NCBI GenBank assembly: GCA_037447655.1 | Contig: JBBHKE010002417.1 | Location: 1 to 64,000, forward strand | DNA: 64,000 nucleotides | Reading direction: 5' to 3' | Source of the DNA: Zygnema cylindricum | Lineage: Eukaryota > Streptophyta > Zygnematophyceae > Zygnematales > Zygnemataceae | Shown here: one piece after another, positions 1 to 64,000 of the stretch | Layout: every line of letters begins with the position of its first letter | Position numbering within the stretch: the stretch's first letter is position 1 | Program-made: the position numbers and the translations under genes | The notes under the pieces: model-generated | Told to the model about the DNA's origin: nothing | Seen by the model: the letters and a program-made list of their open reading frames with translations, nothing else | Databases searched by the model: none

Positions 1-951
1 CACGGCTTCGGCCAAGTCCGCAAGGTTTCCCTCCAAACTTGTCTTTTTGGCGATTGATGGAGTAGGGGCTTGAGGTGTGGCATCTTTTGTCGAGCTGCGC
101 CGTTCTCCGGACAGCTGGACGGTTTGCTTGAGTGTATTTGTTGTTGTGGTATTTTGGTTGCATTGGAAAAGTGTCATTTTTGGCTAAATCCGATTTTCTT
201 GGTTTTGGTTGGAAGTGCTTTACATTGCTTCGTTGCTTTTCTTTGAGATAACTCTTATAGAGAATACTTAGAAGACCTGGGAGCCTAGTGGCTACCCCAC
301 AGCTTAGTATTCTTGTCCAAAAGTCTAACTTTTCAAAAAGCTTTTATTTGAACTTAATTACAAAGAAAAAAAAGATTACAAAAAAAAGAAAACATTTTGT
401 TTTTGGTTTCTTCTTTCTTTCAATCCTTTCCTCCTATCTTGTTACCACTCTATTTCTGGGCTGCAGATTTAGTTTTGAATTTGGGTCAGATTTTAGGGTT
501 AATCTTTGGAATTAGGGTTTGGCCGCAGATTTAGGGTTTGTACGGATTTAGGATTTATTTTTTTGAATCCTTAACCCTAGGTCAGCATATTACCATTCCT
601 TAGTCGCAGATTTTGGGTTTTTACAGCGTGGAATTAGGGTTTGGGAAACCTTCTTTGCCTAATTCCACCTTAATTTGTGTCTCACCTTAAAGTGTGCTCA
701 ATGTTTCTTGTCTTCCTTTCCCTTGTTGCAAATTCCTTTGCTAGCTAGTTGATGCTTTATTTGTGGTAGATTTGATATTCTTTTTTTTTTCCGTGTACAA
801 GGCTAATCATTCATAAAACATTGCAAAATAAAAATATTTATTCAATATATTAGAATTGCACGAATTATAACATATAAATTATCATTGCTTTATAGTTGGG
901 TATAATGTGGCATAGCGCTGATACACATACCCTAGCAGGATACTAATCGCC
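1..951. other. AT-rich region without recognisable gene
   Basis: No coding region, RNA gene or element boundary can be supported here. The stretch from about 515 to 645 repeats the motif TTAGGGTTT or close variants several times within T-rich sequence. This resembles plant leader sequence or short interspersed telomere-like motifs, but there is no true tandem array. It may be the decayed 5' LTR or leader of the gypsy element that follows, but I found no similarity to that element's 3' end. Confidence 0.4.
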
Positions 952-1575
952 TTGGTGTTGAGTTGTGGTTCTGGGCACGGTTATTCAGATTGTGTTGGGG
1001 GACCACGCTTTGGCGCTCTGCAAGGCCCGACTGGAACGATCAGCCGTTGCTCACCTTTGATAATCACCAGATTATTAAAGGTGTTCTGTAAGTATTACGA
1101 TGCCTTGCGGGTGCAAGAGCGTTCCTTTGTAGTTTGGACACTCATGTAGGGGACCGGTGTGGATTGGTTCCCTTTCGAACCCGTCTTTAGCATTCGCATT
1201 TCCTGCTTTCCCTGCATGCTATCTGGCTGTGAGTGACATTGAGATTTTCCTGCACTTATCTAGAGTGGAATTGCCATCTAGATCTTGCCGTGGGTGGCAG
1301 TGTATAGGCGCTTTTGTTTGTGTTGCTTTAGATCTGCACCCGAAGGTGTCTGGATAGTTGCCTCCTTGTTCTATAGATCTTGCCCTTCGGCCTTGCCCCA
1401 CTGTTTGCATCGTAGAGGTTTTGGTATTCCGGCTCTTTGCTAGATCTAACCATCAGGTCCTGATAGTGACAACGTGTGTTGATTTGACGAGTGTGGATAG
1501 GTCTGACACGTGCTGCATCTCGGTTAGGCCGTTTGGGATATTTCGCCGTTGTAGTCTAGATTTCCCCCTTGGTTT
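952..1575. other. Probable decayed leader of the gypsy element
   Basis: This stretch precedes the first Gag-like frame. I found no primer-binding site or LTR end. Short open frames on both strands overlap each other and show no domain. Position is the only argument for assigning it to the gypsy element. Confidence 0.3.
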
Positions 1576-3053
1576 ATGCCCACGGATTGGGACAACCTTC
1601 AACATCAATCTGGATCTACCAGAGGTGGTACAATTTTTCATTCTCAGCATTTAGACCCTTTAGATTTTCCCGAATCTTTTACCATGCGCGATCCGGTTGC
1701 GGATCGCAGATCGCCGTTAGTTCGGTCTGGTCTAACATCTAGGTCATCATTATCCTCGGTTTCATCTAGGTCATACCTAGAGGGGGCGGAGGAAGACAAT
1801 TTGGAGGAATTCTTTCCAACTCCTCACACCAGTAGGTTCCCTGCCAACCCACCTTTGGCACAACCGATGCATCCTCCTTTTGATGACATGGCTTCCTCCT
1901 AAGTGGGATCCATAGGTAGGATGCAATTTTTCTTTTTTGGATTAAAGAACACCATGTCTTTATCTCAATTCCGGATGTTATACGACAAGGAAATGAGAGA
2001 TCTAGCTTTTAGATATCAGGATAGGTTTGACCTTCGTGTCGCCTTTTCCCTTCTCGGTCAATTCCTCCGTGGTACGCCCCTCACTCTCTATACCCGCAAG
2101 TACGAGGGCGTTCTTGCAATGACAGAGTACGTTACTCCCTTTGCGGGGTTACCAGAAGTCCTCGGCCAAGTGGATATTCCCTACCAAGCCGCCGAGACCG
2201 GCTGTATTAGATTCTAACGGAAACGAGTTGTATCCAGCTATCCCCGAGGTTCCTCGTCAGTATGCAGTGGCAGCCCGAGCGGCACTCCTAGCTAGAGCGG
2301 GGGGAACCATTCTTTTACGTGACCCTCTCTTCGTCATGTTTGACATTCTCCCAGAGGAGTACCGGATGCAAAATCCAGATCAGATCAAAGAGTTGATGAA
2401 CTTCGACATAGGCTTGGTGAAACTGCTCTTGCCTTGCGATCTCGGATGGAAACTCTGCGAAAGGCATTAACGAACCTTATGTCCAATGCGGAGGCTGTCC
2501 AGAAATTTGTGGGACAGTTTCCAGGTCCATCAAAGAGGTTTATCCAAAACCACCTCAGCCAGATGTATGGACTGAAATTCACCTTTGAGCAAGCGGCTCA
2601 ATACGCGGTAGAGTATGAGATGCAAACATCGTGGTGGGACGCCCATGAGCGTTCCAAATCTCCTCAGAGGGAACCGGTTAATCCATCTCCTCCTCCACCT
2701 AAAAACCCATGGCCTCCCAATAGGCCCAGAAGACGCCAGCCATGGGAACACCAATTAGTCCCGGAAACCGCATGTGTTTCCGACGTACAAAAACCGGGCA
2801 TGATGCCCGCATGTGTCATGTCAAGGCAACCACTTGCACTCATTGCCACCAAAAAGTACATTATGTTCATCAGTGCCACATCAAGGACCCTAGTTTCACT
2901 TATCAAAATCAGATAAAAGACGGGGGATTTTCGGCCCGTTCTGCGAAACAAGTCACTCCGCCTAGGGAGAACAAGAAAGAGGAAGCTCCTCCTAAGATCT
3001 CTCGTAGAGAGAGAGAGAGAAATCCGAGCTTCAAGCCACAATGGCGACCATGA
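1576..3053 (+). pseudogene. gag: Gypsy Gag polyprotein, broken
   Basis: The frame opens at 1576, has an in-frame stop at 1900-1902, and continues in the same frame to about 2217. It then shifts, resuming at 2141-2470, 2434-2916 and 2742-3053 in alternating frames. The middle section reads as a helical capsid-like domain (FGLKNTMSLSQFRMLYDKEM; later QFPGPSKRFIQNHLSQMYGL), followed by a proline-rich linker. The last section carries two zinc knuckles. The first has lost its second Cys (CFRR...GHDARMC). The second is a complete CX2CX4HX4C (CTHC...H...C). In this family Gag forms the particle and binds RNA through these knuckles. At least three frameshifts and one stop make it non-functional. Confidence 0.75.
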
Positions 3054-3119
3054 TGAAAGAGAAATTTATAGCTTTCATGGTGGAAATGAAACCCCAATTC
3101 ACTAGGATGGCCAAGACCG

Positions 3120-4266
3120 TTGTACACATGCTGTCTAACACCTATTCCTCCCATTCCTCCAGTAGCTACCAATCCTTTTGGTTTTTTCCCAATTAATAGG
3201 AATCCTCTACAGTTGAGTCCGCATACGGACGGGGTTGTTATATTACACCTACTTGCTGGGATTGGAACTTGGCTATTGTTGTTTTTACGGAATGGTCTTC
3301 TCATTCGTCAATATTATGCACTGGAAATAGATGCTATAGCTAAAAAAGCATAGCTGCACCACTGCAATCTCTTACTTTCCTAGTATCCACAACTGCTTCC
3401 AAATTTTGCTTTCCTGCATATGCACACTGCCCTTCCACAGGACATCCACATCCTTAGTAACCACCACCTACGGGATGTTGAGCCGATAGACCTGGTTTTT
3501 AGGGTGTGGGATTGCCAAGGCATGTCTCGGGTCTGCAAAAGTCTTGGTTTGGCGGATACCCGTACGAAATTATTTTTTGAACTTCTCATGATCCTTCATT
3601 TTTTTCAAAGCATAGACCGGCCTGTCGGATACATTTTGGAAAACGTGGATGCTTATAGTGATCCATGGCTTACGGCTTTGGCAGATTATAAGCGTATTGA
3701 AAACCTAATTTGACCTCCTCTAATCAATGATGCCACTCGGCATGGGTCCCAATCGAGTTTGCTCCGAATGGACAAACCTAATCGATGTCAGTCGTCTACA
3801 TGAGGCTAATTTGTCCGTAAGACCTCCCACCGTAGACATTAAGACCGTTTTACTTCCATTTCACCAAGTCCAAGCATGCGTCTTACTAAACTATTCACTT
3901 AACTACTACATCAATGTAGTCGGTCAGCCACTCAAAGTCCTTCCTACCTTAGTGTCTTATCCTTATTCACACGCATACTCGCAAACTGGCCCGGACATGT
4001 GCCGAAATAATGTCACTGGGGAGTTAGAGGAGACTACAAAAAGGGAGCATCCTATGCATTTTATTCCTGGCACAAATCTGGCCATCTACCTTATTGAACG
4101 ACAAAGGTGCACATTGTTGGGTAGAGTCATGGACCCCCAGACCTTGTCATTTGTTTTAGGTCTAGGTCTTGGAGCTGGTCGCTACGCACAAAATCATCCG
4201 TCGCAATCAGCTGGGGGGGGGGATCACATACCATCATCACATCATAGTTTTTTCGTGCTTCCCTAA
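3120..4266 (+). pseudogene. Cytosine-C5 DNA methyltransferase domain inside gypsy element, broken
   Basis: Several conserved blocks of the C5-cytosine methyltransferase fold occur in the right order. Motif I is LLAGIGT (nt 3249-3269), part of the S-adenosylmethionine site. Motif II is ALEID (EID at 3324-3332). Motif IV is DLVF...DCQGMS, with the catalytic Cys at 3513-3515 but the usual Pro of PCQ read as Asp. Motif VI is ENV (3639-3647). A motif VIII-like stretch, NRVCSEWTNL, lies near 3751. A motif IX/X-like region, LPTLVSYPYSHAY, is followed by a Glu-rich segment near 3937-4080. Motifs I to VI share one frame, broken by stops at 3351-3353 and near 3387; a stop at 3711 and a frameshift precede motif VIII. 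The domain lies between Gag and RT, so it was part of the element's polyprotein. Retrotransposon-borne methyltransferases of this class are known from charophyte and dinoflagellate elements. A captured host gene fragment is unlikely because it is flanked on both sides by gypsy coding sequence. Confidence 0.8.
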
Positions 4267-4513
4267 ACCTTTGAGGTAATCCAGTTCAGTTTTTTCTCTT
4301 TACATCTTGGACTTTCCTTCCCTCTGGAAATCACAATCTACGATTTATTTAATCCTCCTCACATGTCATGGGAGATTCCTGCCTATACCCCGGTACGGCC
4401 GCATATCCCACTTGAACAGGCACCGCTGGGTGAATTGACTGAAGAAGACATCGGTAAAATACAAGTTAGGCAACTCGCTCATCGCTAATGAGCAAATTGC
4501 GTTTTTTCAAGCC

Positions 4514-5699
4514 ATGGAAGCTTTTACCATCAAGAGTTCTGAGGCTCCAAAGTGGAAGTTCGGTTCGCGTATCACAAAGGCGGAACATGAACTATTAAGT
4601 GACACAGTCACTCGTCATATAGACGCATTTGCTTTCTCTATGAGTGACCTTGGACGTCATTCTACTTACAAAATGTCACTCGACCTTGAAGATGATCAAC
4701 CTATCTTTAAGCCAAAACATCGTCTCTTCGAAATGGAATGGGAGATGGTGGACAAAAGATGCGCAGAATTGGAAGAGTTCGGCCCAATATATCGGTCGGA
4801 TTCCACTTTTGCCGCCCCCACATTCATACCTAGGAAGAAAAATTCTGACGGCAATTTTACTGAGCGAAGAATGTGTGGGGACTATTGAGAGCTCAATGCC
4901 CAGACAGTTCAAGACCGCCACCCTATGCCTCTAGCTGAGGAAATATTTTACCATGTAGGTTGTGCGAATTTCTTTAGCGTCCTTGACTGACGTCAAGGGT
5001 TTAACCAGATTGAAACCGAGGAAAGAGATACACATAAAATTGCATTTTGGGGTAGTGATGGCAGATGGGAATGGGGAGTCATGCCCTTCGGTCTTAAGAA
5101 CGCACCAGCGGTGTTTAAAAAAGTCATGGATTCGGTGCTAGGTGGATGTAAATTTGCTCGGTGCTACATTGATGACTTGATAATTGCTTCCGCCAGAGTG
5201 GAAGAGGACGCCCACCTTATTGAGTGGGTTCTCACCGAGTTAAAAAAAGTCAGGCTGAAGTGTCACCCAGCCAAGTGTACTTTCGGTGCGGAGGGAGTGC
5301 CGTACCTCGACCATTTTATGTCGGCAGAGGGCATCACTCCTTTGGAAGCTAAGGTAGAGGGGATCACCAAATTGCCGGCCCCTACCGATCTCACTAGTCT
5401 GAGGGCTTTCCTTTGACTAGCGAATTATTACCAACTATTTGTACTGAATTTTAGTACGATTGTTTTTTGTCTCAATTACCTTCTCAAAAAGGAAATGCCT
5501 TTTGTTTTGGGACCCGCCCAAGTAGAAGCATCTCAATAACTGAAAACCGCCCTTTCTAGTGTTCCCATTCTCGACCTCCTAACCACAAGCTTTCATTTTG
5601 CTTACAAACGGATTTCGGGAAGCCAGGCATTGCAACCATTTTAACGCAGAGATAGCTGAATGGAGAGGAATACGTGGTGGCATACCTCAGCCTGAGCAA
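4514..5699 (+). pseudogene. pol: Gypsy reverse transcriptase and start of RNase H, broken
   Basis: The frame from 4514 reads the RT fingers region (FKPKHRLFEMEWEMVDKRCA; FAAPTFIPRKK; MCGDY). After a stop at 4886-4888 it continues with a recognisable palm: NFFSVLD, then a stop in place of the next residue, RQGFNQI, and HKIAFWG. From 5081 MPFGLKNAPAVFKKVMD leads into the catalytic YIDD box, the LKCHPAKCTFG segment and the thumb (YLDHFMSAEGI...LRAFL). A stop follows at about 5414 and degraded RNase H sequence (HFAYKR, about 5590) runs to the LTR inserted at 5700. RT copies the element RNA into DNA. The catalytic aspartates survive but the frame carries several stops. Confidence 0.85.
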
Positions 5700-6893
5700 T
5701 GTTGAAATTTAAGTATTTTCTAGGTCTAGAGATTGTAAAATAAAAAGGCAAAAAGGGGACACTGACAACCTACCTCTAACTCTTCACTCAAGTCCCCACA
5801 CTTGTCGCAGTCATTGAAGACTTGAAGAGGAGTTAGATCCATGGCTGCCTAGGCTGTCCAAAGTGGACATGAAGGCAATTCTTAATAGAGTTATCTAAAA
5901 GGTGTGACGGACCCAGGATTTGATCATGGTACCTGCCTTCCGTCAAACTAGCTGTTCGATTTAAACCAACAAGTCTAAATATAGTGCTAGAGTCCAATAG
6001 GTTTGACAAATATTTATATTTGTACACGTAGACTAGTTCCTCTAACGGAAATAGATACGTAATGCATCGATACAGTTTTGTATAGTACGGAGTACGATTT
6101 AATGTATTTTATGAAACGGATACCGTGCATTTGTTTCGAACGCGAAACAAATATCGCACGTATATTTTCAACGGCTACAATTGTATCTGGTTTGATCAGA
6201 CGGCCACGATAGGCGCCGCGATCACGGATTATGTACTTTTGGCGTTTTTTAGTCATCGCCACGTCATGTGACACGTGGCGCGACAATGTTGGATTGCGGC
6301 GACTCCGGAGATTGCGGTAACAAATCCGGCTATGACACGTGTCGACATTTTGGCCATGTTGTATAATGGCCGTACAGAAAGTACACTGGTACATGTACTT
6401 TTCTAGTACGACACACTAATTTGATTGGTGCCGTACTTCAGTAGATAGAGTTTTAGAGAGGGAATAGGACTTAGAAAATTTTGGGTAAGTAGCTTCCTCT
6501 CCCAGAGAGCACCTTGTATAAATGGCAAACTTTGGCCAGCCATATCTATCAATTTACTTGACCATTTTCAGTGATTCTTTTTACTGCGGACTCAGGGGAG
6601 TCCAAGCTACATAGGGACGTAGTCGGTCAAAGTTTTTGTCTGCCAGGGTGGCGGTATTTCTAAGGGAAAGTCAAAGTGGGTGAATGTGTCCAAATCTCAT
6701 ATTCTAACTTTGCATTCTGTGGTGGAACTGACCACACAGAAAGTGTTATTTCACAGGGGTGAATCTATATTTGGGTGTTGATTGTCAAAGGGTCAGTCAT
6801 TTGGGTTTATATCAACTTGGAGTCGGCACTATCTAGATAAGCTTCTTTTTGGATCTGCTTACTGTGAGGGCCAATGGAGGTCTTAGAGTTTCA
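5700..6893 (+). mobile_element. Solo LTR of the A-type copia superfamily, inserted in gypsy RNase H
   Basis: The segment begins TGTTGAAATTTAAG, then TATTTTCTAGGTCT, and ends GGTCTTAGAGTTTCA, matching both ends of the A-element LTRs. Inside are the U3 hairpin (arms 5776-5794 and 5818-5836), the palindromic motif CCATGGCTGCCTAGGCT, a degenerate antisense tRNA-like stretch near 5905-5960, G-boxes (CACGTG), a TATA box (TATAAATGG, about 6518) and the R-U5 hairpin GGACTCAGGGGAGTCC near 6588. The gypsy RNase H reading resumes directly after it. No clean target duplication is visible (agcaa against ataac), so the insertion is old or the ends are altered. Recombination between two LTRs would explain the absence of internal sequence. 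Confidence 0.75.
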
Positions 6894-7213
6894 ATAACTG
6901 AGCTTATTACAGCAGTTAAAAGGGTGAATGTCTCGCCTCGGTATGGGGTATTGTCCATTTCTAACATTATCTTTATGGCAAGCCATTCACTCTCCTAACT
7001 AACCATCAACCCTTTCATTGGTTGATGACCAACAATAAGCTTTCAGGGAAGCTTGCACGTTGGGCTTTAATTTTACAAGAATACGACTTTGAGATCATCC
7101 ATCGGCTCGGCTTGCTAAGCTTGAATGCCGACGGGATTTCCCTAAATCCACTACGTCGGACCAGCGATAACGAGGTCCGAGAGGATTTTGACAATGACGA
7201 TGTTCCGGCCATG
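6894..7213 (+). pseudogene. pol: Gypsy RNase H C-terminal part, broken
   Basis: Reading resumes after the solo LTR with a degraded stretch (TELITAVKRV), then from 7022 the segment KLSGKLARWALILQEYDFEI, followed by HRLG and NADGIS. This is the usual end of gypsy RNase H, before the linker to integrase. The enzyme removes RNA from RNA-DNA hybrids. The catalytic part was separated by the LTR insertion and carries stops. Confidence 0.75.
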
Positions 7214-7319
7214 TCAGCTAGTTCCTATATTACTTACTGTCTCTCTTATATTCCCCATCCTCAGCTGGCCACAGATCCCTCGCGTGACGGCACATTAATT
7301 CTCTTCCTCTCAACTTAAA

Positions 7320-8556
7320 CCTTCTGGCCGATAATACAACCGAGGAGGAAGACCGAGTAAAGAAACGAGCCAAAAATTACCTGTGGCTTGGCGGATCTTT
7401 AGTTTGACTGTTGGCGGAGAGCAGTCATGGGCATGTCCCTCGGCCAACCGAGCGCTTTTCCTTGATCGAGCAGATTCATACCGAGCTCAGACATTACGGG
7501 ACCAAGCGTATTTTGAGCCTGGCACAGGTACGCTATTAGTGGTCCGAAATGCAAGCGGATTTGGCGGCTATTCTCCACAAATGTGCCACGTGCGATCGGT
7601 TACGCACCTCTTTCTCTAATTGGCAGGTGTCTCTACATCCGTTGCCCATCAAAGGATTGTTTTATCGCTGGTTTGTGGATCTCGTCGGACCATTTCCTCT
7701 CTCTCGAAAGGGGAAATAATACATCATGATCATGATCAAATTTTTTAGCACGTGGGTAGAGGTGGTCGCTCTTCCCTACAAGACGGCTAAATTAACCAAC
7801 GCTGCTTTTAAAAAGCACGTTCTCATGCGTTATGGGGCTCATGTTGAGGTTCTTACTGATGAAGGTACGGAGTTCCAAGGGGAAGTTTAAGAGATGTTGG
7901 ATGAAGCTTTAATTGATTATCGCTGGACGAGTCGTGATCACCCACAAGCCGATGGCTTGGCGGAACGAGCTGTCTAGACTTTCAAACGGGCTCTCCGAAA
8001 ACATTGATTAGAGAAACACATCTCCATCTGGGACAAATCCTTGGGCTATATCATCATGGGATAACGGATGTCCGTAAAGGGTTGTTTCGCTAATTTTAGC
8101 CCGTACAATATTCTCTTTGGTCGAGCACCCTTGCTCGGTCAAAATAGTCAAAAGGCGGCAAGTTTACCTTTGCCTCTAATGTATGACGTTATATTTTTGG
8201 AAGACTTGACTCAAAAGTTTTTGCTTTTCGCTTGTGATATGCCTATGGCTGTTGACAATTTGCAAATAGCCCAGCATAGAGATACATTAAGGTTCGCCTC
8301 CACGCGGAGTGGCAATTACAAGCCACAACAAAAATCTTACGGGGTCGGCGATTACGTGTACTTCCGACGACAGTCTTTCAATACTTTGGACACAAATGTT
8401 TTATCACACATTCTCCGTGTGGTGGAGATAGATGCTAACGCAATGTTGGGTTTGCAAGGTGCGGATACAAAGACGATACGAGAGCATTCGAAGAACCGTG
8501 CACCTTGCTACTTACCTGATTTGTCACAAAATATGAACCTGATGCGGATGCCGATC
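7320..8556 (+). pseudogene. pol: Gypsy integrase, broken
   Basis: An eroded H2C2 zinc-binding region is readable in changing frames at about 7465-7620, including HKCATCDRLRTSFSNW. The core then follows: FVDLVGPFP (first Asp), LTDEGTEFQG (second Asp) and HPQADGLAERAV (Glu), giving the DDE triad order. Several stops interrupt it, near 7718, 7888, 7976, 8006 and 8060. A longer frame from 8068 covers the post-core region (PYNILFGRAPLL; YGVGDYVYFRR), which matches the GPF/DYV-type C-terminal segment of gypsy integrases. The enzyme inserts element DNA into the genome. This copy cannot make it. Confidence 0.8.
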
Positions 8557-8703
8557 AACGAGGCAACGGAGTGTACTATCAGCAAACGAGTAGATCGCGA
8601 GACTTCCATGCTTTTGTGCGACCATTACAACCAGGGGTTCCACATAGAGTGTTTAGTTCCTCCATTGACTGTTGTGCCAGGTAGCCATTAGTTCTGCCAT
8701 GGC
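8557..8703 (+). pseudogene. PHD-finger-like domain at the end of gypsy integrase, eroded
   Basis: The last part of the frame reads a Cys, then MLLCDHYNQGFHIECLVPPL and VVPG, followed by a stop and FCHG. The spacing fits a PHD finger (C4HC3): MLLCD, GFH and CL.PPL...VP are typical, and the trailing Cys is expected after a Trp or Phe. Two of the early Cys ligands appear changed (Ser and Tyr). PHD fingers bind histone H3 tails. Its position at the integrase C-terminus is where many plant gypsy elements carry a chromodomain, so a targeting role is a reasonable inference. Confidence 0.65.
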
Positions 8704-8753
8704 TATCGTGAGCTGCTGGCGGTTTTGACCAGCTCCTCCGCTGGCTACGGAGC

Positions 8754-8774
8754 TAGGGGGGGGAATTATAGGGG
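8754..8774 (+). promoter_or_regulatory. Probable polypurine tract of the gypsy element
   Basis: A run of A and G with eight consecutive G (GGGGGGGGAATTATAGGGG) lies just after the end of pol. This is the expected position of the primer for plus-strand DNA synthesis immediately before the 3' LTR. The exact LTR start is uncertain because the 5' LTR was not found for comparison. Confidence 0.5.
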
Positions 8775-8974
8775 CCACTTCACTCTAGGGGAGTATTTTT
8801 CCCTTCTCCCTCCTTTGGTCATTTTCACCTTTATTCTTTGTCTGATGTATATACATTTTTCTCTTTCTCATTCATTTTTGGTTTGTATATATGTTTGTCC
8901 GCTGTCTAGTTATGATGCATGATTTCCTTGCTTCTCTCTTTTGCACGACAACTGTCATGGCGCATGGTATCAAA

Positions 8975-9119
8975 GTCACGCGTGCACGATATTTCGCACG
9001 CATGCATATTATTGTGCAAGCGCGAGCAATATTTGACTCGCGCGCACGATATCATGCACGCGCGCACGATATCACGCACGCGTGTATGATGTTTCTCATG
9101 CACGAACGAAATTGTGCAC
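8975..9119 (+). repeat. Tandem palindromic repeat, CGCACGATATC type
   Basis: Short units of about 18-20 bp built on CGCGCACGATATCATGCACG are repeated with variation. Each is near-palindromic around GATATC. The array continues on the far side of copia A1, at 15592-15665, showing it was one block before A1 inserted. It lies in the putative 3' LTR of the gypsy element, presumably in U3. Confidence 0.65.
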
Positions 9120-9124
9120 GGGGG

Positions 9125-10180
9125 TGTAGAAATTAATGGTTCATTTTTAGTATTTTCTAGGTCTAAATAGAAATATAGAAAGAAGCCGAGGCAGTCTACC
9201 TCTAACTTCTCTCTCCAACTCTCAAACTTGTCGTAGTCACTGAGAAATTGGAGAGGGAGCTAGAGCCATGGCTACCTAGGCTATCCAGAGGTTTACGAGA
9301 AAATATATATTAGTTAGGTGTTTATTTACTAAAAGGTATGTGCCGGCCACATGATTTGATCCTGCTACCTACCGGCCGGCAGTCAGCCGATAGCCGGTAG
9401 CCTTAGCCGTTAAGTGTAAGAGTAGTGTTACGTATTATATGGTATGATAATTAATTAAACATTAATACGTAGGATAATTCATTTAACTGTAACTGTTTAC
9501 GGAACACATAGATCTGGTAATGTAATAGTACGGATTACGGTACGGATAAGAAATCAATTTCGCGCATTGATTTCGTAAGCGAAACAAATACCGCGCATGT
9601 ATTTATTACGGCTACGATCAAATGTGAATTTAATCGGACGGCCGGAAATAGCGCCGAGATCGCGGAAGAAGAATTCGGCGGTTTGTGGGCATCTTCACAT
9701 CGGATGACACGTGGCGAAATGACATTGGAGCGCGGCATCTCCGAGGATTAAAGGAGCGAATCCGGACATACCACGTGTGGACATTTAGGCAATGTCGTAC
9801 AGTGTCCGTACATAAAGTACACCGGCAGCTGTACTTTTGCGTACGGAACTGTAATCTGATTGGTTCCGTACATCAGTAGATAGAGTCTGTGAGAGAGATA
9901 GGACTTAGAAAAATTAGAAGATAGGACCCTCTCTCCCAGAGAGCTTCTGTACAAAAGGTCAACTTTGACCCTCCATAACTTACTGCTCAGGGGAGCAAAT
10001 TCAGAGACTCTTTTTGCTATCGACTCAAGGGAGTCTTGCCTTCACAAGGGTGCAGGTGGTCAGAGTTTTTGTCTGCCAAGGTGGCAGTTTTTTTTGCTGA
10101 AACACAAAGGGGTCAGGATTATCCTAGAGGCTTCTTAGAAGCTGTCCACTCTGAGGACTTATGGAGGTCTTAGAGTTTCG
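9125..10180 (+). repeat. A1 5' LTR
   Basis: Features in order are TATTTTCTAGGTCT near the start; a U3 hairpin (arms 9200-9224 and 9241-9265) with loop ACTTGTCGTAGTCAC; the double palindrome AGCCATGGCT and CCTAGG; an antisense tRNA-like stretch (9341-9418); G-box motifs ACACGTGG (about 9708) and CCACGTGTGG (about 9770); a TATA-like GTACAAAAGG near 9950; and R-U5 hairpins TGCTCAGGGGAGCA (9984-9997) and GACTCAAGGGAGTC (10022-10035), followed by CTGCCAAGGTGGCAG. The Gag start codon (10161) lies 20 bp before the LTR end. Confidence 0.9.
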
Positions 10181-11300
10181 GGTTATGGGCCCACCCTCTA
10201 GGGTACCAATATTTAATGGAACTGGCTTCATATACTCGGAAAGTATGATGATAGGAGCTCTATGCGAAAAAAGGTTTTGGGAGATAGTGAGTGGACGATT
10301 GGGGCGTCCATCAAGTCTTAGAATTCCTCCAGGGTTTAGAGGAAGCAGATTCACTAGGAAAGAGGATCCACCTTCAACGGAGGAAACAAAAGAAGGAGAG
10401 GTGGTGGACAAAGGAAAGGAGAAGGAGGCGACCACACCTATAGCAACTGGTTCGGCATTCATGTCACCTATTCCAAGGAACGAGGAGAATGATACTGAAA
10501 CCTGGGACTTCAACAATATGGCGGCAAAGCACTTCATCCTACGCCATCTCACTCAAGGACTTGCATGTCCTCATTTGCAGGTAGAAAGGGCATCCGATCT
10601 TTGGATGGCTCTTATAGAGATGTACCGAAGTGGTACGATTCAGCAACAACAGTTGGCTGATCAGAAAGTTAAGGAGTATGTATACAAAGGGGGAAATATG
10701 TTGGATTTTTGCAATGAGCTTGCTACACTCTTCATGGAGCTAGAGAGTGCGGGAAAAGATTTTAGCTAAAAAGAAAAGGTTAACTGTTTACTGATGAAGT
10801 TACCCGATGAGTTCGAGAACATAGTCAACCGTGTGCAGGACTTGCCGGACTCAAGGTGGATATGGAACTCAGTGGTAGGGATGATTCTTGTTCGGGAGAA
10901 TACGGTTGAGATCCGAAGGGGAGGAAAGAGTGGTCAAGCCTAAGCAACAGCGACTGATTGGAGGAACAAGGATTCTCGGAAACCGGTCAGAAACTATGGG
11001 GGGAGGGAGCAAAAAAATCAGACCGACGAGTTTGGACCAAGGGCTCCCAAAGGTTTATGTCATTTTTGTAAAAAACTTGGGCACTATATGGCAGAGTGCA
11101 CTAAGTTAACCTAGCTTCGGTTAAAGGAGGGGCAGACCGGTGGTACCCAGAGAGGAAAGAAAAAGGCCCTTGTGACACAAGTACAGGAGGCGGAATCCGA
11201 GGACGAGGACGATGAGCTCCTTTTAGATGAGGAGTTAGAGGCAAAAAACGAGGTCGAAATTCCACGAAGGCAGAAATGTGCTTACGGTGGATTGAAAGGT
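10161..11300 (+). pseudogene. gag: A1 Gag, broken
   Basis: The start codon lies in the LTR and the frame runs through the primer site (encoding RVMGPPSR here; QVMGPPSR in the sister copies) into PIFNGTGFIY. A capsid-like region follows (HLQVERASDLWMALIEMYRS; GNMLDFCNELATLFMELES). The first frame stops at about 10767. Downstream sequence carries a further frameshift near 10890-10940, then the zinc knuckle CHFCKKLGHYMAEC (CX2CX4HX4C, about 11061) and an acidic stretch with many Glu and Asp. Gag builds the particle and packages RNA. At least two stops and one shift break this copy. Confidence 0.85.
10181..10194 (+). promoter_or_regulatory. A1 primer-binding site, half-tRNA-iMet type
   Basis: GGTTATGGGCCCAC directly follows the 5' LTR. 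It is the exact complement of GTGGGCCCATAACC, the anticodon arm of plant initiator tRNA-Met as I know it. It is not complementary to a tRNA 3' end, as would be usual (TGG...). This fits priming by a cleaved half of the initiator tRNA, as known for Drosophila copia. Confidence 0.85.
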
Positions 11301-11301
11301 G

Positions 11302-12830
11302 AAGCAGGCTAGATTGTAGATTCAGGTGCCTCCATGCACATGTGTAAGGATAGGCACCTGTTCACTAAGATAAGAAATATTCCCACCGTAGAGATAGAGT
11401 ACGGGGATGGGAGGATAGTCACCACTACTCCTTTAGGATCGGTAGATTTGAAAGTGTTAGTGGAAGGAAAGACATCCATAGTAACATTCTCCGATGTATT
11501 GTTTATTCCGGAGCTGAACAAAAACCTCATCTCTACATCCGTATTAGATGATAAGGGTTTTGTTTACTAGCACTAGGGAAGGAGTCTTTACTGCTAGTTT
11601 TGAGGAGGATGTCTATTTCATTGCCGAGAAAGGTAGCCATGGGATGTTTAGGCTGGTTTTAAGTAATGAAAAGAAGAAACTTTATTATGCTAGTGTTCAT
11701 GATATTATGATGTGGCATAAGATGCTTGGGTATGTGAATCTAGACAAGTTAAGAGAGATGAAAAAGATGGGAGTGGTGGAAGGGATTCAGTTCAGTGAGA
11801 GTGATAATATTAGTGATTGTAGTGGATGTGCTCAAGGTAAAACACACAGATTACCCTTTCCTAAAACAACCACCTATAAGGGAGAAAAAATTCTAGATCT
11901 ATTACACACAGATATTTGGGGACCGGCTAGAGTGCCCTCACTGGGGGGGGAAGAGATTTATGATGACTATTACTGATGATTGGTCTCGGTATTCCCGAGT
12001 TTATTTTTTGAAAAACAAGTCCGAAGCTTTCGATTGTTTTAGACAATATAAAGCATGGAGCGAAAAACTCCATGAAACTTCAATCAAGAGAATAAGGAGT
12101 GACAATGGTAGAGAGTATACTTCTAACCAGTTTGAGGATTTTTTGAGGGAAGATGGGGTCCAACACCAAAAGACAGTTCCTGAAAACTCGGAACAGAATG
12201 GGGTAGCTGAAAGGTTAAATAGAACACTAAGTGATAGTGCTAAAAGTATGTTGTCAGATAAGAAGATAGGAAAAAGGTTTTGGGCAGAAGCAATGAACTG
12301 TGCTAATTACCTCAAAACTAGAGTTCTTACTTCAGCTATAAAAGATCAAACACCTTATGAGAGATGGACAGGCCGGAAACCAGACATATCTCACTTAAAG
12401 GTTTTCGGCAGTCAAGTATTCAGTCTAGATACTGATCGGTCCAATTGGAAGCTAGATCCTAAAGGAAAACCGGGATACTTATTAGGATATGATGAGGATG
12501 TTAAAGGATATAGAGTTTATGATCTAAAAAGGGAAGATATAATCTTAGTAAAGCATCTAGTAGTTATGGATGAAGGAAAGTCTGTGGATCCCTTCAAATA
12601 TACGAAGTCAGTAAAAATCAGATTTGAGTCAAAAATTTTTGATGACTTTGAGCTTCCTAACTATCCAAGTTTTAGAGAAGATGGCATTCTTGCAGGTACA
12701 AATCAGACCGAAAAGGACTCGGCTGTGGAAACTAGTGACAACTCTACCCGAAGCGGAAGACGTGGTGGAAATTGATTCGGAATCAATGGATAGGGGAGAA
12801 GCCGAGTTTGTTTGAAAGAATCCACGAGAA
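11302..12830 (+). pseudogene. pol: A1 protease and integrase, broken
   Basis: The aspartic protease motif DSGAS is preceded by a stop at about 11311, where the sister copies read Trp. MHMCKDRHLF then follows. From 11548 comes the GAG-pre-integrase region (MMWHKMLGYVNLDKLREMKK) with the zinc-binding CSGCAQGKTH, then HTDIWGPA (first Asp). A G-run at 11942-11949 causes a frameshift. The core continues from 11960 with RSDNGREY (second Asp; Gly-to-Arg next to it) and EQNGVAERLNRT (Glu). The distal part (KVFGSQVF; GYDEDVKGYRVYD) is the copia post-core domain. The frame ends near 12776 and 12815 by stop and shift. Confidence 0.85.
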
Positions 12831-12956
12831 CCATCTATTCCGACCTCAGATTTTGAGGGGGGAAGGAGAAGCAGCAAAAGACTGCAAGAAAAACAGGTTA
12901 ATAACAAGGTAACTAAACTATCTCATCAAGATGAACCTCAAACTTATGAAGAGGCG

Positions 12957-14492
12957 ATGACTTGTCCAGAAAGAAATCGGTGGAAGACAGCCATCAATGA
13001 GGAGATGGCCTCAATTATGGCAGCTGATACTTCGGAGCTGGTGGATTGTCCACCTAACCGAAAACCAATCGGTTGTAAGTGGGTTTTCAAATTAAAACTG
13101 AACCCAGATAACACAATCGAGCGCTACAAGGCCCGACTAGTGGCAAAGGGATTTACACAAAAGGAGGGAATTGACTACGAGGAAACCTTTGCCCCGGTGG
13201 TCAGATTTCCCTCCGTCTGCATACTTCTCAGCTTGGCAGCAGCGAAAGACATGGAATTGCACCAGATGAACATCAAAACCGCCTTTTTGCATGGAGAATT
13301 GGAAGAGGAGATCTTCATGCGACAACCCGAAGGGTTTGTGGAGGAAGGAGAGGAGAGTAAGGTATGCTGGCTGATTAAATCTCTTTATGGTTTGAAATAG
13401 GCGCCTCGACAATGGAATAAGAAACTTGATGAGTTTCTTACTGGTCTGGGATATATCCGGATCAGCTCAGATCACTCAATCTATGTTTTCGAAGATGAGG
13501 AAGGTTTTATATTTATTGCAATTTATGTTGATGATTTGCTTGTTTTAAGTAAATCAATGGAAAAAATTAATAAACTGAAAACCGATCTTAAGGGGAGATT
13601 TGAAATGAAGGATATGGGGGAAGCAAAATAAAATTTGGGAATTCAAGTAGAGAGAGACCGAAAAAGGAAAATTATAAGATTGACTCAAAAGGAAGCAATA
13701 GGGAACATGTTTGAAAAATTTCAAATTGATAAAACTAATAGTCGTACAACTCCAATGGAGTTGAAGAAGGGAAGTGAGGGGAGTGAGGAAGAAGGAGTCA
13801 TAGTCTTAGATGAGGAATTATCTCCTGAAGAACAGAAGTTCATGCAGACTATTCCTTACAGGCAAGTAGTGGGAAGTCTAATCTATTTTATGAATTGCAC
13901 CCGGCTGGATTTAGATGCAGCTGTAGGAGTGCTGATTAGAAGTCTAAATGCTCCCACTAAGAGGGATTGGGAGGCAGCTAAGAGAGTCTTTAGATATTTG
14001 ATAGGAACTAGGGATCTATGGTTGCATTTGGGTGGGGAAAATACTGACATCACTACTTGGAGTGATGCCAGTTATGGTGATGCTCCGATGAGGAGATGCA
14101 CATCTGGATATGTATTATATGTGGGTGATGGGGCTTCCTGTTGGAGTAGCAAACACCAAAAAGTTATTGCTCAGTCCACCATTGAGGCTGAGTATATGGC
14201 CTCTTGCTCTGCTGTAAAAGAATTGATGTGGGTCAAGTCTTTGCTTGGTGAGCTTAGTCACCTTAAGAGTGGTGTGCAGAAAATTTTTTGTGATAATCAG
14301 GCAGCAATCGCTATTTCTGCCAATCCTAAACATCATTTTAAAGCCAAACACATGGACATCAGACTCAGCTTTGTTAGAGAGAAAGTAGAAAACAAAATAA
14401 TCAGTTTAGAGTACAGACCAGATAGTGAGATGGTAGCAGATATGATGACCAAACCTGTGCCTTCCCCTAAGCTAATTTTTTGCAGGGAGTAG
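12957..14492 (+). pseudogene. pol: A1 reverse transcriptase and RNase H, broken
   Basis: The RT region opens with RYKARLVAKGFTQKEGIDY and ETFAPVVRF, followed by QMNIKTAFLHG (motif A, Asp changed to Asn at the catalytic position) and SLYGLK. A stop at about 13398 stands where the sister copies have Gln. The catalytic box YVDDLL is at about 13527. A stop near 13629 precedes the thumb and RNase H, which is open from 13635 to 14492. RNase H shows WSDASYGD, EAEYMAS and CDNQAAIA, which hold its acidic residues. The loss of the motif A Asp and the stops make the enzyme inactive. Confidence 0.85.
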
Positions 14493-14515
14493 TGTGGTCT
14501 GAAATTAAAGATTGA

Positions 14516-14566
14516 CTAGAAAATAAGGGGAGTGTAGAAACTAATGGTTTTATTAGTATTTTCTAG
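14516..14566 (+). promoter_or_regulatory. A1 polypurine tract and bracketing inverted repeat
   Basis: The polypurine tract AAGGGGAG immediately precedes the 3' LTR start at 14533. Arms CTAGAAAATA (14516-14525) and TATTTTCTAG (14557-14566) are perfect 10-bp inverted repeats on either side of it. The loop therefore contains the tract, the LTR terminus TGTAGAAA and about 20 bp of U3. Confidence 0.75.
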
Positions 14567-15586
14567 GTATGAAAAGAAATATAGAAAGAAGCTGAGGCAG
14601 TCTATCTCTAACTTCTCTCTCCAACTCTCAAACTTGTCGCAGTCACTGAGAAGTTGGAGAGGAAGCTAGAGCCATGGTTACCTTGGCTATCCTGAGGTTT
14701 ACGGGAAAATATATATTAGTTAGGTGTATGTTAACTAAAAGGTATGTGCCGGCAATAGGATTTGATCCTGGTACCTACCGGCCGGCAAACAACCTGTAGC
14801 CGGTAGCCTTAGCCGTTAAGTCTAGAAGTAATGTTACGTACTATATGGTATGATAATTAATTAAACATTAATACGTAGGATTATTCATTTAACTGTAACT
14901 GTTTACATGACACATAGATCTAGTAATGTAAAAGTACAGATTACGGTACGGATAAGAAATAAATACCGCGGATTGATTTCGTAAGCGAAACAAATACCGC
15001 GCATGTATTTATTACGGCTACGATCAAATGTGAATTTAATCGGACGGCCGGAAATAGCGCCGAGATCGCGGAAGAAGAATTCGGCGGTTTGTGGGCATCT
15101 TCACATCGGATGACACGTGGCGAAATGACATTGGAGCGCGGCATCTCCGAGGATTAAAGGAGCGAATCCGGACATACCACGTGTGGACATTTAGGCAATG
15201 TCGTACAGTGTCCGTACATAAAGTACACCGGCAGCTGTACTTTTGCGTACGGAACTGTAATCTGATTGGTTCCGTACATCAGTAGATAGAGTCTGTGAGA
15301 GAGATAGGACTTAGAAAAATTAGAAGATAGGACCCTCTCTCCCAGAGAGCTTCTGTACAAAAGGTCAACTTTGACCCTCCATAACTTACTGCTCAGGGGA
15401 GCAAATTCAGAGATTCTTTTTGCTATCGACTCAAGGGAGTCTTGCCTTCACAGGGGGGCAGGTGGTCAGAGTTTTTGTCTGCCAGGGTGGCAGTTGTTTT
15501 TGCTGAAACACAAAGGGGTCAGGATTATCCTAGAGGCTTCTTGGAAGCTGTCCGCTTTCAGGACTTATGGAGGTCTCAGAGTTTCA
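14533..15586 (+). repeat. A1 3' LTR
   Basis: It is closely similar to the 5' LTR over its whole length with scattered substitutions and a length difference of about 2 bp, and it carries the same hairpins, tRNA-like stretch (about 14741-14822) and G-boxes. It ends GAGTTTCA at 15586, followed by target duplication GGGGG. Confidence 0.9.
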
Positions 15587-15591
15587 GGGGG

Positions 15592-16192
15592 CGCGTTATT
15601 CAACGCACGCGCACGATATCATGCAAACACGTACGATATCGTGCACGCACGCACGATATTTTGAAATGAATTTTATTCGCAGATGCGAAGTTTCTTCGAT
15701 TCACTTATTTTTGACGTGCGTGCGATTCGTGTGCACGTTTAATTGAAATGTAATAATTTAGTGCGAGACGTTTCATTTTATGCCTAGGTATTGGGATTTC
15801 AAATATTTTGTGCGGTATGATTGGTTCCCTGCGTACGCACGCCATTTTGAAGCATGGACGTGGAGTATTGTTAGGAGTTGAATCGCGATTTCCGGGCGAC
15901 GCTTCGATACACCATTTATTTATTTAGGTCGTGAACCCATGTAGGTTTGCGCATACACGTAGTTAGGGAGGATTTTTACCCTCGGATGGTGGATTTTATC
16001 AAGCGAACGACAAATGATGTTGGGTGCCCATTAGCCAACATCTTATGTAGTTTCATGTGTGTAAAGTAGGCTAGACGTAGGCTTGTTTTGCTTAGGCCTA
16101 GCGTAGCTCCTACTTAAGCTAATTGTCAGACTTAGGGAATTTTATCTTTTGGACAAGAATTTTCTCTTGGCGGCGGAGCAGTTTTATTGCTT
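15592..16192 (+). other. Continuation of gypsy 3' LTR region or flank
   Basis: The first 75 bp resume the CGCACGATATC repeat cut by A1. The rest has no coding frame or recognised motif. It ends where a truncated B-type LTR begins (TTTGGACGGTC, about 16193). The true end of the gypsy element was not found. Confidence 0.4.
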
Positions 16193-16811
16193 CATTTTGG
16201 ACGGTCAAGATTCGTTTGACGGAATTTGTAAGACTTGTAATATTTAGCAATGTTTTGTCCTGTATATTAATTATTAGTGTAGATCTCATGTACACTCACA
16301 TTAATTGAGGCAGTTGATTGATTACGTACGGCTGGTTTGCCTTCGTACAGTTAGTAGTAAGTTGTAGTGTATATTTGTAGGACTTAGTCATTTTTAGACT
16401 AAGGGAACACTTGGACAGAAACTGTTTTTCTACTCTTTTTTGGGAGTTTCATCTAAGAATTTCTCTCAGTTCTATTGGCAAATTTATCTGATAGTTTGCA
16501 TGTGTGTTACTCCTTCAATTGGAAATATTGGGGCAAATTTGCAGACCTATCGTGCGTTTGATGTGCTCGGGGCTTCATCGTGAAGTTGGTTAGGTTTATC
16601 AAAGTTCTGGCAGGCTGTTTTTCTGAAATTTTGTCTGGGTAATGCGAAAATTCCGGTTGGTGTATTTATATGAAAATTTTTAGGGATACGTAGTGGCCTA
16701 GAAACTATCTGTTTGTGAAGTGTCAGCTTGTTTTGGTAATTCTGTAGAATTCTGAGTGGAATCAAATTAGGCTGTTTTGGGGTAGTTTGTGGTGCTTCCG
16801 AGGTTACATTC

Positions 16812-18235
16812 ATGGCTGAAAATGCTTCAAACCAACAGGTTATGAGCCTACGCCTATGGCTACCTATATTGGATGAGTATTACTTACTCATATTTGATGG
16901 ATCTAACTATTATTACTGGAGGAGTATGATGGAGAGCTTCTTTAGGAGGAGGGAGCTGATGAGTGTGGTGGATGGGACATGTATCAAATCATCGCGTGGG
17001 TGGGAGGAGAAGAACGATGAGTGCTTGATGATTATCAAGCTGTGCTTGACTGAGGAATTTGTAATGATGTTTTAAAAATGCAGCAGAAATATGGAATGAT
17101 TTAGAATGTACGTATCAAAAGACTTTAGTGTATCATTGGATGATTAGTGTAACCAAAATAGTTGACTATAAGTATGTAGGAGGTAGTATGGTGGAATACT
17201 GTAATGGTCTACAAGTATTATTTGTAGAAAATGCCTTGGCAGGAGGAAGCTTTACCGATGCTCAACAAGCTCTCTTTTTAATGAGAGGCCTACCTAAAGA
17301 ATTTAAAAGTGCATTTGATAGATTGGCTCGGACTGATAAAAAGGATTGGAACCTAACTTTAGCAATCAGATTTGTTTTAGAAGAAGAGGGTTATAAAGAA
17401 TCTCTAAATGATCGGGGGAATTTTCAGGGTGTTAGATCACAGTTTCAGAAAAATAGAGAAAATTGTCAATCTGAAAACTGCTTTTATTGTATTACTCAGG
17501 GCATGCTTTCAGGGTATGTCCATCATATAAAAGTGCATGTCTCACAGAAAATTTCAGAGAAGGGTGGGACAAGAACCGAGTTGAGCCCCCTATACAAAGG
17601 CCACAGAATGCATTTACTAATTCGAGGAAATATTGTGAAGACAAAAGGGTTACACCTTCTTTCGAGAAAATTGTTTATTTGCCGACCGTCATTTTTGGAA
17701 ATATGGAGAACGAAGACGGAGGGGGAAAAAGAATTGGCACCGAAGATGGTGTGGAGGAAAAGGAGACAGAAAAAGACGCAAATTTTGAAACTTTTTTTGG
17801 TGACAGATTGGTGAGTGAAAAATGCTTACAAGAGGGAGAGTTAAGTTAAGCAAAATGAGTTGGAGGAAGAGATGGGGAAGTGATAGTGGAACAAAAAATA
17901 ATGTGGATGTGGGATTTAATGACCTTAGAGAAGGAGAGAGGAAAAATGTTCAGAAAATTGGTGTAAGAGAGGGAGTTAATAACTTTGGAAAACAAAATAA
18001 AACTGCAAAAATTGGAAAAATAGGAAAAGAAAACCAGAATAAGAGATTAGTGAAGAAAAAGGCACGAATGAGAATTCGTGACATTAAAAGGATAGAAAAC
18101 GGTGACAAAGATGTAAACTTACAGAAAACACAAAAATTCATTAAGAAAGCAAAGAAAACATGCAGGACTCAAAGGATCACTAGTAGAAGAAAACAGGTTC
18201 AGAAGGTGGTAAAAAGAAGACGGCGTAAGAATTGA
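16812..18235 (+). pseudogene. gag: Element B Gag-like protein with basic tail, broken
   Basis: The start codon at 16812 lies 26 bp inside the 5' LTR and the frame runs through the primer site (QQVMS). The N-terminal block reads FDGSNYYYWRSMMESFF. A stop and shift at 17073-17128 precede VGGSMVEYCNGLQVLF, FTDAQQALFLMRGLP and DKKDWNLTLAIRFVLEEE, a copia-type capsid region shared with D and H. The zinc knuckle is split by a frameshift near 17485 (CFYC in one frame, GHAFRVC in another). An acidic section with GDRLVSEK (about 17800) follows, and then a Lys/Arg-rich tail ending KVVKRRRRKN at 18235. H has the same tail. No enzyme domain follows. The tail could bind nucleic acid or act as a nuclear signal; this is inferred from composition only. 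Confidence 0.75.
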
Positions 18236-18408
18236 TTTTATAGAGGATATTCTTGGAGGAAATGGAAGATATGGAGGCAGGCAGCTGAGGGAGTGGTGAC
18301 GTCAGTGAAAGCGGTGGTGACGTTTGAACGAAAAGGAAGAAGGGAGGAAATTTGAAGGTACGGAAAGGTACAACTATATTTCACACGCGGTATATTTTGT
18401 TCCGGATC
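18236..18408 (+). other. Element B non-coding 3' internal region
   Basis: There is no open frame. It contains repeated GGTGACGT(C/T) motifs (about 18295-18320) and leads to the polypurine tract. C1 and C2 have a comparable purine-rich stretch before their tracts. Confidence 0.5.
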
Positions 18409-18458
18409 CACGAAACTAAAATTTCCGGGGAGTGTTGGTTTGAAAAGTTAGTTTCGTG
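18409..18458 (+). promoter_or_regulatory. Element B polypurine tract with bracketing inverted repeat
   Basis: The tract CCGGGGAG ends at 18432 and the LTR starts TGTTGG at 18433. Arms CACGAAACTAA (18409-18419) and TTAGTTTCGTG (18448-18458) are perfect 11-bp inverted repeats, extendable with mismatches through AAATTTC and GAAAAG. The downstream arm is the beginning of U3. Confidence 0.75.
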
Positions 18459-19380
18459 CGTGCGTGACATTTCGTGCATACACAATGTTTCGTGGGTACA
18501 GTACGCTACTCTAATGCTATCTTGATTTACTGTGGAGGTTCGAATTAATTTGGGAATTGGGGGAGTAATGGTACTAATTGTTTTGGGATGAACGTTATTA
18601 TTTGTGTGGCGCGAACAAAACGTAAGGAAAGGTATGAAATATGTAAATGTACGGTTCTCGATCCGATTTGGAATGTTTTTGAAGAAGTACGCCGCCGGTA
18701 CGGACTAATTTGGATGGAGTGACGTCATTTCGCCAAGTGGATTTTGGTGAGTATGCTTTCACTACATCAAGGGTGCCGAAGAAGAGCAACGTACGGCAGC
18801 GCCGTCAGTTTGGTGAGGGACGCTATATCACGTCCATCACATGATATTTATTTTGGACGGTCTAGATTCGTTTGACGAAATTCATAAGACTTGTAACTAT
18901 TTAGTAATGTTTTGTCTTGTGCATTAATTATTAGTGTAGATCTCAAGTACACTCACATTAAATGAGGTAGTTCATTGATTACGTACGGCTGGTATGCCTC
19001 CGTACAGTTAGTAGTAAGCTGTAGTGTATATTTGTAGGACTTAGTCATTTTTAGACTAAGGAACCTTTATTTGTAGGACTTAGTCATTTTTAGACTAAGG
19101 AACCTTCTTGGACATTTCTGCTCCTTTTGGGAATTTCATCTGAAAATTTCTCTTAGTTCTATTAGTAGAATTATCTGAAATTTTGCATGTGTATTTCTCC
19201 TTGTATTGGAAATATTGTGAAAGATTTTCATATTAATTATGCGTCTGATTTGCTTGGGGCTTCAATGTGAAGTTGGTCAGTTTTATCAAAGTTCTGGCAA
19301 GCAGTTTTTCTGCAACTTTGACTGAGTGATGCGGGAATTCTATATGGTAAATATATATTAATATTTTTGGGGGTACTTAG
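18433..19380 (+). repeat. Element B 3' LTR, left part
   Basis: It starts TGTTGGTTTGAAAAG, then repeats of TTTCGTGCGTGCG and relatives. From about 18851 it matches the 5' LTR of B (TTTTGGACGGTC...). A 51-bp stretch (TTTGTAGGACTTAGTC...) is tandemly doubled at about 19028-19105. It is interrupted at 19380 by C1 (TSD CTTAG, 19376-19380). Confidence 0.85.
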
Positions 19381-20824
19381 TGTTGTTCTTTGGTCTAAAA
19401 TAGACCGCAGAAGCAACCCAAACTATCATGCAAGAAGCTAAGCAAAGCTAGGCCAATGAAAAATCATTTGAAATGCATCCTCCATATGCGTACACAGACG
19501 CAACAAACAACAACATTTAGGGTTTCATGGAATAATCAACATAAATAAACCCTATGACAACATCTAAGGTTTGATGGAATAATCGACATAAACAAACCCT
19601 AGGACAAATGCATAAACAATGCATATCAAACATATATAAAATAACATAAATAAATAATAACAAAAAGAGTGCAATCTCACATAAACATTAGATAAACAAA
19701 AGTATATCAATAAACATATTACTCAAATGCATGACCTAATCGGCAACCCTAAATGTCTACATCTTCGGTCCCTACTTTTCATGCTAAGCATTGATTATTA
19801 ACTCCTAACAAAGCTCATTCCTATATATACACTTGTGAGCTGTCAATGAATTGCTACATGTCAAAATAGCCAACGTACCTTCCACTAAGTAGTATTACAT
19901 CATGAGAACCTATTACGACAAATAATCCTAACTGTAAGTGTACACCTGAAAGTCAACCAATCATAAGCGTACACTTGTCTGCAAGTACGACAACACACAA
20001 ATTAAATTACCGAAACCCTAATTGACCACCTAAATAGAAACTGTAATAATCAACACTAAAATATTAATTCACGTAAGACAAAACAATGTTGTTTCAAATA
20101 TTTATACCGACGCGTCCGCAAAATACGCGTCATAAGCGACAACTCGCTTAGTCACTCGTAGATAATTCCACGTAGTGAACCGACATCGTATATGTACGGT
20201 CCACCTAATAATACGTCATTAAAGATAATGAGATCCCTTGAAAACATCGGCGGACGCCATCCGCCTTCCACGTGTACCACGAATCACTTGTCAAACAATC
20301 CGGAACGTCCAAAAATAAATATCGTGTGATTGACGCGATTTCGCGTCACCACTACATAAAAAAAATCTCGGCAGCCTATATCCGCCGTCCGTCTCTCTTA
20401 ATCGGCACCCTTGATGTCGCGCCGCGTGGTCATAAAGATCCACTTGTCGAAACCTCGTCAAACCATCCGAAATTGTCCGTACCGCAATTTTGTTCCTCGT
20501 CATAAATGCGTCTGTCGCAAATAAAGTACACCTGTCGCATTATGTTTTGTACGGCCAGCGTACATTTTTCAAATACTTCGAATATTTCAAATCAGATCGC
20601 GAAGCGATCCGCCGTCCATTTCCATTTCGTATTCCGTAGTTTTCGTACGCTTCTTCGCGTCACTCAATTTGTAATTTACGTCACTTTAAATTCATCCGTA
20701 GAATTACCCCCAATCCGCAAATCCTTTCGAACCTCCACAGTATATCGCGTAAATGCGTACGCACGAAACATCGCGTACGCACGAAACGCCATGTTCGCAC
20801 GAAACTAACTTTTCAAAAACAACA
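19381..20824 (-). repeat. C1 3' LTR
   Basis: It is almost identical to 21716-23158. It contains the inverted repeat GGCGGACGCCATCCGCC (about 20250), a CACGTG box close by, the hairpin GATCGCGAAGCGATC (about 20595-20609) and, at its element-start end, repeats of GCGTACGCACGAAA. Confidence 0.93.
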
Positions 20825-21715
20825 CTCCCCCGAAAATTTAGTTTTGTGCATCCATTATGCCACGTCATCAGCTGTCACACTGTCACCTCCTGCTGTCTCC
20901 TCCATCTGAATCCGCCAAATTCCTCCGCCAAAATTTTCCCACTTGTTCCACCATCGCTTCCGCTTCCTCCACATACCATCTAGATTTCATAATACATAAT
21001 ATATATATTTTTCATTTTCCGATTGCAACAAAATAATTCCTTCCAATATCTAAATCCGGATGTACATTCCCAAAATTCTATCACAAATCAACTAAAAATT
21101 AAAGCCAAAAAATCACACTAATAATATATATCCCGCTCAAATAATTCCTACCTCATTAAAACAAATCTAGATTTCAATAATAATTTTTCCTTTACATAAA
21201 CTATCAAAACCCAAAATTTCCCATAAAAATTCATATAACAAATAGTATTTTCCCAAAAATTCTAATAATGTCACATTTCCCAAAAATTTCCAACAACTCA
21301 AAATCTACATTACAAATCCAATTTTCAGCAATCATCGATCCACAAAATTTGGATCTCTCCACCACATGTCACAACTCCACCTTCCGGATCTCTCTCCCCC
21401 AACCGTCGAATCTCCACCTTCCACATCTCTCCATCAAACGAATATGTATTTTCCAAATATAAAATCTAATTTCTCATAATTAATCATTTTCATTGAGGGT
21501 AGACATTTCGGCACTGTCACTAAGTTAACCCTTGGGGCGATGCAAGATTAAACTCGGCACATACCAACACTATGATAAGGCCGATCTCATGGGTACACAG
21601 ACACCATTACTGCAATACAACCAGCAAGGACAATATTAACCCGCTACAATGCGTGTGACAAAAATCTACATCGACTTAACCTAACATATGATAGATGGGG
21701 TGTGGGCCCATAACC
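20825..21715 (-). other. C1 internal region, non-coding
   Basis: No frame of interest is present. Read in element orientation, about 225 bp after the primer site (plus coordinates about 21490-21715) are closely conserved with C2 (56569-56795). AT-rich sequence follows, then a purine-rich end with the polypurine tract CGGGGGAG next to the LTR. The conserved block is a candidate packaging or dimer signal. Arms 20797-20814 and 20832-20849 form the inverted repeat across the tract/LTR junction. Confidence 0.7.
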
Positions 21716-23158
21716 TGTTGTTCTTTGGTCTAAAATAGACCGCAGAAGCAACCCAAACTATCATGCAAGAAGCTAAGCAAAGCTAGGCCAATGAAAAATC
21801 ATTTGAAATGCATCCTCCATATGCGTACACAGACGCAACAAACAACAACATTTAGGGTTTCATGGAATAATCAACATAAATAAACCCTATGACAACATCT
21901 AAGGTTTGATGGAATAATCGACATAAACAAACCCTAGGACAAATGCATAAACAATGCATATCAAACATATATAAAATAACATAAATAAATAATAACAAAA
22001 AGAGTGCAATCTCACATAAACATTAGATAAACAAAAGTATATCAATAAACATATTACTCAAATGCATGACCTAATCGGCAACCCTAAATGTCTACATCTT
22101 CGGTCCCTACTTTTCATGCTAAGCATTGATTATTAATTCCTAACAAAGCTCATTCCTATATATACACTTGTGAGCTGTCAATGAATTGCTACATGTCAAA
22201 ATAGCCAACGTACCTTCCACTAAGTAGTATTACATCATGAGAACCTATTACGACAAATAATCCTAACTGTAAGTGTACACCTGAAAGTCAACCAATCATA
22301 AGCGTACACTTGTCTGCAAGTACGACAACACACAAATTAAATTACCGAAACCCTAATTGACCACCTAAATAGAAACTGTAATAATCAACACTAAAATATT
22401 AATTCACGTAAGACAAAACAATGTTGTTTCAAATATTTATACCGACGCGTCCGCAAAATACGCGTCATAAGCGACAACTCGCTTAGTCACTCGTAGATAA
22501 CTCCACGTAGTGAACCGACATCGCATATGTACGGTCCACCTAATAATACGTCATTAAAGATAATGAGATCCCTTGAAAATATCGGCGGACGCCATCCGCC
22601 TTCCACGTGTACCACGAATCACTTGTCAAACAATCCGGAACGTCCAAAAATAAATATCGTGTGATTGACGCGATTTCGCGTCACCACTACATAAAAAAAT
22701 CTCGGCGGCCTATATCCGCCGTCCGTCGCTCTTAATCGGCACCCTTGATGTCGCGCCGCGTGGTCATAAAGATCCACTTGTCGAAACCTCGTCAAATCAT
22801 CCGAAATTGTCCGTACCGCAATTTTGTTCCTCGTCATAAATGCGCCTGTCGCAAATAAAGTACACCTGTCGCATTATGTTTTGTACGGCCAGCGTACATT
22901 TTTCAAATACTTCGAATATTTCAAATCGGATCGCGAAGCGATCCGCCGTCCATTTCCATTTCGTATTCCGTAGTTTTCGTACGCTTCTTCGCGTCACTCA
23001 ATTTGTAATTTACGTCACTTTAAATTCATCCGTAAAATTACCCCCAATCCGCAAATCCTTTCGAACATCCACAGTATATCGCGTAAATGCGTACGCACGA
23101 AACATCGCGTACGCACGAAATGCCGTGTTCGCATGAAACTAACTTTTCAAAAACAACA
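21716..23158 (-). repeat. C1 5' LTR
   Basis: It differs from the left LTR by only scattered single-base changes and a 1-bp length difference. It carries the perfect hairpin GGATCGC-GAA-GCGATCC (22928-22944). Confidence 0.93.
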
Positions 23159-23163
23159 CTTAG

Positions 23164-23307
23164 TGGCTTAGGAAATATCTGTTTGTGATGTTTTAGCTTA
23201 TTTTGGTATTTTTGTAGAATTCTGAGTGAAATCAAAGAAGGTTGTTTTTGGGTAGTCTGTGGTGCTTCCAAGGGTACATTCATGGTTGAAAATGGCCATG
23301 AACAACA
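23164..23307 (+). repeat. Element B 3' LTR, right part
   Basis: It resumes after C1 and matches the end of B's 5' LTR (TATCTGTTTGTGA...GGTGCTTCC...CATTCATGG). It ends AACAACA at 23307 and directly abuts D sequence. Confidence 0.85.
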
Positions 23308-24023
23308 TGATACAGGAAATAATCTAAGTTCTACAAGTTATAATCTGAGAGTTCACTACTGAATTTACGGAGGCATAACAACCATAAGGTATCTACCATC
23401 TACCTAAACTATTGTGAGTAACCTAAACTATTGTGAGTGTATCCGAAAAATTCAAGGTATGCCAGAATGAACAAATCTACACTAATAAACTAATTAGCAA
23501 AAAGACAAACCTTTGTTGTACAGAATATTTACACCGACACTTGCGCAAAATCAGCATACCAGATGTCAACTTGTTTGGTTACTTTAGATAGTTTTCTGAA
23601 TCTTCATCCTCCGACTCGATTCATACCAATCGCAGTTGCGTTGTCCCGTACCAGATCATATTCATATTATGCGCAGCTGCGTCAACAGCATTGTCTGTAC
23701 GCATCATATCAAAAATAATTGCATTTGCATTGTCTTGTCTACGTCGCAGCTGTACTTGTCTGCATCGCAGCTGCACTGTACTGACGGCGTATATTTCAAC
23801 ATTTTGTTCATTCCACGTCTGATCACTTCGCGGTCCGCCGTCCATTTCTCAATGCTTATTCACACCACTCACCGAGTCCTTTACGTCACTTTAGTTTCAT
23901 CCGTAGGTTCGCTCGCCCATTCCATGAATCCATTCGATCCTCCACATTAAATTCCATTACGCATGAACTATCACAAGCGCACAAAATATCGCGTACGCAC
24001 GAAGTAAACTTTTCAAAACAACA
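23308..24023 (-). repeat. D 3' LTR, truncated
   Basis: It matches 28863-29542. On the plus strand it ends TTTTCAAAACAACA at 24023 next to the tract CTCCCCCGAA. The junction is bracketed by arms 23997-24014 and 24031-24048 (GCACGAAGTAAACTTTTC and GAATATTTAGTTTCGTGC), which pair with few mismatches. Confidence 0.8.
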
Positions 24024-24048
24024 CTCCCCCGAATATTTAGTTTCGTGC

Positions 24049-24293
24049 ACCCGGAATACAATATGGAGCGTGTAATGCTATGTTGTTAAGCTGCGTTTGT
24101 TTGACATCGCAACCCAGTTTGAATACAATATGCAGCGTGTACTGCTATGCTGCGCTAGTGTGACATCACAGCCCAATTTGAGCAATATATGCAGCGTGTA
24201 CTGCTATGATGCGTTAGTTTGACACCGCAACCCAATTTGATTACAAAATGCAACGTGTACTGACATGCTGCGCTACTTCGACATCGTAGCCTA
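24049..24293. repeat. Minisatellite of about 60-bp units
   Basis: Four degenerate units begin with ACAATATG(C/G)AGCGTGTA and end with GACATCGCAACCCA-like sequence, including the recurring core CTATGCTGCG. They lie in D just inside the polypurine tract. A related CAGCATAGCAG-type array occupies a comparable position in H. Confidence 0.75.
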
Positions 24294-24407
24294 AACAGCT
24301 GCTCCATTGTACCCTCGACTTCCCATTATATTCTCATCTATTGAGAACTAAAGCTTTCAAATTCAACACTCCCTTAATGCTTTAGACTCAGTACTCTACT
24401 CTTCGCA

Positions 24408-25126
24408 GATCTTCTACTCTAATGGAGGTACATACAAAAGCAAGGACGTAAAATTTATATAAAGATCGAAGACTTTCTTTAACAACCCCCACTACTCTAC
24501 ATTTAAAAACTTAGAAAAAACAACACATCACCACTGTATCTGCTAACGTCGCCACTACTGCTACCTCATACCATTTCCCAACCTTCGGTTTTTTGAAAAT
24601 TGCCCGTTTGCAAAATTCTTCTTGTAACACCTCCCCCTATGTCATAAACGCCAATTTGTTCTTTCACTAATGATATAACACCTCTCTAGTAACTCCGAAT
24701 TTCCACCCGTATTCGTCACTTAGCCATGTTATCAAATTTGTCGAAAAGTTATCTCCTACACACTTTCATCAAACAATCGCTGCACATTTTCCCCTATTAA
24801 ATACTTCCGCTACCTTTGATATATGTTACTTAAGTTACTACACCAACTTCTCTTAAAATTTCTTGAAAGGTAGCTCACGTCTCTCCATTTTCCCGTCACA
24901 CATCCTCTCAACGTTGTTGGTTGCGTTATTTGGTGTGATCGATTTTGTTACATGTTTCTTCTCCAACTGTTTTTTTGCAATCTGTATCATTTTCCTGATT
25001 TCTTATGAATTTCTAAACTGTTCGTAGACTTTGTAGTTTTTCCATGGTTTGCCTTCCCATTACCTCTATAAAGTGGGGTTTTTCTCACTAATTTTTGGTC
25101 TTTTCCATAGATCTGCCACTTTTCTT
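24408..25126 (-). repeat. 719-bp duplicated block, copy 1
   Basis: I see no difference between this block and 26465-27183 (offset 2057 bp). Beyond 25127 the two copies diverge clearly, although they remain homologous. It contains no coding frame of note and belongs to the 3' part of D's internal region. Confidence 0.8.
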
Positions 25127-25165
25127 AAGTGTATGCATTCTCAATATATTCATTCTGATTCCCTT

Positions 25166-25630
25166 TTAATTTAGCTTCTTTTTCCTCTTCCTAGTATTCT
25201 TTGTTATTTTCCAGATTCGTCGAAATTTATGACCTTTCCCGCTCTCATAAACCTTCTTCCTTAGCCTCATTTTTTTAACAATTTCTACCGATTTTTCGTT
25301 AAGTTCAATAATTTTTAAATCATTTGTATTCTCCATTTCTAATGTTAATTCCCCATTTTGTGTGAATTCACTATTTTCTATCTCATCATCTTCTCTTATC
25401 CTTTCTCTAAGTTCTGTTTTCAATTTAGTGTTTTCTATATCTAAAAAATATTCTTCATCCAATTTTACTTCTCTAACTCCCCTTTCTTCAAGAATCTCCT
25501 CTCCTTTTAAGTCATTCTCATGCACCAATCTATCATTAGAAAGGGTCACAAAAACCGAGTCTTTTTTGCTCTCTTCAGTCTCCACACTATCTTCGATGAC
25601 AATAATATATCCAGTCTCTTCCACTTCCAT
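25166..25630 (-). pseudogene. D charged C-terminal Gag region, copy 1
   Basis: This is a 154-residue open stretch rich in Glu, Lys and Asn. It includes VTLSNDRLVHENDLKGEEI near the start, an acidic middle (REDDEIENSEF) and a basic end (RKRKKKLN). The DRLV block recurs in B, H and D copy 2, so it is a shared domain of this lineage. There is no similarity to an enzyme. Because it sits beyond the E insertion it is detached from the D Gag core. Confidence 0.6.
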
Positions 25631-25718
25631 GTGCCCTTCACTTCCATCAACTTTTGTTATTTTAGTTTGTTGAAAAAGTTAATATATATCTTGTCTATAT
25701 TTTTGTTTATTCTCTAAC

Positions 25719-25768
25719 GAGAGAGATAGAGAGAGAGAGAGTGAGAGAGAGTGAGAGAGAGAGAGAGA
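25719..25768. repeat. GA-type microsatellite
   Basis: An imperfect (GA)n run with occasional GATA and GTGA units, in the U3 part of LTR fragment E. Confidence 0.85.
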
Positions 25769-25841
25769 ATGAAAGACACGCCATGGTTACCCTGCTATTT
25801 AGAAGGTGCAGACTAAAGTAGAGGGATATTTTACCAAAATT

Positions 25842-25916
25842 GTGCCTTTTACTAGATTTGAACCTGCGACCATTGGATTGAACGTATCCGGACGCCTTAA
25901 CCATTAAGGCACTCAA
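25842..25916 (-). other. tRNA-like sequence, antisense within LTR E
   Basis: Read on the minus strand, GTGCCTTAATGGTTAAGGC resembles a tRNA D-arm with an A box, and GGTCGCAGGTTCAAATC resembles a T-arm with a B box (consensus GGTTCRANNCC). Between them GGAT and ATCC can pair around a seven-base loop as an anticodon arm, but the base usually T at position 33 is not T. The 3' half of the T stem is mismatched. It is therefore a tRNA relic or tRNA-derived module and not a functional tRNA gene. Confidence 0.6.
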
Positions 25917-26464
25917 AACGATGTACGTATGCTATTTGATACGTACTTAACCTGTGATACAACGGCACATTCACACCAAACTGACTACAAGACGCATATG
26001 AAACAATTCATGCACGAATGCGAATCTGAACCGTGTAAATTTAATTGATTAGACGGCCTTCGTTGCAACCGCCACCCGGAATGCGCTTTTGGTGTCCTTT
26101 GGAAATAGCTTCACGCAATGCCACATGGCGTCACACTATTTGGATACCACAGAAGATAGGAGGAGGAACCATGGCTCTCGATTTGACAAGCGTCACCTTG
26201 AAGGCCATGTTGTACAATGGCGGTAGAATATGTACATCGGCCACCATACCTTTTGTACTATATAGTGTTCCTATTGGACTAGGGTTTAGGAATAGGTAGC
26301 TGAGAGTAGGCAGACTAGGGCTTAGTTATATTTGAGGCGCCTATCTCAAGGTGACCTTCTGTATAAATAGGCTGTCTTTGGACAACCTTAACTAATTGCT
26401 CAAAAGAGCAAATTCCGTGATTCTTTTTGCGTTGGACTCAGGGGAGTCTTTTCCTCACAAGGGT

Positions 26465-27183
26465 GATCTTCTACTCTAATGGAGGTACATACAAAAGCAA
26501 GGACGTAAAATTTATATAAAGATCGAAGACTTTCTTTAACAACCCCCACTACTCTACATTTAAAAACTTAGAAAAAACAACACATCACCACTGTATCTGC
26601 TAACGTCGCCACTACTGCTACCTCATACCATTTCCCAACCTTCGGTTTTTTGAAAATTGCCCGTTTGCAAAATTCTTCTTGTAACACCTCCCCCTATGTC
26701 ATAAACGCCAATTTGTTCTTTCACTAATGATATAACACCTCTCTAGTAACTCCGAATTTCCACCCGTATTCGTCACTTAGCCATGTTATCAAATTTGTCG
26801 AAAAGTTATCTCCTACACACTTTCATCAAACAATCGCTGCACATTTTCCCCTATTAAATACTTCCGCTACCTTTGATATATGTTACTTAAGTTACTACAC
26901 CAACTTCTCTTAAAATTTCTTGAAAGGTAGCTCACGTCTCTCCATTTTCCCGTCACACATCCTCTCAACGTTGTTGGTTGCGTTATTTGGTGTGATCGAT
27001 TTTGTTACATGTTTCTTCTCCAACTGTTTTTTTGCAATCTGTATCATTTTCCTGATTTCTTATGAATTTCTAAACTGTTCGTAGACTTTGTAGTTTTTCC
27101 ATGGTTTGCCTTCCCATTACCTCTATAAAGTGGGGTTTTTCTCACTAATTTTTGGTCTTTTCCATAGATCTGCCACTTTTCTT
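26465..27183 (-). repeat. 719-bp duplicated block, copy 2
   Basis: It is identical by eye to 24408-25126 and follows LTR fragment E directly. This copy is contiguous with the D Gag region to its right. Confidence 0.8.
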
Positions 27184-27227
27184 TAGTGTATGCATTCTCA
27201 ATATATTCATTTTGGATCCCTTTTCAT

Positions 27228-27781
27228 TTAGTTGCTATTTCCTCTTCCTAGTATTCCTTTTATTTTCCATATTTCTCCAAATTTATGACCTTTACCACTC
27301 TCATAAACGTCTTTCCTTAGCCTCATTTTCTCAACAGTTTCTACCAGTTTTTTGCTTAGTTCAATAATTTTTACATCAACGGTATTTTCCACTTCTGATG
27401 TTAATTCCCCATATTGTGTGAATTCACTATTTTCTATCTCATCATTTTCTCTTATCCTTTCTCTGAGTTTTGTTTTCAGTTTATTGTTCTCAATATCTAA
27501 AGAATATTCTTCAACCAATTTAAAGTTTTATTTAAGCCATTCTCACACACTAATTTATCACAAGAAGAAGTAACACAAGCCGAGTCTTTTTCACTCTCTT
27601 CTTTCTCCTCACTATCTTCGGTAAGAATAATTCTACCAGTCTCTTCCACTTCCATGTGCCTTTTAGTTCCTTCAACTTTTCTTATTTTAGTTACCTCTTC
27701 CTTTTGTAAGTTTGTGTCACTCACCAATCTGTCATAGGAAGTATTGATATTAACCAAATCCTTTTCTGTAACCTTTTTCAC
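27228..27781 (-). pseudogene. D charged Gag region, copy 2, broken
   Basis: Two overlapping frames (27497-27781 and 27228-27518) together read an acidic and Lys-rich tail. The first has the block SYDRLVSDTNLQKEEV and a second, related block (VTSSCDKLVCENGL). The second frame parallels copy 1 (RIREN/DDEIENSEFTQ). A frameshift near 27510 separates them. The duplicated DRLV-type block may be an internal repeat of this protein family. Confidence 0.6.
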
Positions 27782-27899
27782 CTCATTCCGAACATCATAA
27801 AATATCGGTAAGTAAATAAATCCAGTCTAGTCTTGTCTTTCACTCACTAAAACACTTGATTCCCTTCTTGTTGAGGATCGAACTAGGTTGTTGTCCCAT

Positions 27900-28600
27900 C
27901 CATCTCTGAAACTCCCAGTAACACACGCACTTGTATACGATGGACATACCCTGAAGATATGTCCTAAATCATTACAGTAAACAATATTTTTAGGTTGATC
28001 ACCGAACTCACTATTACTTTTATTTTTCTGAAACTGAGAATTAAATTCCTTTATATTCCTTTCACATTATAAGACCTTTCTATTAGCCTCTTCATCTAGA
28101 ACAACTCGTCGGGCTACAGTTAAGCTCCAATCCTTTTTATCAATTAAAGTTAATTTATCTAATTCACTCTTATATTCGTTAGGTAGGGTTCTTATTAATA
28201 AGAGAGCTTGTTGAGCATTTGTAAAGTTTCCTCTTGCCAAATCATTTTCTGCAAATAATACTTGTAAGTCAATGCAGTGTTTCTCCATACTGCCTCCTAC
28301 ATACTGATATTCTTCTATTTTGGTAACACTACTAAGCCAATGATATAAAGATGTCTTTGCATACGTACATTCTAAGCAATTCCATAATTCAGCTGCCCTT
28401 TTAAAACTTATGTATGTCATTACAAAATCCTCCGTCAAGGAGTTCTTGATAACCCTTAGACACTCATGATTTTCCTTTTTTCATCGATTTGATGTTTCGG
28501 CCAAAGTACCTTCCACCACATTCATTAGCTCCATCATCTCGAATTAGCTCTCGAGCACACTCTTCCAGAAGTGATATTTGGATCCATAAAATATAGGTGA
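27900..28600 (-). pseudogene. gag: D Gag core, broken
   Basis: The readable frame at 28067-28438 gives FKRAAELWNCLECTYAKTS, YVGGSMEKHCIDLQVLF, FTNAQQALLLIRTLPNEY and DKKDWSLTVARRVVLDEE, clearly the same capsid-like region as in B. Beyond a stop, the knuckle region (about 27930-27990) reads YCNDLGHIFRVC, with the first Cys of CX2CX4HX4C changed to Val. Upstream, sequence between 28438 and the primer site is degraded. Confidence 0.7.
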
Positions 28601-28608
28601 ACATGGAT

Positions 28609-28622
28609 GTGGCCCCATAACC
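28609..28622 (-). promoter_or_regulatory. D primer-binding site, half-tRNA-iMet type
   Basis: Read on the minus strand, GGTTATGGGGCCAC directly follows the LTR end AACA. It differs at one position from GGTTATGGGCCCAC of the A and C elements. Confidence 0.75.
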
Positions 28623-29542
28623 TGTTGTCCATAGCCTTTTTCAACCATAGATTACTCTCGGAAGCACCACAGACTACCCCCAAAACAGCTCTGTTTTAGA
28701 CAACACATATTACTCCACAATGAACAAATTAAACAGAAACAGCACACACATATAGAATCTATATCATAAAATAACTTCACAAAGTTTCACATGAAAGTAT
28801 CAAACAGAGTGATCACATCAACAGGTCAAAGTTGCAAAAAATAGACTGTCGTTGCTTTGATAAACTTGACAGTGATACTGGAAATAATCTAAGTCCTACA
28901 AGTTATACTCAAAGAGTTCACTACTGAATGTACGGAGGCATACTAGCCGTACGGTATCTACCATCAACCTCAACTATTGTCAGTATACCCGAATAATTGG
29001 AGGTATGCGAGAATGAACAAATCTACACTAATAAACTAATTAGCAAAAAGACAAACCTTTGTTGTACAGAAAATTTACACCGACACTTTCGCAAAATTAG
29101 CATACTAGATGTCAACTTGCTTAGTTACTTTAGATCTTATTATGAAACTTCGGCCGCCGACTTGATTCATACAACAATTTCGTTGTCCCGTACCAGATCA
29201 TATTCATATTATCCACAGCTGCGACAGCTGCGTTGTCCGTACGGATAATATCCAAAATAACCGCAACTGCGTTGTCTTGTCTGCGTCGCAGCTGCCCCGT
29301 ATCGGCGGCGTAGATTTCAACATTTCGTTCATTCCATTGCGGATTGCTTCGCGATCCGCCGTCCATTTCTCAATGATTATTCACGCCACTAACCGAGTCC
29401 CTTACGTCACTTTAGTTTCTTCCGTACGTTCGCTCCCCCAATGCGAATCCATTTGAACCTCCACATGAAATTTCATTACGCACGAACTATCGCAAGCTCA
29501 CAAAATGTTGCGTACACACGATACAAACTTTTCAAAACAAAA
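28623..29542 (-). repeat. D 5' LTR
   Basis: On the plus strand it begins TGTTGTCCATAGCC. Near 29340 it holds the shared palindrome variant GGATTGCTTCGCGATCC, and it ends near TTTTCAAAACAA with a mutated terminus. The end facing the flank lacks a clear CA. Confidence 0.75.
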
Positions 29543-31221
29543 GATCCCACGTGGCAAATGTCATCCACGTGGCACCGGTACCCATATGGCGTTGATAGCT
29601 ACAATGAGGTTATTCGCAATGTGTCAACTTTTCGTCTTAAAACAAAAAGAGAATATATTCAAATGCTAAATGGTAAAAGATTTCGTGTCGACATTGTGTG
29701 GGGTTAGCATTCCTTGTTTAATTCTACTTGCTTTGCTCTTTCTCTTTTCTCTTTATTCTTCTCCTCCATTCGACATCGGAGTGAACATTTTAAATACAAA
29801 ACAAGTCATGTGTTGGGTGTTTTTGAAATTTATCATAGTTTTTTTACTTACTTGCAATTCGATTGCCGTGTACAAACTATTTTTCACATTAATCAATCAG
29901 TGTCACACAATTAGCAGTTAAAAGGACCTACCAATGTCACACAAATGATGGTCTATGCTCGTCTCGACCAAATGTCTCGTTCGTGGACCAATGTCAAATA
30001 TTTAGTAAATGTCTCACCCGTCTACCAACTTCGCACATTTTAACATTCGAAGTCGTCCGGACCTCAACATAAGGGTACGGCCCACTGTGGCTAAGCAATG
30101 GTTTTATTATATCGATTTACTCAAAAACTTCGCGCCGTATTACTAAAGTTAGGGTGCGTCTCTATGTACTTGAAACTTAGAGAAATAACTTTGTTTTTTA
30201 GCGAAGATCCGGCAGACCCGGATTTTTTGTATCCCTATGTGTAACAACAACATAGTTACTTAAGCATATGACGATTGTATACGTTGACAATGCTCGTGAC
30301 GACTGTCAACGCCTACAATTTGTGATGACGCACGTTATTTTTTGTAGGTGCTTGTGACGTTGCCTGCGTTTTCGTGACATTATAGATGTACAGCCTTCCA
30401 ACGTGTGCCGTTTCAAAGTTGAAGAAAATGCATTTTGCCTTTGCGTCGCTTCTCTGCTCAAGGTGAAATGGCATCAAAATCTTAAGACCTCTAGTGAAAT
30501 AATATCCGTACCCGGCGTAAACCAACAAAACTTTACAAATTGTATTCTTTGCCTGGTCATACTAGAACACAAACGAACAAAATATAACGAATAGTGTACC
30601 CCTCGTTTTCGATTAAATTCCTTTGAAACTTGTATAAAAATTCTTACACGTGCTAATACGTGTTCCTGTTTTTTTTTTGCATCTACTTTGTTTTAAAACA
30701 CATCTTCCTTGTTTTTTAAAGAAAAGTTTGAAGATGATGTTTTTTGGCGTTGCCGTGGGTCAAAGAACACAAGACAACAACATATAGTACATCTTAAATT
30801 CGATGATGACGCAAAATATGTTTCTCGTTTTTTCTATTTTTTTGTACGATTGAAACTTACGCGGTACAGCTCTATGTTTTACAGGAAACCGAAAAAAAAA
30901 AAACTTAACTTAGGCACATGGCGACGCATCCTTCCACCCGTACGAAGAAATCACAAAATTTTAGAGTAAAATTTGCATCATCTTCGAACTTAGGATGTAC
31001 GACAAGTTGTCGTTTTGTGTTTCTTTTACCTATAGTAACATCATCTTAAAACTTATTGAAAAACACATGTACGTTGTATTTTAAATGAAGTAGCACCACT
31101 TTCACAAATAGAAAACAGATTTGCACGTGTACAAAACTGTCAAAAGTTTTTGATGACAAATAAAATTAAACGGTTCTTTCTTTTTGTTCGCATGCATCTT
31201 GTATGGTTTTTCTTTGTAGAT
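29543..31221. repeat. Dispersed non-coding repeat R1, left part
   Basis: It matches R2 (48376-48878 and 58796 onward) along most of its length, including the CCACGTGGCA cluster at its left edge. About 260 bp (29660-29925) are inverted relative to R2. No coding frame or terminal repeat was recognised, so the class is unknown. It is interrupted at 31221 by A2 (TSD TAGAT). Confidence 0.6.
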
Positions 31222-32266
31222 TGAAACTCTGAGACCTCCATAAGTCCTCAGAGTAGACAGCTTCCAAGAAGCCTCTAGGATAATCCTGACCCCTTTGTGT
31301 TTCAGCAAAATAAATGCCACCCTGGTAGACAAAAACCCTCACCACCTGTACCCTTGTGAAGGCAAGACTCCCTTGAGTCGGTAGCAAAAAGAATCTCTGA
31401 ATTTGCTCCCCTGAGCAGTAAGTTATGCTTCGTCAAAGTTGACCTTTTGTACAGAAGCTCTCTGGGAGAGGGGGTCCTATCTTCTAATTTTTCTAAGTCC
31501 TATCTCTCTCACAGACTCTATCTACTGATGTACGGAACCAATCAGAATTGAGTTCCGTACGCAAAAGTACAGCTGCCGGTGTACTTTAGGTACGGACAAT
31601 GTACAACATGGCCTAAATGTCGACACATGTCAAATCCGGATTCGGTGCCATATTCTCCGGAGATTCCACGATCCAACGGAATTTCGCCACGCGTCATCCG
31701 ATGTGGCGATGGCCACAAACCGCCGAAATCTTCCTCCGCGATCTCGGTGCTAATCCCGGCCGTCTGATTAAATTCGGATTTAATCGTAGCCGTAATAAAT
31801 ACATGCGCGGTATTTGCTTCACTTACGAAACAATGCGCGGTATTAATTTTTAGTCCGTACCGTAATTCGTACATTATATACTACTGGATCTATGTATCCC
31901 GTAATCCATAACAGTTAAATGATTTATCGTACGTATACATATTTAAATAAATATCAAACTATATAGTACGTAACACTACTGCTAGACTTAACGGCTAAGG
32001 CTACCGGCTATTTCCTGTCTGCCGGCCGGTAGGTACAAGGATCAAATCCTGCCGCCAGCACATACCTTTTAAATAAATAAACCCTAATATAAAATTCCCG
32101 TAAACCTCAAGATAGCCAAGGTAGCCATGGCTCTAGCTTCCTCTCCAATTTCTCAGTGACTGCGACAAGTTTGAGAGTTGGAGAGAGAAGTTAGAGATAG
32201 ACTGCCTCGATTTCTATATTTCTTTTCAGACCTAGAAAATACTAATAAAAACCATTAGTTTCTACA
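31222..32266 (-). repeat. A2 3' LTR
   Basis: TG...CA ends. It carries the same U3 hairpin, tRNA-like stretch (about 31995-32070) and AGGG-loop hairpins as in A1. The G-box positions differ in part (CACGCGTCATCC and similar), placing A2 in a different subfamily from A1 and A3. Confidence 0.9.
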
Positions 32267-32279
32267 CTCCCCTTATTTT

Positions 32280-35250
32280 CTAGTCAATCTTTAATTTCAG
32301 ACCACACTTCTCCCTGCAAAAAATTAGCTTAGGGGAAGGCACAGGTTTGGTCATCATATCTGCTACCATCTCACTATCTGGTCTGTACTCTAAACTGATT
32401 ATTTTGTTTTCTACTTTCTCTCTAACAAAGCTGAGTCTGATGTCCATGTGTTTGGCTTTAAAATGATGTTTAGGATTGGCAGAAATAGCGATTGCTGCCT
32501 GATTATCACAAAATATTATCTGCACACCACTCTTAAGGTGACCAAGCTCACCAAGCAAAGACTTAACCCACATCAATTCTTTTACAGCAGAGCAAGAGGC
32601 CATATACTCAGCCTCCATGGTGGACTGAGCAATAACCTTTTGCTGTTTGCTACTCCAACAGCAAGCCCCATCACCCACATATAATACATATCCAGAAGTG
32701 CATCTCCTCATCGGAGCATCACCATAACAAGCATCACTCCAAGTAGTGATGTCAGTATTCTCCCCACCCAAATGCAACCATAGATCCCTAGCTCCTACCA
32801 AATATCTAAGGACTCTCTTAGCTGCCTCCCAATCCTTCTTAGTGGGAACATTTAGACTTCTACTCAGCACTCCTACTGCTGCAGCTAAATCCGGCCGGGT
32901 ACAATTCATAAAATAGATTAGACTTCCCACTACTTGCCTGTAAGGAATAGTCTGCATGAACTTCTGTTCATTTGGAGATAATTCCTCGTCTAAGACTATG
33001 ACTCGTTCTTCCTAACTCCCCTCACTTCCCTTCTTCAACTCCATTGGAGTTGTACAACTATTAGCTTTATCCATTTGAAATTTTTCAAGCATGTTCCCTA
33101 TTGCTTCATTTTGAGTCAGTCTTATATTTTTCCTTTTTCGGTCTCTCTCTACTTGAATTCCCAAAATATATCTTGCTTCTCCCATATCCTTCATTTCAAA
33201 TCTCCCCTTAAGATCGGTTTTCAGTTTGTTAATTTTTTCCATTGATTTACTTAATACAAGCAAATCATCAACATAAATTGCAATAAATATCAAACCTTCC
33301 TCATCTTCAAAAACATAGATTGAGTGATCTGAGCTGATCCGAATATATCCCAGACCGGTAAGAAACTCATCAAGCTTCTTATTCCATTGTCGAGGTGCTT
33401 GTTTCAAACCATAAAGAGATTTAATCAGCCGGCATACCTTACTCTCCTCTCCTTCCTCCACAAAACCTTCGGGTTGTCGCATGAAGATCTCCTCTTCCAA
33501 TTCTCCATGCAAAAAGGTTGTCTTGATGTCCATCTGATGCACTTCCATGTCTTCCGCCGCTGCTAAACTGAGAAGTATGCGGACGGAGGGAAATCTGACC
33601 ACCGGGGCAAAGGTTTTCTCGTAGTCAATTCCTTCCTTTTGTGTAAATCCCTTTGCCACTAATCTGGCCTTGTAGCGCTCGATTGTGTTATCTGGGTTCA
33701 GTTTTAATTTGAAAACCCACTTACAATCGATTGGTTTTCCGTTAGGTGGACAGTCCACCAGCTCCCAAGTATCGGCTGCCATGATTGAAGCCATCTCCTC
33801 ATTGATGGCTGTCTTTCACCGGTTTCTTTTTTGACAAGTCATCGCCTCTCCATAAGTTTGAGGTTCATCTTGATGAGATAGTTTAGTTACCTTGTTATTA
33901 ACCTGTTTTTCTTGCACTCTTTTGCTACTTCTCCTCCCCCCCTCAAAATCTGAGGCTGGAATAGATGGTTCTCGTGGATTCTTTCGAACAAACTCGGCTT
34001 CTCCCCTATCCCTTGATTCCGAATCAATTTCCACCACATTTTCCGCTTCGAGTAGAGTTGTCACTGGAGTTTCCACAGCCGAGTCCTTTTCGGTCTGATT
34101 TGTTCCTGCAAGAATGTCATCTTCTCTAAAACTTGGATGGTTAGGAAGCTCAAAGTCATCAGAATTTTCTGACTCAAATCTGATTTTTACTGACTTCGTA
34201 TATTTGAAGGGATCCACAGACTTTCCTTCATCCATAACTACTAGATGCTTTACTAAGATTATATCTTCCCTTTTTAGATCATAAACTCTATATCCTTTAA
34301 CATCTTCATCATATCCTAATAAGTATCCCGGTTTTCCTTTAGGATCTAGCTTCCAATTGGACCGATCATTATCTAGACTGAACACTTGACTGCCGAAAAC
34401 CTTTAAGTGAGATATGTCTGGTTTCCGGCCTGTCCATCTCTCATAAGGTGTTTGATCTTTTATAGCTGAAGTAAGAACTCTATTCTTGAGGTAATTAGCA
34501 CAGTTCATTGCTTCTGCCCAAAACCTTTTTCCTATCTTTTTATCTGACAACATACTTCTAGCACTATCACTTAGTGTTCTATTTAACCTTTCAGCTACCC
34601 CATTCTGTTCCGGATTTTTTGGAACTGTCTTTTGGTGTTGAACCCCATCTTCCCTCAGAAAATCCTCAAACTGGTAAGAAGTATACTCTCCACCATTGTC
34701 ACTCCTTACTCTCTTGATTGGAGTTTCATGGAGTTTTTCGCTCCATGCTTTATATTGTCTAAAACAATCCTCAGCTTCGGACTTGTTTTTCAAAAAATAT
34801 ACCCGGGAATACCGAGACCAATCATAAGTTATAGTCATCATAAATCTCTTCCCCCCCGGTGAGGGCACTTTAGCCGGTCCCCAAATATCTGTGTGTACTA
34901 GATCTAGAAATTTTTCTCCCTTATAGGTGGCTGACTTAGGTAAGGGTAATCTGTGTGCTTTACCTTGAGCACATCCAGTACAATCACTTATATCATCACT
35001 CTCACTTAACTGAATCCCTTCCACCACTCCCATCTTTTTCATCTCTCTTAACTTATCTAGATTCACATGCCAAAGCCTCTAATGCCACATCATAATATCA
35101 TGAACACCAGCATAATAAAGTTTCTTCTTTTCATTACTTAAGATCAGCCTAAACATCCCATGGTTACCTTTCTCAGCAATGAAATAGACATCCTCCTCAA
35201 AGCTAGCAGTAAAAACTCCTTCCCTAGTGCTAGTGAAAAAACCCTTATCA
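32280..35250 (-). pseudogene. pol: A2 Pol: integrase, RT and RNase H, broken
   Basis: The GAG-pre-integrase region contains a TAG at 35079-35081, at the same codon as in A3. Integrase (35066-33816) keeps HTDIWGPA, RSDNGGEY and EQNGVAER, the DDE triad. A TGA at about 33816 stands where A1 and A3 have Trp. RT (33794-33012) keeps HQMDIKTTFLHG and YVDDLL. A stop at about 33012 separates it from RNase H (32957-32280), which keeps WSDACYGD, EAEYMAS and CDNQAA. Catalytic residues survive throughout, so the damage is nonsense only. Confidence 0.9.
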
Positions 35251-35252
35251 TC

Positions 35253-36638
35253 TTAAACTGATGTAGAGATAAGATTTTTGTTCAGCTCCGGAATAAACAA
35301 TCCATCGGAGAATGTTAATATGGATGTCTTTCCTTTTACTAACACTTTTAGATCTACCGATCCTACAAGAGTAGTGGTGACTATCCTCCCATCCCCGTAC
35401 TCTATCTCTACGGTGGGAATCTTTCTTATCTTAGTGAACAGGTGTCTATCCTTACACATGTGCATGGAGGCACCTGAATCTACAATCCAACCTGCTTCAC
35501 CTTTCAATCCACCGTAAGCACATTTCTGCCTTCGTGGAATTTCGACCTCATTTTTCGCCTCCAACTCCTCATCCAAAAGGAGCTCATCGTCCTCGTCCTC
35601 GGATTTAGCCTCAAGTACCTGTGTGAGAAGGGCCTTTTTCTTTCCTCTCGGGGTACCACCGATCTGCCCCTCCTTTAATCAAAGCTCGGTTAGCTTAGTG
35701 CACTCTGCCATATAGTTCCCCAGTTTCTTACAAAAATGACATAGACCTTTGGGAGCCCTTGGTTCGAACTCATCGGCTTGTTTTTTTTGCTCCCTACCCC
35801 CATAGTTTCCGACCGGTTTTCGGGAATCCCTGTTCCTCCAATCAGTCGCTGTTGCCAAGGCTTGGCCACTCTTTCCTCCCCTTCGGATCTCAATTGTATT
35901 CTCTTGAACGAGAATCATCCCTACCACTGAGTTCCATATCCACCTTGAGTCAGGCAAGTCCTGCACACGGTAAACTATGTTCACGAACTCATCAGGAAAC
36001 TTCATCAGTAAACATTTAACCTTTTCTTTTTCACTAAAATCTTTTCCCGCACTCTCTAGCTCCATGAAGAGTGTAGCAAGCTCATTGCAAAAATCCAACA
36101 TATTTCCCCCTTTGTATACATACTCCTTAACTTTCTGATCAGCCAACTGTTGTTGCTGAATCGTACCACTTTGGTACATCTCTATGAGAGCCATCCAAAG
36201 ATCGGATGCTCTTTCTACCTGCAAATGAGGACATGCAAGTCCTTGAGTGAAATGGCGTAGGATGAAGTGCTTTGCCGCCATAATGTTGAAGTCCCAGGTT
36301 TCAGTATCATTCTCCTCGTTCCTCGGAATAGGTGACATGAATGTCGAACCAGTTGCTATTGGTGTGGTCGTCTCCTTCTCCTTTCCTTTGTCCACCACCT
36401 CTCCTTCTTTTGTTTCCTCCGTTGAAGATGGGTCCTCTTTCCAGGTGAATCTGGTTCCTCCAAACCTTGGAGGAATTCCAAGACTTGATGGACGCCCCAA
36501 CCGTCCACTCACTATCCCCCAAAACATTTTTTCGCATAGAGCTCCTATCATCATACTTTCCCAATATATGAAGCTAGTTCCATTAAAGATTGGTACCCTA
36601 GAGGGTGGGCCCATAACCTGAAACTCTGAGACCTCCAT
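35253..36638 (-). pseudogene. gag: A2 Gag and protease, broken
   Basis: The start codon at 36636-36638 lies 20 bp inside the 5' LTR and the frame passes through the primer site (QVMGPPSR). The Gag frame is open for 319 residues. The knuckle reads CHFCKKLGNYMAEC, with the His of CX2CX4HX4C replaced by Asn. A TGA at about 35679 ends it. The next part holds an acidic stretch and the protease motif VDSGAS, then a further stop at 35253. Confidence 0.9.
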
Positions 36639-37664
36639 AAGTCCTCAGAGTAGACAGCTTCCAAGAAGCCTCTAGGATAATCCTGACCCCTTTGTGTTTC
36701 AGCAAAAATAACTGCCACCCTGGCAGACAAAAACCCTGACCACCTGCACCCCTGTGAAGGCAAGACTCCCTTGAGTCGGTAGCAAAAAGAATCTCTGAAT
36801 TTGCTCCCCTGAGCAGTAAGTTTTGCTGGTCAAAGTTGACCTTTTGTACAGAAGCTCTCTGGGAGAGGGGGTCCTATCTTCTAATTTTTCTAAGTCCTAT
36901 CTCTCTCACAGACTCTATCTACTGATGTACGGAACCAATCAGAATTGAGTTCCGTACGCAGAAGTACAGCTGCCGGTGTACTTTATGTACGGACATTGTA
37001 CGACATGGCCTAAATGTCGACACATGTCAAATCCGGATTCGGTGCCATAATCTCCGGAGATTCCACGATCCAACGGAATTTCGCCACGCGTCATCCGATG
37101 TGGCGATGGCCACAAACCACCGAAATCTTCCTCCGCGATCTCGGCGCTAATCTCGGCCGTCCGATTAAATTCGGATTTAATCGTAGCCGTAATAAATACA
37201 TGCGCGGTATTTGCTTCACTTACGAAACAAATGCGCGGTATTGATTTTTAGTCCGTACTGTAATTCGTACATTATATACTACTGGATCTATGTATCCCGT
37301 AATCCATAACAGTTAAATGATTTATCGTACGTATACATATTTAAATAAATATCAAACTATATAGTACGTAACACTACTGCTAGACTTAACGGCTAAGGCT
37401 ACCGGCTATTTCCTGTCTGCCGGCCGATAGGTACAAGGATCAAATCCTGCCGCCGGCACATACCTTTTAAATAAATAAACCCTAATATAAAATTCCCGTA
37501 AACCTCAGGATAGCCAAGGTAGCCATGGCTCTAGCTTCCTCTCCAATTTCTCAGTGACTGCGACAAGTTTGAGAGTTGGAGAGAGAAGTTAGAGATAGAC
37601 TGCCTCGGCTTCAATATTTCTTTTCAGACCTAGAAAATACTAATAAAAACCATTAGTTTCTACA
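36619..37664 (-). repeat. A2 5' LTR
   Basis: It is very similar to the 3' LTR, with a few base differences. On the plus strand it starts TGAAACTCTG and ends GTTTCTACA. Confidence 0.9.
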
Positions 37665-37669
37665 TAGAT

Positions 37670-38035
37670 GTCCCTAAGGTTTCAATGCCATTTCTCGTAA
37701 AGATGGAAAAATTTTGAAAGCTCCATTGCAACTTGTCCTGTCTCACCTCGCTCACCTTGCCTCTCCTTCACTCCTCCAACCTTCACTATATCGTGTATTG
37801 CTATTAGTGTTACTACATTTTCGGCCACTTAATACATATTTTCACCTTACACATTCGTGCAATTTTCAATTTGAGACCGCCATTTGAAAGGTGAGAATCT
37901 TACCTTTCAATCACAACCGTCAACTCCACAATCCAGCTTGTGTGTACGAAGAAAATATGTTTAAATTAGCAAAAAAAACATTCACGCTAATTGCAATTCA
38001 TGGTATACAGTGTTTTGCAACGCGACACCAATGGC
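37670..38035. repeat. Dispersed repeat R1, right part
   Basis: It continues R1 after A2. GTCCCTAAGGTTTCAATGCC corresponds to R2 near 61110, and similarity continues to about 38035 (ACGCGACACCAATGG). Confidence 0.6.
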
Positions 38036-38807
38036 GTTATTCTCACCGATCGCAAGATACCGCTCGAGTACCTTACATTTAACCTTAGGGTTTTTGGGTG
38101 GTGGTGTTTATTTTTTAATAAAAAAAAAACACGAATGAGAATAAAACCCTGAACATATTTATACACACAACGTCCGCGAGGCCCGGCGCGTCGTAAAACG
38201 GAATGAAAGAGGGGCGACGTGGACGCGTGCGCCGCATCCTCTCACCGCTCTCACCGTTTTTCCGTAGCGCGAAAATTGCTCGGTTCAGTAAGGTACCATA
38301 CGATTGGAGTGTGTACGTTTGGCGTTTGGTGCGTGCACAGCGCACGAAAGTTATTGTTTGAAGTTTCGTGGCGTACATCGCACCAAAGGAATTATACGAA
38401 GTTTGGTATTATACGGCGCATGAAACTAAATGTTCCTTCTCTTCTCTTCTCACATGAGAAAAGCACGCAACACTCTTCAACGCGCTTTTTTCTTCCTTCA
38501 AGTTTCACTTCAAGTGACGCGACCTTTACCTCTTCGCTTTTCGTGGACTGCACGTTATTTAGGTTGTTGTTTAAGTTTCACGTTAGTTAGGTTGTTATTT
38601 AAGTTGATTGTGTAGTTGCATAATTTAATTATTAACTTAGCTTTGGATCATAATTACAGTTTACAATATCTTGGGATAGATATAGTAAAGAGGGAAGAGT
38701 GAGAGGAAAGGGAAAAGCCTGTAAAAAGGCTTCAGCCACCTTTTTGTGTGTTTTTATTTATCTTTCGCTGCATACCATCTCGATGGTATTTCTTACAGCC
38801 TACTCTT
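38036..38807. other. Unclassified sequence, possible LTR remnant
   Basis: There is no coding frame with a recognisable domain. A 30-bp stretch (TTAGGTTGTTNTTTAAGTT) is doubled near 38558-38605. The right end has two small hairpins, AAGCCT...AAGGCTT (about 38714) and ATACCATCTCGATGGTAT (about 38772), and ends TTTCTTACA just before element G. This could be the end of a foreign LTR, but its start is not visible. Confidence 0.3.
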
Positions 38808-41800
38808 AAAATGATGATTGGGATTGGACGCAATGGCAACTGCTGCCTGGTTATCACAACACAGAATTTGAGGGCCGGATTGCATAAACCAAAATTCTTG
38901 AAGAAGTGACCGAACCCATAGAAGTTCCTTCACGGCTGAGCTTGTAGCCATATATTCTGATTCCATTGTCGATTGAGCAGTTACCTTTTGAAGTTTACTG
39001 CTCCAGCAGCATGTTCCGTTTCCGATCTGTAATACGAAGCCTGTAGTTGACCTTCGGCTAGGCATGCCGTCGTAGCTGGCATCACTCAATGTATTCAGCT
39101 TGACTTCGCTCCCACCGAGAGTAAGCTTGAGATTTCTTGTACTTGTAGGATATCTCAACAGTCTTTTTGCTGCTTCCGAATTTGACTTCTTAGGATTCTG
39201 CAGACTTGGACTCAACACTCCTATCGGTGCAGCTATATCGGGCCTCGTTCAATTTATAAAATTGATTAAACTCCATACTATTTGTCTGCAAGGAATTTTA
39301 GACAGAAATTTAGCCTCCCCTATCTTTAGACAGTCTTCCACAATAATTCCACCATGAATTTCTCTTCCCTCTAATTTTTGTCTGACTTCCATAGGAGTTA
39401 CACTTCCCTTTACATGTGCCATCTCAAATTTTCCTAACATGTGTCCTATCGCTTCTTTTTGGGTGAGTTTTATAGTTCTATTTTTCCTGTCCCTTCAACC
39501 TGAATTCCGCAAATGTACTTTGCTTCCCCCAAATCCTTCATTCCAAATCGGGATTTGTGGGCTAATTTCACCTTGTTGACGCCTGCAATAGTTTGACCTA
39601 TGAGAAGTAAGTCATCTACATAAACAGCAATGATTACAGTTCCATCTTCTCTTTCCAATATGTAAACTGAACTAATCCTATCTTTTCCTTCCAATATGTA
39701 AACTGAGTGATCTGAGTGATCTGAACTAATCCTAGTAAATCCTATACTAGTTAGAATCTCATCTAATTTTAAATTCCACTGACGTGGGGCTTGTTTGAGC
39801 CTATAAAGTGATTTTAGTAATTTGCAGACAAGGTTTTCTTTTCCAACTTCAACATATTTTCCGGTTGTTTCATATAGATTACCTCATAGAGATCTCCATG
39901 TAGAAACGTCATCTTCACATCCATTTGGTGCAGCTCCATATCCTCTATTGCTGCAAGTGTTAAAAGTGTCCTTACCGTCGGAAACCGGACAACCGGAGAG
40001 AAGGTTTCTTCGAAATCAATCTCCTCCTTCTGGTTGTAGCCCTTGGCGACAAGCGGAGCTTTGTAACGTTCGATCGTATTGTCCAAGTTTAATTTGACTT
40101 TGAAAACCCATTTGCTACAGATAGCTTTTCTATTGGGAGGAAGCTCTACCAGCTCCTATGTTTGGGCCTCCATTATGGATTTCACCTCCTCATTTGCGGC
40201 TGAAATCCAATGCTCTTCTTTGGGAATTGAGAAAGCTTCTTTAATGGTGAGAGGCTTTCCTGTAGTTAGTGATAGTGCATATAGACTTCTGGCTTTAATT
40301 ATCCGAGTGCTCGGTGTTCTTGTTCAGTTGCTCGTTCGTCTTCCCCCCAAAAATTCTGAGGCTGGAATTGACGGATCCCTGCTTGTGTTTGAAGCACGTC
40401 TGACAAATTCTTCTCCAGCTGTGTCCACCACCATTTGGTCATGAGATGTTACATTAGGAGTTAGTGGGGCTTTGGGAGGGTTAGCCTTCTCTTTAAATAA
40501 CTTATAATCCATGATTACATATTCTTCTTCTTTTCTTTTTTTCTCGTCATTGGTCAAATTGAAGACATCTATGGATTGTGCTTCATCTTTGACCATAATG
40601 TTTTTAGCAACAAAAAGTCTATTATTGGGTAGATATACTCTATACCCTTTAGACGGATCATCATAACGTACTAGTGTGCGTGGTAAGCCTTTTGATCCAT
40701 TTTCCACATGTATGTATTATCTAAGATAAATACTCTACTGCCAAAAACTCTATAGTGGCTGACATTTGGCTTGTGTCCTCTCCTAATTTCATAGGGAGTT
40801 CTTCCCTTTATAGATCGAGATTCTATTCTATTTTTAATATATGTTGCACAATGCATTGCTTTAGCCCAGAATTTAATATCCATTCCTTTATCGGCTAACA
40901 TTGATTGGCCACTTTCAATTAATGTTCTATTGAGTAGTTTTGCAACTCCATTATGTTCAGGTGAGTATGGAACAAATAAGTGATGACTGATGCCATTGTC
41001 CTTTAGATCATTGATAAATTCGGTTGACTTATATTCGCCGCCATTATCCGATGTAAGAGTCGAAATAGAGGATCCGTGGAGTTTCTCGCTCCAAGCTCGA
41101 AAAGTATTCAAGTGAGAAAAGACCTCACTCATCTCTTTCATAAAGTATACTTTTGTAAACCTGGTGAAATCATCTTTAAATGTGACTATGTACTTGAGCC
41201 CACCTGCAGAAAGAATTGGGGATGGTCCCCACACATCAGAATGGATGAGTTCTAATACTTTGGTGGACTTATGACTAATTTCGGAAGGAAAAGGCATTTT
41301 GTGAATTTTTCCGAGAGCACATCTGTCACAAAATTTGTTTTCCTGTTTAGTTAGTTTCATACCTTCAATAATTCCCTTTTTAACCATCCTTGCAAGACTA
41401 TGAAAATGCACATGGCTTACCCTTTTGTGCCACAAATTATTTTCAGAAACAACAGCCGAGTAGAGTACAAACAACATCTTTTTTATTCATTTCAGCCAAA
41501 TCAAGCCTATACATCTTATTGGAACCTCTAGTGCCTGTAACAGCTATTCTACCATTCTTGCTGCCTATCTGTTTTCCATTTTTGAGCAGAATTTCAAAGC
41601 CTTTGCTCTCAGCTAACGATGTTGAAAAAAGATTCATTTTGATTTCGGGAACATAGAGCACATCATGAAGTGTCCGTGATGCTGGTTGCCAATCAATGTC
41701 CACCATAAGTGTTACTTCTCCTTTTGGCATTAGAAGTAACACTCTCACCACGGCATAATATATTTTCCTTTGTGGAATAGATTGAAGATTGTCGAAGTAT

Positions 41801-42038
41801 GCGCGATTCCAATACATATGTTGAGATGAACTCGTATCCATAACCAATCTGTAATCAAGGTCTCCTTCTGTTCTATTCGTTAAGGCAAAAGGCACTTTGT
41901 AAGATGTCTGTGGAAACTTGACAATTTTTTCCTCTTGCGGCTTAGTTGTAGTGGAGAAGGCAGTTGATTTTGACAAAGGTCGAAAGTTATTTATGTTTAT
42001 ATTTCTGTCTTTTCTATGTCTGTATTAGGGGTATAAAA
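38808..42038 (-). pseudogene. pol: Copia element G, Pol region truncated at both ends
   Basis: In minus orientation the order is as follows. Protease with a DTSSS active-site region and GAG-pre-integrase sequence lie at 41976-41443. Integrase is at 41477-40671, with CDRCALGKIH, HSDVWGPS, TSDNGGEY and EHNGVAKLLNRT; the catalytic Glu position reads Lys. A linker (40707-40324) has VYLPNNRLFVAKN. RT (40086-39470) has ETFSPVVRF, HQMDVKMTFLHG and YVDDLL. RNase H (39218-38808) has LSDASYDG, ESEYMA and CDNQAA. It ends abruptly in HHFK. No Gag is present; a B-type LTR follows immediately on the right. It is a different copia lineage from A, and frameshifts are numerous. Confidence 0.85.
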
Positions 42039-43394
42039 TGTTGTTCATAGCCATTTTCAGCCATGAATGTACCCTCGGAAGCACCACAGACTACCCCAAA
42101 ACAGCCTAATTTGATTCCACTCAAAATTCTACAGAATAACCAAACCAAGCTGAAACTACTCAACCTGATAGTTTCTAGCCCACTAAGTATTCCCACCAAA
42201 TTTCATATAATAATATAAAACCAAATAATCACAACAATCAGCCAAAGTTGCAGAAAAATAGCCTGCCAGAACTTTGATAAATCTGACCAACTTCACAATG
42301 AAGCTCCAAGCAAATCAGACACACAATAGGTCTGCAAATTTTTCACAATATTTCCAACACAAGGTGGAACACACATGTAGAATTTCAGATAATTCTGCCA
42401 ATTAAACTGAGAGCAATTCTCAGATGAAAATCCCAAAAAGGAGCAGAAAAAGTTTATGTCCAAAAAGTTCCTAAGTCTAAAAATGACTAAGTCCTACAAA
42501 TATACACTACAGCTTACTACTAACTATACGGAGGCATACCAGCCGTACGTAATCAATCAACTACCTCTATTAATGTGAGTGTACCTGAAACCTACACTAT
42601 TAATTAATACACATGACAAAACATCGTTAAATATTTACAAGTCTTTCTAATTCCGTCAATCGAATCGGGACCGTCCAAAATAAGTATCTTGTGACGGACG
42701 TCCCTCACCAAACTGACGGCGCCGCCGTCCGTAGCTCTTTTTCCGCATACTTGATGTCGTGTCACACGGTCACACAATCACTTGACGAACTGATGCCACC
42801 TCACCAAAATTAATCCGTACACGTGGCGTCCTTTCCACTCACTACCTCTCACGCAACTTCAAGTTTGAATCCCTTTCGTCATCATTATGATTCGTACTTG
42901 CAGTTTACCTTTCAGCAATATTCCAAATCGGATCGCTTCGCGATCCGCCGTTCATTTGACTTACGTCTCAATACACTTAGTACTTAGTACACAAGCTGCT
43001 ATGACTGCGATGTGACTAGCGCAGCATGGCAGCACAATATCTTTTCCATACATGCTGCTATGGCTACGGTGTGACCAGCCCAGCATGGCAGCATAGTAGT
43101 AATGTGATACAGAGAGGACTAAAGGTTTCCTAAAACCAACACTCCCCCAAACCTTTAGACTCTCTTAGCCACTGAGTCCACATTCCTCCATTCTTCCCTT
43201 TTGTTCAACGGTCATTCAATTAATTCCGTACATCCCAAAACACTTAGTATCAATACTCCCCAATTTGCAAATCCATTCGAACCTCCACTATAAATCTCGA
43301 TATCATAACAATTCTAAACCACGTACTTCACTCACGAAACATTATGTACGCACGATATGTCGCGTACGTACGAAACACATTTTAAAAACTAACA
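42039..43394 (-). repeat. B-type LTR next to G, with internal insertion
   Basis: The left end (TGTTGTTCATAGCC...GAAGCACCACAGACTACCCC) is the reverse of the B LTR end, and the right end is ATTTTAAAAACTAACA. It carries the palindrome GGATCGC-TTC-GCGATCC near 42930. Between about 42990 and 43245 an extra 255 bp interrupts the alignment at CACTTAGTA. This extra piece contains CAGCATGGCAGC-type repeats and a second LTR/tract junction. The primer-site position to the left reads decayed sequence. Confidence 0.65.
43111..43165 (-). promoter_or_regulatory. Extra polypurine tract/LTR junction with inverted repeat
   Basis: Arms AGAGAGGACTAAAGGTTT (43111-43128) and AAACCTTTAGACTCTCT (43149-43165) pair over 16 positions with one bulge. 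Between them, on the minus strand, GGGGGAG is followed by TGTTGG. This is the same architecture as in B, C and D but with an unrelated stem sequence. Confidence 0.65.
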
Positions 43395-43479
43395 CTCCTC
43401 CAAAAATCTAGTTTCGTGCATCCAGAATAAACTTAAAAGCATGATGGCTACTATAATTGCGGTGTCAGATTAAGGCATT

Positions 43480-43585
43480 ATCGCAGTATAGCAACATAGC
43501 AGCATAGCAATGCCACATAGCAGCATAGCAGAATAGCAACATAGCAGCATAGCAATGTCACATAGCAGTATAGCAGCATGTGTTC
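43480..43585. repeat. AGCAGCAT-type short tandem repeat
   Basis: A degenerate array of AGCAACATAGCAGCATAGCA units, with two inserts of the type ATGCCAC or TGTCAC. It sits just inside H's polypurine tract, like the minisatellite in D. Confidence 0.8.
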
Positions 43586-43759
43586 AACGTCTCCCCTGCT
43601 CCAGCTCCCTACCGCCATCTCTTCCAAAAATTCGTCCTTCTTAGACACACCATCGCTTCCGCTGCCTCTTTCTAATTCCTCAAAATAAAACTCTATTTTT
43701 CAATCAATTGTAGACCAATCAAAAACCAAAAATCAAAATTGCACGAATATTACCGATTG

Positions 43760-44880
43760 TTAATGGTAGTCACTTCCGTAGAGTTACTTTTCACGCCGTC
43801 TCCTTTTGACCACTTTCGGAATACGTTTTCCTCTACGATTCATCCTTTGAATTCTATTTCCTTTCTTTGTTTTTAACTGAATTTTAATGTTATTTTCATT
43901 TTCGCAATTTTATTTTCTTCTTCCGTATTATAAACATCTTCACTTACTCCACTTTCCTGAACACTTTTCTTTTCTCCCTCACTAAGTGTATTCATCTCCT
44001 CCTGCAAATTATATTCTGTTTCAACTTCCAAATCCCCTTCACTTCCTCGTAGTATTCCTACTTCAATAACCTCTTCCTCCTGCGAAACTTTATCACTCAC
44101 CAGTCTGTCGTTAAAAAATGTGACAAAAGCATACTCATTTTCTGTCACCTCTTTCTTCACTTCATTTCCGGTGACACCAAATTTTTCTTTTCCTCCCTCA
44201 TGTTCTACATCTCGAAGAGTAACAATCGGCAAGTATACAAATTCATCGACGGGAAGTGTAACCGTTCGTTTAGGGGATCGAACTCGCTTGTCATCCCATC
44301 CCTTTCTGAAAGTTCCTGTGACTCATGCACTTTTTATATAGCGGACATACCTTGAAAGTATGCCCTAAATCATTACAGTAAAAACAATTTTCTACCTTAC
44401 AAATTTTCTTATTTCTCTAGAACTGTGATATGACACCTTGAAAATTCCTCTTAATCTTTAGAGCCTTGTTCTTAGCCTCTTCCTCTAAAACACACCTGAC
44501 TGCTAATGGTACATTCTAATCCCTTTTATCAACTTGTCTTAATCTATCTAAAGCACACCTATATTCCTAAGGTAATCCTTTCATTAACATGTAAGCCTTT
44601 GGAGTATTTATAAAGCTTCCTCCTGCAATATCATTTTCCGCAAACATTTGTATGCCAATACAATAATCCAACATACTACCTCCATCATACTTATACTCAA
44701 CTATTTTTGTAACATTACTCATCTAATGATACACAGAAGTCATTTGATATACACATTCTAAGCTCTTCCATAATTCAGCATTCAGCTGCACTTTCTAGAC
44801 CAAGGTAAGTCATTACAAGTTCCTCGTTAAGGATATCTTGATAATCAGCAAACACTCATCGTTCTTCTCCTCCCATCCAA
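43760..44880 (-). pseudogene. gag: Element H Gag-like protein with basic tail, broken
   Basis: The capsid-like region (44400-44870) is readable in pieces homologous to B and D. The zinc knuckle at about 44330-44395 is complete: CFYC, then NDLGH, then FKVC. An acidic frame (43873-44232) has FVTFFNDRLVSDKVSQEEEV and ends near IAKMKITLKFS. In another frame, about 43795-43875, the sequence ends KVVKRRRREK, nearly the same basic tail as in B. The knuckle and tail appear conserved while the linkers have diverged, suggesting past selection on these parts. Confidence 0.7.
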
Positions 44881-44924
44881 CCGATGAGTTTTTGTTGATT
44901 ATCAAGCTATCGAAGCATCGAAGT

Positions 44925-44994
44925 ACTTCACTCACGAAACATTCTGTACGCACGATATGTCACGTACGCACGAAACCCATTTTAAAAACTAACA
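44925..44994 (-). repeat. LTR end fragment, H type
   Basis: The 70 bp match 43325-43394 closely (ACTTCACTCACGAAACATT...TTTTAAAAACTAACA). It is detached from the rest of an LTR and followed directly by LTR F. Confidence 0.75.
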
Positions 44995-45360
44995 GAAAAA
45001 GGCAGAGGCAGCTTGCCTCTATCTCCCTTCTCTAAACCCCCACACTTGTCTAGATAGGGAGATACAACCATGTCTGCCTAGGCTTATTTTTGTTGATATT
45101 CGTGTATTTTCTAGGTCTGTATTAGGATAGAAAAAGGCATAGGCAGTCTCTCTATCTCCCTTCTCCAAACCCCCACACTTGTCTGGATAGGGATATAAAG
45201 CCATGGCTGCCTAGGCTTATTTCTATTGATATCTGTGTATTTTCTAGGTCTGTATTTGGATAGAAAAAGGCAGAGGTAGTCTGCCCCTATCTCCTTTCTC
45301 CAAGCCCCCACACTTGTTGTAGTCACTTAAGGCTAGATTGGGAGATAGAGCCATGGCTGC
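44995..45360 (+). repeat. Tandem repeat of about 120-bp units in LTR F
   Basis: Three units each contain GAAAAAGGCAnAGGnAGTCT, the CTATCTCC hairpin with ACACTTGTC loop, CCATGnCTGCCTAGGCT and, in two cases, TATTTTCTAGGTCTGTAT. Other A-type LTRs have only one such unit. Confidence 0.8.
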
Positions 45361-46795
45361 CTAGGCTCTCTACAGAGGCAGGAGGTAGATTTCGTAGGTT
45401 TACCCAAAAAGGATTTGTCGGACACAGGAGATGACCGTGGTACCTACCGTACCGTCAAGTTTTCAACAGCCGTTAGGTTTATCCTATAATCTAGGACTAG
45501 TGCATGAGTATACAAGGTACGATAAATATATAAATATATTCGTTGTTGTATGTCTCATTTAACAAATTACGGGACAGACTGTACATGGAGGATTTAGACC
45601 GCACGAAATTCGGACCGCACGGAATTCAAAAAATGACATTTCATTTTTTGAGGGTCTGGATAAATATCCGATTTGTATCGACGGACATGGTGTGAGCCGG
45701 AATTTCGGAGTGGGCGACTTGGCGTTTTTCGGCACCGCCACTCCGGATGACACGTGGCAAGATCTACGAGGATTGTGAGATCTCCAGAAAGCAAGATGAC
45801 AAGTCTGGATGTGATAAATGTCACATTATGACGATGCGGTACAAGGACCGTACAGGAATTACACCGACACCTGTATTTTTTTCTACGGTACAGTCATACG
45901 ATTGTACCACGGCTGTATAATTTCAACAGTCAACACGGAACGGCGACGACCGTATAAATTCAAACGGTCAACACAAAAATTGAAAAAAGACGATGGCCGT
46001 ACGGCGGCAAAGATTATTGGGCGCGCCATCAGGATCGAACGGCTAACATTGATCGTTGAATTACAACGGACAACATAGGTAAGTGTCGTTATGCCAGAAT
46101 GGTTCTTTTGGCGGTTTCCGGTCAAAAGATCAATATAAAGACACGTGGCACCATCCTAAAGGATAATGAAGAAGAAAGGGACAGAACGGCTGCGACCTTT
46201 TTGCCATATGGCACCTTTTTGCCATATGGCAGACGAATAGTGGTGCCATACATTTTCGTACATAAAGTACTGCGGCAATTGTAACCTGTATACGTTATGT
46301 ATTTTAAAGTGATTTGATTTGTCTAAGATGTAATTGATAGGGGTTGTGAGTATTTTTTTAAGACGTCGACATTTTTAGGTATTTTTTGGTAGTCCTTTCT
46401 CCTAGAGGCCATCTGTATAAATTCATTGTTTTTGAACAACCATAATTATCTGCTCAGAGGAGCAAATTCAGATATTCTTTTTGCTGCGGACTCAGGGGAG
46501 TCCAAGCTTCACACGGGTGTATTCGGTCAGAGTTTTTACCTACCAGGGTGGCATTCATTTCTAAGGGAAAGTCAAAGTGGTTGAATGTGTCCAAAACTCA
46601 TATTCTAACTTTGCATTCTGTGGTGGAACTAAGCACACAGAAAGTCTTATTTCACAGAGGTGAAGCTCTATTGGGGAATTGATTTTCAAGGTGTTGGTCA
46701 TCTGGGTTTATATCGACTTGGAGTTGGCACTATCTATATTAGCTTCTTTTGGATATGCAAATTACGTGGGGAATGGAGCCCATAGAATTTTAATT
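44995..46795 (+). mobile_element. LTR F of A-type superfamily, with tandem duplicated U3 start
   Basis: Features follow the A-type order: TATTTTCTAGGTCTGTATT, a hairpin region (CTATCTCC...GGGAGATAG), GCCATGGCTGCCTAGGCT, a degenerate tRNA-like stretch (about 45405-45475), ACACGTGGC boxes, a TATA box (TATAAATTC, about 46413) and R-U5 hairpins TGCTCAGAGGAGCA (46451-46464) and GGACTCAGGGGAGTCC. The right end is decayed near 46795, where X has its terminus. No internal sequence follows, so it is a solo or truncated LTR. Confidence 0.65.
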
Positions 46796-46985
46796 TCTTC
46801 CTGCTTGTTTCCATTTTACGAGAATGTACGTCGTTTGTTCTATCACAATCTGAATGCGTGTTTTTTCATGCCTTTTTTTATAATGGGAATTGTTCCGATA
46901 TAGGCATGCCCTTTTTCATTATATAATTACATATATCAAGTTTGGAAAAAAGAATTTTCTTTGAGACTAATTTTTCTGAACTTGC
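46796..46985. other. Unclassified AT-rich sequence
   Basis: It lies between decayed LTR F and element I. No gene or repeat was recognised. Confidence 0.4.
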
Positions 46986-47684
46986 TTAGTAAATGTTACA
47001 GATTTTGTGATACAATAGTGCCATGTGTATGTCCTCTTTATCTAGGACTAACTCAATTGCTCTTGCTAAATTCCAGCCTAATTTTGGGGTTTGGTTAAGT
47101 TTTGCAAATGCTTTTTTATAAACATCACGAAGTCCTCTCATCAAAAGTAAGGCTTGTTGATCACTAAGGAATATTCCACCTGGGCAAGCATTCTCTGAAA
47201 TAAGTTGTCTAAAAGTATTACAATATTTTGCTATAGTACCCCCACTATACTGATATTCCCAGATTTTTCCAACCGTAATTATTTGAGTTTGCACATTAGT
47301 TTTAACAAACGTATTCTGAAGCAATTTCCAAATTTCTACAGCTTCATTTATTTGAATATGGGCTATAGTTACTTCTTTAGAAATCAACATTTTGATGATC
47401 AGAAGACATTGTTGATTCTTTTTCGGCTGATTCTTTTTCTTCCAGCTCGCATCAGATTTGGCAAGTGATCCATCCAAAACGTCCATTAATCCAGCGGTGA
47501 TGAAATACGACTCCACTATATCCGCCCAATAAATATACTCGGTTCCATCAAATATAGGTATCTTTGATGGCGGGCCCGTAACCTGTTGTTCTATGACAAC
47601 CGGGGCAGCACCTGCAATAGCTGACGTAGTAGCCATTATAGAACACATAGCAAAAGCTCTCAAAAGACACCTGTAAATTGCCAA
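46986..47684 (-). pseudogene. gag: Element I Gag, truncated
   Basis: The 232-residue frame starts inside the LTR and passes through the primer site as QQVTGPPSK. It then reads PIFDGTEYIYWADIVESYF, IQINEAVEIWKLLQNTFV, YSGGTIAKYCNTFRQLI and LSDQQALLLMRGLRDVY, the same capsid-like pattern as B, D and H. No knuckle or pol follows, because the element is cut off. The frame itself has no stop within this part, so it is relatively well kept. Confidence 0.75.
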
Positions 47685-48284
47685 CTTTCAGAAACAGCCA
47701 AATACTATGATTTCAACAAAACAACCAAATACTATGATTTCAACAAAACAAACTCAGACTGCAATATTATCCAAAATATAACATGTGTAGACGACTTGCA
47801 ATTGTCTCATACAAAATGCTCAAAAGGGCACAAAGATATTCAACTCCGAAGTTCACAAAAACATCACTTTTGCAATTTGCTAGTTTTCTCAAATGTACAT
47901 GAATTTATCTAAGTCCTAGAATATAAACACACATTGTTTCCTATGTTATTGTCCGAAATTGCTGAAATCTCCTATTACGTAATCGTACTGTAGGTTTCAC
48001 GTAAATAGTACACCTGCCATACGTCCTAATATCGCATCAAATACTCTAAGCTAATTTCCTTCATAACACTAATACACTAATGATCTAGATCGTGCGGTAT
48101 GTATTAATCGTTTGTACATAACCATTTTGTACTTTTACAATTCAATCGATCACTTTGTGGACGTCACGGATCCATACTACTTCTGGTACATACCGTAATG
48201 AGACGGCTCTAAAATTGTCTAAGTACCCTAAGTCTCTCTCTCACAACCATTTTTACTCAAAGACTAAAGCCTTCAACAACAACA
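46986..48284 (-). mobile_element. Copia element I, truncated: Gag and 5' LTR
   Basis: In minus orientation the 5' LTR is 47584-48284 (701 bp, plus-strand TGTTGTTC...AACAACA), followed by primer site GGTTACGGGCCCGC (complement of 47570-47583), a two-base variant of the A/C site. Gag follows and the element breaks off at about 46986. A 26-bp unit (CCAAATACTATGATTTCAAC...) is doubled at about 47697-47755 in the LTR. Confidence 0.75.
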
Positions 48285-48375
48285 GTTCTCACTTTATAAA
48301 AAGCCCCAGATCCCACTTCGTCTACAAAGAGGAGCCCACTGATAGCTGCCGCAACCCTTTTGTACGCGTTTAGGT

Positions 48376-48878
48376 TCAGATTGCCTTATTCACATTGGCC
48401 ACGTGGCACCAATCAGAGGATCCCATGTGGCAAATGTCATCCACGTGGCACTGGTACCCATGTGGCAGTGATATTTGCAATGTGTTAACTTTTCGTCTTA
48501 AAAAAATATATATATATATATTAATTCAAACGTAGACCTTTGTTAACTGCTAATTGTGTGACATTTATCGATTAAAGTGAAATATAATTTATACACGGCA
48601 ATCGAATTGCAAGCAAGTCATAAAAACGATGATAAAGTTACAAAATACCCAACACATGACTTGTTTCACCTCTAAAATGTTCACTAAGATGTCAAATCGA
48701 GGATAACAAAAAAGAGAAAAGAGAAAATGAGCGAAATAAGCAAAATTAAGCATAGTAAAAAAATCCAAGAATGCTAACAACACACATAGAAGAAAAGTAA
48801 AATTTTACTAAGGTCTATGCTTGTCCGTCGACCAAATGTCACATGTTTAACAAACGTCTCATCCGTCTACCAAAGTCA
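48376..48878. repeat. Dispersed non-coding repeat R2, left part
   Basis: It matches R1 at its edges in the same orientation. The central part (about 48535-48800) is the reverse complement of R1 29660-29925. Four CCA(C/T)GTGGCA motifs lie at about 48401-48468. It is interrupted at 48878 by C2 (TSD AGTCA). Confidence 0.6.
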
Positions 48879-49676
48879 TGTTGTTTTTGAAGATTCAGTT
48901 TCGTACGTGCGTGCGCATGTTTGCGTGCGTACGTAAATACTGAAAGTAATGTGGTGTTACGAATGGATTTACAAGTTTGGGGTAGAAGCAAAATGAAGTT
49001 AAAGTGACGTAAAGTACAAATTGAGTGACGCGAAGAAGCGTACGAAAAATACGGAATACGAAATAGAAATGGCCGGCGGATCGCTTCGCGATTCGATCTG
49101 AAATATTCGAAGGATTTGAAAAGTACGTCGGCCATACGAAACATAATGCGACAAACAACATTTAATAAATGGGACGCCACCGGTACGGTTCGTCTTATTT
49201 GACAGGTGTACTCTAATTTTGGCAGGCGACATTTATGACGAAGTACGTGATTTCGGTACGGACAGGATTTGGATGGTACGATTTATTTCGGCAAGTGGTT
49301 CGAGCAACACGTGGAGGGCGGACGACGTCCGCCGATAATTTCAAGGGATCTCATTATCTTTAATGACGTATTATTAGGTGGACCGTACATATGCGATGTC
49401 GGTTCACTACGTGGACTTATTGACAAGTGACTAAGCAAGTTGTCACTTATGACGCGGATTTGTGGATGCGTCGGTGTAAATATTTGAAGAAACATTTTCT
49501 TGTCGTATATGTGTTAATAAATTAGAGTTGATAATGATGTTTATATTTAAGTGATCTATTAGGGTTTTCGATAGTTTAATTTGTGTGTGTACGATGTCGT
49601 ACTTGTAGACAAGTGTACGCTTTCGATTGCTTGACTCTCAGGTGTACGCTTACGATTAGTTTGATTTAGAGACAGT
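48879..49676 (+). repeat. C2 5' LTR, left part
   Basis: It contains TTTCGTACGTGCGTGCGC-type repeats at the start, the palindrome GGATCGCTTCGCGAT (about 49079) and the inverted repeat GGCGGACGACGTCCGCC (about 49319-49335). It is cut by A3 at 49676. Confidence 0.9.
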
Positions 49677-50723
49677 TGAAACTCTGAGACCTCCATAAGT
49701 CCTCAGAGTGGACGGCTTCCAAGAAGCCTCTAGGATAATCCTGACCCCTTTGTGTTTAAGCAAAAAAAACTGCCACCCTGGCAGACAAAAACGCTGACCA
49801 ACTTCACCCCTGTGAAGACAAGACTCCCCTGAGTCGATAGCAAAAAGAATCTCTGAATTTGCTCCCCTGAGCAGTAAGTTATGGAGGGTCAAAGTTGACC
49901 TTTTGTACAGAAGCTCTCTGGGAGAGAGGGTCCTATCTTCTAATTTTTCTAAGTCCTATCCCTCTCACAGACTCTATCTACTGATGTACGGAACCAATCA
50001 GATTTCAGTTCCGTACGTAAAAGTACAACTGCCGATGTACTTTATGTACGGATATTGTACGATATGGCCTAAATGTCCACACGTGGAGTATCCGGATTCG
50101 CTCCTTAAATCCTCGGAGATGCCGCGCTCCAATGTTACATCGCCACGTGTCATCCGATGTGGCGCTGCCCACAAACCGCCGAATTCTCCTTCCGCGATCT
50201 CGGCGCAATTTCCGGCCGTCCGATTAAACTCGTTTTTGATCGTAGCCGTAATAAATACATGCGCGGTATTTGTTTCGCTTCCGAAATCAATGCGCGGTAT
50301 TGATTTCATATCCGTACCGCAATTCGTACTTTTACAATTCCATATCTATGTATCCCGTAAATAGTTATAGTTAAATGAATTATTCTACGTGTACCTGTAT
50401 AAATAATTATCGTACTATATACTATGCATCAGTACCACTAGACTTAACGGCTAAGGCTACCGGCTATCTCCTAGCTGTCGGCCGGCAGGTACCAGGATCA
50501 AATCCTGCCGCCGGCATATACCTTTTAGTAATTAATCCGTAGACTAATATAAATTTCCCGTAAACCTGAGGATAGCTTAGGTAGCCATGGCTCTAGCTTC
50601 CTCTCCAATTTCTCAGTGACTCCGACAAGTTTGAGAGTTGGAGAGAGAAGTTAGAGGTAGACTGCCTCGGCTTCTTTGTTTCTATTTAGACCTAGAAAAT
50701 ACTTAAAACCATTAATTCCTACA
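49677..50723 (-). repeat. A3 3' LTR
   Basis: Nearly identical to 55076-56122, which suggests a recent insertion. It contains the U3 hairpin, tRNA-like stretch (about 50440-50525), CCACGTGTCATCC boxes and AGGG-loop hairpins. Confidence 0.92.
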
Positions 50724-50736
50724 CTCCCCTTATTTT

Positions 50737-53523
50737 CTAGTCAATCTTTAATTTCAGACCACACTTCTCCCTGCAGAAAATTAGCTTAGGGGAAGGCACA
50801 GGTTTGGTCATCATATCTGCTACCATCTCACTATCTGGCCTGTACTCTAAACTGATTATTTTGTTTTCTACTTTTTCTCTAACAAAGCTGAGTCTGATGT
50901 CCATGTGTTTGGCTTTAAAATGATGTTTAGGATTGGCAGAAATAGCGATTGCTGCCTGATTATCACAAAATATTTTCTGCACACCACTCTTAAGGTGACC
51001 AAGCTCACCAAGCAAAGACTTGACCCACATCAATTCTTTTACAGCAGAGCAAGAGGCCATATACTCAGCCTCCATGGTGGACTGAGCAATAACCTTTTGC
51101 TGTTTGCTACTCCAACAGCAAGCCCCATCACCCACATATAATACATATCCAGAAGTGCATCTCCTCATCGGAGCATCACCATAACTGGCATCACTCCAAG
51201 TGGTGATGTCAGTATTCTCCCCACCCAAATGCAACCATAGATCCCTAGTTCCTATCAAGTATCTAAGGACTCTCTTAGCTGCCTCCCAATCCTTCTTAGT
51301 GGGAGCATTTAAACTTCTACTCAGCACTCCTACAGCTGCAGCTAAATCCGGCCGGGTACAATTCATAAAATAGATTAGACTTCCCACTACTTGCCTGTAA
51401 GGAATAGTCTGCATGAACTTCTGTTCATCAGGAGATAATACCTCGTCTAATACTATGACTCCTTCTTCCTCACTCCCCTCACTTCCCTTCTTTAACTCCA
51501 TTGGAGTTGTACAACTATTAGCTTTATCCATTTGAAATTTTTCAAGCATGTTCCCTATTGCTTCCTTTTGAGTCAATCTTATAATTTTCCTTTTCCTGTC
51601 TCTCTCTACTTGAATTCCCAAAATATATCTTGCTTCTCCCATATCCTTCATTTCAAATCTCCCCTTAAGATCGGTTTTCAGTTTGTTAATTTTTTCCATT
51701 GATTTACTTAAAACAAGCAAATCATCAACATAAATTGCAATAAATATAAGACCTTCCTCATCTTCGAAAACATAGATTGAGTGATCTGAGCTGATCCGAA
51801 TATATCCCAGACCGGTAAGAAACTCATTAAGCTTCTTATTCCATTGTCGAGGTGCCTGTTTCAAACCATAAAGAGATTTAATCAGCCGGCATACCTTACT
51901 CTCCTCTCCTTCCTCCACAAAACCTTCGGGTTGTCGCATGAAGATCTCCTCTTCCAATTCTCCATGCAAAAAGGCTGTCTTGATGTCCATCTGATGCACT
52001 TCCATGTCTTCCGCCGCTGCTAAACTGAGAAGTATGCGGACGGAGGGAAATCTGACCACCGGGGCAAAGGTTTCCTCGTAGTCAATTCCTTCCTTTTGTG
52101 TAAATCCCTTTGCCACTAATCTAGCCTTGTAGCGCTCGATTGTGTTATCTGGGTTCAGTTTTAGTTTGAAAACCCACTTACAACCGATTGGTTTTCGGTT
52201 AGGTGGACAATCCACCAGCTCCCAAGTATCGGCTGCCATGATTGAAGCCATCTCCTCATTGATGGCTGTCTTCCATCGGTTTCTTTCTGGACAAGTCATC
52301 GCCTCTCCATAAGTTTGAGGTTCATCTTGATGAGATAGTTTAGTTACCTTGTTAATAACCTGTTTTTCTTGCAGTCTTTTGCTACTTCTCCTCCCCCCCT
52401 CAAAATCTGAGGCCGGAATAGATGGTTCTCGTGGATTCTTTCGAACAAACTCGACTTCTCCCCTATCCCTTGATTCCGAATCAATTTCCACCACGTCTTC
52501 CGCTTCGAGTAGAGTTGTCACTGGAGTTTCCACAGCCGGGTCCTTTTCGGTCTGATTTGTACCTGCAAGAATGTCATCTTCTCTAAAACCTGGGTAGTTA
52601 GGAAGCTCAAAGTCATCGGAATTTTCTGACTCAAATCTGATTTTTACTGACTTCGTATATTTGAAGGGATCCACAGACTTTCCTTCATCCATAACTACTA
52701 GATGCTTTACTAAGATTATATCTTCCCTTTTTAGATCATAAACTCTATATCCTTTAACATCTTCATCATATCCTAATAAGTATCCCGGTTTTCCTTTAGG
52801 ATCTAGCTTCCAATTGGACCGATCAGTATCTAGACTGAACACTTGACTGCCGAAAACCTTTAAGTGAGATATGTCTGGTTTCCGGCCTGTCCATCTCTCA
52901 TAAGGTGTTTGATCTTTTATAGCTGAAGTAAGAACTCTATTCTTGAGGTAATTAGCACAGTTCATAGCTTCTGCCCAAAACCTTTTTCCTATCTTTTTAT
53001 CTGTCAACATACTTCTAGCACTATCACTTAGTGTTCTATTTAACCTTTCAGCTACCCCATTCTGTTCCGGATTTTCTGGAACTGTCTTTTGGTGTTGAAC
53101 CCCATCTTCCCTCAGAAAATCCTCAAACTGGTTAGAAGTATACTCTCCACCATTGTCACTCCTTACTCTCTTGATTGGAGTTTCATGGAGTTTTTCGCTC
53201 CATGCTTTATATTGTCTAAAACAATCCTCAGCTTCGGACTTGTTTTTCAAAAAATATACCCGGGAATACCGAGACCAATCATAAGTTATAGTCATCATAA
53301 ATCTCTTCCCCCCCGGTGAGGGCACTTTAGCCGGTCCCCAAATATCTGTGTGTACTAGATCTAGAAATTTTTCTCCCTTATAGGTGGCTGACTTAGGTAA
53401 GGGTAATCTGTGTGCTTTACCTTGAGCACATCCAGTACAATCACTTATATCATCACTCTCACTTAACTGAATCCCTTCCACCACTCCCATCTTTTTCATC
53501 TCTCTTAACTTATCTAGATTCAC
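50737..53523 (-). CDS. pol: A3 Pol: integrase, reverse transcriptase, RNase H
   Basis: This is a 928-residue open frame. Integrase: zinc-binding CTGC near residue 29, then D60 in HTDIWGPA, D123 in RSDNGGEY and E159 in QNGVAER, spaced as DX35E between the last two. Post-core domain around 222-270 (KVFGSQVF, GYDEDVKGYRVYD). RT: RYKARLVAKGFTQ (464-476), motif A Asp at 513 (HQMDIKTAFLHG), SLYGLKQAPRQW (550-561) and YVDDLL (598-603). RNase H: D778 (WSDASYGD), E820 (EAEYMAS) and D854 (CDNQAA). All catalytic residues are present. The frame is separated from Gag-protease by one stop at 53536-53538, shared with A2, so the listed start (MNLDKL) is only the first Met after that stop and not a real initiation site. 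The function is cDNA synthesis and integration. Confidence 0.9.
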   Translation of the reverse strand: MNLDKLREMKKMGVVEGIQLSESDDISDCTGCAQGKAHRLPLPKSATYKGEKFLDLVHTDIWGPAKVPSPGGKRFMMTITYDWSRYSRVYFLKNKSEAEDCFRQYKAWSEKLHETPIKRVRSDNGGEYTSNQFEDFLREDGVQHQKTVPENPEQNGVAERLNRTLSDSARSMLTDKKIGKRFWAEAMNCANYLKNRVLTSAIKDQTPYERWTGRKPDISHLKVFGSQVFSLDTDRSNWKLDPKGKPGYLLGYDEDVKGYRVYDLKREDIILVKHLVVMDEGKSVDPFKYTKSVKIRFESENSDDFELPNYPGFREDDILAGTNQTEKDPAVETPVTTLLEAEDVVEIDSESRDRGEVEFVRKNPREPSIPASDFEGGRRSSKRLQEKQVINKVTKLSHQDEPQTYGEAMTCPERNRWKTAINEEMASIMAADTWELVDCPPNRKPIGCKWVFKLKLNPDNTIERYKARLVAKGFTQKEGIDYEETFAPVVRFPSVRILLSLAAAEDMEVHQMDIKTAFLHGELEEEIFMRQPEGFVEEGEESKVCRLIKSLYGLKQAPRQWNKKLNEFLTGLGYIRISSDHSIYVFEDEEGLIFIAIYVDDLLVLSKSMEKINKLKTDLKGRFEMKDMGEARYILGIQVERDRKRKIIRLTQKEAIGNMLEKFQMDKANSCTTPMELKKGSEGSEEEGVIVLDEVLSPDEQKFMQTIPYRQVVGSLIYFMNCTRPDLAAAVGVLSRSLNAPTKKDWEAAKRVLRYLIGTRDLWLHLGGENTDITTWSDASYGDAPMRRCTSGYVLYVGDGACCWSSKQQKVIAQSTMEAEYMASCSAVKELMWVKSLLGELGHLKSGVQKIFCDNQAAIAISANPKHHFKAKHMDIRLSFVREKVENKIISLEYRPDSEMVADMMTKPVPSPKLIFCREKCGLKLKID

Positions 53524-53535
53524 ATGCCAAAGCCT

Positions 53536-54651
53536 CTAATGCCACATCATAATATCATGAACACCAGCATAATAAAGTTTCTTCTTTTCATTACTTAAGA
53601 TCAGCCTAAACATCCCATGGTTACCTTTCTCAGCAATGAAATAGACATCATCCTCAAAACTAGCAGTAAAGACTCCTTCCCTAGTGCTAGTAAAAAAACC
53701 CTTATCATCCAATACTGATGTGGAGATAAGATTTTTGTTCAGCTCCGGAATAAACAATACATCGGAGAATGTTAATATGGATGCCTTTCCTTCTACAAAC
53801 ACTTTCAGATCTACCGATCCTACAAGAGTAGTGGTGACTATCCTCCCATCCCCGTACTCTATCTCTACGGTGGGAATCTTTCTTATCTTAGTGAACAGGT
53901 GCCTATCCTTACACATGTGCATGGAGGCACCTGAATCTATGATCCAGCCTGCTTCACCTTTCAATCCACCGTAAGCACATTTCTGCCTTCGTGGAATTTC
54001 GACCTCATTTTTCGCCTCCAACTCCTCATCCAAAAGGAGCTCATCGTCCTCGTCCTCGGATTCCGCCTCAAGTACCTGTGTGACAAGGGCCTTTTTCTTT
54101 CCTCTCGGGGTACCACCGGTCTGCCCCTCCTTTAACCGAAGCTCGGTTAGCTTAGTGCACTCTGCCATATAGTGCCCCGGTTTCTTACAAAAATGACATA
54201 AACCTTTGGGAGCCCTTGGTTCGAATTCGTCGGCGTGTTTTTTCTGCTCCCTACCCCCATAGTTTCCGACCGGTTTTCGGGAATCCCTGTTCCTCCAATC
54301 AGTGGCTGTTGCCAAGGCTTGGCCACTCTTTCCTCCCCTTCGGATCTCGATTGTATTCTCTTGAACTAGAATCATCCCTACCACTGAGTTCCATATCCAC
54401 CTTGAGTCAGGCAAGTCCTGCACACGGTAAACTATGTTCACGAACTCATCAGGTAACTTCATCTGTAAACAGTTAACCTTTTCTTTTTCACTAAAATCTT
54501 TTCCCGCACTGTGTAGCTCCATGAAGAGTGTAGCAAGCTCATTGCAAAAATCCAACATATTTCCCCCTTTATATACATACTCCTTAACTTTCTGATCAGC
54601 CAACTGTTGTTGCTGAATCGTACCACTTCGGTACATCTCTATGAGAGCCAT
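53536..54651 (-). CDS. gag: A3 Gag C-terminal part and protease
   Basis: This is a 371-residue open frame following a stop at 54652-54654. It reads the end of the capsid region (GNMLDFCNELATLFMELHS), the complete zinc knuckle CHFCKKPGHYMAEC, an acidic linker, and an aspartic protease with IDSGASMHMC, followed by PELNKNLISTSVLDDKG. It ends at MMWH with TAG where the GAG-pre-integrase motif continues. The product would cut the polyprotein, but the frame is a fragment of one long Gag-Pol frame. Confidence 0.85.
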   Translation of the reverse strand: MALIEMYRSGTIQQQQLADQKVKEYVYKGGNMLDFCNELATLFMELHSAGKDFSEKEKVNCLQMKLPDEFVNIVYRVQDLPDSRWIWNSVVGMILVQENTIEIRRGGKSGQALATATDWRNRDSRKPVGNYGGREQKKHADEFEPRAPKGLCHFCKKPGHYMAECTKLTELRLKEGQTGGTPRGKKKALVTQVLEAESEDEDDELLLDEELEAKNEVEIPRRQKCAYGGLKGEAGWIIDSGASMHMCKDRHLFTKIRKIPTVEIEYGDGRIVTTTLVGSVDLKVFVEGKASILTFSDVLFIPELNKNLISTSVLDDKGFFTSTREGVFTASFEDDVYFIAEKGNHGMFRLILSNEKKKLYYAGVHDIMMWH

Positions 54652-55095
54652 CTAAAGATCGGATGCCCTTTCTACCTGCAAATGAGGACATGCAAGTCCT
54701 TGAGTGAGATGGCGTAGGATGAAGTGCTTTGCCGCCATATTGTTGAAGTCCCAGGTTTCAGTATCATTCTCCTCGTTCCTCGGAATAGGTGACATGAACG
54801 TCGAACCAGTTGCTATTGGTGTGGTCGTCTCCTTCTCCTTTCCTTTGTCCACCACCTCTCCTTCTTTTGTTTCCTCCGTTGAAGGTGGATCCTCTTTCCT
54901 GGTGAATCTGGTTCCTCCAAACCCTGGAGGAATTCCAAGACTTGATGGACGCCCCAATCGTCCACTCACTATCCCCCAAAACCTTTTTTCGCATAGAGCT
55001 CCTATCATCATACTTTCCCAGTATATGAAGCCAGTTCCATTAAAGATTGGTCCCCTAGAGGGTGGGCCCATAACCTGTAACTCTGAGACCTCCAT
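54652..55095 (-). pseudogene. gag: A3 Gag N-terminal part, ended by a stop
   Basis: The start codon (55093-55095) is 20 bp inside the 5' LTR. The frame reads through the primer site (QVMGPPSR) and on to HLTQGLACPHLQVERASDL, where TAG occurs at a codon that is Trp in A1 and A2. The next 371-residue frame is in phase with it, so a single change separates the two parts. Confidence 0.85.
55062..55075 (-). promoter_or_regulatory. A3 primer-binding site, half-tRNA-iMet type
   Basis: Minus-strand GGTTATGGGCCCAC follows the LTR terminus directly, as in A1, A2, C1 and C2. Confidence 0.85.
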
Positions 55096-56122
55096 AAGTC
55101 CTCAGAGTGGACAGCTTCCAAGAAGCCTCTAGGATAATCCTGACCCCTTTGTGTTTAAGCAAAAATAACTGCCACCCTGGCAGACAAAAACGCTGACCAA
55201 CTTCACCCCTGTGAAGACAAGACTCCCCTGAGTCGATAGCAAAAAGAATCTCTGAATTTGCTCCCTTGAGCAGTAAGTTATGGAGGGTCAAAGTTGACCT
55301 TTTGTATAGAAGCTCTCTGGGAGAGAGGGTCCTATCTTCTAATTTTTCTAATTCCTATCCCTCTCACAGACTCTATCTACTGATGTACGGAACCAATCAG
55401 ATTTTAGTTCCGTACGTAAAAGTACAACTGCCGGTGTACTTTATGTACGGATATTGTACGATATGGCCTAAATGTCCACACGTGGAGTATCCGGATTCGC
55501 TCCTTAAATCCTCGGAGATGCCGCGCTCCAATGTTACATCGCCACGTGTCATCCGATGTGGCGCTGCCCACAAACCGCCGAATTCTCCTTCCGCGATCTC
55601 GGCGCAATTTCCGGCCGTCCGATTAAACTCGTTTTTGATCGTAGCCGTAATAAATACATGCGCGGTATTTGTTTCGCTTCCGAAATCAATGCGCGGTATT
55701 GATTTCATATCCGTACCGCAATTCGTACTTTTACAATTCCATATCTATGTATCCCGTAAATAGTTATAGTTAAATGAATTATTCTACGTGTACCTGTATA
55801 AATAATTATCGTACTATATACTATGCATCAGTACCACTAGACTTAACGGCTAAGGCTACCGGCTATCTCCTAGCTGTCGGCCGGCAGGTACCAGGATCAA
55901 ATCCTGCCGCCGGCATATACCATTTAGTAATTAATCCGTAGACTAATATAAATTTCCCGTAAACCTGAGGATAGCTTAGGTAGCCATGGCTCTAGTTTCC
56001 TCTCCAATTTCTCAGTGACTGCGACAAGTTTGAGAGTTGGAGAGAGAAGTTAGAGGTAGACTGCCTCGGCTTCTTTGTTTCTATTTAGACCTAGAAAATA
56101 CTTAAAACCATTAATTCCTACA
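55076..56122 (-). repeat. A3 5' LTR
   Basis: On the plus strand it starts TGTAACTCTG (one base changed from TGAAACTCTG) and ends AATTCCTACA. It carries the same internal motifs as the 3' LTR with very few differences. Confidence 0.92.
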
Positions 56123-56127
56123 ACAGT

Positions 56128-56568
56128 TACGTAATTCACGTTGGTTATTTTCACACTTAGTGATTCGTTGACAGCTCACAAGTGTATATATAGGAATGAG
56201 CTTTGTTAGGAATTAATCATCAATGTTTAACATGAAAAGTAGGGACCGAAGATGTAGACTTTTAGGGTTGCCGATTAGGTCATGTATTTGAGTAATATGT
56301 TTATTGATATACTTTTGTTTATTTAATGTTTATGTGAGATTGGACCCTTTTGTTATTATTTATTTATGTTATTTTATGTTTGTTTGATATGCATTATTTA
56401 TGCATTTGTCTTAGGGTTTGCTTATGCTGTTTTTTCCGTCAAACCTTAGTTGTTGTTTGTTAAATGAAGGATGCATTTCAACTGATTGTTCATTGGCCTA
56501 GCTTCGCTTAGCTTTTTGTATGATAGTTTGGGTGGCTTCTGCGGTCTATTTTAGACCAAAGAACAACA
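56128..56568 (+). repeat. C2 5' LTR, right part
   Basis: It continues the LTR after A3 and matches 58350-58790. It ends CTATTTTAGACCAAAGAACAACA-like sequence at 56568. Confidence 0.9.
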
Positions 56569-57509
56569 GGTTATGGGCCCACACCCCATCTATCATATGT
56601 TAGGTTAAGTCGAGATCGGTTTGTGTCACACGCATTGTAGCGGGTTAATATTGTCCTTGCTGGTTGTATTGCAGTAATGGTGTCTGTGTACCCATGAGAT
56701 CGGCCTTATCATAGTGTTGGTATGTGCCGAGTTTAATCTTGCATCGCCCCAAGGGTTAACTTAGTGACAGTGCCGAAATGTCTACCCTCAATGAAAATGA
56801 TTTATTTTGAGAAAGTATATTTTATTTTTGGAAAATACATGTTTATTTTTGATGAAGCATTTCGAAATGTGGAAATTTGATATATGGTGGAAAGGACAGG
56901 AAAGAGGAGTTTTACCATTTGGTGGAGAGATGTGAAAGGTGGAGTTTCGACGTTTGGGGGAGAGATATCCGAAAGGTGGAGTTGTGGCATTTGGTGAATT
57001 TGTGGATCTATGATTATGAGATGTTATGAGATTTTTTTTCGGTTGATTATGGTAGTTAGAGGAAAATGTGGTAATTTTGTTGGAATTTTGTTTATTTTTA
57101 GTAGAATTTATTTTGGGAATATAGTTTATTATTTAAGTATTTTTTAATGGGAAATTTTCGGATTTAATTATTAAATGAAAAATTATATTTGATATAGTTG
57201 AGGTAAGAATTTTTGAGTTGGGTTATATTATTAGTGTGATCCTTTAGTTTTAATTTTAGTTGACTTGAGATAGAATTTTGGGAATATAGATCCGGATTTA
57301 GATATTGGAAGGAATTATTTTTGTTGTAATCGGGAAATGAAAATATATATATATATTATGTATTATGAAATCTGGATGGTATGTGGAGGCAGCGGAAGCA
57401 ATGGTGGAAGAAGTGGGAAAATTCTGGCGGAGGCATTTGGCGGATTCAGATGGAGGAGACAGCTGATGACGTGGCATCATGGATTTACGAAACTAAATCT
57501 TCGGGGGAG
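56569..57509 (+). other. C2 internal region, non-coding
   Basis: It opens with primer site GGTTATGGGCCCAC (56569-56582). About 225 bp conserved with C1 follow, then AT-rich sequence with several short frames but no domain, and finally the tract TCGGGGGAG before the LTR at 57510. Arms 57486-57502 and 57520-57536 (TACGAAACTAAATCTTC and GAAGATTCAGTTTCGTA) pair with one mismatch around the tract and LTR terminus. Confidence 0.75.
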
Positions 57510-58790
57510 TGTTGTTTTTGAAGATTCAGTTTCGTACATGCGTGCGCATGTTTGCGTGCGTACGTAAATACTGAAAGTAATGTGGTGGTACGAATGGATT
57601 TTCAGGTTTGGGGTAGAAGCAAAATGAATTTAAAGTGACGTAAAGTACAAATTGAGTGACGCGAAGAAGCGTACGAAAAATACGGAATGCGAAATAGAAA
57701 TGGACGGCGGATCGCTTCGCGATTCGATCTGAAATATTCGAAGGATTTGAAAAGTACGTCGGCCATACGAAACATAATGCGACAAACAACATTTAATAAA
57801 TGGGACGCCGCCGGTACGATTCGTCTTATTTGACAGGTGTACTCTTATTTCGGCAGGCGACATTTATGACGAAGTACGTAACACCTAATTTCGGCAGGCG
57901 ACATTTATGACGAAGTACATGATTTCGATACGTACAGGATTTGGATGGTACGATTTATTTTGGCAAGTGGTTCGAGCTACACGTGGAGGGCGGACGACGT
58001 CCGCCGATATTTTCAAGGGATCTCATTATCTTTAATGATGTATTATTAGGTGCACCGTATATATGCGATGTCGGTTCACTACGTGGACTTATCGACAAGT
58101 GACTAAGCAAGTTGTCACTTATGACGCGGATTTGTGGATGCGTCGGTGTAAATATTTGAAGAAACATTTTCTTGTCGTATATGTGTTAATAAATTAGAGT
58201 TGATAATGATGTTTATATTTAAGTGATCTATTAGGGTTTTCGATAGTTTAATTTGTGTGTGTACGATGTCGTACTTGTAGACAAGTGTACGCTTACGATT
58301 GCTTGACTCTTAGGTGTACGCTTACCATTAGTTTGATTTACTGACAGTTACGTAATTTACGTTGGTTATTTTGACACTTAGTGATTCGTTGACAGCTCAC
58401 AAGTGTATATATAGGAATGAGCTTTGTTAGGAATTAATCATCAATGCTTAGCATGAAAAGTAGGGACCGAAGATGTAGACTTTTAGGGTTGCCTATTAGG
58501 TCATGCATTTGAGTAATATGTTTATTGATATACTTTTATTTATTTAATGTTTATGTGAGATTGGACTCTTTTTGTTATTATTTATTTATGTTATTTTATG
58601 TTTGTTTGATATGCATTATTTATGCATTTGTCCTAGGGTTTGCTTATGTTGATTTTTCCATCAAACCTTAGTTGTTGTATGTTAAATGGAGGATGCATTT
58701 CAAATGATTGTTCATTGGCCTAGCTTCGCTTAGCTTTTTGCATGATAGTTTGGGTGGCTTCTGCGGTCTATTTTAGCCCAAAGAACAACA
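57510..58790 (+). repeat. C2 3' LTR
   Basis: It is 1281 bp against 1239 bp for the reconstructed length of the 5' LTR. The difference is largely an extra tandem copy of about 40 bp (AATTTCGGCAGGCGACATTT...) at about 57847-57920, so it arose after insertion or during the last replication. It ends AACAACA before TSD AGTCA. Confidence 0.9.
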
Positions 58791-58795
58791 AGTCA

Positions 58796-61700
58796 CACAT
58801 TTAATCATTCAAAGTTGTCGATAACCTCAACAGAAGAGTACGACCCCATGTGGCTAAAGGTATTATCGCGTGTAACCGAAACTCTACTTTGTTTTTAGTG
58901 GAGATTCTTCGTACTACTTTCCGAGCATTCACATGTAAAAAAATGAAATCGTTACTTTAGATTGTGATGGATGTAGACGTGGGCGTAATTTGCGACGGTT
59001 GTAGACAACTACAAAACTTGCGAGAATTGATGACATTTACAAAATAGTGACGATTGTAGACTTTAGCTAATTGTGACATTGTAGATGTTTAGGGTTTGTG
59101 ACATTTGACCTCATGCTCAAATTATGACAAGCGTCGACGTCACAAATTCTAAAAATTTCGGCCAAGGTTTTCCGATTTTTATTTTAGCATTTTCTCACTC
59201 TACTTGCTATCAAAAAACGCCCAAAGATAGTCAAAAGAAATTGTTTTTAGAGATCTTTCATTTGATAACGTTATTGACGTCTTTCATTGAAAGAATTGTG
59301 AGATAGACACGGCAGTGGGAGAGGGAGAGAGAGAGGCGCTTTCACGAACTTCGCTTTTGCGAAATGGAGTCCGTTGGTCAAGACCCCCTCCACGGCCCTT
59401 GTACGTAAAAAATCTCACGGAAAAAAGTCACGCACAGGCTGGAAATGGGCATTGGATTTTCTTTTGGTACTCCGCGCACAAAAATTGTCAAACACGTAGG
59501 ACACGAATGAGAGCATCTGCGGAACTCTACATAAAATCACCTCGCGAGGTGATTTAATGTTAAGTTTGAACATGAGCTAGAAGGACGCGAAAGTGGGTCG
59601 AAATGTGCTAGACGACAAACTCCAATAAATATAAAGTTTCAAGGTAACGCAACTTATGCAGTGGTAAGATCATTTTTTTGGTACGGCTGCAGATTATCTC
59701 GTTTTTTTCTAAGTTATGGAGGGAAACGACAGAAAAAAATTGTAACTTTAGCACATGCGAAAGTACCCTAAGTACGTGGTTTTTTATATCGTTTTCCTTC
59801 AAAACTTAGCGTCGTACTGCTAAGGTTGCAACCGTACGAAAAAATCGTTAATTTGTAAAGTAAAACTTACGTCATCCTCGAACTTAGGATGTACGAAAAT
59901 TTGTCGTCTTGTGTTTTTCGACCCAATGTCACGTCATCTTAAAACTTATTATAAAACACATCGGCGATGTGGTTGAAATAAAATAGAACCGTTTTCACAA
60001 ATAGGAAAACATTTTCTCAAATGTGAAAAGTTTTCAAAAAAAATTGACGACGGAAAAAAAATACAGGGTTGTTTCTTTTTGTCTGCATGCACCCTCTATG
60101 GTTTTTTTTTGAAGGGGTCTCGATGGTGCAGAGTCATTTCACAGAAAGGTGAAAAGTCTACGACGGCGAAAAATCTACGGAGTCGCCACTGATGCTCGCA
60201 CTCACAGCCACTGTCACCATGCCACAAGTTGGTTTTAAGTGCAACGAGAGGGAGCATATAAACTTTCAGAGCGACTTTTTTTTACCACCGCTAAAGGTAT
60301 AAGAGCCCTACTTCCGCCATTTTAAAATCACTACAACATAAAATAACCATTTTTTTAAATAAAAAACAATCTTACAACCCATTTATATTTCTAACGGACA
60401 TTAAAATTTTGCAAGGGCCTAAAAATATATATATTTCCCTTCATGGCAGCCGAATACGAGAGGCAAATGCAAAAACATGTTGTACAGTCATGGCTGTAAA
60501 ACTGTTTGTCTACGATGTCACAAAAAAACACGAGACATACCAAATAGTTTCAAAAATTACGATGTGTTGTGCGACACTTCAAAAAGTTTCAAAAAATATG
60601 ATGCGGCAAGACAGATTGTACACGTTGACAGCCGTCACAGATATTGTCGACGTATACAATTGTCACAAAGTAAAGTAACAATTTCGAATAAACACATAGA
60701 CACACTTGGAATCCGCGTTCGTCGGATCCGCGTTTAAAAACAAAGCTCGTTAAGTTACAAATACATGGGGCAGTACCCTAAGTAAGGATTTTTTTTTCTG
60801 TCGTTTTCCTCAAGAACTTCACACCGTACTACTAAAGTTATACTCGTACGAAGAAATCGCAAAATTGTAAAGTACTATTTGAGTCATCTTCAATCTTAGG
60901 ATGTTGTGTTTTTTCTACCCATTGTCACGTCATCTTCAAACTTATCGTAAAACACATGTGCGACGTGTTTTAAATAAAGTAGAACCCCCTTCACACATAA
61001 AAAAACATATTCGCACGTGTACAAAGTTTTCAAAAGTTTTTGATGACGAAAAAAATTACACGGTTGTTTTTGTGTTCGCTTGGATCTTGTACGTATTTTT
61101 TTTGTAGGGGTCTTAAGGTTGCAATGCCATTTCACACAAAGATGAAAAACTTGCAAAGGCGCCATTGCAACTCGAGCCTTTCTCACCTCCCTCACCTTCA
61201 CTCTTTCAAACTTCAGTACACCGAGTATCGCTATTAGTGTTAAAAAAATTTGGGCCACTTAAAACATATTTTCACCGTTCACATTTGTGCAATTATCAAT
61301 TTGAGACCGCCAACCGGCTGGTGAGAATATTACCTTTCAATCGCAATCGTCAAATCCAAAATCTGACTTGTGTGTACGGAGAAAAGATGTTTTAATTGGC
61401 AAAAAAGACATGAACTCTAATAGCAATTCACGATGTACTCTACTTCGCAGCGCGACACAAGTGGAGGTAGGCACTACAAAGGGCGGCTACACTTGCGCAA
61501 ACCAAGTCACTCTAGGAGGAGACTAACAAACTAGCCCCAAAAAAAAAAAAAAAAAAATTGCTGAGGCCTCAAGAATTCTATGTCCAGTCATGGCGACCGG
61601 ATAGGAGAGGCAAAAGCAAAAGCATCTTATTCAGTCATGGTTGGAAGGGTGTACGTTTATGATGTCACGCAAAGACATGCGACGTACCAAAACGTTTCAA

Positions 61701-62100
61701 AAAAATAGACGTGTCTTGCAAAGTTACAAAAGTTTTAAAAAACAAAGTGTGTCAAGACAAATTGTAGGCATTCATAGCCTTCACGTGCATTGTCGACTTA
61801 TACAATCGTCATAGCATTAAGTAAGGGTATGTCTCCATGTACTTTAAACATAGCAAACTTACTTTGTTTTTTAGCTAAGATCCGGCAGACTCACATTTCG
61901 AATGTCCTTGTGTTTAACAAAAAAAATATTTTTTAAGGGTATGACGATTGTGTATGTTGAAAATGCCTATGATGGTTGTCAATGTCTACAATCTGTGATG
62001 ACGCACCGGATTGTTCAAAAATTGTTTGTGACGTCTCATAATTTTGTGACATTTGTAGACATTTACCTTTCAACCCATAGATGATATCCATGGCTGAAGA
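58796..62100. repeat. Dispersed non-coding repeat R2, right part
   Basis: It continues R2 after C2 and matches R1 (30030-31221 and 37670-38035). R2 also resembles itself: 59930-60130 resembles 60900-61140, and 60430-60680 resembles 61580-61820, with spacing of about 1.0-1.15 kb. It therefore contains two to three degenerate long units. Short open frames on both strands show no domain. The element type is unknown. Confidence 0.55.
61537..61556. repeat. Poly(A) run
   Basis: About 19 consecutive A inside R2. Without a recognisable retroposon body upstream it cannot be assigned to one. Confidence 0.8.
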
Positions 62101-62552
62101 AGTGTCGTTTCTGCTACCTTCCCTGTACAGTTCCCTTTTTTGCAATTTTCACGCGTTTTGAATCTCTATTCCACCTCCCTCTCCCAAACATCTATAGGTT
62201 GCACAATGTGGTAAGTTGGTAAGAATGTTACTCCCCCTCCAATGCCACTTTGGCATCAAGAAGGTAGTTGGTATTAAACGGTGGTACACTTCTACAATGA
62301 GTGTGTTAGAAGTGTTATTAGTCCCATTTGATTTTTTAGACATAAAAAAACTCCCATTTTGGTGGCACAAGAAATGATCAGGATGTTGCCTACTGGAGAT
62401 ATCATTTTGATAATCGTTTAAATTAAGAACACTACTTAATGCTGTCATATTTTTATCTTCTACGATGTCATTCGGATGAATTCTATTGTAACTCCATTTT
62501 GTTCCTAATGGGATATCCTCTTGACATTTTTTCTTTTTTTTCTGTTTTTTAG
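62101..62552. other. Intergenic or intron-like sequence
   Basis: No repeat or gene was recognised. The last 30 bp are strongly pyrimidine-rich (TTTTTTTCTGTTTTTTAG) and look like a 3' splice site preceding the possible exon. Confidence 0.4.
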
Positions 62553-62677
62553 GGTTTCCGTGGGCGTGTTTAATTGATGCGTCCCATCGTGACTTGGTTC
62601 ACGCACGGGCAGCCGGCCTCAACATTGTTCCAACCTCCACCGATGCCGCCACAACTGTGTACTTGGACCTTCTCCAG
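62553..62677 (+). CDS. Possible internal exon of a host gene
   Basis: The 125-bp GC-richer block is preceded by a long pyrimidine tract plus AG and followed by CAG|GTATTA, a good plant 5' splice site. After two leading bases, one frame is open for 41 codons to the donor, including [20 protein letters not shown]. The other two frames contain stops or fit less well. Base composition differs from the AT-rich surroundings. I do not recognise the protein family. The partner exons are not in view, so it could also be an exon fragment carried by a repeat. Confidence 0.45.
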
Positions 62678-63239
62678 GTATTAACCCTCACCATGACCAT
62701 ATTTGATTAGAGGGCGTTGTCTTTTTTTGGTCAATTGTCGATTGATTTTTACCTATGAACATGAATATCAGGACAAGTATACATGATATAGACACACACA
62801 CACACACATAGTTCTTGGCAAACATATAGTTTCTTGGGAAACATAAACGTCTTATGTTCAATATGGATACTTTTTTGCTAGTTTTTTTTTTATAAATTGC
62901 CTTTCTTTTAAAATGGTTGAATATTGTTCAGTTATACGGTAATTAAATTCACCAAATGTCTCTAAACACTGGCAATAACACTGTTTACAGGTGATATGTT
63001 ATGTATAGTTTGAGTAATTATTAACGGCTTCTATTTTGACAACTTGTCCTCTTAGGTTAAATTTAATTGTTCCATTTTTGCCTAATGTATCTGAGATATA
63101 ATGTGAAAGAAATCTTCCATCAAGTTTACAGACTTTGTGTTAAGTCATTAAGTAACATGCAATGACCTGGTATAAATTCTATTTGGAGAAAGATTTACCA
63201 CTGGATGAAATCATAAATGTACTTTAATTATTAGAACAT
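62678..63239. other. AT-rich sequence, intron-like
   Basis: It contains a CA microsatellite (about 62790-62808). No coding frame, RNA gene or element is supported. Confidence 0.4.
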
Positions 63240-63730
63240 AGAAAACTTGTTAGGTTATTGGACAATAAATTGAATTTAAATTTGAACAGTAAACTAAACC
63301 AAATATTGACCTTGGATACGAAACTCAAGATTGAACTGAATATTTAATTGGAAGACAAACTAAATACCGAACCCAATAATGCACTGAAACCTGAATGAAG
63401 ACTGGTGTACATCCTGAAGTGGACACTAGACTGAATACTGAATTTATAACCAAACTCAATATTGAATTGACTGCTCAACTGAGGAGTGAGTAGATTGATA
63501 CTTACCTGAAAAATGAGTTGAATGATGCAGTAAATACTAAAATCAGTTATGTATTGGATACTCAACTAAAACATAACAAAGTATTGAATCGATCACTGAA
63601 ATAAATGTTATTGTGATACCCAGTTGAGTGTTTGTGTGGAAAATGAACTCGATACTGAATCAAATATTAAACTGAATACAGAACTAGTTATTGAAGTACT
63701 GCAAACAAAACTCGTTACTGAACAATAGCG
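63240..63730. repeat. Degenerate short repeat, ACTGAATACTGAA type
   Basis: Many imperfect copies of AA(A)CTGAATA(C/T)TGAA occur across about 490 bp, mixed with AACTCAATATTGAATTG. The unit is roughly 10-13 bp and too degenerate for a clean array. It has stops in every frame, so it is not a coding repeat now. Confidence 0.6.
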
Positions 63731-64000
63731 TGTAAATAATTAGTTTTTATTTAATCTTTTATAAAATCAGGTACAGCTTTAAACTTTATGTAAGCTTTGA
63801 AACCTAGTTACGATCTATCCCCCTAAATCTCTTCTACATTTTGCCTCACCCTACCCCATATTCCCGCCGGTAATGATGAAATTTTCATTTGACTCTGATC
63901 AATGGACATAGCAGAAGTTTTTGCCAAGATAATTAGTTGAAGTTCATGAGAATAAACTGATTCCTTATCCGTAATATGACCTTGCTCATAAATGGAACGT
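63731..64000. other. Unclassified sequence to window end
   Basis: No gene, repeat or element could be supported. Confidence 0.4.

Follow-up and report, generated by a model that had tools for sequence, protein, structure and literature searches.

The segment between 1.9 and 8.7 kb of the window, the 64,000-nucleotide stretch of Zygnema cylindricum DNA analyzed here, is almost certainly (probability about 0.97) one decayed Ty3/gypsy retrotransposon comprising Gag, a C5 cytosine methyltransferase (MTase), reverse transcriptase (RT), RNase H, integrase, and a degenerate PHD finger. The earlier note on this DNA had proposed a fossil gypsy element with an internal cytosine methyltransferase, and this proposal is supported by two predicted proteins, P0124 and P0001, which are collinear with the window. 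Its account of the MTase core stands; it missed the PHD-like C-terminus, the absent protease, and the extent of the element, which reaches at least from 1918 to 8697 and is thus wider than the 3120..4266 considered there. Gypsy elements carrying DNMT3 are already known, namely KnitGypsy-Dnmt3 from Klebsormidium nitens (PMC5890265), and DNMT3s embedded in streptophyte and dinoflagellate retrotransposons are also mentioned elsewhere (PMC12344493).

Results

Identity and extent of the element

The features assigned to the element, together with the insertions foreign to it, are listed in Table 1. P0124 (ENA), a single predicted protein with the order Gag-protease-MTase, is collinear with the window at 1918-2670, 3189-3767, and 3739-4170, and P0001 (ENA), a single predicted protein with the order MTase-RT-integrase-PHD, is collinear with it from the C-terminal part of the MTase through 8697. 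Since each of these relatives is one protein, Gag, MTase, and RT are parts of one element, and the origin of Gag and RT from different insertions, named in the earlier note as one of the findings that would overturn it, is rejected. The gypsy-type order of RT, RNase H, and integrase is present in the window. RT, which shares 60-62% identity with P0001, matches PF00078 with 60.8 bits on 4991-5416, and its YIDD motif is read at 5165-5176. Of the Gag zinc knuckles and the YIDD motif described previously, the latter and the second knuckle were recovered; the first knuckle proved degenerate.

Table 1. Features of the gypsy element and of the insertions it carries (window positions).
Feature	Position	Strand	Evidence and remarks
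Gag region	1918..2670	+	tblastn, P0124 residues 8-256, 33% identity, E 3e-24; internal frame changes
Gag zinc knuckles	2775..2876	+	frame 2 translation; degenerate at 2775, intact CX2CX4HX4C at 2835-2876
MTase, N-terminal part, DNMT3-like; motifs I, II, IV (W-D-C-Q), VI (ENV)	3189..3767	+	P0124, 40% identity
MTase, C-terminal part, other frame; WTNL, motif X-like	3739..4263	+	P0124, 39% identity, to 4170
RT	4538..5572	+	P0001, 60% identity, E 2e-134
RNase H, first part, interrupted by insertion	5572..5700	+	P0001, 58% identity
Inserted Copia-type LTR, foreign to gypsy	5700..6893	+	about 69-71% identity to other Copia LTRs in the window
RNase H, second part	6908..7204	+	P0001, 65% identity
Integrase, PHD-like C-terminal end	7327..8697	+	P0001 residues 786-1243, 50% identity, E 2e-139
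Degenerate PHD finger, some zinc ligands lost	8572..8706	+	PF00628, 21.6 bits, E 2.3e-4, under cut-off 24
Whole Copia in the gypsy 3' part, foreign to gypsy	9125..15586	+	LTR pair 94.8% identical; GGGGG on both sides

The methyltransferase and its class

The MTase starts at about 3189-3225 and ends at about 4170-4263. The order of motifs I, II, IV, VI, and VIII-X-like reported previously was confirmed from the translations, which run in frame 2 and then in frame 0: LLAGIGT (3249-3269), EID, W-D-C-Q-G (3507-3521, with the catalytic Cys-Gln at 3513-3518), and ENV (3639-3647) lie in the former, and WTNL (3769-3780) and the motif X-like LLGRVMDP (from about 4114) in the latter. In the C5-MTase profile search that the earlier note had suggested, PF00145 (DNA_methylase) matched 3225-3713 with 26.0 bits (E 7.6e-6) above the curated cut-off of 22, and it matched the relatives P0124 and L005 with 36.6 and 45.9 bits. 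A profile of related gypsy-borne MTases matched three of 1510 window pieces, ordered along the model (2-42, 55-162, and 180-322; E 5.1e-8, 1.2e-25, and 6.9e-26). It matched nothing in the reversed window and 20 shuffles, which together supplied 34159 control pieces. Two DNA methyltransferase families in PHROGs also matched the MTase (E 2e-6 and 3.5e-6), as did dcm in NCBIfam with 23 bits, under its cut-off of 100.65. The C-terminal piece (3724-4263) alone gave no family match in Pfam, NCBIfam, or PHROGs, Rfam gave no match, and a protein search with the N-terminal piece alone yielded nothing at E 0.001 among 33 candidates.

As judged by sequence comparison, the enzyme is closest to DNMT3. Against solved structures, the window MTase piece matched DNMT3A (E 5e-4) and DNMT3B (0.01), with DNMT2 as the next methyltransferase (0.73). 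A profile built from eight relatives scored DNMT3A/B with up to 80 bits, followed by M.HaeIII (41), 4onj, titled 'DNA methyltransferase' (39), M.HhaI (38), DRM2 (36), and a tRNA methyltransferase (33); neither DNMT1 nor CMT occurs as a chain name among the 57 chains listed at E 0.01. DRM is disfavored as the class, since the MTase is unpermuted, its matches following the model in sequence, and DRM2 matches only profile positions 2-130, near the end of the DRM2 chain. In the MTase tree, the window lies nearest to P0001 and P0124, in no starred set, and the single host DNMT3A row sits on a long branch. The DNMT3-like MTase of the window fits, by these comparisons, the class reported for Klebsormidium gypsies (PMC5890265).

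The residue preceding the catalytic cysteine

In C5 methyltransferases the catalytic cysteine is usually preceded by proline, and membership of the profile does not require this residue. The window has aspartic acid at this position (WDCQ), and relatives in which motif IV is readable carry WECQ (15/29) or WPCQ (14/29), Closterium near-copies counted. The earlier note had left decay and a lineage trait side by side as explanations of the change from proline. Because relatives carry glutamic acid or proline at this place, aspartic acid is likelier to be a small step from the former than a product of decay from the latter; it is therefore probably a lineage trait, as far as the aligned sequences indicate, and decay from PCQ is disfavored, given that WECQ relatives exist. 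Neither WECQ nor WPCQ forms one clade in the MTase tree, on which six changes fall, two of them forced. Eight aligned relatives, of the WECQ as well as the WPCQ type, show no variation in Cys-Gln, ENV, or the motif VIII RxR.

Decay and nested insertions

The window copy is dead, as stop codons, frame changes, the protease that was not found, and Copia-type insertions show. Two of the Gag pieces read (1918..2670) contain stop codons, and further ones lie in the N-terminal part of the MTase (3), RT (4), RNase H (3), and integrase-PHD (8). The stretch of P0124 that contains its protease (residues 257-844; LVDTGA at 614) had no window match at E 1e-3, and only about 0.3 kb separate the last zinc knuckle from the MTase; the missing aspartic protease is taken as a deletion in the window copy. 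In the search for terminal repeats, comparison of 1-1800 with 8600-9125 or 15580-20000 gave only short matches at chance level, and the left end of the element may lie outside the window.

The Copia-type LTR that splits RNase H is about 1.2 kb long, and inspection of its ends revealed no clear target duplication. Downstream of the whole Copia, the 3' part of the gypsy element probably resumes (15592-16800), as judged from its repeats, and its 3' end beyond this insertion was not found. Positions 9030-9094 match 15597-15661 with 77% identity, the GCACGATAT-type repeats of 8940-9119 continuing beyond the Copia into 15592-16800. The LTR pairs of the three Copia copies in the window are 94.8, 97.4, and 99.1% identical. 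Comparison of sites at 33012-35078 and 50737-54651 (both minus strand) and 11667-11771 (plus strand) revealed an in-frame TAG at the same place in two copies, the surrounding 105 bases being identical, and AAG in the third. Given the identity of the LTR pairs, the copies bearing this stop seem to have transposed.

The PHD finger

At the place corresponding to the degenerate finger of the window, P0001 has a full PHD (PF00628, 44.7 bits), and the cut-off of 24 is likewise exceeded in P0007, P0088, and L005. A regular PHD pattern was found in 17 of the 131 fetched proteins. The best matches of the P0001 finger are Lid, KDM5A, KDM5B, and Jumonji/ARID 1D, followed by CHD4. KDM5 PHD1-type fingers read histone H3 without K4 methylation.

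Relatives and breadth of the family

By profile, 39 of the 131 fetched proteins contain a whole or partial MTase, which lies upstream of the pattern-found RT motif in 22 and downstream of it in five (P0041, P0056, P0063, P0088, and P0130), the RT motif not being found in the remaining 12. Among the five, Pfam places the MTase of P0088 between RNase H and integrase, P0041 and P0130 have it between RT and PHD, and P0056 and P0063 end at or shortly past it. Two Marchantia polymorpha proteins with MTase and RT, P0036 and P0044, are annotated only as hypothetical or reverse transcriptase.

The RT tree was built from 88 of 123 usable rows (35 were left out) and midpoint-rooted for drawing only; MTase labels for P0003, P0010, P0028, P0037, P0050, and P0056, and PHD labels for P0006 and P0008, were assigned manually on the basis of partial profile matches or visual inspection, and a row labeled as having neither domain may merely lack the other open reading frame (ORF), so that this label is no proof of absence. 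The window groups with P0001, P0002, P0003, and P0031 (SH-aLRT 99). One branch (SH-aLRT 99) divides the rows into sets of 52 and 36: MTase, PHD, or both occur in 44 of the former, and of the latter 35 have neither domain and the remaining one (P0053) has a PHD pattern. The 52-row side includes Closterium and Marchantia elements with MTase, as well as Calypogeia and Klebsormidium elements (P0029 and P0043) with neither domain in the pieces analyzed. P0043, a K. nitens gypsy, thus falls on the window side with no MTase in its 838 residues, and its identity with KnitGypsy-Dnmt3 is not established. The spread of relatives over green algae, a liverwort, and environmental samples suggests that the family is old.

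Viral contigs scanned with the window piece gave no locus, and those scanned with the pol alignment gave none in 28 stretches; the MTase alignment yielded four weak loci from five stretches (L001-L004), which were used solely as outgroup. From the genome contigs, one of 41 stretches was kept, L005 (1-8206), a gypsy element with MTase, PHD, and open frames on a contig labeled as the MAG of a Synechococcales cyanobacterium; because it carries a gypsy element, L005 is probably a eukaryotic contaminant. Its first ORF (3-3491), already open where the contig begins, encodes Gag, a protease (weak, under the Pfam cut-off), and, at its end, the MTase. After a TAG, a second ORF (3492-6635) continues in the same frame with the PHD preceded by RT, RNase H, and integrase. 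CAATCA directly downstream of the TAG conforms to the readthrough motif CARYYA (PMC4132726), a fit that a single site would show by chance once in 512 cases if all bases were equally frequent. If this predicted readthrough junction is real, the MTase would be made at the level of Gag in the L005 branch. In P0001, of the window's own branch, MTase and pol share one frame.

Discussion

The element of the window resembles KnitGypsy-Dnmt3 in being a gypsy with an unpermuted DNMT3-class MTase inside the polyprotein (PMC5890265). It differs in that the word PHD is absent from the main text of that report, figures aside, and in that the repeats of KnitGypsy-Dnmt3 are described as DIRS-like, whereas no terminal repeats were found in the window, the two being compared by description only (PMC5890265). 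SymbioDIRS-Dnmt3 and SymbioLINE-Dnmt from dinoflagellates are likewise retrotransposons with a cytosine methyltransferase, but they are DIRS and LINE elements, and the acquisition by gypsy is treated as independent (PMC5890265). Chromoviruses close a Ty3/gypsy integrase with a domain of the histone-reading type; this is, however, a chromodomain and not a PHD finger, and no methyltransferase is named in the abstract (PMC3605345). Ginger1 has a gypsy-type integrase with added C-terminal domains, including a PHD in one listed family, but it is a DNA transposon, and its PHD accompanies an Ulp1 domain (PMC2836005). Plant DNMT3 is treated in PMC6453930. Within the literature searched, subscription papers, figures, and supplements aside, we found no report of a PHD beside DNMT3 in gypsies or of DNMT3-bearing gypsies in Closterium or Marchantia. 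Nor did we find there the motif IV without proline, the two MTase positions, or a branch of the RT tree that unites elements of Closterium, Marchantia, Calypogeia, and Klebsormidium, and the words PHD, methyltransferase, Klebsormidium, and Marchantia are all absent from the main text of a survey of plant LTR elements (PMC6317226).

In working relatives, the enzyme would be part of the particle polyprotein and hence present where cDNA is made, and it could methylate the new copy or the insertion site de novo. The PHD may steer integrase to chromatin without H3K4 methylation, as suggested by the best matches of the P0001 finger, so that new copies would be directed into quiet host chromatin, or given its appearance, by writer and reader acting jointly; alternatively, the benefit may be the protection of cDNA from recognition. 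We regard this mechanism of de novo methylation with PHD guidance, derived from sequence comparison, as falling just short of an even chance; when identity and mechanism are taken jointly, we favor them on balance. Among 145 non-independent pairs from 18 rows, including the window and L005, mean identities are 41.4% for MTase and 47.0% for RT (r 0.83), and this tracking of RT identity by MTase identity argues that the MTase has been kept in use. De novo methylation of CG has been reported for DNMTs of retrotransposons, and self-methylation of cDNA has been suggested (PMC5890265). Counted against the mechanism are the greater drift of the window MTase than of its RT (27-36% versus 35-50% identity over 17 pairs), the absence of the motif IV proline from the window and over half of the readable relatives, the window PHD below the Pfam cut-off, the MTase tree, in which the window joins no starred set and the host DNMT3 enzymes have one row, the inactivity of one tested LINE DNMT on DNA in yeast, and the land-plant-like methylome of Klebsormidium (PMC5890265 for the last two).

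The sequence in which the domains are joined bears on whether the MTase belongs to the element at all. It might be a fragment of a host DNMT gene caught by chance between pieces of different elements, a reading to which the nest of insertions in the region, one a Copia-type LTR and one a complete Copia element, and the terminal repeats that were not found lend some color. We reject it as very improbable: P0124 joins Gag to MTase and P0001 joins MTase to RT, integrase, and PHD, both collinearly with the window, and an RT motif follows the MTase in 22 of 39 MTase proteins and precedes it in 5.

Granted that the enzyme is part of the element, its role could differ from that proposed above. Where motif IV has an acidic residue instead of proline, as in WECQ relatives and the WDCQ of the window, this would fit a changed substrate, and RNA methylation has been raised for the LINE DNMTs of dinoflagellates (PMC5890265), so the enzyme might have been kept to bind or methylate element RNA or as a structural binder. 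The invariance of the catalytic and motif VIII residues in both motif IV types, and the rank of DNMT3A/B over tRNA methyltransferases (80 versus 33 bits), make such a non-DNA role unlikely, though less so for WECQ enzymes. Less likely still is a role in trans on the host or in restraint of the element, in which an enzyme made abundantly with Gag would silence copies and lower harm to the host. The MTase of L005 closes the first ORF ahead of the TAG, and P0122, P0123, and P0125-P0129, available as proteins only, terminate shortly past the MTase, so production at the level of Gag is possible; restraint is also named as one possibility in PMC5890265. Against it stand the six relatives with MTase and RT in one ORF (P0004, P0005, P0008, P0022, P0030, and P0034) and the same Klebsormidium methylome (PMC5890265).

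Hosts normally use silencing marks against such elements, and they have a DNMT3-plus-ADD logic of their own. More tentatively than the mechanism itself, we propose that one old gypsy lineage of green algae and land plants combines DNMT3 as writer with a PHD that reads H3 lacking K4 methylation, and may thereby have rebuilt the DNMT3-plus-ADD logic in one mobile polyprotein, turning silencing marks to its own targeting or shelter. Its enzymes would be working C5 methylases with an acidic residue for the motif IV proline, placed at either of two positions, one upstream of RT and the other between RNase H and integrase.

Among elements that carry the silencing enzyme of their host, one charophyte gypsy and several from dinoflagellates had been described (PMC5890265). 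With MTase-bearing relatives in Closterium, Marchantia, and environmental samples, the family looks wider; the writer is often accompanied by a probable reader of chromatin, and both the catalytic motif and the position of the enzyme vary within it. As relatives with open frames exist, whether a transposon gains from self-methylation becomes testable.
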